NCBI RefSeq assembly: GCF_007971385.1
Contig: NZ_CP042434.1
Span: 4,402,001 to 4,466,000, forward strand
Direction: 5' to 3'
Source of the DNA: Arachidicoccus ginsenosidivorans
Lineage (GTDB): Bacteria > Bacteroidota > Bacteroidia > Chitinophagales > Chitinophagaceae
DNA: 64,000 bases
The notes beneath the pieces are model-generated. The model saw nothing but the letters and a program-made list of their open reading frames with translations, was not told the DNA's origin and ran no database searches. The stretch's first letter is position 1, and every line of letters starts with the position of its first letter. This document shows, one piece after another, positions 1 to 64,000 of the stretch. Position numbers and translations under genes: made by a program.

Positions 1-59
1 TAGAAAAGGGCGTTGGTGAAACCATTGCCTGGAATCAGGCCAGGAACTGGTCTAAGTAA
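1..59 (+). CDS. C-terminal end of a gene cut by the window start
   Basis: An open frame enters from the left edge and stops at TAA 57-59; its last residues read EKGVGETIAWNQARNWSK. A short tail with a '(K/E)G(V/I)xETIxW' pattern is common at the end of NAD-dependent epimerase/dehydratase (SDR) proteins, so that is a guess at the family. Too little is present to assign a function. The following 190 bases are the ino1 promoter region. Confidence 0.35.
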   Translation, partial: EKGVGETIAWNQARNWSK

Positions 60-92
60 TAGAAAGCCAGGATTTTTTTGCGATAATAAGAT

Positions 93-166
93 CATTGTTT
101 AAACAATGTCTTAAAATTTACAAAAAGTCTAATTTAAACATTTGTTTGTTTTAAACAATTGTTTAA
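93..166. promoter_or_regulatory. Pair of perfect palindromes upstream of ino1
   Basis: Two perfect 16-bp palindromes lie upstream of the inositol-phosphate synthase gene: CATTGTTTAAACAATG at 93-108 and TTAAACAATTGTTTAA at 151-166. They share the half-site TTTAAACAA, and a related ATTTAAACATTTG occurs at 132-144. The second palindrome overlaps the predicted -7 element, a position suited to a repressor. No regulator gene is adjacent. The repeats are seen directly; the operator role is inferred. Confidence 0.45.
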
Positions 167-171
167 TTTTG
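141..171 (+). promoter_or_regulatory. Bacteroidota-type promoter of ino1
   Basis: TTTG at 141-144 and TAATTTTG at 164-171 match the Bacteroidota primary sigma consensus (TTTG at -33, TAnnTTTG at -7) with start-to-start spacing of 23. Transcription would begin near 178, giving a leader of about 70 nt before the ATG at 251. Confidence 0.5.
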
Positions 172-250
172 CAGCGAACTTTATTTAGAGGAGGACCTGG
201 TAAGCATAGGTTAGGTAATTTTACTAATATAACACATAAAATAGTACTCA

Positions 251-1570
251 ATGAAACAAAAAGTTCAACCCGCTGAGGGTAAGTTGGGAATACTCATTCC
301 TGGTTTAGGGGCTGTGGCCACTACATTAATCGCTGGTGTAATTGCCAGCAGAAGAGGCCTTGCTGAGCCAGTCGGTTCCCTGACGCAGACTGGCCATATC
401 CGTATTGGAAAAAGAACTGACAATAATTACCCGAAAATAAAGGATTTTGTTCCGGTAGCAAAGCTCGAGGATATCGTATTTGGTGGCTGGGATGTTTATG
501 AGGATAATGTCTATCAGGCAGCAAGTATTGCCAAAGTACTCGATCAGCACTTGTTGGATTCCATTAAAGATGAGCTGGAACAAATCGCTCCGATGAAAGC
601 GGTATTTGATAAGAGTTATGTTGAGAACCTGGACGGCCACCACGTTAAAACCGGTGAAACCAAATGGGATCTGGCACAACAAACCATCAAAGATATTCAG
701 GATTTTAAAGAAAAACATGGCCTGAACCGTATCGTTGTACTTTGGTGTGGTTCTACAGAAAAATACTTTGAAGCTTCTGAAATCCATGAAACAGTAGAAG
801 CATTTGAAGCTGCATTAAAAGCCAACGATGACAGGATCGCTCCAAGTATGATATACGCTTATGCCGCATTGGTACAGGGTATTCCATACGTAAATGGTGC
901 ACCTAACCTGACTGTAGATACCCGCGCTCTGGTACAGTTGTCTAAAGACACCAATACGCCTATTGCAGGTAAAGATTTCAAAACCGGTCAGACTTTGATG
1001 AAAACCATCCTGGCACCAGGTCTGGAAGCACGCTCTTTAGGTGTTAGAGGTTGGTTCTCCACCAATATCCTGGGTAACAGAGACGGACTCGTGCTAGACA
1101 AACCTGAAAACTTTAAAACCAAGGAAGTGTCTAAACTCGGCGTTTTGGAAGATATCCTGCGTCCTGATCTGCATCCTGAACTGTATGGTGATCTGTACCA
1201 TAAGATTCGTATCAATTATTACCCTCCACACGGTGACAACAAAGAAAGCTGGGATAATATTGACATCTTTGGCTGGTTAGGTTATCCAATGCAGATTAAA
1301 ATTAATTTCCTTTGCCGTGATTCTATCCTGGCAGCACCCGTAGCACTGGATCTGGCATTATTTGCAGATCTGGCCAAACGTGCCGGTATGAAAGGCATTC
1401 AGGAATGGTTGTCTTTCTATCTGAAATCACCTCAGACAAAAGAAGGACTTCGTCCGGAAAATGACATCTTCAAACAATTGATCAAATTGCAGAATACCTT
1501 ACGTTATATGATGGGTGAAGAATTAATCACGCATCTTGGTCTGGATTATTATGAAGAAGATGAAGCGTAA
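251..1570 (+). CDS. ino1: myo-Inositol-1-phosphate synthase
   Basis: This cytosolic NAD-dependent enzyme converts glucose 6-phosphate to 1D-myo-inositol 3-phosphate, the first committed step to inositol lipids. The 439-residue length fits bacterial members. An N-terminal Rossmann segment has the glycine pattern GLGAVATT (about residues 18-25). Family hallmarks include the WCGSTE segment, a NGAPNLTVD-type stretch and the later GWFSTNILGNRDG and IRINYYPPHGD regions. The ATG at 251 is preceded by a promoter and palindromes. The gene stands alone: about 660 bp separate it from the next gene. An inositol-lipid operon lies 5-9 kb downstream on the other strand, which suggests its job. Confidence 0.93.
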   Translation: MKQKVQPAEGKLGILIPGLGAVATTLIAGVIASRRGLAEPVGSLTQTGHIRIGKRTDNNYPKIKDFVPVAKLEDIVFGGWDVYEDNVYQAASIAKVLDQHLLDSIKDELEQIAPMKAVFDKSYVENLDGHHVKTGETKWDLAQQTIKDIQDFKEKHGLNRIVVLWCGSTEKYFEASEIHETVEAFEAALKANDDRIAPSMIYAYAALVQGIPYVNGAPNLTVDTRALVQLSKDTNTPIAGKDFKTGQTLMKTILAPGLEARSLGVRGWFSTNILGNRDGLVLDKPENFKTKEVSKLGVLEDILRPDLHPELYGDLYHKIRINYYPPHGDNKESWDNIDIFGWLGYPMQIKINFLCRDSILAAPVALDLALFADLAKRAGMKGIQEWLSFYLKSPQTKEGLRPENDIFKQLIKLQNTLRYMMGEELITHLGLDYYEEDEA

Positions 1571-1595
1571 TTGTATTTGAACTAAGTACAGTACG

Positions 1596-1765
1596 TTTAA
1601 ACAAGGTGTTATTAATGTTTACAGGGTCTTTATCATCAGATTTTGACAATGTCAATAGCATTATAACAACAATTGAAAGATAGTTGGATTCATCCGCCAT
1701 CTGTTCAGCCCCGGGAATGGAGCCCACGCTGAAAACAACACAGATGGCGGATCACCTTGTTTAAC
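1596..1765. ncRNA. Possible structured RNA or long hairpin downstream of ino1
   Basis: Two nested inverted repeats are visible. The outer arms are TTAAACAAGGTG (1596-1607) and CACCTTGTTTAA (1754-1765). The inner arms, 13 bp and perfect, are at 1692-1704 and 1740-1752, and enclose a small TCAGC/GCTGA stem with a C/G-rich loop. There is no coding ORF of note and no T tract, so it is not a plain terminator. I cannot match it to a known RNA family. Either strand could be transcribed. The rest of the 1571-2231 gap shows nothing else I can name. Confidence 0.3.
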
Positions 1766-2231
1766 TTAAAATAACAGTATTAGGGATTTTGAGCATTATC
1801 AGTAGATCAGTTATAGTGATTAAGGTTTATCATAGATCATAGCATCGCTATTGCTGTTCGTTTTGAATCTTTTTGGTTTTGGTTTCAGCGGACATATTAT
1901 TGATTCTTAGTCAATGACATGTCAGCAAAAAAACGACCGAATCAGACTTTGGTGATTTAAGGGCATTTGATCAGTTTTTAATAAGAAGAAAAAGTGTTTA
2001 GCAATTGCTGCATTTAAAAACAGTCAAGCAAACACTGGATCTTGTGGGTAAGGGGAAAATAAGTATTAAGAGGTATAAGGTTGAAAACCAGTATCTGAGG
2101 GTAGCTGAGTTAAGCTAAATGCAGAGGTGGTTTTTAAAAAAATATTTTACTCATAGTGGTATGCTGCTGCGGGCTTATTATTAAAGCCACAGCCTTTAAG
2201 CGGCCACAACAACGTTAGAAGCAAAAAACAA

Positions 2232-4808
2232 ATGTCTTTTAAGATCAAATTGCGAAGTCTACTTCTGTTTATAGTATGTCTGCTTGTATCTATAGGCGGA
2301 CTCTGGGCACAGGATCATCCGGGTTCCGTTGTTATCAAGGGTTTGGTGACAGATGCGACAAGTGGTGCCCCTATTGCCAATGTGAGCGTGTTCTTTAGCG
2401 GATCTGCCGGTGTAATGACCGACTCTACCGGACACTATACTTTATTTGCTGCCAGGAGGTTTGTCAAAGATAATCATCTGAAATTTATTTATGTCGGTTA
2501 TAAGACCGGTTCCATAGACGTTAATTTTGACGTTCCCAAACAGACCATTGATATGCAGCTGGAAGAAAGCGGGCATGCATTGGCGGATGTGGTGGTTAAA
2601 AACCATAAGGAAAGATATCGCAACCGGGATAATCCTGCCGTGGCGCTTATTAGAAAAGTCATTGAGCATAAGGACGAAAACCGCATGAATGCCTTTGAAA
2701 CAGCTTCCTATAAGCAGTATGAGAAAATGACGGTTTCTGTCAGTAATTTCTCGGAAAAACTCAAGAGCAAAAAGGCCCTGAAAAAGTATCAGTTTTTATT
2801 AAACAATGTCGATACCACCAAGGTGAAAGGCAAGAGCCTGCTACCTATTTATTTGGAGGAGACCAGTTCCAATAATTATTTCCGCAGTCATCCCAAAGAT
2901 GAAAAAAAGGTGATCACAGGTGCCAGAAAAGTCGATTTTGGGGAATTTATTGATACCAAAGGTGTTACCAAATATCTGGGAAGCTTATATGCAGCCATTG
3001 ATATTTATGAAAATAATATTACGCTGCTATCCAACCAGTTTTTAAGCCCGATTGCAGGATCGGCTCCAACTTTTTATAAATTTTATATCCGGGATACCGT
3101 GGAGCGCGATGGTATTAAAATCGTGCACCTCGCATTCTCACCCAGAAATCCACAGGATATGCTTTTCAGGGGTAATCTGGATATTACCCTGGATGGCCAT
3201 TACGCCGTGCAAAGAGCCCGGCTCTTCTCTCCCATTGGCATCAATGTCAATTTCCTAAGAGCCATGAATATCTCCCTGGATTTTGTGAAAACAGATAATG
3301 GCCGGTATCTATTGACCAAAAGTGATATGATGGCTGATTTTGGACTTTCCAAAAAAGGCATGGGCCTGTATGGGGAAAGAGTCATTTCATTTTCGGATTT
3401 TAAGACCGATCAGCCGCTGGCTGATTCCATATTCAAGGGTTCTCAGGTCGTTCAAAAGGACTCTGCGGATGCCAGAAATGCGCAGTTCTGGGCACTCCAC
3501 CGGACCGATACCCTGACAACTGCTGAGTCTAAAACTTATATGAATATTGATTCATTAAAGAACATGAAGTCTTTTAAACGGACCATGGACTGGATCACCT
3601 TCATATTTGCAGGGTACAAACAGGTGGGACCCGCTGAAATAGGACCTGCTAATACTTTTTATAGCTTTAACCCCGTGGAAGGCTTTCGGTTAAGAGCGGG
3701 TGGTCGTACCACCACCAGGCTGAGTGACCGGATATTCTTTGAAGGTTATGGCGCTTATGGTTTTAAGGATCAGAAATTTAAGTATTTTGGTAGCGCTACT
3801 TATTCTCTCAATGATAAATCCATTTATAAGTTTCCTCAAAACTATATAAGTGTTAGTTATCAGCATGATACGAAAATTCCCGGTCAGGAATTACAATTTG
3901 TTCAGGAAGACAACTTTTTCCTATCCTTCAAAAGAGGGAATAATGATAAATGGTTGTATAATGACTATTTTAATATTAACTATAAAAGAGAATTCGAGAA
4001 TCATTTCTCCTATGAATTCAATGCGCGTTACTGGAAACAGTCACCGGCGGGAAGCCTGGACTTTAATTACAACGGCGGCCAACCAGGCTTATTGAGGGCG
4101 GTAGATCATGTAACAACTGGAGAAGTAGGCCTTACGCTTCGCTATGCACCTGGTGAGGTGTATTACCAGACCAAGCTCTATCGTATTCCACTGATCAACA
4201 AATATCCGATCTTCCAGCTCAGATATACAGCTGGCATTAAGGGATTATTTGGAGGGGAATATAACTACAATAATTTCCAGGCCAATATCTTTAAAAGGTT
4301 TTATTTGTCTCAGTTCGGCTTTACGGACGTAACAGTGGACGGGGGCTATATCGCGGGTAAAGTACCTTATCCCCTGCTTTCACTGCCCAGGGCCAATCAG
4401 ACCTACGCCTACCAGCTGAATTCTTATAACTTGATGAACTTCATGGAGTTTGCCAGCGATCATTATGTATCGATTATGGCAGATCATTATTTTAACGGCT
4501 TCTTTTTCAATAAGATACCGCTTCTTAAGCGCTTAAAATGGCGTGAGGTCATTGAAGGAAAGGCTTTGTTTGGAGGATTAAGGGATGAAAATAACCCCAT
4601 GGTAAATCAGGATCAAATGCGCTTTCCTTATACAGACGGGATGATGAGCACATTTGCCCTGCAAAATGATCCATATTTTGAGGCCGGTTTTGGGATTACC
4701 AATATATTCAAGATTTTAAGGGTGGATTATGTCCGCCGGTTTACTTACCTGGAACACAGTGATATCGCTAAATGGGGTATTCGGTTCAGGATTAAATTTG
4801 ACTTTTAA
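2232..4808 (+). CDS. DUF5686 family outer-membrane protein with carboxypeptidase-like regulatory domain
   Basis: The 858-residue protein begins with a signal peptide (hydrophobic residues 8-26, cleavage near GLWA/QD). A CarboxypepD_reg-like beta-sandwich follows (about residues 33-110, motif IKGLVTDATSGAPIANVSV). The remainder matches the DUF5686 family, with long alternating aromatic/polar strands typical of an outer-membrane barrel and a C-terminal ending in IRFRIKFDF. It heads an operon with the DUF4833 gene (22 bp) and the fatty-acid hydroxylase. The biochemical role of DUF5686 is not known to me; the setting points to envelope or lipid function. Confidence 0.85.
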   Translation: MSFKIKLRSLLLFIVCLLVSIGGLWAQDHPGSVVIKGLVTDATSGAPIANVSVFFSGSAGVMTDSTGHYTLFAARRFVKDNHLKFIYVGYKTGSIDVNFDVPKQTIDMQLEESGHALADVVVKNHKERYRNRDNPAVALIRKVIEHKDENRMNAFETASYKQYEKMTVSVSNFSEKLKSKKALKKYQFLLNNVDTTKVKGKSLLPIYLEETSSNNYFRSHPKDEKKVITGARKVDFGEFIDTKGVTKYLGSLYAAIDIYENNITLLSNQFLSPIAGSAPTFYKFYIRDTVERDGIKIVHLAFSPRNPQDMLFRGNLDITLDGHYAVQRARLFSPIGINVNFLRAMNISLDFVKTDNGRYLLTKSDMMADFGLSKKGMGLYGERVISFSDFKTDQPLADSIFKGSQVVQKDSADARNAQFWALHRTDTLTTAESKTYMNIDSLKNMKSFKRTMDWITFIFAGYKQVGPAEIGPANTFYSFNPVEGFRLRAGGRTTTRLSDRIFFEGYGAYGFKDQKFKYFGSATYSLNDKSIYKFPQNYISVSYQHDTKIPGQELQFVQEDNFFLSFKRGNNDKWLYNDYFNINYKREFENHFSYEFNARYWKQSPAGSLDFNYNGGQPGLLRAVDHVTTGEVGLTLRYAPGEVYYQTKLYRIPLINKYPIFQLRYTAGIKGLFGGEYNYNNFQANIFKRFYLSQFGFTDVTVDGGYIAGKVPYPLLSLPRANQTYAYQLNSYNLMNFMEFASDHYVSIMADHYFNGFFFNKIPLLKRLKWREVIEGKALFGGLRDENNPMVNQDQMRFPYTDGMMSTFALQNDPYFEAGFGITNIFKILRVDYVRRFTYLEHSDIAKWGIRFRIKFDF

Positions 4809-4830
4809 TATTATAATATAATAAAAAGTA

Positions 4831-5589
4831 ATGCGAGGAGTTTATCGTTTGCCGCATGATTTTAAGCAGGCAAACAAAAAAGTGAAGAGCGTGACAAGTT
4901 CAAAGACGGTTGAGAAGGTAGGTGAAAACACTTGGAGACAAAGTAGCATCTTTACATTGACAGCTTTGATACAATCGAAAGACCGTTTTAAATTGCTGTT
5001 TTTGGGGTTTATAATGGTGTTTTTGAGTGTACTGCAACCCAATGTAGCAAGGGCACAAAGCACGATTTTAAGAGAGGGAATGGCTTACCCCATTCCGCCT
5101 ACGACCGCAAACCGTATGTTTTTTTTGCAAAGAACACCTAATACCAACACCATAGCCTGTGACTTAAATGTAGGCAGTAACGGTCAGGTGAACGCTAAAA
5201 TACCCCTTAAAACTTATTGGTTGCGCTACGGGGATTCCCCCAAAGGGCAGAAAAAGGATTTGAATTTTATACAGCGACACTTTGCTTATGGGTTGAATAT
5301 CAAGCAAAGAGGTGATGGAAAATATGAATTCTGGTTTGTTTCCTATAAAAAGTACCACATGTACCTGCTACAGACTAAAGATGGTAAATGGCGGGTATAT
5401 GGAAAGATAAATGACAAACTAACAGTACTTGGCAGTATCTTTATCTATATAAACGGCGGCAGCTTCTGGAATCCGCACGTAGATTATGTGGAACTAAGAG
5501 GCCAGGACCTGAGTAGTGGTAAAGAAGAAGTGCAAAGACTCACCGACGTTAAAAAAGACCCTGATGAGGGCCATGACAAAGCGGGCTAG
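4831..5589 (+). CDS. DUF4833 domain-containing exported protein
   Basis: A 252-residue protein with an unusual start: about 50 polar residues precede a hydrophobic stretch (LLFLGFIMVFLSVLQ) and a likely cleavage site ARA/QS near residue 76. The true start may be further in, though no good ATG sits just before the hydrophobic segment. The mature part (RMFFLQRTPNTNTIACDLN onward) matches the DUF4833 family found in Bacteroidota. The function of the domain is unknown. It lies 22 bp after the DUF5686 gene and 45 bp before the fatty-acid hydroxylase, so the three are probably co-transcribed. Confidence 0.75.
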   Translation: MRGVYRLPHDFKQANKKVKSVTSSKTVEKVGENTWRQSSIFTLTALIQSKDRFKLLFLGFIMVFLSVLQPNVARAQSTILREGMAYPIPPTTANRMFFLQRTPNTNTIACDLNVGSNGQVNAKIPLKTYWLRYGDSPKGQKKDLNFIQRHFAYGLNIKQRGDGKYEFWFVSYKKYHMYLLQTKDGKWRVYGKINDKLTVLGSIFIYINGGSFWNPHVDYVELRGQDLSSGKEEVQRLTDVKKDPDEGHDKAG

Positions 5590-5634
5590 CAGAAAATTGA
5601 TTAAATTTGTAACAGCGAATTAAACTTAAGTGTT

Positions 5635-6309
5635 ATGGCAAAGAATTTTGTATCCAACTCTACGGAGTCAACAAGAATGTTTAAAAGTAGCCTTTTGGAA
5701 AGCTTGTCCAAGGTGCATTTTACCGTTCCCTTATTTATATTTATACCGGCAATCGCCATTTTTATATACAGGGCTTTTGGTGTTTATCATGTAAGCCTGC
5801 TGTATTTTCTGGGGTATTTTGCCCTGGGACTGTTTATCTGGACGCTCACTGAGTATGTGCTGCACCGGTTTATTTTTCATTTTCATCCCAGTTCTTCCTG
5901 GGGAAAAAGAATTCATTTTATTTTTCATGGTGTGCATCATGATTATCCCAGAGATAAAAAAAGACTGGTAATGCCCCCTTCTGTGAGTATCCCACTAGCG
6001 CTACTGTTTTATTTTATCTTCTATCTGATTTTACCTAATGGGGGTGCACTGAGTAGCTTTTTTGCTGCCTTTTTAGCGGGATATCTGGCTTATGATATGA
6101 TGCACTATGCGATGCACCATCATAATTTTAAGTCACCTTTGATGAAGCGGATCAAACAACATCATATGTTGCACCATTACCAGGATGAACACAAAGGTTT
6201 TGGAGTGAGCAGTGCGCTTTGGGATAAAATCTTTGTTTCTGGCTTCCCGAAGAAAAAACAAGGAGCAACACAAGGAGCAACACAGGGAGCAACTCAGACC
6301 AGCAAATAA
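5635..6309 (+). CDS. Fatty-acid hydroxylase / sterol desaturase family protein
   Basis: An integral membrane di-iron oxygenase of 224 residues. The histidine clusters typical of the family are present: H77-H84 (HRFIFHFH), H98-H102 (HGVHH), H157-H163 (HYAMHHH) and H176-H181 (HHMLHH). Hydrophobic segments lie near 30-50, 55-72, 118-133 and 139-155. The layout resembles the fatty-acid 2-hydroxylase (FA2H/Scs7) branch, which hydroxylates the acyl chain of ceramides; with sphingolipids common in this phylum that is the best guess. The C-terminus carries three QGAT repeats from a near-perfect 12-bp tandem repeat (about 6259-6294), an odd, probably unstructured tail. Confidence 0.85.
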   Translation: MAKNFVSNSTESTRMFKSSLLESLSKVHFTVPLFIFIPAIAIFIYRAFGVYHVSLLYFLGYFALGLFIWTLTEYVLHRFIFHFHPSSSWGKRIHFIFHGVHHDYPRDKKRLVMPPSVSIPLALLFYFIFYLILPNGGALSSFFAAFLAGYLAYDMMHYAMHHHNFKSPLMKRIKQHHMLHHYQDEHKGFGVSSALWDKIFVSGFPKKKQGATQGATQGATQTSK

Positions 6310-6404
6310 GGCGAGTAAATAAAGCAATTTTAAAGGGGTCAGGATAATTGTGATCCAGGACCAGGATGAGGGCTAGGGGCACGGTGCGAATACAGACTGG
6401 TTTG

Positions 6405-6572
6405 CTAAGTCACTGCTAATTTCTTTTTGGTATTCATAACACTTTCATTTTGTAAATGTGCATTTTCTGGTACATTCAATTTGTAGGGGCGATTAAATGC
6501 CTCCTGTGAAACTTTGAAATAAGCGGACAACTTTATGATGGCTTCTTTGGACAGCCCTTTTTTATAATGTAG
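6405..6572 (-). pseudogene. C-terminal remnant of a HigA-like antitoxin
   Basis: About 55 residues resemble the end of a helix-turn-helix HigA-family antitoxin (KGLSKEAIIKLSAYFKVSQ and then EAFNRPYKL), stopping at 6405. The N-terminal half of the HTH is missing or unrecognisable upstream, and no HigB toxin is adjacent. It looks like a relic. From about 6573 to 6810 I see no gene. Confidence 0.5.
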
Positions 6573-6810
6573 CATATCCGATTCTGACCTTATATTTAAA
6601 CTTGCATTCAGGAATTGGTGATGATTTGGCAATCAATCTTAAGTAGGTTTAGCGAAGATATGATATTTTAATATTCAGACCAAATTCAACGTATTACGGC
6701 TTTTCGGCGTCAAGCTATGGATTTATAAGGAATTTTAAAATCTCCTACTTAGAAAATATTAATTGGATCTAAACGGAATCCCAAAAAAATAGGCAAGGTA
6801 TTTAAGGCAA

Positions 6811-7230
6811 TTACTTTTTAAAAACAAAATACTTCAGCATTGGGAAGTTCCAGGCAAAACGAACGATGAGGCCTGTGCCCAATCTGGCAACAAATTTATT
6901 GAAGCCTAGTTTATCCACAAAGGCGTAAGTGCCATAAGTGTTGAGTAGTAGTGACCCTACCCAGACAAGCAGATAACGGGCGACCTGATGGCTTTTCTTT
7001 TGCTCAAAACTCTTAAAAGCAAAATTTCGATTCATTAAAAAGTTAATAACCCCACCGCAGATTACACCGGCGCTGGTAGATATAACGATATTTAAATGGA
7101 AAACGACAGAACAGAGAGTAAAGACACCCAGGTCCACGATGGTAGAACTTAGTGAGGATAATTCCGATTTAAGGAATTGCATCACCGAGACCTTTTTCTT
7201 TTCATTGAGTTGTAATATCTTCTTTGCCAT
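6811..7230 (-). CDS. GtrA-like family membrane protein
   Basis: A 139-residue protein with four hydrophobic segments and the GtrA signature pattern (VDLGVFTL early, GGVINFLMNRNFAF in the middle, aromatic-rich C-terminus). GtrA family members are thought to help flip or present polyprenyl-linked sugars across the membrane. Here it is the last gene of the minus-strand operon with nucleotidyltransferase, ATP-grasp, CDP-alcohol phosphotransferase and HAD phosphatase (131 bp after the HAD gene), so translocation of a lipid head-group precursor is a plausible role (inference). Confidence 0.85.
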   Translation of the reverse strand: MAKKILQLNEKKKVSVMQFLKSELSSLSSTIVDLGVFTLCSVVFHLNIVISTSAGVICGGVINFLMNRNFAFKSFEQKKSHQVARYLLVWVGSLLLNTYGTYAFVDKLGFNKFVARLGTGLIVRFAWNFPMLKYFVFKK

Positions 7231-7361
7231 CGCTTATTTAAAAATGTATCAAATGCTTTTTAGATTGCCCAAACCAGATTGGATTAGCGCTTAGTTGCTT
7301 TTGACTTACTTTATCTAATCCTAAATTGGAATATTAATAATCAAAGTTTGTTTGCTGTTAT

Positions 7362-8126
7362 TTATTTTTTAGAAAGGAGCAGTTCCGGTAACTGACTCAG
7401 ACTTTTTATGGGTATCAATTGATATTTATTGACACTTTCTTCATACTGACTTTGATCACCGGTACCGGCGCTTCCTGGAGCCTCTTCCCACCCCTTCCCT
7501 TGTATCCAGATGCCTTGACAGCCTATGGATGTTGCAGGGATCATATCTTTTGTCAGAGCGTCTCCAATGGCTACTACCCTATCTGTGGGCAGATGCAGGC
7601 TGTCCGCACCTAGCTGCCAGATCCTGGGATCTGGCTTTTTAACCCCCACCACTGCGGATTCAGTAATCGTCTCAAAAAGGGGTAAAATGCCAAAATCCTT
7701 CAGTACGGTATGCAAATTTCCATAAAAATTGGAGACCATCGCGATCCGGTATTTTTGTCCCAGCATTTTTAAGATGCCTGCATGTTGCTGGCAGTTGTAG
7801 GATGCCTCTTGATAGGCTTCATCTGCAATTGATTTCTGATCCATGATGGTGCAGGGCAGCCCGTGCTGATTTAAATAAGCCGCCTGGATGGCCAGCTTTT
7901 TTTCCAACAGATCCAAAAAGTTATCCTCTTTTTGAATGATTTTCTTTTGTGCTAAGCTGCGCTCACCATGGGCAAAGGCCCTGCTGTAAAGCGAGGGATC
8001 CAGGCCTGGATGGCGGGCCTCCCATAAAGGATAGAGGATATGCACCCAATGCAGTCCACCGGTATCGATGGTGCCACCAAAATCAAATAATAAAGCTTGT
8101 ATTTTGTCTGTATTTAGCATGGGCAT
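7362..8126 (-). CDS. HAD-superfamily hydrolase with atypical motif I
   Basis: A 254-residue HAD fold protein. Motif I reads DFGGT: nucleophile D15 is present, but the second aspartate (general acid/base, normally DxD) is G17. Motif II Ser is in IAMVSNFYGN, motif III Lys in VGVKKPDPRIW, and motif IV Asp in VVAIGDALTKDM. A helical cap fills residues 25-120. The D-to-G change argues for slowed phosphatase activity or a different chemistry, unless another residue substitutes. Its place in the inositol-lipid operon suggests an inositol-phosphate or lipid-phosphate substrate. An alternative start is the Met at residue 3. Confidence 0.8.
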   Translation of the reverse strand: MPMLNTDKIQALLFDFGGTIDTGGLHWVHILYPLWEARHPGLDPSLYSRAFAHGERSLAQKKIIQKEDNFLDLLEKKLAIQAAYLNQHGLPCTIMDQKSIADEAYQEASYNCQQHAGILKMLGQKYRIAMVSNFYGNLHTVLKDFGILPLFETITESAVVGVKKPDPRIWQLGADSLHLPTDRVVAIGDALTKDMIPATSIGCQGIWIQGKGWEEAPGSAGTGDQSQYEESVNKYQLIPIKSLSQLPELLLSKK

Positions 8127-8251
8127 TTTGTGTCTGGGTGGACGCCACTGTTGGCCGCTCTATTTGATTATTTTTTAATTTTTATTGACGGATTTGAGCG
8201 TCTTTTTGCAATAGCTTTCCTGGCGGTTGATTAAAAAAAGCATAATCGGGT

Positions 8252-9130
8252 TCAGGATAAAGATATCAAAAAGAAAATAAAGCCAAGGCTGACCGATAAA
8301 TAACCAGATAAACAGGAAATCACCCTTGTATTGAACTGGATGATATTGGTATATTTCATCAGTGGCCGGTTGGCCATTAAAAAGTCGGCTCTTAACTCCG
8401 GCGTCATAAAATCAGGTTCTGTTCTCAATTTATGCAAAAATTTCTGCAACCACGGAGATGCACTTTCCTGGATTTTGGTATAATTATGATAGGTTTTCAT
8501 GGCAAAGCGGCGGATACCTGTAAAATCATTAATCTGCTTTTCCACTTCTTTGCTATTATCAAATTCACTACCGCTATCTCCTTTCAGAAAATACAAGTAT
8601 AAATTACGGTAGTAATCCGCCATGGCCGATTGAATCACGTGTGAAAAACCAGACACAACTGCCAAAATCCAGACCAGTGGAGACCAGCCTTCATTGATCA
8701 GCCTGAGCGATAAGGCGATGGCAATGGCACCGAACCAAAAATCGCCGGCAATACCGTCCAGTATTCTGCCAAACCGGCTTTTATTATCAGTAAGTCTGGC
8801 TAGTTGGCCATCAGCACTATCCAACGAGTTGGCGAAGATTAACAGCAGCATGCCAACTATGTTGATCCAGATATTATTCCAGTAAAACAAAATACCAGCC
8901 ACTACGCCGATATAAATACTGGTGATAGTGACCGTATTGGGTGTGATATTTAGTTTGGCGCATGCCTTGGCAATACGCAGGCCAATAGGACGGTAAAACC
9001 AGATATCAATTTTCTCTTCTGTGTCACGGCTTTTTAAGGAAGCTGCAAATTCACTGGCAGCTGCCTGCGCCCTTTCTTGTTCGTCGATTTTTAATTGTTC
9101 TTCTACTTGATTACTCATGGCTTCTTGCAA
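8252..9130 (-). CDS. CDP-alcohol phosphatidyltransferase family enzyme (inositol-lipid synthase candidate)
   Basis: A membrane enzyme that joins a CDP-activated alcohol to a second alcohol. The 292 residues include an N-terminal charged tail (1-45), several membrane helices, and the CAP motif: D104, D107, G108, A111-R112, G121, D125, D130. The first part fits D-x2-D-G-x2-A-R-x8-G-x3-D exactly, but the last aspartate is spaced x4 rather than the usual x3. The neighbouring nucleotidyltransferase suggests that the donor is CDP-inositol and the acceptor a diacylglycerol or ceramide, not CDP-diacylglycerol plus inositol phosphate. The start at 9130 is followed 3 codons later by another Met. Confidence 0.87.
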   Translation of the reverse strand: MQEAMSNQVEEQLKIDEQERAQAAASEFAASLKSRDTEEKIDIWFYRPIGLRIAKACAKLNITPNTVTITSIYIGVVAGILFYWNNIWINIVGMLLLIFANSLDSADGQLARLTDNKSRFGRILDGIAGDFWFGAIAIALSLRLINEGWSPLVWILAVVSGFSHVIQSAMADYYRNLYLYFLKGDSGSEFDNSKEVEKQINDFTGIRRFAMKTYHNYTKIQESASPWLQKFLHKLRTEPDFMTPELRADFLMANRPLMKYTNIIQFNTRVISCLSGYLSVSLGFIFFLISLS

Positions 9131-9166
9131 GGTATGATGTCTAAATGTCTGCTTATAAGTAAATGT

Positions 9167-10230
9167 TTATTTATCAGCGGCTTTGTTGTTATGCACTGGT
9201 TTAGGGCGCTGCTTGTTACGGTCAGCATGTTCCTGCATCGCTACAACCGTTGCTGTGCGAGCCGTACTTGCTGGAACTGCCTTTTGCCCATTGGTACTTT
9301 GATTAAAAGCTGTTTTTGGCTGAAAGAGACTAGTCGTCTGCTTTTGCGTTGCACTGTCTATTGCCTGGGTCAGCAGCTGGTAAATGGCTGCGGCCGCCTG
9401 CTTTCTGCAGGGTGCAAAGCTAGGCCAGTCATTAAAATCAATTATGGCTATATTGCCTGATGCATCTATAACAGCGTCTCCGCCATAGATAGGCACCTGT
9501 GCTGCCACGGCTGTCTTGTCCGCGAGCGCACGCAGGGCTGATTGATTAAACTTAAAATGCTTTGTTTCTCCATTAATTGCCTCAAATTCCTTGTATTTAT
9601 AATGGCCCTTTTCGTATGGATACAGCCAGTGGAAAAATCAGTACCGCTGACCCCGTAAAATTTAATCAAATCACCGGCCAGGTGACTGGAGGCGACTACT
9701 TCTGCTATATTTCTTGCCTTAAATGCTGCCAGTAGTTCAGTCGCCTCTTCCGGATTTCCAGCAAAGACGACGTCTTCTTTAATGATTGCATGGAAATCCC
9801 CTCGCTTAAGCCATAAACCGTGCCCCTGATCTAGCTTTTGCAAATCCTTCCTATCATACCCCTGGGTAGGGATAATCAAGCTGGGAGCAGTTGCAATGTT
9901 ACTGTTCAGTAAGATCCGGGTAATATTGGATCTAAAACAATGTTCAATACCATCAGGGCTATTGAGCATGGCTATTTGCTGACCATAGGTCTTTTGAATG
10001 GATTGTAGCCGGGAAAGCACTTCTGGATTGCGGGACATGGAAAAAATCAGCCGGGTATCTTTAAAGGTATCTGTTTTATGCTCGGACTTTAAAAATTCGT
10101 GCTCATGATAGGTCGTCAGCACTGCCCCACGCTCTTTAAGAAGATCCGCCACCATTTGAAAAATGGTGGCATCGTTGTTAATATGGTTGGGTGAGTGCTT
10201 TACTGCCCTTTTTATACCGATTACCTGCAT
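9167..10230 (-). CDS. ATP-grasp-like protein of the inositol-lipid operon (one-base frameshift)
   Basis: Frame one runs from 10230 to about 9640. There, GATTTTTCC has T5 where T6 would join it to the second frame, which ends at 9167. The restored product is about 354 residues. The N-terminal part (IGIKRAVKHSPNHINND) is of unknown fold. Later features (GLWLKRGDFHAIIKEDVVF, then GGDAVIDASGNIAIIDFND) resemble an ATP-grasp nucleotide- and metal-binding core. The Gln/Lys/Pro-rich tail of about 65 residues looks disordered. It lies between the nucleotidyltransferase (34 bp) and the CDP-alcohol transferase (36 bp). ATP-grasp enzymes include ITPK-type inositol phosphate kinases, so a kinase or ligase acting on the head group is possible. 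Confidence 0.7.
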
Positions 10231-10264
10231 GTATCTTAAGTAAGTGTCTTAATAATCAATTGTT

Positions 10265-11011
10265 CTACTTTATCCCAAATCCTTCCCTTTTAGCCAGGTT
10301 ATTTTCTAATAATGCCTTTGCTAAAGCAATATCACTGACATGATCAATATCAATGATCCTGCCTAAATCATAGGCCTTCAGATTTAAGCCTGCATTAAGG
10401 AGTGCCTGTTGATAATTGCGCATTTTGCTGACCTGTGCCTGCATGGCCGTTTCTGCTACCTGGAGTGCTTTATTTCTGAATAGATAAATACCTCCGGAGA
10501 TCCATGGCTGTCCTGGCAGTGGGTCACTGGCGAACTTTGTAATCTTAAAATCGGGATCTATATAAACATGTAATGGCTTGTCGTCCTCTACATAAGAAGT
10601 GACAGCCATTAGCCCGTCCAGTTCCTTTTGTTGTTTAAACGCGTCAATATACCCTTTAAAGGCCTCTTCTCTGAATACAGGATCGATCGTGGAAATACAG
10701 ACCGCTGACTGATCCTCGGGTGCCATCTTGTTCGCCAGCGCATAAAAGCTGTGAAAAGAACTAGGCGTGTCTTTGTATAGGATCTTTATAGGTGTGCCGG
10801 CTAGATTTGGCAGGCTTTCAATAAACTGGCCCACCTCAATTTCTGCGTTATTTAAGATAATATAAATGGATGTAGCATTATTTGCCTGAAAAATACGGAT
10901 CAGGCGCTGGATTAAGGCTTCCCCGGCAATTTGTACCATCGGTTTAAACCCCTGGAAACCGTCTGCCCTTAATCTGGAACCCGCTCCTGCTGCAATAATG
11001 CCATATACCAT
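10265..11011 (-). CDS. Sugar-phosphate-type nucleotidyltransferase, probably for inositol phosphate
   Basis: A cytosolic NTP_transferase-family protein of 248 residues. The N-terminal nucleotide-binding signature AAGAGSRL is at residues 7-14, followed by KPMVQIAGEALIQRLI; metal-binding Asp candidates are in CISTIDPVF and the late GRIIDIDHVSD. It is the first gene of the minus-strand operon. MobA-like and GlmU-like enzymes share this fold, but the partner CDP-alcohol phosphotransferase and the nearby ino1 make CTP:inositol-1-phosphate cytidylyltransferase the best proposal, as in archaeal inositol-lipid or di-inositol-phosphate synthesis. Substrate not shown by sequence. Confidence 0.8.
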   Translation of the reverse strand: MVYGIIAAGAGSRLRADGFQGFKPMVQIAGEALIQRLIRIFQANNATSIYIILNNAEIEVGQFIESLPNLAGTPIKILYKDTPSSFHSFYALANKMAPEDQSAVCISTIDPVFREEAFKGYIDAFKQQKELDGLMAVTSYVEDDKPLHVYIDPDFKITKFASDPLPGQPWISGGIYLFRNKALQVAETAMQAQVSKMRNYQQALLNAGLNLKAYDLGRIIDIDHVSDIALAKALLENNLAKREGFGIK

Positions 11012-11155
11012 ATCAAAAATTTGTGTGCAAAGATAAGCCAGCCAGGCCTTTTAACCCTTAAATTTTAATGCAATTACCAAAATAATCGTTTAAACATCGT
11101 TTTAGATCGGTAAATGACATAGCGGCCTTTTGACCAGGCGGATTTAAAAGGGGCA

Positions 11156-13129
11156 TTATAAGCCGGCCTCTAATGCCATAATCTGATCAAAAAGAGCTTC
11201 ATAGTCTTTTTCGGCCTGGGCCAGTTGGGCTTTCGCCTCGGCATACTGTTGTTCCAGTTTACTGAATTTGTCCGCCTGAGCATAAGTTTCCGGCCTGGAC
11301 ATTTCCAGTTCGATGGCTGTTTGCCTGGTCTTAAGGCTGTCAATGAGCTCTTCTGCTTTTTCCATTTGCTTTTGACAGCGCTGCAAGGTCTTTTTCTGCT
11401 CTCTGTCCAGATTTATGGGTTCTGGCTTAGCTTTTTCTTTGGTTTTACTAACAGGTGCTATCACGGGTTGTTTTGTCTCTTGTGACGAAACATTACCCAT
11501 GGATTGCTTTTCCAGTTGTTTTTGCCTTTCCGCCATCAAGGCTTTCCATTCCATGTATTCCGCATAGCTGCCTTTGAACTCTTTGATTTCATAACCATCT
11601 ATTTCCCAGATCTTATTGGCTGTTTTGCTGATAAAATAACGGTCGTGGCTAACAAAAATCAAACTGCCCTCATATTTTGTTAAGGCGGTCGCCAACAGAT
11701 CTACCGAATGCATATCCAGGTGGTTGGTCGGTTCATCCAGCATCAGGAAGTTGGATTTGCTGGCAATGACTTTGGCCAGGGCCACCCTGGCCTTCTCGCC
11801 GCCGCTTAAAATCTTGATTTTCTTATCAATATCATCTCCGCCGAACATAAAACCACCGAGTAAGCTGCGTAGTTCCAACTCCGTTTTACCGCTACCGCAG
11901 CCTTGCATCTCCTCAATAATGGTATTTTCCAGATTTAAACTCTCCAGCTGGTGCTGGGCATAGAAGCTTTCTTCCACGTTATGACCCCAGATTCGCTCAC
12001 CCTCAAAGGGTTCCGTATCGGCAATCATTCTAAGTAAGGTAGATTTACCCTTGCCATTCGCACCAATTAAGGCAATTTTGTCCCCCCGATCGATTTCTGC
12101 ACTGGCATTTTTTACAATAATTCTATCGCCGAAGGCTTTTGTAACGTCTTTAAGGGTTACCAGGATTTTCCCTGGCTGTTTATCGATCTGAAAATTGATG
12201 CGCAAATTAGGCCTTTCTACCTCTACCTGCTCGATACGGTCAATCTTATCAAGTCGTTTCATGGCAGACTGGGCCTGAGCCGCTTTAGTGGCCTTGGCCC
12301 TGAAGCGCTCAATAAACCTTTCTTGCTGTTTGATATAGTCTTGTTGGTTTTCATAGGCACGCTGTTGCATTTCTATGCGGAGTTCCTTTTCTTTTTGATA
12401 ATAGGCGTAATCTCCCGTATAGATATGTAATTGCTGCTGATAAAGCTCTACGATTTTGTTGACCATTTTATTGAGGAAGAACTGGTCATGGGACACAATG
12501 ACTACACTTCCCTTGTAACCAGACAGGTATCTTTCCAGCCATTCAATGGATGGTAAATCCAGGTGGTTGGTTGGTTCATCCAGTAATAATACATCTGGCT
12601 GTTGCAGGATCATTTTTGCCAGCAGCACCCGCATCCGCCAACCCCCGCTAAAGGTTTTATAAGGTCGTAGTAATTCTTCATTGCTAAAACCAAGGCCATG
12701 CAATACTTCTTCTGTGCGGTGCTGGATGGTATAACCATCGAGAACATCCATTTCATGGAGATAATCGGTGTATTTTTCCAGTAGTTTTTCGTTGCTGTCA
12801 TTTTCTAATATGATCCCCAATCGTTCGATTTCTTTTTCCAGAAACCGAATCCGCTCAAAGGCACCCGTGGCTACTTCCAGAATGCTTTCCTCGGTATCAA
12901 AACTAAGTAGATCCTGATGCAGATAGCCAATTGTCGTTGATTTACCCCTTTCAACACTGCCACCAGTGGGCAGGTACTGTCCCACCATGACTTTTAAAAG
13001 GGTAGATTTGCCGGTTCCATTATAGCCGATAAGCCCGATTCTTTCTCCCGGATGGATATGCCAGGTGGCGTCTGCTACAATGGTTCGAGCCCCAAATTCA
13101 AATGTTACATTATTAAATCCAACGAGCAT
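11156..13129 (-). CDS. ABC-F family ATP-binding protein
   Basis: A soluble translation-associated ATPase with two ABC domains and no membrane segments. Walker A GYNGTGKST and signature FSGGWRMRV with LLLDEPTNHLD occur in domain 1; GANGKGKST, LSGGEKARVALAK and LMLDEPTNHLD in domain 2. The inter-domain linker is rich in Arg/Gln, and a C-terminal coiled coil (residues about 560-655) resembles the Uup/YdiF type. I choose Met at 13129 (MLVGFNNVTFEFGAR), because the upstream 13 codons lack family similarity; the frame extends to 13168. Expected role: ribosome E-site factor. A second ABC-F gene lies at 28435. Confidence 0.9.
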   Translation of the reverse strand: MLVGFNNVTFEFGARTIVADATWHIHPGERIGLIGYNGTGKSTLLKVMVGQYLPTGGSVERGKSTTIGYLHQDLLSFDTEESILEVATGAFERIRFLEKEIERLGIILENDSNEKLLEKYTDYLHEMDVLDGYTIQHRTEEVLHGLGFSNEELLRPYKTFSGGWRMRVLLAKMILQQPDVLLLDEPTNHLDLPSIEWLERYLSGYKGSVVIVSHDQFFLNKMVNKIVELYQQQLHIYTGDYAYYQKEKELRIEMQQRAYENQQDYIKQQERFIERFRAKATKAAQAQSAMKRLDKIDRIEQVEVERPNLRINFQIDKQPGKILVTLKDVTKAFGDRIIVKNASAEIDRGDKIALIGANGKGKSTLLRMIADTEPFEGERIWGHNVEESFYAQHQLESLNLENTIIEEMQGCGSGKTELELRSLLGGFMFGGDDIDKKIKILSGGEKARVALAKVIASKSNFLMLDEPTNHLDMHSVDLLATALTKYEGSLIFVSHDRYFISKTANKIWEIDGYEIKEFKGSYAEYMEWKALMAERQKQLEKQSMGNVSSQETKQPVIAPVSKTKEKAKPEPINLDREQKKTLQRCQKQMEKAEELIDSLKTRQTAIELEMSRPETYAQADKFSKLEQQYAEAKAQLAQAEKDYEALFDQIMALEAGL

Positions 13130-13282
13130 AGCTGATTTTTTTGTGCTGCAAAAGTAAGCATTTTGCATTGCTCTAAAAATCAGCCGAAGAAGCTAAATAA
13201 TTTTAAGGATGCCTTTTAAAAGTAGTATTGCCATAAGATAACTGATAATCAGTTGCCTTATGGCAATACTACTGAAAGTTGT

Positions 13283-13873
13283 TTATTTTTTTACGATTCC
13301 CAGGGGAAGTACGGTTTTGCCGTAACCACCGTTTATCAGCTCCGCTATTGCCGTATAAATGGCAGAAGCACCACAGATAATGCCTTCATAACCTGCAATT
13401 TTGGTCAGATCTGCATTGCCTGAGAATTCTGCAGCGGAAAGCAGAAAAAACAAAATAGTCAGGGTGCCAAATACCACCTGCAAGGCCCGGTTATTTTTAA
13501 GGGTGGGGAAAAACATCCCAAAAGTAAATACACCCCACAAAAACAGATACCAGCCCATGGATCCACTCATATCCGCCTGGGCGTCCCACCAACCTAACTT
13601 AGGAAGTACAAGCAAACCTACCAGGGTAAGCCAGAAAAATCCGTAAGAGATAAATGCGGTCGTTCCAAAGGTATTGCCTTTCTTCCACTCCATAATGCCT
13701 GCAATCACCTGAGCGATACCACCATAGAAAATACCCATGGCAAGGATCATACTACTTAGCGGGATACAGCCCGCGTTATGGATATTAAGTAAAACGGTGG
13801 TCATGCCAAATCCGAGAAGCCCTAATGGCGCCGGATTGGCGGTTTTGTCAACCTGAATGATTTGATTTTCCAT
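13283..13873 (-). CDS. satP: Acetate uptake transporter, GPR1/FUN34/SatP family
   Basis: A 196-residue inner-membrane protein with six hydrophobic segments. The family signature [14 protein letters not shown] is at residues 13-26, and a conserved [13 protein letters not shown] loop follows the second to third helix. E. coli SatP carries acetate and succinate by proton symport; the length matches. It is monocistronic: the flanking genes are 114 bp and 300 bp away. The 13874-14171 gap is AT-rich and shows nothing I can name. Confidence 0.88.
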
Positions 13874-14171
13874 TAATTTTTGTTTAAAAATAATGGAAAA
13901 TTTCTATATATATAATAATTTACATAAAAAGAATCCACATTTATCCCACATTTGCCGTTAGTTTACTACTTGTTTTACTGTTAGTTTTTAACCTTTTTCA
14001 ACGCGGCGACCTCCAATGCTGTTTTTAATGCCAGAAAGAGCGATTAAGGATCCTCCAGCCTCGATTTCCATTGCTGAAAACAAATAATTTAATAATTTAA
14101 ATGTGCCCAAAATGAATCCTAACAGTCTCAAATAAAGGCATTTATGCATGTAGTGCCTTATTGTTTCACAC

Positions 14172-14723
14172 TCAAATTTTATTTAAAGGCAGATTTTTTA
14201 GCTTTTTAAGCTTTTTATAAGTCGGGCAATCAGGGTCATGGGCGCCAGGCAGATAACCGGTACTCATCAGAAATTCTCCGGTGATCTCGCCACCAGTAAA
14301 CTTAAAGGTCTTTTTAAACAGTTTTACCCAGTCTGCCTTTTCAAGTGGGTGATGGCTATCCAGCCATGCTTTAAAAGAACCGTGGGATTTTTGTAAATCT
14401 AAAATCACCTTTGCATTATGAATAACGGCCTGTATTTTTAAGCGGTTTCTAATGATGCCTTCATCCAATAAAAGTCGCTGGATGTCTTTGTCTGCATACC
14501 GGGCTATTTTCTTTATATCATAGTTGTGGAAGGCCTTTTTAAAGGCAGATTCTTTTCTAAGAATCGTCGCCCAGGAAAGGCCTGCCTGGTTAATTTCCAA
14601 AATCAGCCTGCCAAATAGCTGGTTGTCATCTTCGAGCGGAAACCCATAGAACTGATCATGATAAATTTTATGAATCAAATCCTTTTGGGCTGTAATATCA
14701 TGGACAAATGTGCAATAGCTCAT
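14172..14723 (-). CDS. tag: DNA-3-methyladenine glycosylase I
   Basis: A cytosolic base-excision repair enzyme removing 3-methyladenine. In this 183-residue protein the zinc-binding set of the Tag family is visible: C4, the His in IYHDQ (about residue 22), and the His and Cys in GAHDPDCP near the C-terminus. The catalytic/recognition region LILEINQAGLSWATIL matches the family, as do the lysine-rich ends. There is no operon partner. The W usually seen just after the first Cys is F here. Confidence 0.88.
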   Translation of the reverse strand: MSYCTFVHDITAQKDLIHKIYHDQFYGFPLEDDNQLFGRLILEINQAGLSWATILRKESAFKKAFHNYDIKKIARYADKDIQRLLLDEGIIRNRLKIQAVIHNAKVILDLQKSHGSFKAWLDSHHPLEKADWVKLFKKTFKFTGGEITGEFLMSTGYLPGAHDPDCPTYKKLKKLKNLPLNKI

Positions 14724-14840
14724 GTGTTATAATTTTTATTGACGGAGGGTAAAATTATGGCAATTTTGATAAAGTTGAGCAGCAATATTAAATGACTGAT
14801 TTTGACCCAACCGGGCCTTTTAAGAGGGGATTTTGTTTTA

Positions 14841-14852
14841 GCAAACGTTTGC
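14841..14852. promoter_or_regulatory. LacI-family-type operator upstream of nagB
   Basis: GCAAACGTTTGC is a perfect 12-bp palindrome with the central CG typical of LacI/GalR-family operators. It lies 75 bp before the glucosamine-6-phosphate deaminase start, near where the promoter should be. A similar site precedes the proline dehydrogenase gene (40030-40045). Confidence 0.45.
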
Positions 14853-14926
14853 CTAGACAGCTATACTTTCGGGTAATTTAAAGTAACTTTACCGCTCACA
14901 TTCACCCATCAAATTCCAAATTAATT

Positions 14927-16831
14927 ATGAACATGGTTGACTCTTTTGAGAAAATCCCTGTGGAAATTTACAAAACTCCCGATGAAGGCTCTTTGGCAGT
15001 TGCCAAAGAAATTGCTGATTTAATCAGGGAGAAGGCGGCTAAAAATGAAAAATGTGTACTGGGCCTGGCCACCGGCTCCACCCCTATCCAGTTGTATGCT
15101 GAGCTAGTGCGCATGCACAAAGAAGAAAACCTGAGTTTTAAAAACGTGGTTTCTTTCAATCTGGATGAGTATTATCCCATTAGCAGAGACTCTATCAACA
15201 GCTACTGGATTTTCATGCATCAGCATTTATTCGATCATGTGGATATGGATCCGGCAAATATCCATATGCCCAATGGAGAACTCGCAAAGGCCGACGTCCG
15301 TGCAGCCTGTGAACAGTATGAAAATATGATCGACCAGGCAGGTGGCATTGATCTGCAGTTGTTAGGACTTGGGCATAATGGCCATATCGGGTTTAATGAA
15401 CCAGGGTCCAGCCTTTTTTCCAAAACAAGGCTGCTTATCCTGGATAACAATACGCGTATTGCGAACTGCCGTGATTTTGTCAACCTGAGCAAAGTACCTC
15501 GTCTGGCGATTACCATGGGGCTGGGCACGATCATGAAATCCAAAAGAATTGTGCTGCTGGCCTGGGGTAATAAAGCGCCAACGGTCGTGATGGCCGTAGA
15601 AGGTCCTGTTACCGATCAGGTGCCAGCCAGTTATCTGCAAATGCATAACAACTGCACTTTTGTGATCGATGAGCTGGCAGCTAGTGAGCTGACCCGCTTT
15701 AAATCTCCCTGGATGTGCGGCAATGTTGAATGGACAGATGGGCTCATGCGTAGAGCCGTGGTCGCCATGGCACTTAAAATCGGCAAACCGATCCTTAGTT
15801 TAACCAACAATGATTATAATGAAAACGGCCTAAGTGATCTTTTGGCCGATAACGGAGATGCCTATGAGATTAATTTGCAGGTATTCTATATGTTGCGTGA
15901 TTCTATTACAGGCTGGCCGGGCGGTAAGCCTGGTGAACCCCGTGCCAACCACCCTGAACGTTCCAATCCATATCCAAAAACTTGTCTGATATTTTCACCA
16001 CATCCCGACGATGATATTATTTCCATGGGCGGGACTTTTATGCGACTCCACGACCAAGGGCATAATGTACATGTCGCCTATCAGACCAGTGGTAATATTG
16101 CGGTCACTGATGAATTTGTGACTCGTTTTCTGGATTTTGCCGTTGGTTTTGATCAACTGACCCGGCAGGACGCCTCTACCAGTAATAAAATACTCAAAGA
16201 AGCGCAGGACTTTATCGCGACGAAAAAGACAAACGATATAGATACAGAGATCATCCGTTCCGTAAAAGGACTGATCCGCCGTTGTGAAGCAAAAGCCACC
16301 TCAAAATATGTGGGACTCCATGATGACCAGATTCATTTTATGAATCTGCCTTTTTATGAGACCGGAACTATCGAGAAAAAACCGATGGGAGAAGATGATA
16401 TTAAGGTGACTATGGAGCTATTAAGAAAAATTAAGCCGCAACAGGTTTACTGTGCAGGTGACCTGGCCGATCCACATGGTACCCATAAAGTTTGCCTGGA
16501 TATTATTTTTGAGAGCATGAGAAGACTCAAGCAACAAGGCGATAGCTGGGTGAAAGATTGTTGGGTATGGCTCTATAAGGGTGCCTGGCAGGAATGGGAT
16601 ATTGCTGAAATAGAAATGGCTGTCCCTATGAGTCCGGATCAGGTAAAAAAGAAACGTTATGGTATCTTTATCCATCAGTCCCAAAAAGACTCCGTGCCGT
16701 TCCAGGGCTCTGACAGCCGTGAATTCTGGCAAAGGGCTGAAGAGCGTAATGCTAATACCGCTGGATTATATGCGCAGCTTGGTCTGACGCAATATGCAGC
16801 GATGGAGGCGTTTGTACGCTGGCACTTTTAA
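14927..16831 (+). CDS. nagB: Glucosamine-6-phosphate deaminase fused to a PIG-L deacetylase-like domain
   Basis: A 634-residue fusion. The N-terminal NagB domain (about 15-275) has LATGSTP, the active-site SFNLDEYYP segment, and GLGHNGHIGFNEPGSS carrying the catalytic histidine; it converts glucosamine 6-phosphate to fructose 6-phosphate and ammonia. From about residue 350 a LmbE/PIG-L domain follows, with the zinc/catalytic motif HPDDD at about 359-363 and later DPHGTHK. Long NagB proteins of this layout are known in Bacteroidota; the second activity is unproven, possibly an N-deacetylase feeding the first domain. A palindromic operator lies upstream and a strong terminator follows. Confidence 0.9.
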   Translation: MNMVDSFEKIPVEIYKTPDEGSLAVAKEIADLIREKAAKNEKCVLGLATGSTPIQLYAELVRMHKEENLSFKNVVSFNLDEYYPISRDSINSYWIFMHQHLFDHVDMDPANIHMPNGELAKADVRAACEQYENMIDQAGGIDLQLLGLGHNGHIGFNEPGSSLFSKTRLLILDNNTRIANCRDFVNLSKVPRLAITMGLGTIMKSKRIVLLAWGNKAPTVVMAVEGPVTDQVPASYLQMHNNCTFVIDELAASELTRFKSPWMCGNVEWTDGLMRRAVVAMALKIGKPILSLTNNDYNENGLSDLLADNGDAYEINLQVFYMLRDSITGWPGGKPGEPRANHPERSNPYPKTCLIFSPHPDDDIISMGGTFMRLHDQGHNVHVAYQTSGNIAVTDEFVTRFLDFAVGFDQLTRQDASTSNKILKEAQDFIATKKTNDIDTEIIRSVKGLIRRCEAKATSKYVGLHDDQIHFMNLPFYETGTIEKKPMGEDDIKVTMELLRKIKPQQVYCAGDLADPHGTHKVCLDIIFESMRRLKQQGDSWVKDCWVWLYKGAWQEWDIAEIEMAVPMSPDQVKKKRYGIFIHQSQKDSVPFQGSDSREFWQRAEERNANTAGLYAQLGLTQYAAMEAFVRWHF

Positions 16832-16862
16832 GGCATAAAGCTTTATTTTTATTGAAATAAGC

Positions 16863-16911
16863 AAAAAGGGCATTACTGTATATCCATTAAAATATCGGTA
16901 ATGCCCTTTTT
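16863..16911 (+). terminator. Rho-independent terminator of nagB
   Basis: The inverted repeat AAAAAGGGCATTAC (16863-16876) / GTAATGCCCTTTTT (16898-16911) ends in a T run. It lies 31 bp after the nagB stop and, being symmetric, could also act on the other strand. Confidence 0.8.
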
Positions 16912-17001
16912 TGTTTGATGTGCAGCGCATTTTTAGTTGGATAGAAGATAAACACAGTCTAATTTGCATGGTGGAAAAGGGTGCATTAGGAAGTTTCGGC
17001 T

Positions 17002-17679
17002 TTACCGGTTTATTGATTGCTCCATGGCCTGGTACGAGTTAATTTGTTGACAAATCGCCAAGGCTTTATAAACAGATTTGCCGCCAGCTCCCTCAATTAA
17101 AATTCTGACCCATTTATAGTGCGCATTTTGTATTCGTAGATTTTTATAAAGCCAGTAGGTAATAAAAATTGATAACCCTGTTATGGTTACTTGGAAAATA
17201 ATCCAGCCAAGGCTGGTGCCAGCCGGGAACCAGGCGGGGCTCAGATAAAAGGTTGTCCAAAAAGGAAGTTGCAGGATCATGATACGGGTATGCCTAAATA
17301 AAGAGAGCTCAAGTCTTGCCAGTTGTTCTTGTATGGCAATAACAGGTCCATCAAAATCTACTTTATTTGCCCAGACTAAATGTTTAATATAGTCAGCCAA
17401 TGCCTTAACATTAATCAGAAAAATCGCTGCTACAGAGACCATAAAATAACTGGCAGAACGGTTAAAATGAACCGCTGCATAGCATAGCGCCGAACCTAAA
17501 ATAAATAAGTAGAGTATCGCTATTATAATGCCCCTGATTTTAAAGCCTTTAAACTGTTGTGTGACGGACGCTGCTTTTTGCCCGAGGATTTGTTGTAATA
17601 CTTGCTCGTTTAAGGCAATGGCCTGGTTTATTTTACTGGTTTGTTCTTGCCATAATTGTCCTAGATTTACCTGTTCCAT
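17002..17679 (-). CDS. Membrane protein of unknown function downstream of an ECF sigma gene
   Basis: The 225-residue protein has a polar N-terminal helix (LGQLWQEQTSKINQAIALNE) followed by four hydrophobic segments at about 50-70, 75-95, 135-155 and 165-185. I recognise no named domain. It starts 22 bp after the sigma factor gene ends, so the two are almost certainly one transcript. Such a position suits an anti-sigma factor, but it lacks a recognisable zinc-finger (HxxxCxxC) anti-sigma domain, so the role is open. Confidence 0.7.
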   Translation of the reverse strand: MEQVNLGQLWQEQTSKINQAIALNEQVLQQILGQKAASVTQQFKGFKIRGIIIAILYLFILGSALCYAAVHFNRSASYFMVSVAAIFLINVKALADYIKHLVWANKVDFDGPVIAIQEQLARLELSLFRHTRIMILQLPFWTTFYLSPAWFPAGTSLGWIIFQVTITGLSIFITYWLYKNLRIQNAHYKWVRILIEGAGGKSVYKALAICQQINSYQAMEQSINR

Positions 17680-17701
17680 ATTGGTCGATTTTGATGTTGA
17701 T

Positions 17702-18232
17702 TTAAAAATTAAGTTTAGAAAACCGCTCTTTCAATACCACTTTGATTCTATTTATTTTTGTGGAGACATTGGTTGGAGATATGCCCATAATTTCTGCAAT
17801 CTCTTTAAGGGCTTTTCCTTCCAGGTACAAAATCATGAGCGCCCGGTCCATTTCTTTTAACGCCAATAGAAATTGATGCAGGTAGGCGATTTTTTCATCT
17901 GTCTCCCTATTTGCAGCTGGCGCTGCTTCAGCCAATTGCAAAAGAGAATCATGGGTGGTGGTTATAATCCTGTTTCTGGTCTTTTCCTTTCGGTAAAAAG
18001 AAATCGCAGTATTCAAGGAGACCCTGTAAATCCATGTTGAGGTTTTACTAAAGGAGCGATACGTACCAAAAGACTGCCAGAGTTTAATGATGATTTCCTG
18101 GGTTAAATCCTGGCAATCAGCTTTGGTTTTACAAAAGCTATAAGAGATTTTATAAATGATGCCTTTATGGGTCTCCAATTCTTTTAAAAAGGCGGTATAA
18201 ATGGCTGATTGTTTATCCATTAAATGATCCAT
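17702..18232 (-). CDS. RNA polymerase sigma factor, ECF (sigma-70) family
   Basis: A 176-residue ECF sigma factor. Region 2 lies at about residues 25-90 (CQDLTQEIIIKLWQSFGTY, then TWIYRVSLNTAI). Region 4 is at about 120-170, with helix-turn-helix residues LKEIAEIMGISPTNVSTKI. Region 3 is absent, as usual for the class. It directs RNA polymerase to an unknown promoter set, perhaps including its own. The membrane protein 22 bp downstream is the likely partner. The start at 18232 (MDHLMDK) has a second Met at residue 5. Confidence 0.88.
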   Translation of the reverse strand: MDHLMDKQSAIYTAFLKELETHKGIIYKISYSFCKTKADCQDLTQEIIIKLWQSFGTYRSFSKTSTWIYRVSLNTAISFYRKEKTRNRIITTTHDSLLQLAEAAPAANRETDEKIAYLHQFLLALKEMDRALMILYLEGKALKEIAEIMGISPTNVSTKINRIKVVLKERFSKLNF

Positions 18233-18498
18233 TTGTCATAAAGTAAACTGTTATGAATGTATGTATAGTCTTTAGAACGTCATGCTCCCATACTATAAAA
18301 CGCAGCAGGTAGCAAAATGTCACAGTTTTTTAAAATATTTTATGGATCAACACAAAAACTTGGGGATTAATCACGGAAAATGGTTTCAACAATTGAAGAT
18401 TTTGAATAAGGAGGAAAAATAGAACAATATAGTCAGGCTTAATTTTGACTCGGGGCAAAATTAAAAGGTAGCTAATGTTACAATCCCTTTTAAAGTGC

Positions 18499-18535
18499 TG
18501 ACAAAAAGAAAGGTCCGTGGTAGAAACCACAGACC
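18499..18535 (-). terminator. Terminator-like hairpin on the minus strand
   Basis: On the minus strand GGTCTGTGG/CCACGGACC (one mismatch, 6-nt loop) is followed by TTTCTTTTT. No annotated gene ends just before it; the frame-corrected aminotransferase ends at 18968. It may close the putative transcript described at 18536-18899. Confidence 0.5.
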
Positions 18536-18899
18536 GTCTTCGATTGCTTGCCATATGAAAAAAAGGTAACTGATTATTAATAATCTTAAAAAATCAGTGT
18601 CAAATATCTTATAATTCTACTTTTTTAATTCTACTGTTTTTGCGCTTGCTTGCCAATGTTTTTTTGACCAGTGACGCTCCAAAAGGTTTAATCGGTTTTG
18701 AACTTTTTTTGAAGTTTTTTTTGCGTATTTGATGTAATAAACTTTGCAGAAAATTCCATCTAATATTCGCGAACCGTTATTTCAAATTGCGTTTACTTCC
18801 AGGATTTTTGTAACACGAATCAATTGCTTATCTTGAGTTGTTGTTTTACTCCATTTCCGTCTGAAAACCGCTCTTTATCACTTTTGTGGCACAAAGATA
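18536..18899 (-). other. Intergenic stretch with promoter-like and terminator-like ends; possible small RNA or broken small gene
   Basis: A TATCTTTG element (minus strand, 18899-18892) fits the Bacteroidota -7 consensus. A terminator hairpin lies about 370 bp downstream (18499-18535). Between them the minus strand holds short frames that change over A7 and A8 runs (18700-18722). One begins MEFSAKFITSNTQKK, and another ends in a basic stretch KPFGASLVKKTLASKRK. A small basic protein broken by homopolymer errors, or a non-coding RNA, would both fit. I recognise neither. Confidence 0.25.
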
Positions 18900-18967
18900 G
18901 GGCAGAATTTGTTAGTAAAAAACTAAGAATATGTAAAATTGACTTTAAATTGAAAAAAACTGCATGC

Positions 18968-20184
18968 TTACTGTTTAATCGTTGCCTTTGGATACACTTT
19001 AAGTGCCTGTTCTAAACAATCCATCGCTTTTTCTATCTCCTGGACATTGAGCACATAGGCCAGCCGGACCTCGTTTTTACCAAGTCCGGGGTGGCATAAA
19101 ATCCTGGGGCGGGTGCCATCATAAGTGTTTGATTATTATAAGAGAAATCTTCCAATAACCATCTGCAGAAATCTTCGGAGTCTGCTACCGGCAAACTGGC
19201 CATGGCATAAAATGCGCCACCTGGATTGGGGCAAAACACCCCTTCCATGGCATTTAGGCGCCTAACCAGGGCGTCTCTTCTGTTTTTATATTCCTGGCGG
19301 GTCCCCTCAAAATAATCAGCGGGCAGCTCTGTAGCGGCCTCTCCCAAAATCTGGGCAAATCCCGGCGGGCTAAGCCTTGCCTGCGCAAATTTCAGCACCG
19401 TTTCAAGGACTTCCTTGTTTTTAGTGACCAGGGCTCCCATTCTGGCACCGCAGGCACTGTAGCGCTTACTGATTGTATCTGTCAGGATCACATTTTGCTC
19501 TGCCCCTTTTAAGGACATAGCGCTGATAGGCGTGTCGCCATAGCTGAACTCCCGGTAAGCCTCATCGGAGAAAAGATACAGGTTATGCTTTAATATGATA
19601 TCTCTAAGATTATGCATTTCTTCCGGGCTATACAGATATCCAGTGGGATTATTAGGGTTGCAAATAATAATAGCTTTCGTCCTGTCGGTAATCAGTTTTT
19701 CAAAGTCACTGACAGGCGGCAGGGCAAAACCATCTTGAATGCTGGAAGGTACCGGAACCACGGATACGCCGGCCTCCACCGCAAAACCGTTATAATTGGC
19801 ATAAAATGGTTCAGGAATAATGACCTCATCTCCCGGATTCAGGCAGGCCAGAAAGCTAAAAAAGATGGCCTCCGAGCCGCCTGTGGTAATCAGAATCTCC
19901 TCTGAACTAACATCTATTCCAATGCTTTTATAATAAAGCGCGAGTTTTTGGCGGTAAGATTCATTTCCTGCACTGTGCGTGTATTCCAGGACCCGCATAT
20001 GGTTGTGCCTCACCGCATCCATGGCGGCAGGTGGGGTCTCAATATCGGGTTGACCGATATTTAAGTGATAGACATGGATGCCCTTTTGTTTGGCATTTTC
20101 AGCAAAGGGCACCAGTTTGCGTATAGGGGAAGCCGGCATTTCAATGCCTCTTTGGCTTATAGATAAACTAGACATATATTGCAC
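18968..20184 (-). CDS. Class I/II PLP-dependent aminotransferase (one-base frameshift near the C-terminus)
   Basis: An aspartate-aminotransferase-fold enzyme. Substrate/PLP features include NPNNPTGYLYS, SDEAYREFSY and ISKRYSACGARMG, with the PLP lysine in SKRY. The uncorrected frame stops at 19033 with an unrelated tail. At about 19090 the minus strand reads CCCCGGACTT; one more G restores family-like sequence (TPGLGKNEVRLAYVLNV) through to the stop at 18968, for about 405 residues. The real substrate cannot be read from sequence; aspartate or another amino acid is likely. The start could be Met 1 or Met 4. Confidence 0.85.
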
Positions 20185-20349
20185 TTATTCAATTCATTAG
20201 TAGGGATTGCAGCTATAAAAAACAAAGACATTTTAACTGCATCGCCGGCAAAGGTAATACAAAAACTACCCGTCATTCGTTTTTTTAAGTAAAAATAGTT
20301 GAGGGGGCCTAAGGGCATTGATCTTATGCTTTACTTTATCAGTATTACA

Positions 20350-21297
20350 TTAATCCAATCCCAGGCGCTGTTCTATCAGGTATTTATTACGGTCCGCACC
20401 GTTTCTGGCTATCAGCTCCCCGATAAATCCCGCCAGAAAAAGCTGCATCCCTATGACCATAGCTGTCAGGGCAATAAAAAAAGGTGGGCTATTGGTAAGG
20501 CCCTGGAAAGGATGAATAAATTTATTAATAATCAGTACGATACTGATGACAAAGCCAATCAGAAAACAAAGGCTGCCGTAAAGTCCGAAAAAGTGCATAG
20601 GACGTTTGCCAAAGCGGCTGATAAAGGAAATGGTACCCAAATCCAAAAAACCATTGACAAAACGCTCCAGACCAAACTTCGTGACCCCAAATTTACGGGC
20701 ACGATGCTCGACTACCTTCTCTCCGATCTTTCTAAAACCGGCCCACTTGGCCAGCACCGGGATATAACGGTGCATTTCGCCATACACTTCAATGCTCTTG
20801 ACAACTTTATTTTTATAAGCCTTTAATCCACAATTAAAATCATGAAGTTTAATGCCGGAGCTACGCCTGGCCGCTGCATTAAATAATTTAGAGGGCAGGT
20901 TTTTGGTCAGTTTATTATCAAAGCGTTTTTTCTTCCAGCCACTGACCAGATCATAACCCTGCTCATTAATCATCTGATAAAGCTCAGGTATCTCATCGGG
21001 ACTGTCCTGCAAATCGGCATCCATGGTAATCACCACGGAACCTGATGCGACCTTAAAGCCTTCGTTGAGGGCCGCTGATTTTCCGTAATTGCGCTGAAAC
21101 TTAATCCCTTTAAAGTTCGTATTGATTTTAGAGATGGACTGGATGACCTGCCAGCTGTTATCTGTGCTGCCATCATCCACCATAATCACTTCATAGGTAA
21201 AATTATTTTCCTTCATGACCCTGGTGATCCAGTCTGCTAGTTCCGGCAGGGATTCATCTTCATTGAATAAAGGAACAATTACGGATATATCTATCAT
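20350..21297 (-). CDS. Glycosyltransferase family 2 (polyprenyl-phosphate sugar transferase type)
   Basis: A 315-residue GT2 enzyme related to dolichyl-phosphate mannose synthase and ArnC/GtrB. The GT-A domain has SVIVPLFNEDESLPEL, VDDGSTDNSW and the metal-binding DADLQDSPDEIP. Two C-terminal hydrophobic segments (about 230-255 and 270-295) anchor it. Such enzymes load a sugar onto a polyprenyl phosphate at the inner face of the membrane. It heads away from the aminotransferase and is followed, in reverse order, by DUF4199 and dihydroorotase genes. The gap of 143 bp to DUF4199 leaves operon status unsure. Confidence 0.9.
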   Translation of the reverse strand: MIDISVIVPLFNEDESLPELADWITRVMKENNFTYEVIMVDDGSTDNSWQVIQSISKINTNFKGIKFQRNYGKSAALNEGFKVASGSVVITMDADLQDSPDEIPELYQMINEQGYDLVSGWKKKRFDNKLTKNLPSKLFNAAARRSSGIKLHDFNCGLKAYKNKVVKSIEVYGEMHRYIPVLAKWAGFRKIGEKVVEHRARKFGVTKFGLERFVNGFLDLGTISFISRFGKRPMHFFGLYGSLCFLIGFVISIVLIINKFIHPFQGLTNSPPFFIALTAMVIGMQLFLAGFIGELIARNGADRNKYLIEQRLGLD

Positions 21298-21440
21298 AAA
21301 ACGCTTCTGCTAATACAAATTTTTTATGACTGTTTATGCAACAGCCTGTGTCATACGGCCACCATAGTGACCGGGTTATTTTACGGTCCATATATCAAAT
21401 ATATAGCCAGTTTTCATGTGCCAGGGTATGCGCGTTTACG

Positions 21441-22007
21441 CTACTGGGGCAACTGTCCTGATGGATCTGCCGGTGGCTGCGTAGAACCGGGTTGATCCTG
21501 GAAAGGGGATGCACCCGCCGGTATTCTTTTGGAAAATGCGCCGCCTAGCAGTGCACCAATGGCGCCCAGCACAATATAATACAAAACCGTACCAGCCACC
21601 ATAAAGGTCATAAAAAACTTTTTACTGACGGCAAGGCTATCACTTACCTGTTGATCAGTTAATCCTTTTTTTAGTAAGGCTTCTCTTTGGATCTGCATAA
21701 TCTTATCCTCCATATCTGGGAAAATAACTTTATACATGAGTATGGCCCAGACCAACATGATCAGCGCGACAATGGCGGCTATTTTAAAGCCATGTGCAAA
21801 GAGATTGCCAAAAGTGACCTGGCCATTTAAGTCCTTGCTGTATAAAATCGTTACATAGATAATGCCGGCTAAAAAAATCAGGATGCTTACCAGCCCCAAA
21901 GCGGTATTTTTATCCTGACCGGTAAAATGCAAAATCAACTGCAGTACGATCAAAACCAGTGCAATTAAGATCCCTTTTTCCCAGAGTTTGCCTTTCTTTT
22001 CTTCCAT
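21441..22007 (-). CDS. DUF4199 domain-containing membrane protein
   Basis: A 188-residue protein with four hydrophobic segments (about 12-30, 36-56, 72-92, 130-155), a charged loop between the third and fourth, and a Pro/Gln-rich soluble tail. The spacing and sequence (GLVSILIFLAGIIYVTI; VTFGNLFAHGFK) match DUF4199 of Bacteroidota. Its function is unknown. It starts 12 bp after the dihydroorotase-like gene, so they share a transcript. Confidence 0.8.
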   Translation of the reverse strand: MEEKKGKLWEKGILIALVLIVLQLILHFTGQDKNTALGLVSILIFLAGIIYVTILYSKDLNGQVTFGNLFAHGFKIAAIVALIMLVWAILMYKVIFPDMEDKIMQIQREALLKKGLTDQQVSDSLAVSKKFFMTFMVAGTVLYYIVLGAIGALLGGAFSKRIPAGASPFQDQPGSTQPPADPSGQLPQ

Positions 22008-22018
22008 TGTAATAACGT

Positions 22019-23287
22019 TTAGTTTTTAGTAATTTGATTGCGCGATATCGTTGCCAGTACCTTGCCTTTAAGTGCTCTGTCAAAATAAGGGCTGTTCGCT
22101 GCCTTACTTTTATTGGCCGCTTTGGTAAAAGTACTCTTTTTTGTTGGATGAAAAATAGTCAGATCAGCCTGCTGACCTAGTTTTAAACTGTCAGTATCCA
22201 GGCCAAAGATAGATCTTGCTCCCAGGCTAAGTAGTTCTACTACCCTTTCCGGGCTGATATCTGGCATCGCTTCCATTAAAACGCTATAAGTGGTCTGAAG
22301 GCCAATCATGCCGTTTTTGGCATATTCAAATTCACGCACCTTATCATCTGCATGCTCTGCAAAATGTTGGGTGGCAATTGCGTCAATAACGCCGTTTTTA
22401 ACGCCTTCCCTTAAAGCTTCCCTGTCTTCTGTCGTTCTGAGGGGCGGATTAACTTTCAGATTGGTGTCGTAACTCGTCAGATCCTCGTCTGTAAAAAGCA
22501 AGTGATGCGGTGTAACACTGCAGGTAACTGGCAGGCCTTGCTTTTTCGCTCGTGCAATTAAATCCACAGATTTTTTAGAAGCAATTCCTGTAAAATGCAG
22601 CTTGCTTTCCGTATAGCGGACCAGTTCAATATCTCTTTGGATCATCAGCTCCTCGGCAATTGCCGGCAAGCCTGGCAATCCAAGACGTGTGGAAGTAATG
22701 CCTTCATTGATCAGCCCAAAAGTGCCGATTGTCTTGTCAAAGGGCATTTGGATGAGCACCTGGCCTTCGGCCTTAACGTATTGCAGTGCTTTTAGTAAAA
22801 GCCCGGCAGATTGCAGCGGGGCTTTGCCATCAGAGAACGCAATGGCGCCGCTGGCGGCCATATCATACATTTCAGAGAGTTCCCTGCCTTCTAGTCCCTT
22901 AGAAATAGCGCCAATTGGATAGAGCTTAATGGGCAACCGGGCTGCCTTTTCTATAATATAGCGTACCTGTGACTTACTATCTACGACGGGATGTGTAGAG
23001 GGTAATAAAAAAACGTGGGTAAAGCCGCCTGCAAAGCCGGCAGCAGCCCCACTGGTTAAATCCTCCTTAAACTCGTAACCCGGATCTGCAAAATCCGAAA
23101 AAATTTCCACCCAGCCTGGACTCACATAGCCTCCTGCTGCATCCAGTATTTCCAGATTATCGTCCTTAGCCGGCGCAATGGAGGGGGCAATTTCAGTGAT
23201 TTTACCGTCCCGGATCAGGATATCTCCATTGGACAGTTCTTGATGTACATTTTTGGGGAAATTCAGGTTCTTAATGAGGATGTCCAT
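22019..23287 (-). CDS. Dihydroorotase-like amidohydrolase lacking metal ligands
   Basis: The 422-residue protein has the full cyclic-amidohydrolase fold of dihydroorotase (PyrC class), the enzyme that closes carbamoyl aspartate in pyrimidine synthesis. Key residues have changed. The zinc motif DxHxHLR is EIFSDFA at residues 61-67. The VHAED-like histidine is lost (IQMPFD). The catalytic aspartate of ATDHAPH is Gln in ATQHFAEH. A TPHHL histidine remains. It is therefore probably inactive or altered, like the PyrC' subunits known to support aspartate transcarbamoylase assembly in some bacteria. No pyrB is in the window. A terminator follows upstream genes at 23354. Confidence 0.82.
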   Translation of the reverse strand: MDILIKNLNFPKNVHQELSNGDILIRDGKITEIAPSIAPAKDDNLEILDAAGGYVSPGWVEIFSDFADPGYEFKEDLTSGAAAGFAGGFTHVFLLPSTHPVVDSKSQVRYIIEKAARLPIKLYPIGAISKGLEGRELSEMYDMAASGAIAFSDGKAPLQSAGLLLKALQYVKAEGQVLIQMPFDKTIGTFGLINEGITSTRLGLPGLPAIAEELMIQRDIELVRYTESKLHFTGIASKKSVDLIARAKKQGLPVTCSVTPHHLLFTDEDLTSYDTNLKVNPPLRTTEDREALREGVKNGVIDAIATQHFAEHADDKVREFEYAKNGMIGLQTTYSVLMEAMPDISPERVVELLSLGARSIFGLDTDSLKLGQQADLTIFHPTKKSTFTKAANKSKAANSPYFDRALKGKVLATISRNQITKN

Positions 23288-23353
23288 AACTGCAAGTAGA
23301 AATTTAACGCAATATACAAGCTAATTTCAGAATATAAAGGCCTATCAGGACAT

Positions 23354-23389
23354 AAAAAAGCCACCAGGAAAGTTTTTGATGGCTTTTTT
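23354..23389 (-). terminator. Terminator after the cysteine desulfurase gene region
   Basis: AAAAAAGCCA (23354-23363) and TGGCTTTTTT (23380-23389) form a hairpin flanked by A and T runs. It lies just past the cysteine desulfurase stop (23414) on the minus strand and separates it from the dihydroorotase-like gene. Confidence 0.7.
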
Positions 23390-23413
23390 ATGCAGGTTTT
23401 GACTGTAAGGCTG

Positions 23414-24544
23414 TTAAAGTAGTGCTTTTAAGGTGTCTATGACCTGATCAGCTTCTTGGATCGTATTATATTTTGAGAAGGAAAACCTAACCGGCACGAT
23501 CTTGTCTGCAGGATACAGGGAATTAATGACATGCGAGCCGAGGCTGGCCCCACTGGAGCAGGCACTACCTCCGGAAACACAGATATGGTGGATGTCCAGA
23601 TTAAAAAGCAGCATTTCTGTTTTCTCTGTTTCCGGAAAACTAACGCTTAATACGGTATACAGACTCTCACCCCTCGTGTCGCCATTAAAGCGCACCCCTT
23701 CAAACTCATTTTCCAGCCGCTGGATCATATAATCTTTAATGGCCTGAATATGTTTTCTTTCCGTTTCATAGTTCGCCATGGCCATTTCAAGGGCTTTGGC
23801 AAAGCCTACGATGCCATAAATATTTTCGGTGCCGGCCCGCATATTGCGTTCCTGTGCACCACCTTCAATAAAAGGATGGATTTTGATATCTTCATTTACA
23901 TACAGGACGCCAATACCTTTTGGGCCGTGGAACTTATGACCGGCTGCGCTGGTAAAGTGCACTTTAAGCTTTTTTAAATCCAGCGGATAGTGGCCTACCG
24001 TCTGAACGGTATCGCAGTGAAAAATGGCGCCGTATTGCTGGGCTAAAATGCCGACTTTTTCCACATTGAGTAAATTGCCGATCTCATTATTGGCATGCAT
24101 CAGGGTAATAAGCGTTTTATCCGTTGTGCAGGACAGCCTGGTTTCAAGGTCCTCCAAATCGATATGTCCATTCGGTAAAATATTTACATGCTCTAGCCTC
24201 ACTTCCCCTCTTTTGTGGAAGGCTTCGGTGCAGTGCATGGTGGCATGATGCTCTAATGGAGAAGTGATAATACGGGTACACCCTAAATCTCTGACGGCAG
24301 CGGTAATGGCGGTATTCGTGCTTTCTGTTCCTCCGCTGGTAAAGAAAATTTCTGCCGGATGAACCCCTAATATTTTTGCCACAGATTTGCGGGCATTTTC
24401 AACAGCCAGCCGGGTTTCACGGCCATAGCTGTATATGGAGGACGGATTACCAAAATGAGTGGTCAGATAAGGCAGCATGGCGTCAAGGACTTCCTTGTCA
24501 AGAGCGGTCGTAGCTGCATTATCAAAGTAGATACGATTAGACAT
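23414..24544 (-). CDS. Cysteine desulfurase (IscS/NifS class)
   Basis: A PLP enzyme taking sulfur from cysteine for Fe-S clusters and tRNA thiolation. The 376-residue length is typical. The N-terminal YFDNAATTALD is present, the PLP lysine lies in SAAGHKFHGPKG, and the catalytic cysteine sits in the loop SGGSACSSGASLGSHV. No iscU or other Fe-S scaffold gene is beside it. Terminators on both sides mark it as a single-gene transcript. Confidence 0.92.
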   Translation of the reverse strand: MSNRIYFDNAATTALDKEVLDAMLPYLTTHFGNPSSIYSYGRETRLAVENARKSVAKILGVHPAEIFFTSGGTESTNTAITAAVRDLGCTRIITSPLEHHATMHCTEAFHKRGEVRLEHVNILPNGHIDLEDLETRLSCTTDKTLITLMHANNEIGNLLNVEKVGILAQQYGAIFHCDTVQTVGHYPLDLKKLKVHFTSAAGHKFHGPKGIGVLYVNEDIKIHPFIEGGAQERNMRAGTENIYGIVGFAKALEMAMANYETERKHIQAIKDYMIQRLENEFEGVRFNGDTRGESLYTVLSVSFPETEKTEMLLFNLDIHHICVSGGSACSSGASLGSHVINSLYPADKIVPVRFSFSKYNTIQEADQVIDTLKALL

Positions 24545-24577
24545 TTCTTTCTTAGTATTTTAATCATTGTTTTAACC

Positions 24578-24608
24578 AAAAAGCGTACAATTTAATTGTA
24601 CGCTTTTT
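24578..24608 (-). terminator. Perfect-stem terminator downstream of glmM
   Basis: AAAAAGCGTACAATT (24578-24592) and AATTGTACGCTTTTT (24594-24608) are perfect complements with A and T runs at the ends. It lies 107 bp beyond the glmM stop on the minus strand and just upstream of the cysteine desulfurase start. Confidence 0.75.
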
Positions 24609-24714
24609 AATTAAATTTTGGCAAAGATACTTGCTATTCTAATACAACCGTACCTTAAATTAATAAGTTGGTTGCCTTTAGCTGTATATGAAGCCCTGGA
24701 TCAGTCACTTAGAC

Positions 24715-26099
24715 TTACATGGCCTCTTTGATATCCTGCATGATACGCTTGGCAATATTCTCTGCTGTTGTGGGAGAAGAACTCTCTGCATAAATTCTGA
24801 CAATAGGTTCGGTATTACTGGTGCGCAGGTGTACCCAGTCTTTATCGAATTCTATTTTCAGGCCATCTTCCTGATTGATGGGATTGTTCTTGTATTTGGT
24901 TTTGATCTGGTCAAATATTCGTGATACATTAATGCCGTTTTCCAGTTCAATTTTATTTTTTGAGATAAAATAATTGGGGTATTGAATGCGCAATTGATGT
25001 ACACTTTTGCGTTCAGTCATCATGGATAGGAATAGCGCAATGCCAATTAAGGCATCCCGGCCGTAATGCAGGTCCGGCACAATAACGCCACCATTGCCTT
25101 CACCGCCAATCACCGCACTTACTTCCTTCATTTTCTGCACCACATTTACCTCTCCTACTGGGCTGGCAAAATACTGACCGCCTGCCTTTTCTGTTACATC
25201 ACGAAGGGCCCTGGTAGAGGACATGTTGCTGACGGTATTTCCTTTTTTATGTTGCAGTACGTAATCGGCGATTGCCACTAACGTATATTCTTCACCGAAA
25301 AGTGAGCCATCTTCGCTGACAAAACAAAGGCGGTCCACATCCGGATCTACTGCGATGCCTAAGTCTGCTTTTTGTTGCTTTACTTCATTGCGCAGGCTAT
25401 TGAGGTGTTCTGGCAAGGGTTCCGGGTTATGTGCAAATTTACCATTGACCTCTTCATTTAAAATAAAGATATCGCTTTCATTAACACCCAGTGCTTTTAA
25501 TAGTTCGGGTACCGCAATAGCGCCCGTACTGTTAATCGCATCCACAACAATTTTAAATCCTTTTTCCTTAATAGCCTCAGGTTTTACCAAAGGATATTTG
25601 GTAATGACGTCTATATGCTTGGCTAGCACCGTTTCGTTGATCGCATAGCTACCGAGCTTATCCACACCGACAAAATTAAAATCCTCTTTTTCCACCATTT
25701 CCAGGATAGCTGCGCCATCGGCGCCGCTGATGAACTCGCCGTCCTGATTAAGTAATTTCAACGCATTCCACTCTTTGGGATTATGGCTGGCAGTCAGGAT
25801 AATACCACCGGCTGCATCTTCAAATTTAACCGCCATTTCAACGGTGGGGTGGTACTCAGACCAACATCAATGACGTCCAGGCCAACGCTGTTCAAGGTGG
25901 ATACGACTAGGCGCTGAACCATCTCTCCGCTGATCCTGCCATCTCTTCCTACGACAATTTTACTATTGGTCTCATTATTTTGCTTGATCCATGTTCCATA
26001 GGCGGCTGCAAATTTTACGACATCTAAAGGGCTCAAGGTCTCTCCGGGTTTTCCGCCTATAGTACCGCGGATCCCTGAAATACTTTTAATTAAGGGCAT
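24715..26099 (-). CDS. glmM: Phosphoglucosamine mutase (one-base frameshift)
   Basis: This enzyme interconverts glucosamine 6- and 1-phosphate for UDP-GlcNAc synthesis. The N-terminal SISGIRGTIGG is in the first frame. The catalytic serine loop TASHNPKEWNALK, the metal loop DPDVDRLCF and the sugar loop GEGNGGVI lie in the second. The frames meet at about 25850, where the minus strand reads ACCACCCCACC; one more C gives TTPTVEMAVKFED and one 461-residue protein, the usual size. The gene is housekeeping, so a sequencing error is far more likely than loss. Confidence 0.88.
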
Positions 26100-26189
26100 A
26101 ATGCTTTGTTGAATTGTAAGTTGATCTATAATAGGTGTTCACACGTAGGTCCAAATTCGCTTCCATTTTTCATTTGTGAAAAATCACTG

Positions 26190-26726
26190 TCAGTTCTTAA
26201 CCTGGAATTTGCCGCTTTCCATAATTGCGCCACCGGCACTTCTAAGCTGATAAACATATAATCCCCGATAGTAATTATCCAGGGAGACTTTAATAACGGC
26301 ACCAGTAAGGGCCAGTTCCGTCATTTTCCTTCCGGTGAAACTGAAAACAAACAGTTTCGCATCCTTTGGAACGGTTTTCTCAAACTTAAAATTGATATAG
26401 GAAATTGCCGGATTGGGATAACAGGATACTTGCCTCTTGGCCGTATCAAATAAATTATCACTCAAATCCATGTTAAAAGGGTTAGATAAAGCGGTCGTTA
26501 AAGCATTCGTTAACGGGGCGGTAGTCGTGCTGGCCGAAGGGGTGTTCAATGCACAAAGACTGGAAGCGACACTTGCGGCATGCAGCTGGTTAAGGGAACC
26601 AAAGATGACGCTCATTAAAAGGGTAAGGCCTGCTGTAACCAAGCAGACAACAGACCGCAGCCGTTTTACGGTGCGGGTCTCATATGCCAGAGGATGCCTT
26701 AATTTATTACGTAAAAATATATCCAT
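26190..26726 (-). CDS. Secreted protein with T9SS type A C-terminal sorting domain
   Basis: A 178-residue protein with a basic N-terminus (RNKLRHPLAYETRTVKRLR) and a hydrophobic signal/anchor at about 27-45. A low-complexity Ala/Ser/Thr spacer follows. The last 75 residues form a Por-secretion (T9SS type A) sorting domain: CYPNPAISYINFKF, FSFTGRKM, GLYVYQLRSAGG, GKFQVKN. There is almost no cargo between signal and sorting domain, so it may be a truncated or minimal cargo protein. It is convergent with nothing and 90 bp from glmM. Confidence 0.75.
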   Translation of the reverse strand: MDIFLRNKLRHPLAYETRTVKRLRSVVCLVTAGLTLLMSVIFGSLNQLHAASVASSLCALNTPSASTTTAPLTNALTTALSNPFNMDLSDNLFDTAKRQVSCYPNPAISYINFKFEKTVPKDAKLFVFSFTGRKMTELALTGAVIKVSLDNYYRGLYVYQLRSAGGAIMESGKFQVKN

Positions 26727-26815
26727 TACCCAAATTGTTAAGCAAAGTTAATACATTTTGATCCAAAACCACCACCTGGACGGTTAATAATTGCAAAAAA
26801 CTATATTCGCCTAAT

Positions 26816-27127
26816 TTACAATCCTTCCATACTGCGTAGTCTGCTTTTTGCCTTAGCCAGTTCAGATTGCAGCAGTTCCATCCGTCGTAATATATGGGCA
26901 ATTGCATCCAATCCTTCCATATTGATATTCAGGTCATAATGGAGATGGATCCATCTTTCAATTTCTTTGATACTTTCAACCGCAATGGCGGGTGTCTGGT
27001 CCTGGTGTATCAGGTTAATCAGTCCAAAAGACTCCAGGCGCTCAAAAAACGCTGTTTCGATCTTATAGTGAATGCAAAGATTTGTAACCGGTATGGTCTC
27101 TATAGAGTTATTATTATTTGCTTCCAT
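26816..27127 (-). CDS. cbpM: Chaperone modulator CbpM
   Basis: The 103-residue protein has a MerR-like winged region ([21 protein letters not shown]) and a C-terminal coiled coil ([21 protein letters not shown]), as in CbpM, which binds and inhibits the J-domain of CbpA. It overlaps the cbpA stop by 14 bp, so the two are translationally coupled. This arrangement is the standard cbpAM pair. Confidence 0.82.
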
Positions 27128-28061
27128 GCGGGTTGATTTTTTGAAGTTGGGTAAATAGCGCTTTTTCTTCCTCGGTTAAATGAGTCGGAATAAGGATTTT
27201 GTAGGTAATATATAAATCGCCAAAACTGCCTTCTTTTTTGTAAACCGCAAAACCTTTGCCTGCAAGTTTCACTTTTTTGCCATCCTGGGTTTCTGGTTTT
27301 ACTTTTAGTTTTACCTGGCCATCCAGTGTGTTTACAAGTATTTCTCCGCCCAGTATGGCTGTATAGAGCGGGATCTGCTGGGTGGCATATAAGTCGCTGC
27401 CTATGCGTTTAAAGTTCGGATCCGGTTGAATAGTAAAGGTAATATACAGATCACCGGCAGGTCCGCCGTTGATGCCGGGACTGCCATGACCTTTGAGGCG
27501 GATGACCTGCTGGTCTTCTACACCGGCAGGTATGGTGATGCGGATATTTTTTCCCCCTACCGTAAAGACTTGCTTATGGGTATGGTAGGCCTGGCGTAAA
27601 TCCAGTGGAAACTGTGCCTGGATGTCCTGACCCCGGTAACCCCGGCGCTGGCCGCCCCTGGTTTCGCCGCCGCCGCCACCTCCACCGCCAAACATGGAGG
27701 AAAAGAAATCTGAGAAGTCGTAGTCGTCAAAACCGGCACCCCCGCCTGTGTGATAACTGCCGCTGCTATAATGCCCGCCAAATCCTTCCTGAGCGGCGCC
27801 TTGACCAGACTTACGTGCCTTTTCATAGGCCTCGCTTTCTTTCCAGTTCTGACCGTACTGATCGTATTTTTTGCGCTTTTCAGGGTCACTGAGCACTTCA
27901 TGGGCTTCATTGATCTGTTGGAACTTCTTTTTAGCCTCTTCATCTTCCGGGTTCAGGTCCGGATGGTATTTTCTGGCCAGTTTGCGGTAGGCCTTTTTAA
28001 TTTCTTCGGCTGAAGCGTTTTTTTTCAGCCCGAGTATGTTGTAATAGTCTATATATTCCAT
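27114..28061 (-). CDS. cbpA: DnaJ-class chaperone CbpA
   Basis: A 315-residue Hsp40. The J-domain (residues 4-70) has the essential HPD in [12 protein letters not shown] Gly/Phe-rich linker (about 85-145) holds a run of glycines. Two C-terminal substrate-binding domains follow ([33 protein letters not shown]). The Cys-rich zinc finger of DnaJ is absent, which defines the CbpA class. The cbpM gene overlaps its end. Confidence 0.9.
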
Positions 28062-28340
28062 GTAGGTTATTGCTTACTTCTTTTTTGAATAATCAAATAA
28101 CGGTCAAAAAAACGATCAAATTAAAAGACTTCAACAAATGAAGCGCATAATAAGCTGTGACCTCGCTACGCTTAAAAGGCCCTTGTTATAATCGCTTTAT
28201 CCACCACTTTATCCAATTTTTATACATATCAAATAGTCACTCTAAGATAATGGATTCATGGAAAAACACCCAACTTATATTGTCAAAATCAACATAAGCT
28301 TCTGCTAAATCGCCTCTTTTGTTATTATAACCAGGCAAAA

Positions 28341-28390
28341 AAGGAGCGGATAAGCATGTTTTGGTTGAAAACATCTCCTATCCGCTCCTT
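28341..28390 (-). terminator. Terminator downstream of the second ABC-F gene
   Basis: AAGGAGCGGATA (28341-28352) and TATCCGCTCCTT (28379-28390) form a perfect 12-bp stem, with a second inner stem ATGTTTT/AAAACAT. It lies 45 bp past the ABC-F stop and is A/T-flanked on both sides. The rest of 28062-28340 shows no gene. Confidence 0.7.
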
Positions 28391-28434
28391 GTTTAGTATC
28401 TATGTTAAACTGTGGTGCCTTTTTTGGCCCCGTG

Positions 28435-30059
28435 TTAGCTGTACATTTCTGCTCTGAGTTCTTTTACCCTTGCATCCTGCAGGTACTCATCGAAAGTCAT
28501 CAGTCGATCGATAATACCTTTAGGTGTCAGTTCAATCACCCTGTTTGCTACGGTTTCCATAAAAGTGTGGTCATGAGAGGTGAGCAGTACAATGCCTGGG
28601 AAGTTAATACAGCTTTCATTGAAGCTTTGAATGCTTTCCAGATCCAGGTGGTTGGTGGGCTGATCAAGGACAATCACATTGGGGTTTTGGAGCATCATAC
28701 GAGATACCATACACCTTACTTTTTCTCCCCCACTAAGTACATCTGTTTTTTTCAGGATATCATCCCCGGCAAAGAGCATTTTGCCAAAGAAGCCTCTTAA
28801 GAAAGGTTCATCTGCCTCGGTAACATGGGCAGGAACGTATTGACGCAGCCAATCCAGCAGGGGCAAGCCCTTTTCAAAATATTTCGCGTTCTCAATGGGT
28901 AAATAAGCTTTTGTGATGGTCGTGCCCCATTGGAATTGCCCGCCATCTGCCTGAGCTTCGTTATTAATAATATCAAAAAAGGCGGACACGGCCATTGGAT
29001 CCTTACTTAAAAAGGCAATTTTCTCTCCTTTTTTGATGTCAAAAGTCACTTTATCAAATAAACTACGGCCTTCCACCGTCTTTTTCAGGTTCTCAACATG
29101 CAGGATTTCATTGCCCACCTCACGTAAGGGTTGGAAAATAATCCCTGGATATTTTCTGTTGGAAGGTTCTATTTCTTCAATGGTGAGTTTCTCCAGTGCT
29201 TTCTTTCTGGAAGTGGCCTGTTTGGATTTTGACGCATTGGCGCTAAAGCGGGCGATAAAGTCTAGTAGGTCTTTACGCTTGTCTTCCATTTTCTTGTTCT
29301 TGTCCGCAATCTGACGGGCCATCAACTGAGAAGACTCATACCAAAAAGAGTAGTTACCTGTATAAATTTTTATTTTCTGGCGGTCCACATCTGCCACATG
29401 GGTACAAATGGCGTCCAGGAAGTGACGGTCATGGGACACCACCAGTACGATGTTCTGGTAGTCTGCCAGGAAGTTTTCCAGCCAGCCAATGGTTTCAATA
29501 TCGAGTCCGTTGGTCGGTTCATCCAAAAGCAAGATGTCCGGATTTCCGAATAAGGCCTGAGCCAGCAGTACGCGCACTTTCATATTGGATGGAACGTCCC
29601 GCATATATAGCTGGTGCATATCATCCTTGATACCCAGCGAACTTAGAAAGTTCGCTGCGTTACTTTCTGATTCATATCCCCCATTTCTCCAAATTCAGCC
29701 TCCAGTTCACCGGCTTTCATATAATCATCCTCGGTGGCATCCGGATCGGCATAGATAGCGTCTTTTTTGTGCATAATGTCCCACATTTTCTTGTGGCCCA
29801 TCAGCACTGTATTGAGTACTGTTTCATTATCAAACTCAAATTGGTTCTGTTTTAAAAAGGAGAGCCTTTCCCCAGGGGTGATCTCCACATGGCCCTTATT
29901 GGGTTCGATCTCACCGGAGAGGATTTTCAGAAAGGTGGATTTGCCCGCACCGTTTGCTCCGATAACCCCGTAACAGTTACCTTTGATAAAATTGATATTT
30001 ACCTCGTCAAAAAGAACCCTTTTGCCATAGGCCAGGGTGATGTTTCTTGCGCTAATCAT
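28435..30059 (-). CDS. ABC-F family ATPase, EttA/YbiT-like (one-base frameshift)
   Basis: Domain 1 (IGANGAGKSTFLKILSG) is in frame one, ending at 29643. The rest, with LLLDEPTNGLD, LSGGEKVRCMVSRMM and VLDQPTNHLD, is in frame two. At about 29675 the minus strand has GGGGG; a sixth G joins the frames as EMGGYESESNAANFLSSLG, giving 541 residues, the normal size for this class. It is a soluble ribosome-associated ATPase. The domain 1 Walker B region reads TNGLD rather than TNHLD. Confidence 0.88.
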
Positions 30060-30233
30060 GGAGTTACTACTTATAATTTTTGAGCGGCAAAGGTACTAAG
30101 AATTACCCAAAGCCAAAAATAGGTAAAGGAGTTTTCAGCAGGTGGATAGTCCCTTTGGAACTGGATCAGCACCAGCCAAGGGATTGTGCTTAACTTTCAT
30201 TAGATTTGCTGAGATTACTTTTTATATTTATAC

Positions 30234-31553
30234 ATGAAGCTTCTACCTTCCTTTTATAAGGCCAACAAAGCATTAAGCCGCGTAAGTTTGCATGCGGCGT
30301 GTGCTGCTTTGCAGGGCACTGCAGCGAAAAAGACAGTCCCAATAGCGACTGCTAAACATGGTCAAAGTCAATCTGCATTCACTATTGTCGGGCTATCTGT
30401 TGTTTTAATGGGTTTATTACTTTCTGGCTGCTCCTCTAATGACAGACAAAATAAAAACAAATCCTTAACAGATAGCGCCTCTGGAATGCAACAAGTAACG
30501 ACGCAGGGCAGACAGGGTAAGATGCCCATGGATTGTACCCTGTGTAAAGCGCCTTCCAGGGCTGGGTTACTGATGGGCGGCGGCGGGGCCTCAGGCGACT
30601 CCGCAGCCGGAGCCAGTCAATTGGCCGCTGCCACCACGACTGGCGGAGCTGATTTTGACAGTGGCAAAATGGTATTCATTAAAGGGGGCAGTTTTCAGAT
30701 GGGATCTGATCAGTTTGCCGATGCGCAGCCAATTCATAAAGTCACGGTGTCTTCCTTTTACATGGATACCCACGAGGTGACCAATGACCAGTTTGCCAAA
30801 TTTGTGGCTGCCACTCATTATATTACGGTAGCCGAAAGACCGCTGAATCCAAAGGATTATCCAAATGTTCCGGCAGATAAACTCGTGCCTGGATCCGGTG
30901 TTTTTTCACCGCCAGCACATCCGGTCCCTTTAAATAACCCCATGGCCTGGTGGCAATATGTACCTGGGGCTGACTGGCGGCATCCGACAGGCCCAAATTC
31001 TTCTATTCAGGGCAAAGGTCATTATCCCGTGGTACAAGTCTGTTATGAGGATTGTCTGGCTTATGCCAAATGGGCCGGGAAACGACTACCTACAGAAGCG
31101 GAGTGGGAATATGCTGCAAGGGCAGGGAAACATTTTGAAAATTATTACTGGGGCAAAGACTTGCATCCAGGGGGTAAATATATGGCCAATAATTTCCAGG
31201 GACATTTCCCGGATCACAACACCAAAGAAGATGGCTATATTATGCTGGCACCTATAGAGCAGTATCCGGTCAGCGCCTATGGGCTTTATGATATGGAAGG
31301 CAATGCCTGGGAGTGGTGCAGTGATTTTTACCGTCCGGATTATTACGGCAGTAGTCCAACGCTAAATCCACAGGGCCCCAAAGATAGCTATGATCCTGAA
31401 CAGCCGAGTCTTGTTCAAAGGGTGCAGCGGGGCGGTTCTTTTTTATGCAGTGATGAGTATTGTATTAGGTATAAAGCAGGTTCAAGAGGGAAAGGAGAAC
31501 CCTCTAGCGCCAGTAATAACCTGGGATTCAGACTCGTGCGCTCAGGGAAGTAA
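30234..31553 (+). CDS. Lipoprotein with formylglycine-generating enzyme (sulfatase-modifying factor) domain
   Basis: 439 residues. A hydrophobic segment ends in a lipobox LLSGC (C66), so the protein is probably membrane-anchored outside the cytosol; the 50 residues before it are unusually long for a lipoprotein signal. The FGE domain runs from about 144 (KGGSFQMGSD) to the end. Conserved parts include HEVTNDQFAKFV, RLPTEAEWEYAARAG, GNAWEWCSDFY and the C-terminal RGGSFLCSDEYCIRYKAGSR. C405 and C410 match the paired cysteines of true FGE, which many structural homologues lack. Substrates may be sulfatases; none is encoded here. Confidence 0.85.
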   Translation: MKLLPSFYKANKALSRVSLHAACAALQGTAAKKTVPIATAKHGQSQSAFTIVGLSVVLMGLLLSGCSSNDRQNKNKSLTDSASGMQQVTTQGRQGKMPMDCTLCKAPSRAGLLMGGGGASGDSAAGASQLAAATTTGGADFDSGKMVFIKGGSFQMGSDQFADAQPIHKVTVSSFYMDTHEVTNDQFAKFVAATHYITVAERPLNPKDYPNVPADKLVPGSGVFSPPAHPVPLNNPMAWWQYVPGADWRHPTGPNSSIQGKGHYPVVQVCYEDCLAYAKWAGKRLPTEAEWEYAARAGKHFENYYWGKDLHPGGKYMANNFQGHFPDHNTKEDGYIMLAPIEQYPVSAYGLYDMEGNAWEWCSDFYRPDYYGSSPTLNPQGPKDSYDPEQPSLVQRVQRGGSFLCSDEYCIRYKAGSRGKGEPSSASNNLGFRLVRSGK

Positions 31554-31694
31554 TGGAATGGGAATAGCTGTAGAAAAAAATGGCCTTTAAAATATTGGAT
31601 GAATAAAATGGATTACAAAAGTCTTTAAAATATTGAATACTGATTGCTGAGACGGTCAAAACCAAAATTAGCAACATCAAATTTAGTGAAGCCT

Positions 31695-34037
31695 ATGGTG
31701 CTGCGTCCGGCCATTTTATTGGTTTTCTTTTTGCAGTTGGCCTGTCTTATCCGGGCGCAAAAGCCGGTGCATGCCATAAAAATAAGCGGCCGTATTACGG
31801 ATCAGTCTTCCGGCGAATTACTTTTAGGTGCCAGCGTCAAATTTGGGGATAAAAATATAAGTGGCACTGTAACCAATAGTTACGGTTTTTTTAGCCTGGT
31901 TTCAAAATCAGTCGGCGGGCGACTTTTGATAACCCATGTTGGCTACCAGGACACCTTATTGCCGGTGGTTTTTACAAGAGATACAGTCCTTGAAATCGCT
32001 CTAGTGCCGCTTGGCAGTTCTGAGGCAGCGCTGGATAGCAGCGCCGTAAAGGTTTATGCCAATGGACAAAGGCAACGCTCCCCTACCCAAATGGGTGTCA
32101 GTCAGATTGATATAAAAGAGGCGGCCAGGCTGCCGGTGATTTTTGGGGAAAGGGACGTTTTAAAGACGCTTTCTCTTTTGCCTGGTGTAAAACAGTCCGG
32201 AGATGGGAATGCTGGCTTTTATGTCCGGGGTGGCACAACTGGTCAGAACCTCATTTTATTAGATGAGGCACCGATTTATAATGCGTCGCATTTATTTGGT
32301 TTTTTCAGCACCTTTAATAGCGATGCCATTAAAGACGTCACCTTAATTAAGGGCAGTGCAGATGCGCGCTATGGTGGCCGCCTGGCCTCTGTTTTGGATG
32401 TGCATATGAAAGAAGGCAATAATCAAAGCTTTCATGCGGCCGGCGGTATCGGTCTGATCAGCAGTCGGCTGAGTCTGGAAGGACCGATTCAAAAAGGGAG
32501 ATCCTCCTTTTTGGTTACAGGGCGCAGGACCTATGCGGATTTATTTTTACATCTGAGTAAAAATAAGGACGTCAAAAACAATGCTTTGTATTTTTATGAC
32601 CTGAATGGAAAAGCAAATCTGGCCATTACAGATAAAACCCATCTATATTTTTCCGGTTACCTGGGTACGGATAAACTGGGGTTGAAAGATCAGTTTATGA
32701 TTGACTGGGGCAATAAAGTAGCTACGCTCAGGCTGAGTAGTATTCTGGGGGATGGCCTGTTCTCTAATACCAGTTTTATATTCAGTGACTACCGCTTTAA
32801 TATATTATTAAAATCCGGGAATAATAAATTCCATCTGAACTCCCTGATCCGCGATCTGGATCTGAAACAAGATTTTAGCTGGAATTCTGCCATCGGTAAT
32901 TTTCATGGGGGCCTAAGCAGTATCTATCATCAGTTTGATCCGACGCATTTTTCAGGGGGCAATGATTCCAGCGATTATTCCCAATATAAATCCATGCAGT
33001 ATAGCTGGGAAAACGGTCTCTATCTTAATTATACTGGCAAACTTAGCAGCCGTCTGGAACTATCAGCAGGTATCCGGCTGTCCGCTTATAGTGTGCTGGG
33101 ACCGGGAACTTATTATAAATATACACCTGAGAGCACGACCGCTCAGGATTCTGTCCAGTTAAACCAGGGTCAGATTGGCAAGACTTACCTGAATCCGGAA
33201 CCCCGGCTATCGGTGGCCTGGCATTTAAATAATGCAGCCAGCCTGAAGGCCTCCTATAGCAGGAATTCTCAGCACCTGCATTTACTGAGTAACTCCCTGT
33301 CTACTAATCCCACGGATCAATGGATCGGGGACAGTTATAATATCCGCCCCGAGACGGCAGACCAAATATCATTGGGGTATTACCGGGACTTTTCAGGATA
33401 CCGATTGGAGGCAGAGTCTTATTATAAATGGATGGGGGCACAGGTGGATTATAGAAACGGTGCCGATCTGACCACTACCCAGGACGTGGAATCCCAGCTA
33501 TTATATGGGATTGGCAGGGCTTATGGACTGGAGCTTTATCTGAAAAAAAATCAGGGGAAGCTAACTGGCTGGCTTAGCTATACGCTCTCCAGAACGGAAA
33601 AGAAAATTGCAGGCATCAGTGGTGGTAATTGGTATAAGGCCCATCAGGACAGAACCCATGATTTGTCGGTGGTAGCGATGTATCCTTTGTCTGAGCGCTG
33701 GGAAGTAGCCGGTGATTTTATGCTGGCTACTGGTAACGCTGTCACTTTTCCGGAAGCGAAGTACAGCGTTAATAATCAAACTTTCTTCTATTATGGCAAT
33801 AGAAATGATTACCGGATGCCCCTTTATCACCGTATGGATATTAATTTTACCCTAAAGTGTAAACCCAAAAAACATTACTCGGCTTCCTGGAGTTTTGGAC
33901 TGTATAATGTATATGGCAGGGAAAATGCCTATATCATCCGTTTTGAGCAGGATGAAAATAATCCGGGCAAAACGGTGGCCAAACAAACGGCCCTGTTTAG
34001 GTGGGTGCCCTCTGTGACTTATAATTTCAAATTCTGA
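31695..34037 (+). CDS. TonB-dependent receptor with carboxypeptidase-like N-terminal domain
   Basis: An outer-membrane importer of about 780 residues. The start at 31695 gives a clean signal peptide (MVLRPAILLVFFLQLACLIRA/Q); the open frame begins at 31644. A CarboxypepD_reg-like domain (ISGRITDQSSGELLLGASV) covers about 30-115. The plug domain has the LLPGVKQSGDGNAGFYVRGG pattern and LLDEAPIYNASHLFGF. A 22-strand-type barrel follows and ends in VTYNFKF. The DUF4249 lipoprotein gene lies 54 bp downstream; such pairs work as receptor plus surface lipoprotein. The ligand is unknown. Confidence 0.88.
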   Translation: MVLRPAILLVFFLQLACLIRAQKPVHAIKISGRITDQSSGELLLGASVKFGDKNISGTVTNSYGFFSLVSKSVGGRLLITHVGYQDTLLPVVFTRDTVLEIALVPLGSSEAALDSSAVKVYANGQRQRSPTQMGVSQIDIKEAARLPVIFGERDVLKTLSLLPGVKQSGDGNAGFYVRGGTTGQNLILLDEAPIYNASHLFGFFSTFNSDAIKDVTLIKGSADARYGGRLASVLDVHMKEGNNQSFHAAGGIGLISSRLSLEGPIQKGRSSFLVTGRRTYADLFLHLSKNKDVKNNALYFYDLNGKANLAITDKTHLYFSGYLGTDKLGLKDQFMIDWGNKVATLRLSSILGDGLFSNTSFIFSDYRFNILLKSGNNKFHLNSLIRDLDLKQDFSWNSAIGNFHGGLSSIYHQFDPTHFSGGNDSSDYSQYKSMQYSWENGLYLNYTGKLSSRLELSAGIRLSAYSVLGPGTYYKYTPESTTAQDSVQLNQGQIGKTYLNPEPRLSVAWHLNNAASLKASYSRNSQHLHLLSNSLSTNPTDQWIGDSYNIRPETADQISLGYYRDFSGYRLEAESYYKWMGAQVDYRNGADLTTTQDVESQLLYGIGRAYGLELYLKKNQGKLTGWLSYTLSRTEKKIAGISGGNWYKAHQDRTHDLSVVAMYPLSERWEVAGDFMLATGNAVTFPEAKYSVNNQTFFYYGNRNDYRMPLYHRMDINFTLKCKPKKHYSASWSFGLYNVYGRENAYIIRFEQDENNPGKTVAKQTALFRWVPSVTYNFKF

Positions 34038-34091
34038 TGTATATTCAATAAATAAACAATAATAAAACAAGGAAGCATCAATGCATAAACA

Positions 34092-34967
34092 ATGAGATGG
34101 GTACCATTATATAAATTCATAGCCACTTTATTAAGAGGGAAAGCAGTTGTGTTAGAAGGTGTCTTTTTGCTGTGCGTGCTGCTGTGCAGCTGCACTAAAG
34201 AAGTGGCTGTGTCTTTAAAATCAATTACGCCTAAACTGGTGATTGAAGGGGTGGTCTCCAATCAGCAGGACGGCTCTTATGTAAGATTGTCTTATTCCCA
34301 GGATTTTTCCAATCAACAGGCTTTTACCTATCTAGCGGATGGCTTGGTTGTGTTGACAGATAGCAGCAGGCAGGTTTTTGATACTTTAAGATCAAGGCTG
34401 GATGAAAACGGATATCCTTATTTTCCGAGTCGCAAAATACGTCCCCTACCCGGGCATGTTTATCTATTAAATGTGGTCGTTAATGGGCAAAGCTATAGTG
34501 CCAGATCTGTTATGCCGGATACAGTGACTTTTGAGGGGATTTCTTTGCTGTCTGAGGCGGGCAAGCTAGACAGCAAGTCAGTTTTTACAGCGGTGCCGCA
34601 GTACGTAGATCCGCCAGGGGTAAGAAACTTTTACAGGTTTGAACAATATATCAATCATAAGAAAGATCCGGGTATAAATGTGCTTAATGATAATGTGGGT
34701 GATGGCCTGCCCAATGAGCGGCCGATCTTTACCAAAGATATTGATATCCATTTAGGCGATACGCTGACGGTAGCCATGATTCAGATTAGCGAGCCGGTTT
34801 ATCAGTATTTTTACCAGTTACAAAATAACCAGCAGACCCTGGGTGCTACGCCCAGCAATCCTACCACAAATATTACCACTACGTCTTCCAGGGCTGAGAC
34901 TGGTGTGCTGGGGTATTTTAGTGCAGAATTTTGCCAGTATTTTACGGCCCGTATTACAGATGAGTAG
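34092..34967 (+). CDS. DUF4249 family lipoprotein, partner of the TonB receptor
   Basis: A 291-residue lipoprotein: hydrophobic GVFLLCVLLCSC with the lipobox cysteine near residue 34, then TKEVAVSL. The family pattern LVIEGVVSNQQDGSYVRLSYSQDF is followed by repeated beta-strand segments and a C-terminal YFSAEFCQYFTARI. DUF4249 proteins accompany TonB receptors in Bacteroidota. It ends at 34967, just before the duplicated ABC tail. Confidence 0.82.
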   Translation: MRWVPLYKFIATLLRGKAVVLEGVFLLCVLLCSCTKEVAVSLKSITPKLVIEGVVSNQQDGSYVRLSYSQDFSNQQAFTYLADGLVVLTDSSRQVFDTLRSRLDENGYPYFPSRKIRPLPGHVYLLNVVVNGQSYSARSVMPDTVTFEGISLLSEAGKLDSKSVFTAVPQYVDPPGVRNFYRFEQYINHKKDPGINVLNDNVGDGLPNERPIFTKDIDIHLGDTLTVAMIQISEPVYQYFYQLQNNQQTLGATPSNPTTNITTTSSRAETGVLGYFSAEFCQYFTARITDE

Positions 34968-34997
34968 GGGCTGTTTAGAACTTTTTATACTATTTTT

Positions 34998-35193
34998 TTT
35001 TATTTCTTACGAAAAATTGAAGCGTTGGAAGCGGCAAGCAGCACTTGGGTATAGGGTGAGGCCGGATGATGATAAACGCTGGCTGCAGGCCCCAGCTCTT
35101 CTATCCTACCCTTATGCATGACAGCGATTCTGTCAGAGATATAACGCACAACAGACAGATCATGAGAGATAAAAATGGAGGTAAAACCCAGCT
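34998..35193 (-). repeat. Duplicated 3' end of the dual ABC ATPase gene
   Basis: A 196-bp copy of 36192-36387, about 95% identical by eye (about nine mismatches), in the same orientation. It encodes the last 64 residues of the oligopeptide ABC ATPase (GFTSIFISHDLSVVRYISD onward). The copy ends abruptly at AAACCCAGCT, after which sequence is unrelated. It is not a functional gene. The intact copy is 1.2 kb away, across the GNAT-like remnant and the IS91 relic. Confidence 0.85.
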
Positions 35194-35201
35194 TAGTTAG
35201 C

Positions 35202-35486
35202 ATGACGATTCAAGTGGATCACATTTATATGGAATTGCTCGAAAGTGCTCCATTCAATATTGGAAAAAATGGACTTTATAAAGGAATTGCCGGGAATTTG
35301 GTTGCTTACGCCTCTAAAGTTTCTTTCCAATAAGGTTTTGAAGGTTACGCCTCCTTTATGGCAAAGAGTCGACTCGTTGAACATTACAAAAAAATATTAA
35401 AAGCTCAACAACATGGATCGCAATTGATGGTTATAAATACAGTAGCAGCGAAGATTTTAATTGACAAATATTTTAAAAATGGATAA
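35202..35486 (+). pseudogene. 3' remnant of an acetyltransferase-like gene with an in-frame stop
   Basis: The frame reads MTIQVDHIYMELLESAPFN, then KVSFQ, TAA, and on in the same frame with GFEGYASFMAKSRLVEHY to KYFKNG and a stop at 35484. The pattern resembles the C-terminal half of small GNAT-like proteins paired with a short downstream protein in Bacteroidota. The N-terminal half is gone, cut off at the duplication junction, and the internal TAA replaces what is probably a lysine codon. I regard it as dead. Family assignment is from memory of the pattern and is uncertain. Confidence 0.5.
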
Positions 35487-35488
35487 TT

Positions 35489-35644
35489 ATGGGCTATATA
35501 AAAGAACCAGAAGGTGTGGACTTCGTAATCAAAGGGAAGGCATTGTCAGAAAAAGAGAAAAAGGAAATTTCCGAATTTATTAAAGCGGACAAACAACGAT
35601 TGAAAAGGCTAAAAAAAACAGAGAAAAAAAAGCACGAACGTTAA
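35489..35644 (+). CDS. Small charged protein, partner of the broken acetyltransferase-like gene
   Basis: A 51-residue ORF too short for many gene finders: it starts MGYIKEPEGVDFVIKGKALS and continues with Lys/Glu-rich helices to the stop at 35642. The ATG lies 2 bp after the stop of the upstream remnant, as in a translationally coupled pair. Similar short proteins follow GNAT-like genes in related bacteria, which gives it the look of an antitoxin or accessory subunit. No function is established. Confidence 0.55.
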   Translation: MGYIKEPEGVDFVIKGKALSEKEKKEISEFIKADKQRLKRLKKTEKKKHER

Positions 35645-35700
35645 GAAGTCCGGTTTGAAATTCAAACAGATGAAAATTCCCGTCTATTTGTACCTAGGTC

Positions 35701-36190
35701 TCAAATATAATATATAGCAAATATGTAAGAAAGGCATAATGCTAGTTTCAGCAAAGGAATGGTATCCTTTTTTGATGCATTACAAAGAAACCCGTAATGG
35801 CGTATGCGAACGAGGCCCCGCTCTAAAATGTGTATCGCAAAACGCCTGATAAACTCAGTAACATCAATTAACATCGTCCTTTTCTTGCTCTTTTCCTTGC
35901 CCTGTTTCTTGTATTCTTTATATGAAAAACTCACTTTACTCTGCTTCTATCCTACGTCCTGTGGTTGCTAATAGCAACTTTGTGCGTATACCTTCAACTT
36001 CCCAGGTATTCAATAACGGAGTGAGCAAATCCAAATGGACGTTTTGCATACACCACCCATTCCGTGCTTTTGAGTTTGTCTATTAGATCTTGCATTACCC
36101 GATCCGGGAGCTAAAATTTCAGTTCCTCTATAAATCTGGCTCGCAGTACTTTACTCATGGCCCTGACAGAAAACAAGTATTTGCTTTGGG
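35701..36190 (-). pseudogene. Remnant of an IS91-family (Y1) transposase
   Basis: Reading 36185 to 35701 on the minus strand gives pieces typical of IS91/IS801 transposases: KYLFSVRAMSKVLRARFIEE, DLIDKLKSTEWVVYAKRPFG, YLGS then RYTHKVAISNH, and VTEFIRRFAIHILERGLVRI followed by RHYGFL. Three in-frame stops and at least one frameshift break it, and the N-terminal zinc finger is missing. It abuts the intact ABC gene, so the duplicated ABC tail may have been carried by this element. Confidence 0.7.
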
Positions 36191-36193
36191 TAT

Positions 36194-38104
36194 TTATTTC
36201 TTACGTAAAATTGAAGCGTTGGAAGCGGCAAGCAGTGCCTCGGTATAGGGTGAGACCGGATGATGATAAACGCTGGCTGCAGGCCCCAGCTCTTCTATCC
36301 TACCCTTATGCATGACAGCGATTCTGTCAGAGATATAACGCACAACAGACAGGTCATGAGAAATAAATATGGAGGTAAAACCCAGCTCTGCTTTCAGGTC
36401 GTTGAATAGATTTAATATTTGCGCCTGAACGCTGACATCAAGTGCAGATACACTTTCATCACAAATTACAAAATCAGGTCTTAGGATCAGCGCCCGGGCG
36501 ATCACGATTCTTTGTCTTTGGCCCCCACTGAATTCATGGGGGTAACGGTCATAATGAGCCGCCTGCAGTCCTACTTTTTCCAGCCACTCACATACCATGG
36601 CTTTCACTTCTTTGCTGCTGAGCTTACCATGTACCTGTAAGGCCTCACCAATCGCCCGGCCAATGGTTAGCCGGGGATTTAAAGCGCTATACGGATCCTG
36701 AAAGATCATTTGCATTTGCTGGGCCTTACTGGCGCTGTTACCGTTCCTCTGTAACCAGTTTTGCCCTTTATAGAGAATCTTACCGCTATGAACTGGTGTA
36801 AGGCCCATAACTGCCCTGCCAAGTGTTGTTTTGCCGCAGCCAGAACCGCCGACAAGTCCCAGTGTCTCGCCTCTTTTTACCTGAAGACTAAGGTCTTGTA
36901 TGGCTTTATGGTAACCAGTGGGTCTACCCCAAAAGTCGCGGTGTGCGGTGTCAGGATACCAGACCTGCAGGTGCTCAATAGCTAAAATAGTGGAATGCTC
37001 CGCTGTTGTTGCCAGCCTTGTTTGTGTACTTTGTGTGCTTGACTTTATTTGCGCACCCTGGTTTTCTGGCTTTTGTACTGGTTTTAGGGGTTGAATGCCT
37101 GTTGTTGATCCAAGGGCAGTAACTGTGGCATCTGGAGCTGATTCATTGCTAGCTGTCTTAACTGCAGCAGTTTGTCCCGCTGGCTTATTTAAAATAACTA
37201 AAAAATCACTGACCACCGGCAGTCGCTGCCCACTCTCGTAGAGCCCTGGTCGGCAGGATAAAAGCGCTCTGGTATAGGGATGCTGTGGGCGGGTGATGAT
37301 TTGATCAGCTGGACCGACTTCGACAAGATCGCCTTTGTAGAGCACGGCAATCTGATCTGCAATGGCTGCCACCAGTTGGATATCGTGAGATATAAACAAC
37401 ACGCTCATGTTGTTTTTTTGCTTTAATTCATCAATTAACTGCAGAATCTCTTTTTGCACCATAACATCCAGGGCTGTGGTAGGCTCGTCGCAGATCAGTA
37501 GTCTGGGGTCGCAACTCATGGCCATGGCAATCATGACCCTTTGCTTTTGACCGCCACTGATCTGGTGGGGATATTTAGCAAAAATTTTGTCTGGTTCTGG
37601 CAGCTGCACTTCTTTAAAAAGCTGCAAGGTCCTTTCTTTGGCCGCCTGGTAGGTAATGGATGTATGTGCTAAAATAGCTTCCACTATTTGCTGGCCACAG
37701 GTAATTACCGGGTTTAAACTGCTCATGGGCTCCTGAAAGATCATGGCGATCTGTGCCCCACGGATTTGCTGCATTGAAAGTGCGTCCAAAAATGTGATAT
37801 CGGTCTGCGCGTGCTTATCCGATGGTTGGTCGTTAAAGGCGTTTTCCAACAAAATCTCACCATCAAGGTCTGCATTTGAAGGTAACAAATGCAAAAGAGA
37901 AAGGGCTGTGAGTGATTTGCCGCTACCGGACTCTCCGACAATGGCCAGTGTCTGGCCGGTGCCAATCGTTAAATTAACCTTGCGTAGCACGGACGCTTGA
38001 CCAAAATGAATACTCAGGTGCTTAATTTGCACAAGGGGTGTAGCGCCTGGCTGGCTTTGTGCCTGTTTTATTGAACTGTCCTGATGATGCGTATTTGTCT
38101 GCAA
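36194..38104 (-). CDS. Dual-domain oligopeptide/dipeptide ABC transporter ATPase
   Basis: A 636-residue cytosolic subunit equal to a DppD-DppF fusion (GsiA-like). Domain 1 (about 25-275) has Walker A GESGSGKSLT, signature ISGGQKQRVMIAMAMS and LLICDEPTTALD. Domain 2 (about 370-630) has GGSGCGKTTLG, FSGGQRQRIVIARAL and VICDESVSALD: the Glu-Pro of the second Walker B is Glu-Ser. The linker of about 90 residues is rich in Gln, Thr and Ala. No permease or binding-protein gene is adjacent, so the partners lie elsewhere. Its 3' end is duplicated at 34998. Confidence 0.88.
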   Translation of the reverse strand: MQTNTHHQDSSIKQAQSQPGATPLVQIKHLSIHFGQASVLRKVNLTIGTGQTLAIVGESGSGKSLTALSLLHLLPSNADLDGEILLENAFNDQPSDKHAQTDITFLDALSMQQIRGAQIAMIFQEPMSSLNPVITCGQQIVEAILAHTSITYQAAKERTLQLFKEVQLPEPDKIFAKYPHQISGGQKQRVMIAMAMSCDPRLLICDEPTTALDVMVQKEILQLIDELKQKNNMSVLFISHDIQLVAAIADQIAVLYKGDLVEVGPADQIITRPQHPYTRALLSCRPGLYESGQRLPVVSDFLVILNKPAGQTAAVKTASNESAPDATVTALGSTTGIQPLKPVQKPENQGAQIKSSTQSTQTRLATTAEHSTILAIEHLQVWYPDTAHRDFWGRPTGYHKAIQDLSLQVKRGETLGLVGGSGCGKTTLGRAVMGLTPVHSGKILYKGQNWLQRNGNSASKAQQMQMIFQDPYSALNPRLTIGRAIGEALQVHGKLSSKEVKAMVCEWLEKVGLQAAHYDRYPHEFSGGQRQRIVIARALILRPDFVICDESVSALDVSVQAQILNLFNDLKAELGFTSIFISHDLSVVRYISDRIAVMHKGRIEELGPAASVYHHPVSPYTEALLAASNASILRKK

Positions 38105-38115
38105 CGGCCTGTTTT

Positions 38116-39929
38116 TTAAGAAGCAGTCTGCATTTGATCTGCGAACTGCATTTGATGCAATTTCGCATAAAATCCGTTACGCTCCAAAAGTGCATCGTGG
38201 GTGCCGATTTCTCTTATGACGCCTTTATCCAATACAATAATCTTATGGGCTTTGCGGATGGTGGAGAGCCTGTGGGCAATCACGATGGAAGTTCGGCCTT
38301 TAATGAGCTTATCAATGGCCTGTTGCACCAGCATCTCACTATCGGTGTCAATGGAAGAGGTCGCTTCATCCAGTATCAGAATCGAAGGATCATATAAAAG
38401 TGCTCGAATAAATGAGATTAGCTGTCTTTGACCAAGGCTTAGCGAGCTGCCTCTTTCCATGACAGCAAAATCGTAGTTGCCTTCCAGTTGCATGATAAAA
38501 TCATGCATCCCAATCATTTTTGCGGCAGACACCACTTCGGCCTTGGTGATATCTGGATTGCGCAGGGTGATATTTTCCATAATTGAGCCGGAAAATAAAA
38601 ATACGTCCTGGAGTACGACGCCAATATGTTTACGAAGTCCTTCAATATTATAGTCTCTGATATCTACCTTATCGACCAGGATTTTTCCACTTTGAATCTC
38701 ATAAAGCCTGTTTATCAGACTAATAATGGAGGTTTTGCCGCTACCGGTGTGTCCGACGATGGCAACAGTTTCTCCTGGATTAATCTGGAAATTTAAATCC
38801 CGCAACACATAATGGGGCATATTATACGCAAAACTAACCTGTTCAAAGCTGATTTCACCTTTGATTTTTCTGGGTTGTAATGCCCCTCACTGGCCTGAGG
38901 CTGCATGTCTTCATTTTCCAGCACTTTAAAGACACGCTCGGCCGCAATTAGTCCCATTTGCAACACATTGAACTTATCGGCAATAACCCGTAGTGGTCTA
39001 AAAATCTGGTTGAGGTATAAAATAAAGGAAACCAGAAGGCCGGCGTCCAGCTTATTATCTGCTACAAACCAGATCAGAAAAGCCATACTGAGGGCTAAAA
39101 TGATTTCTACGACCGGAAAGAATACCGAATAGGCAAATATGGCAGAAATATTGGCATTCCGGTGCTCTTTATTAATCTGATCAAATTTATTGGCTTCTCT
39201 TTTTTCGGCAGCAAAGGCCTGCACGATGGCCATGCCGGAGATATGCTCCTGAACAAAAGCATTCAGGGCGGAGATGGCGTTTCTGACCCTAAGGTAACTT
39301 TTGTTGACGCTTTCTTTAAAATAATAGGTGGCCACAATGAGTATCGGAAAGGGAATCAGACTGATAAGGGTCAGTTTCCAGTCGATATAGAACATGGTGC
39401 CAAGGGTAACGATAATGGCGAACAGGTCGGCTAGAATGGGTACCAGGCCGTCCGAGAAAATATTATTGATGCTTTCTATATCATTAATGGTCCGGGTGGT
39501 CAGCGTGCCGATCGGGGTTTTGTCGAACTGGCGTTGATTTAGCTGGCTGATCTTGTGGAACACTTCAATACGCATATCTTTCACCACGGCCTGCCCTAGC
39601 CAGGAAGTGATAAAACTGAAAATAAACCTGGTCAGGGTTTCTATGAAAATAAAAACAATCTGAAAAATGGTAACGGCAATAATGAACTGCAGCACATTAT
39701 TTAGGTGCGCTTGGCTGATAAATAATTTCAGCCAACCGGGGATGCTGGAGGCTTTGCCGGTCGCTTCATTGACGGTCAGCTGTATCAAATAAGGGCGCAC
39801 GGGGGCAAACACCGATAATACCAATGCCAATACCAGACTACAGGTAAATTGGAGCCGGTAAGGTTTGACATAGGTAAATACCCTGCCTAGCAGGCGCATG
39901 TCCAGTTTCTTCTTCTCAGTTTTTTCCAT
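38116..39929 (-). CDS. ABC exporter with fused membrane and ATPase domains (one-base frameshift)
   Basis: The N-terminal six-helix type I exporter domain (about residues 20-330) is in the first frame, ending in an unrelated tail. The ATPase domain (GHTGSGKTS, LSLGQRQLISFIRAL, LILDEATSSID) is in the second. At about 38867 the minus strand has A5 in CCAGAAAAATCAAAG; a sixth A gives IKGEISFEQVSFAYNMPHY and a protein of 604 residues, the normal size. MsbA-like exporters move lipids or drugs; the substrate is unknown. It ends 11 bp before the peptide ATPase gene, so they may share a transcript. Confidence 0.87.
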
Positions 39930-40029
39930 TTGCCGGGCAAAGATACATCCTTTTTATGGAGGATTATTCGGTCCAAATGCTCAGCTATCTCTTTGGATAG
40001 GAACTGCAACGGTGCGCTTACACAAAATT

Positions 40030-40045
40030 TGCGTAAACGTTTGTT
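40030..40045. promoter_or_regulatory. LacI-type operator-like site upstream of proline dehydrogenase
   Basis: GCGTAAACGTTTGT resembles the GCAAACGTTTGC site before nagB (same AAACGTTT core, imperfect outer bases). It lies about 70 bp before the proline dehydrogenase ATG. Confidence 0.3.
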
Positions 40046-40113
40046 TGTTTTTAGGAGCAAATTTTCTGTTTTAAATTCTTTTGTTCGATATTTGCTCCCA
40101 AATTATAATCTGA

Positions 40114-41310
40114 ATGAACCTTTCATTTGACAATACAAAGGTGGCCTTTGCCTATAAGACGACTAAAGACCTAAAATCTGCCAAAAGCCTGTTTTCCACC
40201 ATGAAGTATCCAATTTTAACATCTCTGGGTACGCGTTTTACACCTTTTTTAATGAAAACCGGATTGCCCATCAATGGGCTGATTCGTAGCACGATCTTTA
40301 AGCAGTTTGTGGGCGGTGAATCTTTGGAGCAAACCGCTCCCATCTGCGACATGTTAAACCAATATGGTGTAGGTGTCATTTTAGATTATGGGGTGGAAGG
40401 CAAAGAATCAGAAGCGAGTTTTGACCATGGAATGCAGGAGTTTATTCGTGTGATCAAATTTGCCGCAACCCAGAAGAATATTCCCGTAATTGCCATCAAA
40501 GTTTCTGGCATTGCCCGTATGGAGCTTTTAAGAAAACTCAATGAAGCGCCCAGACTAAGAAGCGGTGTGCATGAAAATGAAGAACAACTCGCCGAATGGG
40601 CAAGGGTTCGTCAAAGAATGATCCAGATCTGTGAGGCTGCCAAAGCGTATAATATTGGTGTACTGGTAGATGCAGAAGAAAGCTGGATCCAGGATCCCAT
40701 CGATCGGATTACCATGGAAATGATGGAAATCTATAATACAGAAAGTTTGCTCGTTTATAATACCATTCAGCTTTACCGCCATGACCGGTTGGACTTTTTA
40801 AAGATGAGTCATGATATTGCCAAAAGGCAGGGTTTTTTACTGGGCGTAAAGCTGGTTCGGGGTGCTTATATGGAAAAAGAAAGAGCCCGGGCGGCAGAAC
40901 AGGGCTACCCCTCTCCCATCCAAAAAGACAAGGATAGCACGGATCTGGATTATAACAGTGCGGTTCAGTACGCTGTGGACCATATTGATTCCATCGGTTT
41001 TGTGGTGGCTACGCACAATGAAGCCAGTTCTATGTATGCTGCTGAACTACTCGATCAAAAGGGGATTGCCCATAATCATCCCCATGTGCACTTTTCCCAG
41101 CTCTACGGTATGAGTGATAATATAACTTTCAATCTGGCCAAAGAGGGTTACCAGGTAAGTAAATACGTACCCTTTGGGCCTATCAGAGATGTAATCCCTT
41201 ATTTAATGCGCAGGGCGCAGGAGAATTCCAGCGTGAAGGGCCAGACAGGCAGAGAACTGGCACTTATTAATCTGGAATTAGAACGAAGAAAACAACTGGA
41301 GACTTCCTGA
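40114..41310 (+). CDS. Proline dehydrogenase
   Basis: An FAD-dependent enzyme oxidising proline to pyrroline-5-carboxylate. The 398-residue protein is the single-domain (PRODH) type rather than the PutA fusion. Family marks include LLVYNTIQLYRHDRLDFL, KLVRGAYMEKERARA (flavin and substrate contacts), FVVATHNEAS and the C-terminal YQVSKYVPFGP...PYLMRRAQENSS, which holds the substrate-binding YxxRRxxE helix. No pyrroline-5-carboxylate dehydrogenase gene is close. From 41311 to 41713 no gene is seen, only A/G-rich short repeats (41530-41615). Confidence 0.92.
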   Translation: MNLSFDNTKVAFAYKTTKDLKSAKSLFSTMKYPILTSLGTRFTPFLMKTGLPINGLIRSTIFKQFVGGESLEQTAPICDMLNQYGVGVILDYGVEGKESEASFDHGMQEFIRVIKFAATQKNIPVIAIKVSGIARMELLRKLNEAPRLRSGVHENEEQLAEWARVRQRMIQICEAAKAYNIGVLVDAEESWIQDPIDRITMEMMEIYNTESLLVYNTIQLYRHDRLDFLKMSHDIAKRQGFLLGVKLVRGAYMEKERARAAEQGYPSPIQKDKDSTDLDYNSAVQYAVDHIDSIGFVVATHNEASSMYAAELLDQKGIAHNHPHVHFSQLYGMSDNITFNLAKEGYQVSKYVPFGPIRDVIPYLMRRAQENSSVKGQTGRELALINLELERRKQLETS

Positions 41311-41713
41311 CGGTCATGGTGTCCCTAAGGGCTTCTGTTGCTACCCCTATGTCATTTAATCCGCCTAGTTTTAAAAAAAAAGGCCAAAATTACGGGGTAC
41401 TTTTACTCTCTAATGGCTTCGAAAGGATTAATAGATGCTATGGGCTGGTTATTTTTACAATGAACAGCGCAAAGTTGAGCAAAAGTCCTTACTTTCACGC
41501 TCCATTTTTCTAGGCCGGGTTCGTTACTGATAAGGGCTTAAATAAGGGCCTGAATAAGGGGCAATAAAAGGGGGCTATAAAAGTGTATATAAAAGGGGCT
41601 ATAAATAAGTGTGGAATTTTTAGGTGGAAAATTGTCTGAGTCTGCACGGGCCAGACGGAATTGGCCTGGAAGCGCTTGATCTTATTAATAAACATTATAA
41701 ATTCAAAATAAAA

Positions 41714-42115
41714 ATGGCTTACGAATTAATTGGAAAATTAGTGGCGAAGTATGATACCATACAACGCACAGAGACTTTTAAAACAAGAGAGTTTGTGATT
41801 GAGAAAACCGATGATATCGGTGGTCGCATCATCAGTAATTTTATCAAATTACAATGTGTGCAGGACCGCACCTCTTTGCCAGATCGTTTTAACCTGGGTG
41901 ATGAAGTAAAAGTGTCGTTTAACCTGAAAGGGACCAAATGGTCAAAAGACGGCAGAGAAAATTATATTACCAACCTGGATGCCTGGAGAATGGAACCTGC
42001 AGGTAGTCTGCAAGGTGGCGGCGGATTTGGGGCACCTGCCCAGGGCGTGGATGCACCTCCTCCACCCTTTGTGCCGGATAGTGCGCCAGGAGAAGCCGAT
42101 GATTTACCATTCTAG
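41714..42115 (+). CDS. DUF3127 single-stranded-DNA-binding-like protein
   Basis: A 133-residue protein. I choose the Met at 41714 (MAYELIGKLVAKYDTIQ) because the 30 codons before it have no family look. The N-terminal domain is an OB-fold-like DUF3127 (FKTREFVIEKTDD; KLQCVQDRTSLPDRFNLGDEV). A Gly/Pro-rich tail ends in acidic DDLPF, much like the DDDIPF tip through which SSB recruits partner proteins. A DNA-binding role is therefore likely but unproven. Confidence 0.83.
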   Translation: MAYELIGKLVAKYDTIQRTETFKTREFVIEKTDDIGGRIISNFIKLQCVQDRTSLPDRFNLGDEVKVSFNLKGTKWSKDGRENYITNLDAWRMEPAGSLQGGGGFGAPAQGVDAPPPPFVPDSAPGEADDLPF

Positions 42116-42367
42116 TTTCTTTGGGTAGATCATAATAAGTTAAATAGCGCATACAACATACAGACCTCGTTATAATTAAGTCTCCATGACGCATATAACC
42201 AGGTCTGTATTTTTTGTTTTGAAGGCTACATCATGGTGGTTGTATTACCTTAAACGGATGGGCAATTGAAAGGATAAAGGAAGGTTTTAATATTGATACC
42301 AGTTGTATATAATTTGCCCGACGAGGATAAACCTTAAGTGATTTAGTGATTTAAATACGGTTGAATA

Positions 42368-43207
42368 ATGGATTCTTTTTTAATGATTGGCCAATCTAAT
42401 ATGGCTGGACGGGGCTTTTTGAAGGATGTACCCCGGATCTTTGATACGCAGATTAAAATGCAGCGTAATGGACTTTGGCAGACGATGTGGGAACCAATAA
42501 ATCCAGACCGTCCGTTTTCTGGTATTGGCCTCTGCGCTTCTTTTGCCGCCCTGTGGCGGCGCGCCCATGCAGATAAGGAAATCGGACTCATCCCCTGTGC
42601 GGAAGGAGGTTCCAGTCTGGAAGACTGGAAGGTAGGAGGTCCTTTGTTTGAGCATGCTGTATTCCTTGCAAAGCTGGCACAGCAAAGCAGCAAAATTACA
42701 GGGATTCTCTGGCACCAGGGAGAAAATGACTGTTTTGGCGACCTGGCGGCTATTTATAAGGACCGGTTTGGGGAGATTATAGACGCTTTAAGGAACGTCT
42801 TGGGCTTGCCTAAAGTGCCTTTGATCATCGGTGGGCTGGGTGATTTTTTGCCCAGTGGTCGTTATGGAGCGTTTTTTGGAGGTTATCCTTTAGTGAACCA
42901 GGCACTGCTTGAGTACGCCACGCAAACCCCGGATTGTTATTTTGTGTCTGCTGAGGACTTGACAGCCAATCCAGACGGGTTGCATTTTGATGCTATTTCG
43001 TTAAGAAGGTTGGGTGTGCGCTATTTTGAGGCGTTTGATCAGCATACACATGTTTTGAAAGCATTAGAAGATGAAACGGAAAAGCTGGAAGCCATATATA
43101 GGCGGCCGCTGACTAAAATGGAGCAGTCAACACTTTTAGAATACCGCTTTGCTTTTGGAGATATGACGCTACAGGAATTAGAAGCGGAGCAGGTTAAATT
43201 AAAATAA
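42368..43207 (+). CDS. SGNH-type sialate O-acetylesterase family protein
   Basis: A 279-residue carbohydrate esterase (SASA family). Block I with the catalytic serine is GQSNMAG right at the start (residues 8-14); LWHQGENDC is the oxyanion block, and DGLHFD near residue 202 holds the Asp and His. With no signal peptide it should be cytosolic, unlike many relatives that are secreted. The last 60 residues form a charged helical tail not needed for the fold. It stands alone, 250 bp after the DUF3127 gene. Confidence 0.85.
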   Translation: MDSFLMIGQSNMAGRGFLKDVPRIFDTQIKMQRNGLWQTMWEPINPDRPFSGIGLCASFAALWRRAHADKEIGLIPCAEGGSSLEDWKVGGPLFEHAVFLAKLAQQSSKITGILWHQGENDCFGDLAAIYKDRFGEIIDALRNVLGLPKVPLIIGGLGDFLPSGRYGAFFGGYPLVNQALLEYATQTPDCYFVSAEDLTANPDGLHFDAISLRRLGVRYFEAFDQHTHVLKALEDETEKLEAIYRRPLTKMEQSTLLEYRFAFGDMTLQELEAEQVKLK

Positions 43208-43692
43208 TATTTTCATTGCATTTGCAACCATGCAGCTGCAGCTTAATCGATTTTTGAAGTTATTGGGGCAATAAATGCCATTTATGCCAGATAGATAGAC
43301 ACTTATTAACCATAAGCTGCATTACAGTGACCTATAAATGGTTGGGATACAAATAAAACAATGACATTTATCGCTTATGCCTTGTTTGCCTCTGCTTAAT
43401 TGAACGCAATAAATGGTTGATTCCCTGCTTTGGGGAAAGTAAAATGGGTTGTAGAAGGGAATGCAAAAGGGATTGTAAAATTTTTTCGATAAATGATTGA
43501 ATACCAATTTAAAGTAATAGGTAGTCGTAGAAAATCATAATTGAATCGTTGTTTATTGATTATTAATGCGTTATAGAAGATTTTGTGGAGGTGTTTGATC
43601 GCCTTTTAATCTTTTTTGTTATCGTAAATTTGGATAGGGATGCTTTGGTATAGTTTTAGATATATCCCACCTGAATCAAAAATTTACAATTT

Positions 43693-44202
43693 ATGAAAAA
43701 GGCATTTTTGTTATTAGCAGCTGGCTTTTTATTCGTAGGTGCTTCCAAAGCACAATATGAACGTCCAATCGGATCTGAGTTCAGCGTAGGCATAACTGGT
43801 GCTTTACCGGTTGGTGATTTTAGTGATTACAGCTCATTTGGTTTGGGAGCAGACCTGAAATATGCTTACAACTTTGATGAAACGATCGCAGCCACCGTTT
43901 CTGCCGGTTACAACAATTTTTTCGCTAAAAGCGACTTAAAAGACGCTGGATTTAAAGATGTGGGATTTGTGCCCTTAAAAGCTGGTGTACGCTTTAGTAT
44001 GGGTGGTCTTTACGCTGAACCACAGATAGGTGCCGCTATTGGTACCAATAAAGGTGGTTCTACAGCTTTAACTTATGCTGGACAGATCGGTGTAATGGCC
44101 TCTTCTAACCTGGACTTAAGTGTTCGTTATGAAGGTTGGTCCAAAAATGATGTGAAAAACGGCTTTGTTGGGCTAAGAGTTGCCTATACCATGCCCTTTT
44201 AA
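43693..44202 (+). CDS. Small outer-membrane beta-barrel protein
   Basis: A 169-residue protein with a clear signal peptide (MKKAFLLLAAGFLFVGASKA/Q) and about eight alternating amphipathic strands (SVGITGALPVGDFSDYSSFG; LKYAYNFDETIAATVSAGYN; FVGLRVAYTMPF), ending in Phe as outer-membrane barrels do. The OmpX/OmpA-barrel size class is likely. The 485 bp upstream hold no gene; a TAAATTTG -7-like element occurs at 43625-43632. A strong terminator follows. Confidence 0.78.
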   Translation: MKKAFLLLAAGFLFVGASKAQYERPIGSEFSVGITGALPVGDFSDYSSFGLGADLKYAYNFDETIAATVSAGYNNFFAKSDLKDAGFKDVGFVPLKAGVRFSMGGLYAEPQIGAAIGTNKGGSTALTYAGQIGVMASSNLDLSVRYEGWSKNDVKNGFVGLRVAYTMPF

Positions 44203-44288
44203 TGATAACTGATTAAAAGATCTTTGTATCCTTTCATCAGCGATAATCAAACCTTGTTTTCAACCTATGAATAATACCTAAAACCTAG

Positions 44289-44311
44289 GGCCGGCAGTTT
44301 TACTGCCGGCC
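44289..44311 (+). terminator. Terminator of the outer-membrane barrel gene
   Basis: GGCCGGCAGT (44289-44298) / ACTGCCGGCC (44302-44311) is a perfect 10-bp GC-rich stem with a 3-nt loop, followed by TTTTTG. Confidence 0.85.
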
Positions 44312-44595
44312 TTTTTGTTATTATTTGATTGCTGGTGCTTTATATAGGTAGGTTTGCTTGGCTGGTATGATTGCCGGCGGCTAATTGGCGACTCGCATTT
44401 AAAATCCTGGATTGTCATTTTAGGAAAATTAGGCTTCTTATTATAGGAAAATTTTGTTTAATAATTTGAGTGCAAATGTTTTATTTTTGTTTAGTAGTCG
44501 CCGAAATGAAATAAATTTATCTAAAGGACTATTTCTAAATCCGGCGATTGGTTCACACTAACCCTTTATTCATATTAATTACGATTTTACCTATT

Positions 44596-45438
44596 ATGGC
44601 AAGTTTAAAAGAGCGCATTCAAGACACGGTACGTTTTATACAGAGTAAATGTGATAAAAAGCCATTGATTGGTATTGTACTGGGCAGTGGCCTGGGGAAT
44701 CTGGCCACTGAAATTACCGTTGAACAGTCATTGAGTTATGAAGATATTCCGCATTTTCCGGTGAGTACTGTAAAAGGGCATAGTGGGAAACTGATATTTG
44801 GCCTTTTAAATGGTGTACCTGTACTAGCCATGTCCGGCCGTTTTCATTATTACGAAGGATATAGCCCTCAGGAGGTCTCCTACCCGATCAGGGTCATGCA
44901 GGGCCTCGGAATAAAAACCTTATTATTGTCCAATGCTGCCGGGGCTGTAAATCCAGATTATAAGGTGGGTGATCTGGTGCTGATTAGTGATCATATTAGT
45001 TTTTTTACCCAAAATCCTCTATTAGGTCCTAATGAAGAAGATTTAGGTCCCAGGTTCCCGGATATGAGTGAACCTTATAGCAAGGATATTATTGCCATTG
45101 CTAAGCGTATTGCCATTGATTACGATTTTGCAGTACATGAAGGCGTTTATACTGGGGTCACAGGGCCAACTTTTGAAACCCGGGCAGAATATAAGTTAAT
45201 TAAGGCTGTAGGTGGTGATGTTGTGGGAATGAGTACGGTCCAGGAAGTCATTGTGGCGGTGCATGGCGGCATGAAGGTATTTTGTGTGAGTGTGGTGACA
45301 GACCTAGGTATCCGGGCCGAAGATAATATCATTACCCATGAGGAAGTCCTTGAGGCCGCCCAGGCAGCGGAGCCCAAACTAACGACCTTATTTAAGGAGT
45401 TGGCATCAGAATTGCAAAGGAATATTAAATTAACATAA
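44596..45438 (+). CDS. Purine-nucleoside phosphorylase
   Basis: A 280-residue enzyme of the trimeric PNP class that splits purine nucleosides with phosphate. Family motifs: IGIVLGSGLGNLA (phosphate site), PVSTVKGHSGKL, MSGRFHYYEGY, LLLSNAAGAVN, TGPTFETRAEY, and VVGMSTVQEVIVAVHGG with the purine-contacting region. Met at 44596 (MASLKERIQDT) fits relatives better than the upstream ATG at 44548. Between 44312 and 44595 nothing is seen but AT-rich leader. Confidence 0.9.
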   Translation: MASLKERIQDTVRFIQSKCDKKPLIGIVLGSGLGNLATEITVEQSLSYEDIPHFPVSTVKGHSGKLIFGLLNGVPVLAMSGRFHYYEGYSPQEVSYPIRVMQGLGIKTLLLSNAAGAVNPDYKVGDLVLISDHISFFTQNPLLGPNEEDLGPRFPDMSEPYSKDIIAIAKRIAIDYDFAVHEGVYTGVTGPTFETRAEYKLIKAVGGDVVGMSTVQEVIVAVHGGMKVFCVSVVTDLGIRAEDNIITHEEVLEAAQAAEPKLTTLFKELASELQRNIKLT

Positions 45439-45506
45439 TATATCTCTCTTTCTAAGTGGGATGTTTATAAAAATTCTTCTGATTTTTAACCTTAAAATTA
45501 AGTTCT

Positions 45507-45998
45507 ATGCAACTAAAAAGAATGTTACCTGCCTTTGTAATGGCAACGGCACTGGCCGTAGCAATGCCATCTTGTAAATCCAAACCGTCTGACGCAGACA
45601 TTCAGACTAAAGTGCAAACCGCTATTTCTGCTACACCCGGCGTGTCGGCCGATGTAAAAGATGGTGTGGTTACCCTTAGCGGTCTGGTAGGATCTGAGTC
45701 CGATAAGGCAGCTGTAGAAACTGCAGTAAATAACCTGAAAGATGCAGGTGTGAAAAGCGTTGTTGATAATATAGAAGTAGAACCGGCACCCGCTGCCAGC
45801 GTAGCGCCTGCTGCTGATGCCTTGACACAAGGTGTTGCGGATGCTACCAAGGATTTTCCTGGAATTACAGCCACCGTTTCTGATGGTGTTATTACGGTTA
45901 CCGGAGAAATTGAGCAGTCTAAGGTTAAAACACTGAAAGCTGCACTGGATGCATTAAATCCCAAGAAAACAGATATGAGTCAGGTAAAGGTTAAATAG
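45507..45998 (+). CDS. BON-domain lipoprotein
   Basis: The 163-residue protein has a lipoprotein signal ending AMPSC (C23). Two BON domains follow: about 32-90 (DIQTKVQTAISATPGVSADV; DGVVTLSGLVGS) and about 105-160 (FPGITATVSDGVITVTGEI). A Pro/Ala linker joins them. BON domains bind phospholipid or peptidoglycan-associated ligands at the envelope. The next gene, 41 bp away, starts with the same BON-like pattern and adds an SH3 domain, so the pair probably acts together in the periplasm. Confidence 0.8.
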   Translation: MQLKRMLPAFVMATALAVAMPSCKSKPSDADIQTKVQTAISATPGVSADVKDGVVTLSGLVGSESDKAAVETAVNNLKDAGVKSVVDNIEVEPAPAASVAPAADALTQGVADATKDFPGITATVSDGVITVTGEIEQSKVKTLKAALDALNPKKTDMSQVKVK

Positions 45999-46039
45999 CC
46001 TGTACCTTATATTATTCGCTAACAAAAAAAATCAAGAAA

Positions 46040-46465
46040 ATGGCAGCTTTACAGGATAAATACAAAGAATTGATTGACGCCGTTAATACCTCTGGTGTAA
46101 CCGGTGCTCAGATCAATGAATCCGATGGTGTTCTTCATATTACCGGCACTGCACCGAGTGCGGATGTTAAAAATAAGCTTTGGGATATTTATGGGAAAAT
46201 TGATCCTAATTTTTTAACCGGTGATGTGGTATTAAATGTTAATGTCGCTACTGCTGTGGCGGGTGCCAAAGTAAAGGTTGTGACGGATTCTACGAATCTA
46301 AATATCCGCAAAGGACCCGGTACCGATCAGCCAATCGTTGGCAAAGCGGCTCATGGGGAAGTAATTACTTTGGTGGGCAAGGCCAATGAACAGTGGTGGT
46401 TGGTTAGAACTAATGATGGTGAAGAAGGCTATAGTTATGCCCAATACCTGACACCAGTAGAATAA
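46040..46465 (+). CDS. BON-like / bacterial SH3 domain protein
   Basis: 141 residues. Residues 1-70 resemble a BON domain (GVTGAQINESDGVLHITGTA), and residues 78-141 are a bacterial SH3 domain (NLNIRKGPGTDQPIVGKAAHG; WWLVRTNDGEEGYSYAQYL). It has no signal peptide, unlike its upstream neighbour, although SH3b domains usually bind cell wall; the pairing of domains resembles LysM/BON family proteins. It lies 41 bp after the BON lipoprotein gene and a terminator follows at 46545. Confidence 0.75.
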   Translation: MAALQDKYKELIDAVNTSGVTGAQINESDGVLHITGTAPSADVKNKLWDIYGKIDPNFLTGDVVLNVNVATAVAGAKVKVVTDSTNLNIRKGPGTDQPIVGKAAHGEVITLVGKANEQWWLVRTNDGEEGYSYAQYLTPVE

Positions 46466-46544
46466 ATAACATTAGGTGGATGGTTGATTGGCTGGGCTAA
46501 TCGTTCCGGCTCACCTTATCTACAGTGGAAAAGAAAAGAATAAG

Positions 46545-46579
46545 AAAAGCGTCAATATTACCAAATATTGACGCTTTTT
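46545..46579. terminator. Bidirectional terminator between convergent genes
   Basis: AAAAGCGTCAATATT (46545-46559) and AATATTGACGCTTTT (46564-46578) form a 15-bp stem with A and T flanks. It serves the BON/SH3 gene from the left and the ferredoxin gene from the right. Confidence 0.85.
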
Positions 46580-46650
46580 GCTTATGATGTTTGGGGTCGA
46601 TGAATAGACAGGTTCCCTTAAATAATTAAAAATTTTATATACAAGTTAAA

Positions 46651-46998
46651 TTATACGTGTAATTTGTCTTTTTTGTTCAAGAGCTCCTCAACAGTCTCTT
46701 CATACATTTCATCTGGTACACAACAGTCTACCGGACAAACGGCTGCACATTGTGGCTCCTCATGAAAGCCCTGACATTCTGTACATTTATCTGGAACGAT
46801 GAAATAAACATCATTACTGATTGGATCAAATCTTTTATCTGCATCAACGACCGAACCGTCCATTAGGGTATAATCACCTTTAACGCTGGTGCCGTCCGTG
46901 ATGGCCCAATCTACTCCTCCTTCGTAAATGGCATTATTGGGGCATTCTGGTTCGCAGGCGCCACAATTAATACATTCATCTGTTATCTTAATCGCCAT
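46651..46998 (-). CDS. 4Fe-4S dicluster ferredoxin
   Basis: A 115-residue electron carrier. The first cluster motif is [12 protein letters not shown] at residues 11-22. The second half gives [18 protein letters not shown] with a 9-residue insertion between the second and third cysteines, typical of the Bacteroidota/Chlorobi-type ferredoxin (YfhL/Alvin-like). The C-terminal tail is acidic. It is divergent from the acyl-CoA reductase gene, with 53 bp between starts and a palindromic promoter region. Confidence 0.9.
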
Positions 46999-47025
46999 CT
47001 GGTTCGCTGGTTTAATTTTTTTGAA

Positions 47026-47043
47026 TAATTTTGCGCAAAATTA
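47026..47043. promoter_or_regulatory. 18-bp palindrome with two overlapping divergent -7 elements
   Basis: TAATTTTGCGCAAAATTA is a perfect palindrome that contains TAATTTTG on both strands, that is, a -7 element for the ferredoxin gene and one for the acyl-CoA reductase gene in the same 18 bp. Confidence 0.45.
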
Positions 47044-47051
47044 CATTAAAT

Positions 47052-48050
47052 ATGCAATTGTCGCAAAAAGTAGCTTTGGCTGCAAAGTTAGGAAATTATT
47101 TGCTCCAAAACAATGATGAGTGGCAGCAGATTAAGCACCAGGCTTACCGGGAAAATCCTTGGTTTATCCCTGAATTCATTGATACTGCAACGAAAAACAT
47201 TGCCGAAGCATATTTAAACGAATCCTTGCTTGAAAAATGGCTTAGTCGCTATCCTGCATTAAACCACTCGAAAACCCCAAAAACAGTTGGTGTAGTCATG
47301 GCGGGCAATTTACCCCTTGTGGGCTTCCATGACTTTTTGAGCGTATTTTTAAGCGGTCATAAGCAGCAGATTAAACTGTCCTCTAAGGACCAAGTGCTAT
47401 TAAAACACTTGCTCACTAAAATGACTGAGTGGGATCCTGCCTTTGCAAGTCAAGTAAGCGTGGTGGAAAGATTAAAGGATTGTGACGCCTATATTGCTAC
47501 GGGGAGTAATAACTCAAGCAGGTATTTTGATTATTATTTTGGCAACAAACCCCATATTATCCGAAAAAACAGAACCTCAGTTGCGGTTCTTACTGGAGAT
47601 GAATCTAAGCAGCAATTAAGTGGATTGGCTAGTGATCTGATGTTATATTTTGGCCTGGGCTGCAGAAATGTTACTAAACTTTATGTTCCTGAAGGGTATG
47701 ATTTTGTGCCGCTGATTGAGGCATTAAAAGTGTATAATTATTATTTGGATTTTCATAAGTACCATCATAATTTTGACTATCAGTTGGCAATACTGATTAT
47801 GAACAGCAAAATGTATATGAATAGTGGCTCCTTGCTGCTTATCGAAAATGAAGCGCTGTTCTCTCCCATTAGTTTGGTGCATTACAGTTTTTACAATGAT
47901 ATGGCTGCAATAAATGACAGTCTGAAGGGCAATGAGGATATTCAATGCATCATTGGGAAAGCTTATGTACCCTTTGGGCAGGGGCAAATGCCGACACTCA
48001 TGGATTATGCAGATAATGTTGATACAATGGAATTCTTAGCAGGGCTTTGA
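47052..48050 (+). CDS. Acyl-CoA reductase, LuxC-like
   Basis: A 332-residue protein of the acyl-CoA reductase (LuxC) family, which reduces acyl-CoA or acyl-thioester to an aldehyde with NADPH. Family marks: [18 protein letters not shown] (nucleotide site), [31 protein letters not shown], and [17 protein letters not shown] with the nucleophilic cysteine. The start is set at 47052 ([12 protein letters not shown]), just behind the palindromic promoter; the frame is open to 47031. The divergent ferredoxin may be an electron partner (inference). Confidence 0.85.
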
Positions 48051-48079
48051 AGTATCCAAAGTCTTTTGTAACCATAATG

Positions 48080-48153
48080 CGGGATGTAGCGCAGCCCGGT
48101 AGCGCGCTTCGTTCGGGACGAAGAGGCCGCTGGTTCGAATCCAGTCATCCCGA
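48080..48153 (+). tRNA. tRNA-Pro (anticodon CGG)
   Basis: The cloverleaf can be drawn by eye: acceptor CGGGATG/CATCCCG, anticodon stem CTTCG/CGAAG around loop TTCGGGA (anticodon CGG), and T-arm CTGG-TTCGAAT-CCAG. Discriminator A; CCA is not encoded. A terminator follows and a decayed integrase gene begins 295 bp downstream, so the 3' end may have served as an attachment site. Confidence 0.93.
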
Positions 48154-48177
48154 CAAATTGGCTTTCTAAAAATATCT

Positions 48178-48213
48178 AAACCTGTAAATCTTGTTGATTT
48201 ACAGGTTTTTTTT
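48178..48213 (+). terminator. Terminator of tRNA-Pro
   Basis: AAACCTGTAAATC (48178-48190) / GATTTACAGGTTT (48196-48208), extended by a run of T to 48213. Confidence 0.85.
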
Positions 48214-48448
48214 CGCACTTGTATATCATACCATATCAAAACATAGCTATTTTCCGGTGAGTTAAACGGTGTGTACACACTGGCACGGACCTTGAAACTC
48301 ACCAGAAGGTTCAAGATGTTGATTAATAGTTTGTTGTAATTTTTTTTGACACTTTTTGACTGGATTAGAAACGGACGAGAAGTTTCGGACACTACTGGAC
48401 GAAAAGAAATCAAGGCAAACTATTTCAAAATCTTTTAAAAAAAATGCT

Positions 48449-49279
48449 ATGCGATCACCACATTCCTTTGAAATTGAATTCCTCATCCGTCGTTGCAAAG
48501 ACGACAAAACGAGCGGCTTTATTTATGTACGGATTACTATTGACAAAGAAAGGGCGGAGCTCTCTTTAAAAGAACGTATCCCAGTAGCAGATTGGGACAG
48601 TAAGAAAAAGCAAGTGCGTGGCAACAGCATGCAGGTAAAGGCGCTTAACCAGCATATGGATGATGTTCGCTTTAAGATCAAACTTAAGTATAGAATGCTG
48701 CTGGATAAAGAGGCCGTCATTACGGCAGAAACCGTCAAACAAGCTTACCTGGGTGTACATGCTTTGCCAAAAGGGCATAAACTCATCGAGCTTCTGAATT
48801 ATTTTAAAAAAATATGGGAAACAAAATTAAAGCCCGGAGGATTTAAAAATTACAAAACGACAATTGATTAGTTGGAAAAGTTTGTCAAACAATACAACGC
48901 TGAGGGAGATGTCTTACTTTCTCAAATCACGATGGAATTTGCAGTAGATTTTGAGTTTTATATTCGCTCTCACCCTATTAGACCCAATGATCCTTGTGAT
49001 GGTAATGGACTTGCTAAACATATCCAAAGATTTAAAAGAATTCTTAACTGGGCAAAAGAACTAAAATGGATTGCTGCTAATCCAATTGACGACTATAGTT
49101 ACACAATGAAAAAGCCAAAAAGAAAGAAAGTTACCATGGAGGAATTGGTACTTTTAGAAAAATGCGTATTGGTGGATCCTATCTTAAATTATGTTAAGGA
49201 TCTGTTTTTGTATGCCTGTTATTCTGGATTGGCATTTATTGATTGTATGGCACTTTCAATCACTCATTTTGAATTATGA
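48449..49279 (+). pseudogene. Truncated tyrosine recombinase (integrase) with an in-frame stop
   Basis: The N-terminal Arm-DNA-binding-like domain (IEFLIRRCKDDKTSGFIYVR; AELSLKERIPVADWD) and SAM-like core-binding domain (TMEFAVDFEFYIRSH; LAKHIQRFKRILNWAKEL) match Bacteroidota integrases. TAG at 48869 replaces a tyrosine-like codon in the same frame. The reading frame then ends at 49279 in LAFIDCMALSITHFEL, just inside the catalytic domain, so the RHRHY catalytic residues are almost all lost. It begins 295 bp from tRNA-Pro in the orientation expected of an integrated element, now inert. The start chosen is Met at 48449. Confidence 0.75.
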
Positions 49280-49290
49280 GGTGGAATAGT

Positions 49291-49590
49291 TTATTCGTTT
49301 AGCCTGTCCTCAAGATCCATCCTTTGATGTAAAATCCTAATTATTTCAATTTCATCAGCATTTTTACTGATTTTGTAGAAGATAAAGTGTGATTTAACTT
49401 TTGAACGAAAATATCCCTTTCTAATTCTACTGGAGTCTTTTCCTGAGTATGGTTTCTCAGTTAAATATTCGATTTCATCCATTAAAAGGTTGAAGTACCT
49501 GTCTGCTTGTTCTATTGACCAATTTTCAAGTGTATAGAGCCAAATATTTTCTAAATCGTTTGCTGCTTCTTTACTTAATTTAAACGGCAT
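49291..49590 (-). CDS. parE: ParE/RelE-family toxin
   Basis: A 99-residue toxin of the ParE fold (LSKEAANDLENIWLYTLENW; GYFRSKVKSHFIFYKI; IEIIRILHQRMDLEDRL). ParE toxins poison gyrase; RelE relatives cut mRNA. The antitoxin gene ends with TAATG overlapping this start, so they are coupled. It sits just after the dead integrase, as selfish modules often do. Confidence 0.85.
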   Translation of the reverse strand: MPFKLSKEAANDLENIWLYTLENWSIEQADRYFNLLMDEIEYLTEKPYSGKDSSRIRKGYFRSKVKSHFIFYKISKNADEIEIIRILHQRMDLEDRLNE

Positions 49591-49837
49591 TACTTTGCAA
49601 TGTGTTTGGTGTGAATGTTATTCAGAAATTCCTGTCGTTTGAAGTTGTCCAAAAAACCTGATTTCTCACCTTTTTTGAGTTCTTTTATTAACTCAGTTTT
49701 TTTGTTTCCTGATATTCAAATAGTCTTAATGCAGCTCTTACTACTTCACTGGCAGAAGAAAATTTCCCCGTTTGAATTTGTTGTTTTATGTATTTGTCGA
49801 AATAGTCCCCCAGTAATATTGACGTGTTCTTAGGCAT
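49590..49837 (-). CDS. parD: ParD-family antitoxin (one-base frameshift)
   Basis: The ribbon-helix-helix N-terminus (MPKNTSILLGDYFDKYIKQQ, then SSASEVVRAALRLFEYQE) matches ParD. The frame then breaks at an A7 run (about 49697-49703, minus strand). An eighth A continues as TKKTELIKELKKGEKSGFLD to the stop at 49590, for 82 residues with a tail that ends in HTKHIAK and overlaps the parE start. A toxin kept intact without its antitoxin would be harmful, which favours a sequence error. Confidence 0.72.
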
Positions 49838-50159
49838 AAATTGTATTTTACTTCAAAGGTACCAATTATTGGTATCTTTGCAAAAAAATTATATATTTTT
49901 TAGCCCATTGTTATTTACTGGCACGTACTAAAAAGCCCAAGTAATTTTCTTTGTGATTGCATTAAATGATAATAAAATATAAATCGTAAATTTATGTTCA
50001 TCAATTAATGTATATATTTTAGCTTCATTTATTTTGTTTGTCATTATTTGTAAGAAATCATCAATACGATGGATACTCTGTTGGAAAAATACTTCGAGAT
50101 AGGAAGAGAAGAATGCAAAATTATTTATGTTAATCTACCGAATATATCTGCACTTCATA

Positions 50160-50351
50160 TCACCAGATGGCAATCCCAATTTCACCGACTGTTATTACAC
50201 GGACAAACCAACCTGCAAATGCCGTCAGTAATGGAGACGGCCCTAATTGCACCCTGAACTTTTGAAAATCATGCAGTTTAGTAGTAGCGGCGTAAACACA
50301 AAGGACGATAAATAAAATTTCGATAATATCAACAAGTGTCTTCCGTTTCAT
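50160..50351 (-). pseudogene. Fragment of a MauE/DoxX-like membrane protein
   Basis: Sixty-three residues (MKRKTLVDIIEILFIVLCVY; KLHDFQKFRVQLGPSPLL; FAGWFVRVITVGEIGIAIW) match the N-terminus of MauE-type redox-associated membrane proteins, but the frame ends after the second hydrophobic segment instead of reaching four. Probably a truncated relic. From 49838 to 50159 there is no gene I can support. Confidence 0.5.
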
Positions 50352-50452
50352 TTTTTGAGTTTTTATTTCTGGTACGGCTTACCGACTATAATAAATATGC
50401 CAAAACGAAACACATTAACCAATCTCGTTCTCGATATTGAATTTACAAAGAG

Positions 50453-50779
50453 CTATTTGTTTTTGAATGCTTTAAGTTCTTTTATTTTTTCATCAATTTG
50501 CAACAATTTTCTATCGAGAACTTCGATTTTTGCATTCTTACTGATTTGTTTTTTATACCAGGCATCAATAACTTCTTTTATTTCAGACAAGGTAAAGCCG
50601 ACAGCTTTTGCCATTTGTATAAACCTTAGCTTTTCAACAACTTCATCACCATAATAAACATAATTATTGGTTTTTACTTCTTCTTTGGTTTTACCTCTAA
50701 AAAGTCCACTTTTTTCGTAGAAACGTATTGTTCCGATTGGTATTCCAGTTTCTTTGGAAAGCTGATGTATTAATTTCAT
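50453..50779 (-). CDS. MerR-family transcriptional regulator
   Basis: A 108-residue regulator. The winged HTH lies at the N-terminus (LSKETGIPIGTIRFYEKSGL), followed by the second-wing segment (VEKLRFIQMAKAVGFTLSEI) and a coiled-coil dimer helix (LDRKLLQIDEKIKELK). There is no cysteine-rich effector loop, so it is not a typical metal sensor. It is divergent from the alpha/beta hydrolase gene, with a dyad symmetric operator-like site between them, which suggests it controls itself and the hydrolase. Confidence 0.87.
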   Translation of the reverse strand: MKLIHQLSKETGIPIGTIRFYEKSGLFRGKTKEEVKTNNYVYYGDEVVEKLRFIQMAKAVGFTLSEIKEVIDAWYKKQISKNAKIEVLDRKLLQIDEKIKELKAFKNK

Positions 50780-50806
50780 CCTATGAATTATTTTACAAAA
50801 AAAATC

Positions 50807-50838
50807 AAACTATGCAGTATGCTACATACTTGTAGTTT
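50807..50838. promoter_or_regulatory. Dyad-symmetric operator of the MerR regulator
   Basis: AAACTA-TGC-AGTATG-CTA-CATACT-TG-TAGTTT is a near-perfect inverted repeat, 28 bp upstream of the merR-type start. A -7 element TAATTTTG for the hydrolase lies at 50853-50860, so the dyad covers the spacer/-33 area, where MerR proteins bind. Confidence 0.5.
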
Positions 50839-50985
50839 GCAAAAATAATCCTTAATTTTGCATTTCGCAAGTTGAATACTAAATAAATCTCATTGTAGAC
50901 AGACGAGAAATTATAAAACAAAGAGGAATTGCCTTTGCAGGATTGGCAATGCCTTTTAAATTATCAACATAGCAAAATCAAATGT

Positions 50986-51879
50986 ATGACGATTAGCAAT
51001 AAATTTGACGTAGAAGAACTAATCAAGTTAGTTCCAGGTTTTACCCATCATTATGCTGATGTAAATGGTACAAAACTACATTACGTTGTAGGTGGAAGAG
51101 GTGAACCATTGATTTTAATTCCGGGATATCCTGAAACTTGGTGGGCTTATCATAAAGTAATGCCAACACTTGCTACAAATTATCGTGTTATTGTCGTAGA
51201 GATGCGTGGAATGGGAAATTCTGACAAGCCGATTGATGGCTATGAGAAAAAGAATATGGCTAAAGACATTTTTGGACTTGTAAAGAAGTTAGGCTTTAAA
51301 AAAGTGTACATTGGTGGGCATGATATCGGTGCACACGTAGCATATAGTTTCGCTGTAAACCATTCAGAATCGGTTTTTAAATTAATTATGTTGGACACAC
51401 CGCATCCTGATGCGGGAATGTATCATTTGCCAATGCTGCCCATTTTGGGCGCGAATTTCCTTTATCCTTGGTGGCTTGCTTTTAATCAGGTAAAAGAACT
51501 GCCTGAACAAATTCTTGAGGGTCGTATGAATATTGTTATAGAATGGCTGTTTAAACACCTATTGAATGACCAAACCAGCATAAGTGATTTCGACAAAGCT
51601 GTTTATGTTTCTGCTTATAATAGCAAAGAAGCAATTCGGTCTTCTAATGCTTGGTATCAGGCCTTCCCCCAAGACATAGAAGATAGTAAAACATATAACA
51701 AGCTCACTATGCCCGTTATTGGCATTGGTGGTGAAAGCGGATATGAATTGTTACAAATGTCATTGCCAAATATAACAACCGACTTACAACTAAAAAAAGT
51801 AAAAGAAAGTGGACATTTTATACTTGCTGAACAACCAATTGAAACGGTGAAATTAATTATGGATTTCTTGGATAGTTAA
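50986..51879 (+). CDS. Alpha/beta hydrolase, epoxide-hydrolase/haloalkane-dehalogenase type
   Basis: A 297-residue protein with a canonical alpha/beta hydrolase core. The oxyanion HGxP-like region reads IPGYPETWWAY, and the nucleophile elbow GHDIG carries an aspartate (about residue 112). That is the signature of epoxide hydrolases and haloalkane dehalogenases rather than serine esterases. The catalytic His is in ESGHFILAEQP. A cap domain lies between about 140 and 220. The start at 50986 (MTISNKFDVEE) is preferred over an upstream TTG. It is probably regulated by the divergent MerR gene. Confidence 0.83.
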   Translation: MTISNKFDVEELIKLVPGFTHHYADVNGTKLHYVVGGRGEPLILIPGYPETWWAYHKVMPTLATNYRVIVVEMRGMGNSDKPIDGYEKKNMAKDIFGLVKKLGFKKVYIGGHDIGAHVAYSFAVNHSESVFKLIMLDTPHPDAGMYHLPMLPILGANFLYPWWLAFNQVKELPEQILEGRMNIVIEWLFKHLLNDQTSISDFDKAVYVSAYNSKEAIRSSNAWYQAFPQDIEDSKTYNKLTMPVIGIGGESGYELLQMSLPNITTDLQLKKVKESGHFILAEQPIETVKLIMDFLDS

Positions 51880-52651
51880 TTATGGTGAACGCAATAGGCT
51901 ATCTCTGACAAGAGGTGCCGTAATTTGGTGGATGGGTGGTGTAAAATTTATCAATTGACAGCCTAATATTAATTTTTATATAAGAGGATGAATAAAATTT
52001 TCGATTAAACACTTCGTACCATACAAACGGCAATCAATGATTTAGAGATTTAAGCCAATCATCTTGACGGCTTTGAATATCTTGTTCAGAACTGGTAGGG
52101 GATTTACGAAATCACATGCGGTTCCCCAAAAATTTCTATTTCTGTGTTTGATCTACGTAATAGGTCTTGCTCAAAAGCACACTTATTTTAATTATTTTGG
52201 TACTATCGATCTAGCTGCTTTTTGTATTTCAATGGGATAAATAGTGAACTAATAGGATTACAGTATCATGATTATAATAGACTGACAGGTACATTTTGAA
52301 CATATCAACATTTAGTAAATTCACAATGTAGTAGATTGCTTCTGATAGTTCATCATACTGGTAGTGATAAAAGTCATTCACATACCATTTACCTGCTTAA
52401 TATAATCTACTAATATGATAAATCCCTCTTTCTGGTGCGCACTGGGATTTACTAATTGATCTGGTTATTTTTAACCGTTAGGGCCATAGTTAAGGCTATG
52501 ATATTACAAGGATTGGTTTGGATAACCAAATAAGGTACTTTATTCCATAATACCTGTAAAGGAGAGGCGGTATTGAGATAGTGGGCTTATTCCGTCAGAC
52601 TCAACGGTGCCTCCACAAATCCTTTTACATACTCAAATACCACCTTATTTT
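51880..52651. other. Gene-poor AT-rich stretch
   Basis: About 770 bp with stops in all frames. I see no ORF, RNA or repeat that I can support. It lies between the hydrolase gene and the RHS remnants and may be decayed accessory DNA. Confidence 0.5.
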
Positions 52652-53510
52652 TCATGGGGTAACGATTGAGTCCAGAAGCCATGCGCTAATAAAGCTATGT
52701 TCGTTCCCGTTATTAAGGGCGGATGCCCGGATTCTGTTATGTTGGGCAATGGTCGGTGATTTATTCAAGAAGAAAGACGGTATCTTGGTATAAGGGGCGC
52801 TGCTCGCCACCGAAGTCGTTTCGAATGTCTGGAAGTAATAGATGTTTCCCTGCACATTGTGTACTGTCCAGACATTTCCACTGAACTAAAAATCCACATA
52901 ATCAGTTGGGGACAATAACAACCCTTTCTTTTTTGTGCTGTCATATCCGGTCGGCTGGTCCTCTGCAGCACCCATAATCATTTTTTCGGAGTGCCGAGAT
53001 TATACGAATGCAGGTCGGGTTCGGTCTTACTGATATGCATAATGTTTATAAAGTTAATACACGTTACATGGTCCACGTTGGGGTTAATTGTACGCGGTAC
53101 TGACGGAAGCAGGTCCCTTCATTAATATACTTATTGAATAAGGCTTTTGCCTTGAAGTATGCCGTCATTTGTGCCTGTTGACAGATAACCGTTACTTCAA
53201 GGTCCTCCTTTCGCTAAATGTTCTTCATCACCGGCCCGCCCGCATTAAATGCCTCCCAAACTCTGCCCAGCTTACTTCCTGCTGTAACTTTATCTCCCAA
53301 GCATGGTAGGCTGAACGGAATGTTAAGACCGTTCACCTTTATTTCGTATATCGGTACTTCCACAGCCAGAACACCTGTGTAACAACTAACAGGAATATCC
53401 CCGTATTGCCTTAACCTAGATGCATTCGGAGAGTTCAGTAGCACATACTGCGGTTTCAGGCCGATATTATTCTGTCCGGAGACATGCACCAGACCCAATA
53501 GTACCAGCAT
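52652..53510 (-). pseudogene. Remnant of an RHS-family gene, N-terminal part
   Basis: On the minus strand, 53510-53214 encodes a signal-like start and PQYVLLNSPNASRLRQYGDI, TGVLAVEVPIYEIKVNGLNI and GLNIPFSLPCL, the N-terminus of Bacteroidota RHS/YD-repeat proteins. Further pieces follow in other frames (52855-52652, including a segment that ends in SFISAWLLDSIVTP). Several frameshifts and stops break the reading, so this is a decayed copy of a gene normally several kb long. Confidence 0.6.
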
Positions 53511-53670
53511 ACCGCTGACTAAGCAAAATATAAAAATAGAATTTATATTTAAGACACTTTATAATTAAAATATTAGAGTACGGAGAATCCTGTACTTTAA
53601 GTTTTTTAGAAAGACGTATGACAAATATTGAATAAAATAAAGTATCAACTTTTTTAGGTCGAATTTTTCT

Positions 53671-53883
53671 TTAAAAAGGGGAAAAGAACAGCCTTATGTT
53701 CGAGCTCGATGCCGCTCCAATTTTCAATTTTTTCTTTAAGAAAATATCCATGAGGCAAGTAATTGTTACAGTATTTCCATCCCTAAGTATTATTACAATA
53801 TAATCATACCTATGAGTAAGAATCCTTAAAGTTTCTTTAATAACTCTTTTTGTATGTTCAAGGCTATTAATTATTTCTTCCAA
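53671..53883 (-). other. Small open frame inside RHS remnants, unknown
   Basis: A 70-residue frame with TTG start: EEIINSLEHTKRVIKETLRI then LTHRYDYIVIIL. It overlaps the end of the upstream RHS relic (53890). An immunity protein for an RHS toxin would sit here, but I cannot recognise a family and it may be chance. Confidence 0.25.
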
Positions 53884-53889
53884 ATGGCC

Positions 53890-54590
53890 TTTACTATATT
53901 GGTAAAAGCTGTTTTGCCGAAGATGATGGTATTATCTAAGGTGCCTTTTTGTAGTTTGCTTCCTGTTGCATTAGAATAATACCTGATAAATTCCTTGCTG
54001 GGTATGGTAATTTGACGGGGTAAATTTAAGATATCGTATTATGAAAATTGTAATCATAGATATGAATGGAGGCCAGGATAAGGGTGCTGTCCAGCACCTT
54101 CACTCTGGTCCAGGTGACCATCCCTTTGGTGTAATGGTACTGTTTTGTGCAGGTTTCTCCGCATAAGGGAAGGTCGAGATGCTGGCAGTGAGCCAATTGC
54201 TGTCCCAGCTGCCATTAAAGGTTTTGTTCATGGCTGAAGGTAGTGCAGGCAGGTTATCGTAATTATCGTAATGGGTCTCTGTAAGAATCGTGGCAGCTGT
54301 AAGATTGGTATAGGGGTATTTAGTTGTCTCACTCGCTGCTGCAAGGATGCTAGCGAAGTTGTCAGTTGTGCTATTGAGCTAGGTGGTATCCGGGCGGTTG
54401 AGGTTGTCATGCCTTGTAGTCAGCCACTTATGGGATACCCGCAGGGTAGAGTTCTGGTGCATGACCTGCCGGTCTCTGTTGTTATAGACCATTTAGACAG
54501 GTCCCGCACCAGGAACCAGTTTTATGCTGATAAATGGACAAGGTTTACTCCGAATCCAGTTGCCCATATATTTCAAAATAGGAGGCTCAT
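53890..54590 (-). pseudogene. Remnant of an RHS-family gene, middle and end parts
   Basis: Minus-strand pieces read MVYNNRDRQVMHQNSTLRVS, LTETHYDNYDNLPALPSAMN, KTFNGSWDSNWLTASISTF, YTKGMVTWTRVKVLDSTLIL and LNLPRQITIPSKEFIRYYSN, all typical of the YD-repeat body of Bacteroidota RHS proteins. They are separated by stops (for example TAA replacing a tyrosine codon before MVYNN) and frame changes, and a large part between the last two pieces is missing. It precedes the N-terminal relic at 53510, so two copies or a rearrangement are needed. It is not functional. Confidence 0.6.
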
Positions 54591-54708
54591 GTGAGTACTT
54601 ATTATAGTATAGGGAGCTGAATGGAATAGATTAAATTTTATAAATTAATGTAATATTTATTAACAAAATAACGACCTTTAAGGCACTGATAAATTAATTT
54701 GTACAACA

Positions 54709-56415
54709 ATGATGACGATAGCAACAAATACGGAATTAAATAGATTATTTGATGATTTCTATAGAGATTCCTATGCACTTAACCCTTTACAGGCCACTTT
54801 TGACGGTGTTGAAGGGTTCAATGATCAGCTTCCTGCAGAGGATGATGCTTATTGGGAAACTTTGTATAAGACATATAGGGATTATCATAAAAAACTTAAG
54901 CAGTTTAACCTGGGACTTCTTACCAGTGATGAAGTGATTTGCTATTCCATTATGGAAAATCAGATCCAGTCAGTACTTAATTTTGAGCCGTTTCCTCTAG
55001 CTTATATGCCCATCAATCAGTTTACTGGCCTGCACCTTTATATGGCGATGTTAGGCTCAGGTGCCTCTGTTCAGCCATTTAAAACCTTAAAGGATTATAA
55101 TGACTGGCTTACAAGATGTAAGGCCTTTGTCAGGTGGACCGAGGTGGCAATTGAAAATATGCGCAAAGGAATCAAAAGCAAAATGGTGCTGCCTCAATCC
55201 CTGGTGGTAAAAATTATCCCGCAATTGGAAGAGCTAACTAAAGCCGATGACAGCGCTATTTTCTATGCCCCGACAAAAAATTACCCGTCTGATTTTGATG
55301 TGGACGATCAAAAAATATTGGATAAGCGTTTTAAGGAAATGATTGAAAAAGATTTGGTTCCTTCCTTTCAAAAATTGTTGGTCTTTCTTACGGAAGAATA
55401 TTTGCACCACGCACGGTTAAGTTCAGGTATTAATGATTTGCCGGATGGCCAAAAGTTATATCAACAATATATTTTTGCATCCGTAACCAAACATTTGGAT
55501 CCTGAATCGGTTTATCAATTGGGGGTGAAAGAAGTAGAGCGAATTTCTACACAGATGAGCAAGATTAAAGATCAAATAGGGTTTAAAGGATCTTTAAGGG
55601 AGCTTTTTGAATTTATGAAGACGGACCCACAATTTTTCCCATTTGATTCAGATCAGGAAGTATTGGACGCCTATCAAAGTGTTTATGATCGAATCCGGCC
55701 AAATATTTCCACCTATTTTGGTGTGGCGCCTGTTTCTCCATTTGAAATCCGGAAAACGGAGGATTTCAGGGCCGCTTCCGCTTCTGCAGAATATGTACCA
55801 GGCGATTTATCCAGTGGCCGACCTGGCGTGTTTTATGTGCCAATATTAAATCCCAGGGAGGTAAACGTGACTAATGATGAAATGGAAAGTCTCTTTTTGC
55901 ATGAAGCCATTCCTGGACATCATTATCAAATTAGCCTACAATACGAAAATGCTAACGTGCCCAAATTGAGACAGAAATATTGGAGCAGTGCTTTTGGAGA
56001 AGGTTGGGCACTTTATTGCGAGTCCCTAGGTAAGGAACTGGGCGTACTAACTGATCCCTATCATCAGTTGGGCGCTCTGGGGGCTGAAATACACAGAGCG
56101 ATTCGTCTGGTGGTAGACACCGGACTGCATATGGGCAAAATGACCAGAGAAGAGGCGATTGCCTATAATATGCAGCATGAACCAATATCTGAAGCCTCGG
56201 CCACTGCTGAAATAGAGCGATATATGGCGTGGCCCGGCCAGGCGCTCTCCTATAAAATTGGTGAATTGAAAATTAATGAGCTGCGGGATAAATACAAAAA
56301 TCAGTTAGGCGAAAGCTTTAGCTTGCGTGAATTCCATGATGCGATTTTAAAAGGCGGCGTTATGCCTCTGGACGTATTTGAAAATTATATGGATCATTGG
56401 GCCAAGACTCGGTAA
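54709..56415 (+). CDS. DUF885 family metallopeptidase-like protein
   Basis: A 568-residue protein of the DUF885 family, which shares the HExxH zinc-peptidase pattern. The motif HEAIPGHH is at about residue 398-405 in ESLFLHEAIPGHHYQ, and GEGWALYCESLGKELG follows, giving the third ligand region. No signal peptide is evident, although relatives are often exported, so the location is uncertain. Substrates are unknown. It starts a plus-strand block after the RHS relics; nothing suggests transfer. Confidence 0.85.
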   Translation: MMTIATNTELNRLFDDFYRDSYALNPLQATFDGVEGFNDQLPAEDDAYWETLYKTYRDYHKKLKQFNLGLLTSDEVICYSIMENQIQSVLNFEPFPLAYMPINQFTGLHLYMAMLGSGASVQPFKTLKDYNDWLTRCKAFVRWTEVAIENMRKGIKSKMVLPQSLVVKIIPQLEELTKADDSAIFYAPTKNYPSDFDVDDQKILDKRFKEMIEKDLVPSFQKLLVFLTEEYLHHARLSSGINDLPDGQKLYQQYIFASVTKHLDPESVYQLGVKEVERISTQMSKIKDQIGFKGSLRELFEFMKTDPQFFPFDSDQEVLDAYQSVYDRIRPNISTYFGVAPVSPFEIRKTEDFRAASASAEYVPGDLSSGRPGVFYVPILNPREVNVTNDEMESLFLHEAIPGHHYQISLQYENANVPKLRQKYWSSAFGEGWALYCESLGKELGVLTDPYHQLGALGAEIHRAIRLVVDTGLHMGKMTREEAIAYNMQHEPISEASATAEIERYMAWPGQALSYKIGELKINELRDKYKNQLGESFSLREFHDAILKGGVMPLDVFENYMDHWAKTR

Positions 56416-56645
56416 GCGCGTTAGGATAAAAAAAACTGAATGTTTTTATTTGTGGTGATCGTTATTCTAAGGCTAAATAATATCTGTGCCTTGGTGTAAG
56501 GTAATTGTTGCCTTAAAAACGGGGTCCGGTATTAAATAGGCATATTTGTAAGTAGGTTAAACCATTCAAAATAAATACAATTACATATATAAAAAACATC
56601 TAAAAATTACGTAATTTTAATTTTTAACCTAATGCTTAGAAGATT

Positions 56646-57395
56646 ATGAATACCAAAATTGGGAATCTGACGAAATTACTGTTGATCATTATTACGGTGA
56701 GCTCTTTTTTCATCTTAGGTGGTTGTGTCACTTCACGACCGCCAACCAGTTCAAACACGGTGGCTGGAATTGAGTCGAACCAAGATAATACGCTAACCAC
56801 TTCACTTTTTAATGATAAGCAATCTACGATATCCGAAGATAACATTAGTAAGATTCTGGATGGTCATTATGAGCTCCCCCAGGATTTAAGAATGAGTATC
56901 GTTAATCTAACGAATTCAGGTAATTCACGTAGTTATTTATGGAATGACGAACATTATCTAAAATCCCAACAGCACTATTTGGAGATGTTCACCGACCAAT
57001 TCAAAAGCTCTTCAAGAGTGAAACGCATTTCTGCAATTCCTTCGATCCTATTAGCTAAGCCTGCGACTTTTACCAGTATTCGGGAGGCAGCTGTCAGAAG
57101 TCAATCAGATGTAGTCGTTATCTACAACATAGAAAATGGCATTTATTCAAAATATAAGCTTTTTTCAAAAACAGCCATCAAGGCATTTGCTACTGTGCAG
57201 CTTATTGTTTTAGATGTTCGAACAGGACTCATTCCATTTACTACCATTGTTACAAAAGATGTACAAGGCGAAAAAATCGCCAGTGATTTTAATGAGCTGG
57301 AAACCAGTGATCGTTTAAAAGATCAGGCGGTATTATTGAGTATCCAGGACATTTCAAGACAGATTCAAGGCTTTTTGAATATGAAAACCTATTAA
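56646..57395 (+). CDS. Lipoprotein of unknown function
   Basis: A 249-residue lipoprotein: signal LLLIIITVSSFFILGGC with the lipobox cysteine at about residue 28, then a Ser/Thr/Asn-rich region. The rest is alpha/beta, with the segments VKRISAIPSILLAKPATF, SDVVVIYNIENGIYSKY and VQLIVLDVRTGLIPF, reminiscent of curli-assembly CsgG-type or similar periplasmic folds, but I cannot name the family. It lies 11 bp before the next gene and is likely co-transcribed. Confidence 0.65.
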   Translation: MNTKIGNLTKLLLIIITVSSFFILGGCVTSRPPTSSNTVAGIESNQDNTLTTSLFNDKQSTISEDNISKILDGHYELPQDLRMSIVNLTNSGNSRSYLWNDEHYLKSQQHYLEMFTDQFKSSSRVKRISAIPSILLAKPATFTSIREAAVRSQSDVVVIYNIENGIYSKYKLFSKTAIKAFATVQLIVLDVRTGLIPFTTIVTKDVQGEKIASDFNELETSDRLKDQAVLLSIQDISRQIQGFLNMKTY

Positions 57396-57406
57396 CAAAT
57401 TACATT

Positions 57407-58495
57407 ATGCGTGAGATTAAATCTATTTTTGGCAAAAAGCCGTCTCCTACCCTAGATTATACCGCTTTTTGGTGGTGGTTCAATTCCAAGGCCACTAAAT
57501 TCTTTAAGGTGGTACAAGAAGGAAGCCAAATTGACCAGAATTTTCTGGATCCACTGGCGGCTCAATTAGCGCTTATAAAAAAAGATTATTATTATGTAAC
57601 AGGCATGTATGATGAAAATACTGCAGAATTGGTGTTTACTGCAGAGGGCAATATTGCTCAAATAGTGTTTGTTGAAGATTTGGTGGCCGCTGCGCCCCGT
57701 ATAGAAAATTGGAAGTTTACTGCGCTAAAACCGGCAATTAGAATGGAAGATATTGATATCCATATGGGTGATTACCGGTTCAATCAGGATAATTTAAATT
57801 TTTATGCCAATGAACATGCTGCATATCCAGATGAAGTGGATCTTACTCTGATATATGATGATTACAGTGAGCAGGACAGCGAAACCATAAGATTGGGTGT
57901 TTATATCTATTTGGATAACTATCTGGGTGAATTGAAAGCAGCCACCATCATTGATCAAATGCAGGTAATAGGACCAGTGCAGGCAGAAAAGGAACTGATT
58001 GCGATTGCCCGTTTGAAAGATTATTTAAACTGGCGAGAAAAGGAATTTATTGAAAAGTATAATGAGGAAAGATACGATAGTAAAGAGGATCACTATGCGA
58101 CCTATGAAGGCCAGCATGCCAATGGAAATCCGCTCATTGCCCTGGTGAATACCGCTGTCCTTGAATGGGATAGCAAGGCCTCCCATCCCTGGATCGCTAA
58201 TATCGAACTTTGGTATAAGGAGGGAAATAATGGCATGCCTGGTAATAAAACTTATGAATTGGTTAATCAGCTTGAACAAGATTTAATGAAAGAACTTCAA
58301 GGAGAACAAGGTTATTTATATATAGGGCGTCAAATAGGCAATGGCGTATGTCGGATGAATTTTGCCTGCTGTGAATTCAGGACACCATCTAAAGTGCTTT
58401 ATGCGATACAAAATAAATATAAGAGCCAGTTTGAAGAGGTGAACATTGATATTTATAAGGATAAATACTGGCAAAGTTTTAATCACTTCAGATAA
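57407..58495 (+). CDS. DUF695-like protein
   Basis: The 362-residue protein has no signal peptide and is probably cytosolic. The N-terminal half (AFWWWFNSKATKFFKVVQEG; MRMEDIDIHMGDYRF region) and a C-terminal half (LVNQLEQDLMKELQGEQGYL; YIGRQIGNGVCRMNFACCEF) resemble DUF695-type domains. Function unknown. It follows the lipoprotein gene by 11 bp. A terminator of the convergent Lys-rich gene lies at 58597. Confidence 0.6.
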   Translation: MREIKSIFGKKPSPTLDYTAFWWWFNSKATKFFKVVQEGSQIDQNFLDPLAAQLALIKKDYYYVTGMYDENTAELVFTAEGNIAQIVFVEDLVAAAPRIENWKFTALKPAIRMEDIDIHMGDYRFNQDNLNFYANEHAAYPDEVDLTLIYDDYSEQDSETIRLGVYIYLDNYLGELKAATIIDQMQVIGPVQAEKELIAIARLKDYLNWREKEFIEKYNEERYDSKEDHYATYEGQHANGNPLIALVNTAVLEWDSKASHPWIANIELWYKEGNNGMPGNKTYELVNQLEQDLMKELQGEQGYLYIGRQIGNGVCRMNFACCEFRTPSKVLYAIQNKYKSQFEEVNIDIYKDKYWQSFNHFR

Positions 58496-58596
58496 AGATA
58501 GGGCGTTAATCTGTTTTATTGCCTGAAATGGGTTTTTATAACATGCCAACTAAGTTTGCTTTAATTAAAGCTAGTAGCCTATAATTTTAAAACAAA

Positions 58597-58634
58597 AACC
58601 GCGGCAATTTTAAAGATTTTAAAATTCCGCGGTT
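58597..58634 (-). terminator. Terminator of the Lys-rich protein gene
   Basis: AACCGCGG(C)AATTTTAAA / TTTAAAATTCCGCGGTT is a long stem with one bulged C; on the minus strand it is followed by TTTTTGTTTT. It lies 36 bp past the stop at 58670 and may also limit the convergent 58495 gene. Confidence 0.75.
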
Positions 58635-58669
58635 CCAGATATTAATCTATTTAAATTATTCAAGCGGAA

Positions 58670-59023
58670 TTATTGCTTGTTTTCTTTATAACGCATATCC
58701 TTGGTACCATCCTTTTTCAGGTGATGGCCTTTTGCATCTACCTTTGCGTTAGCTGTTTTCTTTTCTGTCACAGCCTTTTTAGCGACTGCTTTTTTTTCGG
58801 TCTTTGCTGTTTTGTCAGCTTTTTTTGTGGCCTTTTTCGTTGCCGCTGTTGCTTCTGTTTTTGTTTTGTCTGCCTTTTTTACGGCTTTTTTCTTTGTTTT
58901 CTTTGCTTTTTTGGCGACCTGTTGTGTAGTTGTAGGGGTCGTAGTGGTGCTTTGTGCATTACTTGTTGTAAAACAAAAACTGCACGCGAAAGCCATGATC
59001 AATCCAAAAATTAATTTCTTCAT
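58670..59023 (-). CDS. Exported Lys/Ala/Thr-rich low-complexity protein
   Basis: A 117-residue protein: signal peptide (LIFGLIMAFACSFCFTTSNA/Q) and a body of Lys-Lys-Ala/Thr repeats (KKAKKTKKKAVKKADKTKTE; KKATKKADKTAKTEKK), ending GHHLKKDGTKDMRYKENKQ. The repetitive body resembles histone-H1-like tails, but the signal places it in the periplasm or outside. Function unknown; binding to nucleic acid or acidic polymer is a guess. Confidence 0.7.
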   Translation of the reverse strand: MKKLIFGLIMAFACSFCFTTSNAQSTTTTPTTTQQVAKKAKKTKKKAVKKADKTKTEATAATKKATKKADKTAKTEKKAVAKKAVTEKKTANAKVDAKGHHLKKDGTKDMRYKENKQ

Positions 59024-59315
59024 GATGCTAAATTTAATTTGTTATTGGAAAAATTTCCGAACCAAATTTATGGTGATTTTTAAATCAAAAATATTAGAGC
59101 TGCCGTAAATTAATGTTAATCTGGTGATGGGTTATTAATGTTTAAACATGAACTTGGACTGCTAATATCTTTGTACTGGTTAAAAACTATAGCTGTATAA
59201 TGTCTCCTTTTTAATTCTATATTTACTTTTGGTGTTCGTTTTTGATGTCTGAAGTTGTTGGCCCTTAACGAGCGTTTAGGCAAATAAGTAAGATTGTCTA
59301 AAATTTAAGAGCGGG

Positions 59316-59447
59316 TTATTTGGACAATTGAGCAATTTTGTGGGCAAAGAAGAGCCAGACCGCCAGCATAAGCGCAAGGGTTAGAATCGCAATGATAAGA
59401 TAGGCCCACCGGCTATCATTGTTTTTATTATGGTTCGATTTGTTCAC
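59316..59447 (-). CDS. Small single-pass membrane protein
   Basis: A 43-residue ORF with GTG start: MNKSNHNKNNDSRW then YLIIAILTLALMLAVWLFFA and a short basic tail HKIAQLSK. The polar/hydrophobic/basic layout and clean stop make a real gene plausible, but its size and the GTG start keep confidence low. It lies 100 bp beyond the TPR-HTH regulator stop on the same strand. Confidence 0.4.
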   Translation of the reverse strand: MNKSNHNKNNDSRWAYLIIAILTLALMLAVWLFFAHKIAQLSK

Positions 59448-59546
59448 TGAATAAAATTACCAAATTGATATTTACTGGTCATTTCTTAAGGGCGGACAAA
59501 ATGCGGACAAAAGTAATTGATTGATATCTGTCAGTAAACTAATGAG

Positions 59547-61285
59547 TTATTTAAGTTCTGTCGGAGATATTTGGGTTAAAAATAATTCTAAAGAATCCAT
59601 TTCAGATAAGTCGAGCCTAGTTTTTAGTCTTCTTTTGCTTCTGGATACACTTTCTTTGGCGATTCCTAAGGATCCTGCGATTTCAGTATTGTTTAATTGT
59701 AGATGAATCAGCGCGGCGAGCCTCTCCTCTGCCGGGGTAAGATTGCCAGCTCGCTTTTGCAGAGCGGGATAAAATGCCGGATATGCTTTTATAAACTCAA
59801 TTCTAAAATCTTCCCAACCCTCATTAGTGACCAAGGTGAAGGCCAATAATTTTTCTTCCAAATTTGGGCCAGCATTATTTTCGGTTTGCTGGACTGCTTT
59901 TAATTCTTCGATCAATGCCTCACTTTTCTTGATTCGTTCTGTAAAGGTCTTAATTTGTTCTTTGGCTTTACTTATTTCCAGCTCGGCTAATCTTTGCCTT
60001 GTTTGGACTTTTTCCAGGGCGAGCTTGTGTTTTATCCTGCTGCGATTATAGATAAGAATGGCAATAATTGCTAATAGTAGCAGACAGGTCAGAATGGCCA
60101 ATCGGATATTTTTTTCAGCCCGGATGTCTTTTTTGGCTACCTGTAAAGCTCCGTCCATTTTGTTGAATTCAATTCTGCTTTGCAGAACATCTGATTTCTC
60201 TCTATTATTTTGCTGATTAAATTTAATTTTATATTCCGCATAGCGCTGATAGTAATACAGGGAACTATCAAAATCTCCTAACTTATTAAAGATTACACCT
60301 AGGCTATGACTAACCTGCAATTTCCCTAGTAGATCCTGACCGTACCATTTGTAGGCTTGCTGCCATCCTAAAAGAGCCTTTTGATATTTTTGACGGGCAA
60401 AATCAATCTCTGCCAACGCACTTCTGGCCATTGCTGCATCCTGCATCTGCCCATATTTCAAACTGGAGGCTAAATTGGCCTCCACCAGAGGTCTGGCAGC
60501 TGCATAATTATTTTCCATTATTAAGCTATAACCCATACCCCTTTAGCAATACCCAGCCAGATCTGTTTAAGGATAGAATCTTTAAATTGTAAGGCATATT
60601 TTTGAAGCTGACGGTAATAATAGTTAACGCTATCTGGTTTGTCAAGTTGTTTATAACTGGCACCCACATAGTCTAATTGTAATACCCGCCTTTGTAATGC
60701 GTCCTCTCCGCCCCTGTTTTCAAGGAGCTCCAGTGCATTTTTGCCATAGTCTATAGCTGCTTTATATTCACCGACATGATACATACTGATACTGAAATTG
60801 ATCAGTCGAAGATAAAATAACGGGAAGTGTTCCATACCAATTCGACGCTGTATTTCCAGGGAGCGAAGTGTATAATAAGAATTATCGTATGGGCTGGACA
60901 TCCTGGGGTATAAAGAAAATAACTCAGATAATAATTGATCATCTTCCATCAATCCTGCCATTTTTTGTCCTTTCTGCATATGCAGTTTATCTGTGGCGCT
61001 AAAATTTATTTTAAATTCAGATTTTCCCAGTACTTCATATATCCATGTGCGGATCAGTAGTCTATTATTAGCATGGTGGCTCAAATAGGTATAGAGTTCA
61101 AAAAGTCTTCGGTTGAAGGTTTTGAGATCTTTGTTTTGTTTCAAATCTGCATAAGTAATTTCAGCTTTGGTCGTCTGAGAAGTATCTGAGGCGCTCCAGA
61201 GCTGCATCAGTTGTTTGGTGGTTAGTTTTTGCCCAAAGGACATTAAACTCAAAAGAAGGCCGGTGATCAAAGCTGTCAGTTTCAT
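59547..61285 (-). CDS. TPR / transmembrane / helix-turn-helix sensory regulator (one-base frameshift)
   Basis: Frame one (61285 to about 60535) starts with a signal-like MKLTALITGLLLSLMSFGQ and carries TPR-like helices. Frame two continues with more TPR (DFARQKYQKALLGWQQAYKW; GDFDSSLYYYQRYAEYKIKF), a transmembrane segment (AILTCLLLLAIIAILIYN), a coiled coil and a C-terminal LuxR-type HTH (LTPAEERLAALIHLQLNN; GIAKESVSRSKRRL). The break at about 60540 is G4 in AAAGGGGTATGG; a fifth G joins the frames in 579 residues. Such proteins are common in Bacteroidota as membrane-bound regulators. The start is Met at 61285. Confidence 0.78.
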
Positions 61286-61566
61286 AAGGGATTGATTGAT
61301 AGCGTGGGTAAAATTAAGGAATCCCTGAGATAACTGCCTGTTTCTGAGAAGAAATTCTGCTTTATGAGGCAATTTGATAATGAAATGAGCCGTTTTGGAA
61401 GCTAAATGGCTTGTTTTGTTGGTTCCGGTATATCTAGCCCATCAAAGGTTGCCCTTGAATAAAGGCAAGTTAGATGGCCGGTTCTTAAGTACAGAAATTT
61501 TATTTGCCACTAGGAAAGACCTTAATTTCGAAATGCGATCTTTTAATCTTTATCGTCTGATATCGG

Positions 61567-62070
61567 CTATTTAATTACAACTTCTGCCTGAATATCAAGT
61601 CTAAATCCATTCGTTCTGCTGAAGAAGGCTTTTTTCTCTGCACTTTCTAGGACAGAGAAGTTAGGGTGTTTTCTGTTACAGGCGAAAGCCTTTTTATGTT
61701 TAATTGAGGAGATGTCATGAGCTTTAGTTAGAAGGCGAATAGTATTTTCAAGTTGAGTTTTTGCTTTTTGAATCCAGCCTCCTTGACTTTGCGTTTTCAA
61801 TTCAATTAAATAGAGTCCGTCATGAAAAGTAATCATGGCATCACAAGTGCTTTCCAAATCTTGACTTTCATCTTTAAAAATATTAAGGCAATTATCGATT
61901 GAGTGAAAAAAAATCTTTTTATTATTATTGTTTTTTATGGTTGCATGCCATTTAGATTCATCTGAAAAATCAGTATGAGCCTTGGCTCCAAGTTGGTCAT
62001 CTATTATGCCCAATTTGGCATCAGATATTGGTCCTTCACAGCAATCCTTCTTAAAAAAATCAATTGGCAT
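61567..62070 (-). CDS. Small protein with a PD-(D/E)xK-like core, partner of an ATPase
   Basis: A 167-residue soluble protein starting MPIDFFKKDCCEGPISD, 1 bp after the ATPase stop, so coupled to it. The segment CDAMITFHDGLYLIELKTQS gives D77, E90 and K92, the D-x(n)-E-x-K spacing of PD-(D/E)xK nucleases, on strand-strand secondary structure. No other family is recognised. With the ATPase it looks like a two-gene defence cassette (inference). An alternative longer start at 62106 would overlap the ATPase. Confidence 0.65.
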   Translation of the reverse strand: MPIDFFKKDCCEGPISDAKLGIIDDQLGAKAHTDFSDESKWHATIKNNNNKKIFFHSIDNCLNIFKDESQDLESTCDAMITFHDGLYLIELKTQSQGGWIQKAKTQLENTIRLLTKAHDISSIKHKKAFACNRKHPNFSVLESAEKKAFFSRTNGFRLDIQAEVVIK

Positions 62071-62071
62071 A

Positions 62072-63307
62072 TTATAATTCTTGTTCAATTTCAAGCATAT
62101 AATCAAAAAGGTTATTGCTTTCCTGTAATTTTTTGTTTAAAAAGTTTTCATCAGATGGGATGCCTTCAAACGTTTCTAATTTTTCTATTTTCCCGTTAGT
62201 CTCATCTAGTTGATAGATAATTACATCATCCGCAGAAATGATTGCATCTTTTGGTATTCTCGCAAAAAGTTTTTCACTTAATTTACTTTCTGGGCTACTT
62301 GCGTCAATTTTCTCTTTTAAAAATGCTCCTTGAATCAAAATGCTCAAATAATTGATAATATATGGACTATGCGTTGTAATTATCAATTTATTTTTTAAAT
62401 TCATATTGTTGAATCTAAGGAGACTTTGTAATATTTCCCATTGAGATGTTGGGAATAAATTCTGTTCCGGCTCCTCTACAATGTTAATGAATGATGTTTT
62501 ATTAAATTTGGATGAAAGGACTGATAAAGCAACTCGTTTTTGTTCATCAGTTAAAGTGTCATTTGTTAATATATAATTGACACCTTTTTTAAAACGCCTA
62601 ATTTCTTCTTCACTCATGGCCTCACTATTTGCATTACTTTGGATTTTTACTGAATTTGCCAGGTAATCTGAAATCAAATATAAGGGAACCAAAGACTGAA
62701 ACCCACTTGAAGATTCTATCAATTTAACTTTGTATCCTTCTCCCTTTAAGTTTAAAATGTCATTTAATTTGTCATATTCAATTTCACAGGCATTAATAGG
62801 TAATTGGATAGGCCATTTTAAATTTTCTTTTGCGTTTTCAAATTCAGTCAAAAATTCTTTTAAGGAATCAGAAGAGAATTTAAGTTCTTTTGGTGTCCTT
62901 ACATAGGAAATGAAATTCCGTTCTGCCGGAACGTACATGATTTGAGGCAATGAATAAGACTTTGTTTCAATTTCTTTAATTTTTAAAAATCCATCTTCGT
63001 ATTTAATATTATAAGCTTCTCCATTGAATTCAATTTCACTTTTAAAATTTAAATAATTTTCTAAACGGTGATACGCCAGAAATTGATTTTTGAATTTATT
63101 TTTCGTTTCGAGAATTTTCTGATTTAAATCCCCTCTGACAAGTGCTTTTTCAATCCACAAAAATGTTGAAATTAATTTTGCTACTGTACTTCTTCCTGAG
63201 CCCTGATTGCCAATAAATATTGTCGCCTTTTTGACTTCTATCCAGCCATTATTTTCCAATAAACCTGCTTTTATTGGACCGAAATTTTTAATACGAATTG
63301 AACTCAT
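62072..63307 (-). CDS. AAA family (ABC/OLD-like) ATPase with an atypical Walker A
   Basis: A 411-residue protein with the split ATPase layout of OLD/RecF-like AAA proteins. Walker A reads GNQGSGRST (residues 33-41): R39 replaces the usual lysine. Walker B is FINIVEEPEQNLFPTSQWE, and the switch histidine is in LIITTHSPYIINYL. There is no TOPRIM domain, so it is not a full OLD nuclease. The nuclease-like partner gene follows by 1 bp. Defence cassettes such as Septu and Gabija use such ATPases with a nuclease; this pair fits neither by eye. Confidence 0.8.
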   Translation of the reverse strand: MSSIRIKNFGPIKAGLLENNGWIEVKKATIFIGNQGSGRSTVAKLISTFLWIEKALVRGDLNQKILETKNKFKNQFLAYHRLENYLNFKSEIEFNGEAYNIKYEDGFLKIKEIETKSYSLPQIMYVPAERNFISYVRTPKELKFSSDSLKEFLTEFENAKENLKWPIQLPINACEIEYDKLNDILNLKGEGYKVKLIESSSGFQSLVPLYLISDYLANSVKIQSNANSEAMSEEEIRRFKKGVNYILTNDTLTDEQKRVALSVLSSKFNKTSFINIVEEPEQNLFPTSQWEILQSLLRFNNMNLKNKLIITTHSPYIINYLSILIQGAFLKEKIDASSPESKLSEKLFARIPKDAIISADDVIIYQLDETNGKIEKLETFEGIPSDENFLNKKLQESNNLFDYMLEIEQEL

Positions 63308-63565
63308 TTCTATTTGTTATTAATGCAGTAATAAACATATGATGCTTGTGATCAGAAATTGCAATCTAAAATCCAAATCAAATATTTTGATACATATATC
63401 TAATTTAGATTAATATGATAGTTGATTTTAATTGTTTTGACATTGAACGGCTAACAATTGTACAAATATGACCTATTTCGTGAAGTTATCAAACATATGG
63501 ATGAAAATTAATAATATTTCTCAGATCATTGCTTATTATTGATTCCTGGAATTTGCCTTTAGTAT
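63308..63565. other. Intergenic region between ATPase cassette and outer-membrane gene
   Basis: AT-rich, with no gene or clear repeat. It should hold the promoter of the ATPase cassette. Confidence 0.5.
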
Positions 63566-64000
63566 CTATAATCTACCCTGCTCCGCTGTATTGCTCCGCT
63601 CAATTGTATGGTGTAAAAATTGTTTCCCAATTTCTAATCGATAATTGATGGAAAGTTTAATTTCCCTGGATTGAAAGGTGCGCTTATTCAGCAGCAGGTT
63701 CTTGTTAAAAAATTGCCTGCTTTTGGATTTTCCATAGGTATTTAACAGGTCATCTACTCCCAGACTCATCACTAACTTCCCATCCAATAGCTTTTTTCTG
63801 AAAGATATATCTACTTGCCAATTTGGATCATATAAGGTATTGGCCCACATCTGGTGATATCTATATGACCCAAATAAATTTAGGGAGGTAGTTTTAGACA
63901 AAGTAAAATCCTGATTCAACGCTGCTGATACATAATACTTTTTGAGAAAGAACAAATTGCTGCTTGTTGCGTTAAGCCCGGTATTAATGGTATTATTTGA
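63566..64000 (-). CDS. C-terminal part of an outer-membrane beta-barrel protein (cut by the window end)
   Basis: The frame is open to the right edge. About 144 residues remain, with alternating strands (YVSAALNQDFTLSKTTSLNL; MWANTLYDPNWQVDISFRKK; LVMSLGVDDLLNTYGKSKSR; REIKLSINYRLEIGK). This matches the barrel end of outer-membrane protein/TonB-receptor-like families (OMP_b-brl_3 type) in Bacteroidota. After the conserved NYRLEIGK strand, about 20 extra residues follow, which is unusual since these barrels tend to end in an aromatic residue. Confidence 0.7.
   Translation of the reverse strand, partial: SNNTINTGLNATSSNLFFLKKYYVSAALNQDFTLSKTTSLNLFGSYRYHQMWANTLYDPNWQVDISFRKKLLDGKLVMSLGVDDLLNTYGKSKSRQFFNKNLLLNKRTFQSREIKLSINYRLEIGKQFLHHTIERSNTAEQGRL

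What the first reader, a model, noticed from the sequence alone, without database searches (positions are those of the whole stretch)
251..11011. Complete candidate route to inositol lipids through a nucleotide-activated inositol
Seen: ino1; a NTP-transferase; a CDP-alcohol phosphotransferase with CAP motif; an ATP-grasp protein; a HAD phosphatase; a GtrA-like protein; and, between, a lipid hydroxylase operon. Known: in Bacteroides, ino1 works with a CDP-diacylglycerol-dependent synthase and a phosphatase; a second proposed bacterial route without a phosphatidylinositol-phosphate intermediate has been described in Bacteroidota (work on gut Bacteroidetes inositol lipids), and archaeal cells use CDP-inositol. 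Inference: here the NTP-transferase makes CDP-inositol and the CAP enzyme transfers it to diacylglycerol or ceramide. The ATP-grasp and GtrA genes are extra members whose roles are not described to my knowledge.
Basis: partly seen in the sequence, partly recalled or inferred. Interest (0 to 1): 0.75.

Follow-up and report, generated by a model that had tools for sequence, protein, structure and literature searches.

The report
Inositol lipid cluster beside ceramide genes
This stretch carries the genes of a known but unproven bacterial route to inositol lipids; it sits next to genes that start ceramide synthesis, its transfer enzyme lacks a residue thought essential for catalysis, and it has an ATP-using enzyme that the published scheme does not mention.

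Summary
NTP-transferase, CDP-alcohol enzyme and HAD beside ino1 form the "alternative inositol lipid cluster" of Heaver 2022, CDP-inositol included: in print, unproven. New here:

(1) Serine palmitoyltransferase, a GNAT protein and an epimerase-type protein lie directly upstream of ino1. This genome, a sister species and 26 of 29 named cluster genomes lack PI-dihydroceramide synthase. One of them, Sphingobacterium sp. HMA12, reportedly contains ceramide phosphorylinositol. The acceptor is probably ceramide, reached directly.

(2) The CDP-alcohol enzyme lacks the fourth signature aspartate, the presumed catalytic base: kept in 0 of 95 cluster enzymes and 22 of 22 lower-scoring homologues.

(3) The ATP-grasp gene adjoins the NTP gene in 78 of 79 named loci and is fused to it in two. 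Sequence profiles lean to inositol-phosphate kinases, fold to peptide-type ligases; I favour a kinase weakly.

(4) Against: three Dysgonomonas loci keep NTP and ATP-grasp without this CDP-alcohol enzyme.

Here the ATP-grasp and CDP-alcohol genes are frame-broken, probably assembly errors. New variant of a known kind.

The parts
1..59 (+). 3' end of an NAD-dependent epimerase/dehydratase-type gene (327 aa, CerR-like), last of three ceramide-type genes (SPT, GNAT, epimerase at genome C1:4398678-4402059) upstream of MIPS
251..1570 (+). ino1, myo-inositol-phosphate synthase (MIPS), 439 aa
   Evidence: PF07994 5.8e-104, PF01658 8.3e-33; only match in the genome
2232..4808 (+). DUF5686 protein with carboxypeptidase-regulatory-like N-terminus, likely outer-membrane (inferred); probably of the kind Heaver et al. 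name as BT_1527 homologue beside both inositol clusters (by description, not compared)
   Evidence: PF18939 2.2e-58; in 18 of 51 full-flank loci
4831..5589 (+). DUF4833 protein, function unknown
   Evidence: PF16117 3.1e-39; in 15 of 51 full-flank loci
5635..6309 (+). fatty-acid-hydroxylase family protein, candidate ceramide hydroxylase (inferred)
   Evidence: PF04116 1.1e-17; in 9 of 51 full-flank loci
6811..7230 (-). GtrA-family membrane protein; BT_1524 is reported to be of this family
   Evidence: PF04138 5.1e-17
7362..8126 (-). HAD-superfamily protein; motif I D-F-G-G-T (second Asp is Gly), other HAD motifs kept
8252..9130 (-). CDP-alcohol phosphotransferase lacking D4; 3' end out of frame here (homology goes on to about 8178)
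   Evidence: PF01066 1.3e-11
9167..10230 (-). ATP-grasp gene, split over two frames (9466-10230 and 9167-9508)
   Evidence: fold of a relative
10265..11011 (-). NTP-transferase, candidate CTP:inositol-phosphate cytidylyltransferase

Best explanation
The locus makes an inositol sphingolipid (ceramide phosphoinositol) by activating the head group rather than the lipid. Steps: (a) SPT, the GNAT protein and the epimerase-type protein just upstream make ceramide, and the hydroxylase may decorate it; (b) MIPS makes inositol 3-phosphate (in relatives without MIPS the inositol must come from elsewhere); (c) the ATP-grasp protein, working with the NTP-transferase, phosphorylates inositol or inositol phosphate, and the HAD protein removes a phosphate before or after activation, so the extra phosphate is transient; (d) the NTP-transferase makes CDP-inositol; (e) the D4-less CDP-alcohol enzyme moves phosphoinositol from CDP-inositol straight onto ceramide, without phosphatidylinositol and without an AUR1-type synthase; (f) GtrA (an HpnL-like protein in many relatives) and DUF5686 help to move the lipid. 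Shown by sequence: the genes, their linkage, the motif losses, no match over cut-off to the other route's two enzymes in this genome. Inferred: every reaction. The confidence is for (a)+(d)+(e); for the ATP-grasp protein being a kinase in (c) I give about 0.45.
For: NTP profile: best solved match is 4jd0 (2.4e-12), named T. maritima inositol-1-phosphate cytidylyltransferase in PMC12275187; R, K and D of the active site are invariant in 12 of 12. CDP-alcohol enzyme: best solved matches AF2299 (7.6e-15) and the CDP-inositol-using bifunctional 4mnd (2.1e-5), PI synthases lower. Ceramide as acceptor: SPT (736.7 bits, cut-off 640) starts 3.6 kb upstream of MIPS with GNAT and epimerase genes between; same order in another species of the genus; all three with the cluster in 15 of 51 full-flank named loci. 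No BT1523-type PI-phosphate synthase over cut-off in own genome or in 26 of 26 named cluster genomes (one scores 307 of 350; the two hybrid loci below were not in that search). No PI-dihydroceramide synthase in own, sister and 26 of 29 named genomes; the 3 positives are that 307-bit genome and the two hybrids. Sphingobacterium sp. HMA12 carries MIPS-NTP-ATPgrasp-CAP-HpnL-HAD (L111), shows neither enzyme over cut-off, and its main sphingolipids were reported as ceramide phosphorylethanolamine and ceramide phosphorylinositol (PMC5824009). In two Dysgonomonas loci a cassette like BT_1522-1525 stands in the slot of the CDP-alcohol gene (enzymes scanned for L134 only). Kinase idea: profile matches to ITPK4 (1.9e-6), Entamoeba and human ITPK (Entamoeba 5.6e-4 with the second alignment); Mg-site motif I-D-x-N as in the ITPKs aligned, where the two ligases aligned show E-L-N; NTP-ATPgrasp fusion and a genome where this pair stands apart from the rest.
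Against: The D4 aspartate, whose change to Asn nearly abolished activity in a mycobacterial PI-phosphate synthase, is missing, so catalysis is not assured; in 16 of 95 the next residue is Asn, in 2 Ile or Ala. Three Dysgonomonas loci keep NTP and ATP-grasp (HAD and MIPS in two of the three) without this enzyme, and one of these genomes shows no match to the CDP-alcohol profile at all. Eleven of 25 named cluster genomes have no MIPS. For the ATP-grasp model the best folds are LysX/RimK/Ddl ligases (Z about 22); an ITPK is rank 25 in Foldseek; ITPK Pfam matches are few and weak. Fifteen of 51 loci carry a PfkB kinase in the cluster, 8 of the 14 of these tested being MIPS-less, which weakens the need for a second inositol kinase. 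The HMA12 lipids were 'data not shown'; in a paper on another strain of S. detergens (a species holding the cluster, L107) the passages found name inositol phosphoceramide only as a possible lipid. In the 14 control genomes neither NF052561 nor NF052609 rang over cut-off, so L134, L140 and P. faecalis are the only positive controls. Orthology of the GNAT and epimerase genes to bCerS/CerR was not tested.
Confidence: 0.58

Rival explanations
1. Heaver et al. 2022 as printed: NTP makes CDP-inositol, the CDP-alcohol enzyme moves it to diacylglycerol to give PI, and the HAD protein acts like AUR1 and passes the head group to dihydroceramide.
For: Published proposal; [quoted passage not shown] a fusion of CDP-alcohol enzyme and HAD in Prevotella veroralis (all).
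Against: The HAD proteins match HAD-IA families, with HAD hydrolases and haloacid dehalogenases as nearest solved relatives, and lack the second motif-I Asp (Gly in 88 of 88); that such a protein does an AUR1 reaction would be unusual (inference; no membrane-segment prediction was run). The gene neighbourhood points to ceramide. A HAD of the family is kept in L134, which already has a PI-DHC synthase.
Confidence: 0.2
2. The head group is inositol but the ATP-grasp protein is a ligase (RimK/LysX type) that joins an amino acid or similar to the inositol or its nucleotide, giving a modified inositol lipid that has been missed.
For: Fold best matched by LysX, ArgX, RimK, Ddl. In 9 loci the cluster also holds a class-III aminotransferase and an IolG-like dehydrogenase, enzymes that could make an amino-inositol.
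Against: Profile search ranks ITPKs first; Mg-site Asp instead of Glu; PI-DHC was confirmed by HPLC-MS in B. vulgatus and P. veroralis, which the paper ties to the NTP/PT/HAD cluster, so no lasting modification is needed (that they hold the ATP-grasp gene was not checked).
Confidence: 0.15
3. The activated head group is another polyol phosphate, not inositol; MIPS is a frequent neighbour by history.
For: CpgD, whose top structural hit is the same 4jd0, makes CDP-glycerate. Eleven of 25 named cluster genomes lack MIPS.
Against: MIPS in 14 of 15 ATP-grasp genomes of the 395 and in this locus; HMA12 lipids; PI-DHC in B. vulgatus and P. veroralis.
Confidence: 0.07

Closest known systems
Alternative inositol lipid cluster of Bacteroides vulgatus / Prevotella (Heaver et al. 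2022, PMC9246714, passages read)
   Same: NTP-transferase, CDP-alcohol phosphotransferase and HAD beside MIPS; the locus-tag gaps (BVU_RS13095, 13105, 13115) leave room for the ATP-grasp and HpnL-like genes (inference from numbering, not looked up)
   Different: The word ATP-grasp does not occur in the paper and the passages seen do not speak of a missing D4; it proposes diacylglycerol first. Here ceramide genes are linked and the acceptor is argued to be ceramide
CDP-inositol:dialkylether-glycerol route of Rhodothermus marinus (Jorge et al. 2015; known to me from citations and from recall, paper not read)
   Same: Head group activated as CDP-inositol, then moved to a lipid hydroxyl
   Different: Lipid acceptor; whether its synthase has D4 or an ATP-grasp partner could not be checked
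IPCT/DIPP synthase of hyperthermophiles (4jd0, 2xme, 4mnd)
   Same: Cytidylyltransferase plus CDP-alcohol enzyme using CDP-inositol
   Different: Soluble product; D4 is present in 4mnd and in AF2299 in the alignments
B. thetaiotaomicron BT_1522-1526 inositol phosphoceramide cluster
   Same: MIPS, a GtrA protein, end product class
   Different: No PIPS or PI-DHC synthase over cut-off in the window genome
CPG2 pathway of Caulobacter with CpgD (PMC12275187, passages read)
   Same: Nucleotide-activated head group put on a sphingolipid
   Different: CDP-glycerate; ATP-grasp not mentioned in the text
Inositol 1,3,4-trisphosphate 5/6-kinases (ITPK, ATP-grasp kinases)
   Same: C-terminal ATP-grasp subdomain by profile, I-D-x-N Mg motif; plant ITPK4 carries a HAD-like domain without the second Asp
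   Different: Weak Pfam matches only, overall fold nearer to ligases, bacterial, short

Membership tests
Alternative inositol lipid cluster (Heaver 2022) | NTP-transferase, CDP-alcohol phosphotransferase and HAD gene near MIPS | tested here: met
   definition
Alternative inositol lipid cluster (Heaver 2022) | Cells make inositol lipid | not testable with these tools
   No lipidomics of this strain; HMA12, another cluster holder, reported positive
CDP-alcohol phosphotransferases | Pfam PF01066 over cut-off | tested here: met
   45.6 bits against 22
[quoted passage not shown]
   D4 is Gly in the window and not Asp in 95 of 95 cluster enzymes; definition. Seven of eight present. It may still work like one (inferred)
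CTP:inositol-1-phosphate cytidylyltransferase | Three active-site residues (R16, K26, D112 as printed in PMC12275187) | tested here: met
   R13, K23, D110 invariant and aligned with R, K, D of 4jd0
CTP:inositol-1-phosphate cytidylyltransferase | Activity with inositol phosphate | not testable with these tools
   assay needed
ATP-grasp superfamily | ATP-grasp fold | tested here: met
   AlphaFold model of the Runella zeae relative, pLDDT 90.5; Foldseek 5e-13 to ArgX, VIA Z 22.6 to LysX, rmsd 2.8 over 249 residues
ITPK inositol phosphate kinases (PF05770) | Score over the Pfam cut-off | tested here: not met
   Matched by 6 of 43 and 2 of 16 members at best E 0.014 and 0.0048; the one score printed is 14.3 bits against 23
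ITPK inositol phosphate kinases (PF05770) | Nearest solved structures by fold are ITPKs | tested here: inconclusive
   8oxe rank 25 in Foldseek, behind ligases
ITPK inositol phosphate kinases (PF05770) | Asp-x-Asn at the Mg site (role of the motif recalled) | tested here: met
   D259 and N261 invariant in 43 of 43; ITPKs D-x-N, ligases ArgX and PsnB E-x-N
HAD phosphatases | Motif I DxD | tested here: not met
   D-x-G in 88 of 88. Motifs II (Ser-Asn), III (Lys-Pro) and IV (Gly-Asp...Asp) present; cites a HAD active without the second Asp
BT_1522-1526 type route | PIPS (NF052561) and PI-DHC synthase (NF052609) over cut-off in the genome | tested here: not met
Bacterial ceramide pathway | Serine palmitoyltransferase | tested here: met
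   NF047600 736.7 bits, cut-off 640
Bacterial ceramide pathway | bCerS and CerR orthologues | tested here: inconclusive
   GNAT PF00583 and epimerase PF01370; no comparison with the Caulobacter proteins was made

The most novel reading that the evidence does not exclude
A family of CDP-alcohol phosphotransferases without the fourth signature aspartate makes inositol phosphoceramide directly from CDP-inositol and ceramide with a different catalytic base (His164 or Asp172 are near-invariant candidates), and the ATP-grasp partner is a bacterial inositol-phosphate kinase related to ITPKs that adds a transient second phosphate which the HAD protein removes.
Probability: 0.25. Interest if true: 0.8.

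Novelty: new variant of a known kind. Interest (0 to 1): 0.6.

Why it matters
The alternative inositol lipid pathway of Bacteroidota is described in print as not functionally confirmed. The findings turn it into sharp tests: which acceptor, which catalytic base, and what the ATP-grasp enzyme does. If the direct ceramide route holds, bacteria reach a eukaryote-like sphingolipid by a Kennedy-type shortcut that needs neither phosphatidylinositol nor an AUR1 enzyme, and host-associated and environmental Bacteroidota share it. A bacterial inositol kinase of the ITPK kind would also bear on where eukaryotic inositol phosphate kinases came from.

Tried and rejected
Rejected: that the ATP-grasp gene is a chance neighbour (linkage). 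Rejected: that the hydroxylase operon is unrelated; DUF5686, DUF4833 and the hydroxylase recur beside the cluster in Runella, Dyadobacter and Parapedobacter. Rejected: a BT_1523-type synthase in this genome (the only match is this CDP-alcohol gene at 29 bits, cut-off 350). PF14378 as a marker of IPC synthase was too broad: three weak own-genome matches, one just over cut-off, and matches in 11 of 14 controls, so NF052609 was used.

Considered and left open: the model in which HAD turns Ins3P into free inositol and the ATP-grasp protein rephosphorylates it. It does not explain why HAD is kept in MIPS-less genomes; the bisphosphate model does, but neither is tested. A fold preference for ITPK was looked for and not found (rank 25; no ITPK in the 50 rows shown). 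DUF4833: model of mean pLDDT 73.3, no PDB match at E 0.001 or better, nothing concluded. HAD profile against PDB gave general HAD proteins. Papers: no paper since 2022 held three of the five terms inositol phosphate kinase, ATP-grasp, CDP-alcohol phosphotransferase, nucleotidyltransferase, inositol phosphoceramide; 'CDP-inositol' is in 10 papers of the library; one search listed 12 of 119 papers for CDP-inositol with ceramide terms and I saw the listing only. Most subscription papers are not held, so this is no proof of absence. Passages of PMC8024741, PMC10765375 and PMC11087976 were seen and changed nothing.

Rows dropped: only CDP-alcohol proteins scoring 340 or more (95) or 60-200 (22) on my own profile were counted; those between were not (L141, 218 bits, on a short contig), and L067 and L069 had no called ORF with a score. 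In one search only 51 of the 80 named loci (20,500 bases or more) were used for the ceramide-gene count; 26 and 29 of the 80 were searched, 25. The 80 loci were chosen for having the ATP-grasp gene, so its 80 of 80 is by construction.

Full report
What is there. Plus strand: MIPS, DUF5686, DUF4833, fatty-acid hydroxylase. Minus strand, convergent: NTP-transferase, ATP-grasp, CDP-alcohol enzyme, HAD, GtrA. The window is part of a 5.77-Mb single-contig genome given as 94.7% complete. The ATP-grasp gene lies in two frames and the 3' end of the CDP-alcohol gene is out of frame; against another species of the genus (G018), 2 of 26 query ORFs show such breaks, both in this cluster (DUF5686 and DUF4833 are counted twice in the 26, from two overlapping loci). 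glmM, an aminotransferase gene and an ABC-F gene elsewhere in the window look broken too (by eye), so assembly error is the likelier cause, though decay of the pathway in this strain is not excluded.

What is already known. Heaver et al. 2022 (PMC9246714; passages read) describe this set as an alternative cluster in B. vulgatus and Prevotella, propose CDP-inositol and diacylglycerol, and suggest that HAD acts as PI-dihydroceramide synthase. They state that this is not confirmed. They cite Jorge et al. 2015 for CDP-inositol in phospholipid synthesis. A 2023 review repeats the scheme (PMC10191378, passages). The GtrA gene BT1524 has a reported lipid effect in one study (PMC8791184, passages) and none by TLC in another.

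Linkage. Of 41 loci around CDP-alcohol homologues (L019 and L050-L089), 15 hold the NTP gene and the same 15 hold the ATP-grasp gene (one further weak NTP match, L072, not counted). In these 80, NTP is found in 79 (the miss is a 4.4-kb contig), CDP-alcohol enzyme in 77, HAD in 72; NTP lies within 400 bases upstream of ATP-grasp in 78 of 79, and the CDP-alcohol gene within 400 bases downstream in 76 of 77 (the exception both times is L124, where genes are rearranged). NTP and ATP-grasp are one 539-aa protein in L142 and L143. In G462 the NTP-ATP-grasp pair sits apart from CDP-alcohol-HAD-MIPS. So the ATP-grasp enzyme belongs with nucleotide activation.

Rarity nearby. In the family sample 2 of 79 genomes, both of the same genus, have a close CDP-alcohol homologue (15 others match only at E 6e-8 or weaker), while homologues of 40-60% identity occur in other families of the class and phylum. 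Lateral transfer is possible; no tree was made.

Ceramide. Directly upstream of MIPS lie serine palmitoyltransferase, a GNAT protein and an epimerase-type protein (genome C1:4398678-4402059). The other species of the genus has the same order. Fifteen of 51 full-flank named loci carry all three together with the cluster: Runella, Dyadobacter, Rhabdobacter, Parapedobacter. A metalipidomics paper notes that these three genes are not close together in sphingolipid-producing Bacteroidota (PMC11334938, passage), so this arrangement is informative, with the caution that I did not test orthology of the last two. The BT-type PI-phosphate synthase is not over cut-off in the own genome or in 26 named cluster genomes. 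PI-dihydroceramide synthase is found in 3 of 31 genomes searched and not in the own genome, its congener or HMA12. The three are Parabacteroides faecalis, with a PIPS beside it of 307 bits (cut-off 350), and two hybrid Dysgonomonas. The 14 control genomes gave no match over cut-off for either family. HMA12 is reported to contain ceramide phosphorylinositol as a main sphingolipid (PMC5824009, passage, data not shown there). From this I infer that the CDP-alcohol enzyme, perhaps with HAD, makes it.

The CDP-alcohol enzyme. The signature is described as eight absolutely conserved residues with D4 as likely catalytic base, and a D4-to-N mutant nearly lost activity (PMC4634129, passages). Here D4 is Gly in 94 and Ser in 1 of 95 cluster enzymes; 22 of 22 lower-scoring homologues keep D. 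The next residue is D in 75, N in 16 and something else in 4. His164 is invariant in 96 of 96 and Asp172 present in 95 of 96 sequences, the window included. I recall no family of this kind described without D4, but did not search for it.

The ATP-grasp enzyme. AlphaFold model: mean pLDDT 90.5, pTM 0.87 (Runella zeae sequence, 43-row alignment). Foldseek: ArgX 5e-13 first, StITPK1 rank 25 at 8e-12. VIA: LysX Z 22.6, RimK 22.0, no ITPK among the 50 rows shown. Sequence profiles: ITPK4 1.9e-6, then a graspetide ligase 2.8e-4, then ITPKs; with the other alignment Entamoeba ITPK 5.6e-4, ArgX 0.005, ITPK4 0.02. Pfam: ITPK is the family most often matched in the larger set (6 of 43), but in the smaller one it has 2 of 16 against RimK 3 and Imm40 4, all weak; ATPgrasp_ST matches 3 of 43. 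The Mg motif is I-D-x-N, as in the ITPKs aligned. Arabidopsis ITPK4 carries a HAD-like domain that also lacks the second motif-I Asp (PMC7614388, section read), a parallel and no more. Since species tied to the cluster were reported to hold PI-DHC, any phosphate added is probably transient. I lean to a kinase at about 0.45.

MIPS-less genomes. Eleven of 25 named cluster genomes have no MIPS match: 2 Runella, 5 Dyadobacter, Rhabdobacter and 3 Parabacteroides (several are drafts). In 15 of 51 loci a PfkB kinase stands in the cluster; of the 14 of these whose genomes were searched, 8 lack MIPS. HAD and ATP-grasp stay, so they are not simply tied to the MIPS product.

Results against the simple reading. 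L134 and L140 have a PgpA-GtrA-PIPS-PI-DHC synthase cassette in place of the CDP-alcohol gene but keep NTP and ATP-grasp; L134 also keeps HAD and MIPS, L140 shows neither in its stretch (for L134 the PIPS and PI-DHC synthase are over cut-off and the PgpA is not; for L140 PIPS, PgpA and GtrA are judged by position and similarity, its PI-DHC synthase is over cut-off). L128 keeps NTP, ATP-grasp, HAD and MIPS with an unrelated gene in the slot, and its genome shows no match to the CDP-alcohol profile. Either these are remnants or CDP-inositol has a second use.

Extended clusters. Nine of the 40 loci L050-L089 (L052, L053, L057, L060-L065) also hold a class-III aminotransferase and a Gfo/Idh/MocA-type dehydrogenase; the one scanned (L062) has inositol 2-dehydrogenase as best NCBIfam match (68 bits, cut-off 355). 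Seven of the nine have MlaE, MlaF and MCE genes, and four have two ATP-grasp copies. An amino-inositol lipid is a speculation worth testing.

Verdict. A new variant of a known kind; interest 0.6. The main scheme was in print, but the missing catalytic aspartate, the closely tied ATP-grasp partner and the ceramide linkage are worth a specialist's attention.

Noticed in passing
L052, L053, L057, L060-L065 (around the CDP-alcohol gene): Clusters with an added class-III aminotransferase and IolG-like dehydrogenase, in seven of nine MlaE/MlaF/MCE, and in four two ATP-grasp copies: possible amino-inositol lipid with its own transporter.
   Followed up: partly
L134:10992-14588, L140:10992-14588, L128:10884-12656: Dysgonomonas loci in which a BT_1522-1525-like cassette (L134, L140) or an unrelated gene (L128) stands in the slot of the CDP-alcohol gene while NTP and ATP-grasp remain.
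   Followed up: partly
L142:9227-10846, L143:9227-10846: NTP-transferase and ATP-grasp fused into one 539-aa protein in two MAGs.
   Followed up: yes
window 25700-26190, 18700-19300, 29500-30200, 38116-39929: glmM, an aminotransferase and an ABC-F gene, and probably an ABC transporter gene pair, look frame-broken (by eye), pointing to indel errors in the assembly.
   Followed up: partly
L050:5114-6049 and 15 of 51 full-flank loci: A PfkB-family kinase sits in the cluster of Runella, Dyadobacter, Rhabdobacter and Parapedobacter; substrate unknown, inositol possible.
   Followed up: no
window 4831-5589: DUF4833: recurs beside the cluster, beta-rich model of modest confidence, no fold match in PDB at E 0.001.
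   Followed up: partly
L019:5379-8890: In the other species of the genus three export-type genes (outer-membrane factor-like, HlyD-like, ABC permease, judged by eye) lie between the hydroxylase and GtrA genes.
   Followed up: no
window 20350-21297: A GT2-type glycosyltransferase with C-terminal hydrophobic stretches (judged by eye), a possible partner for a GtrA protein.
   Followed up: no
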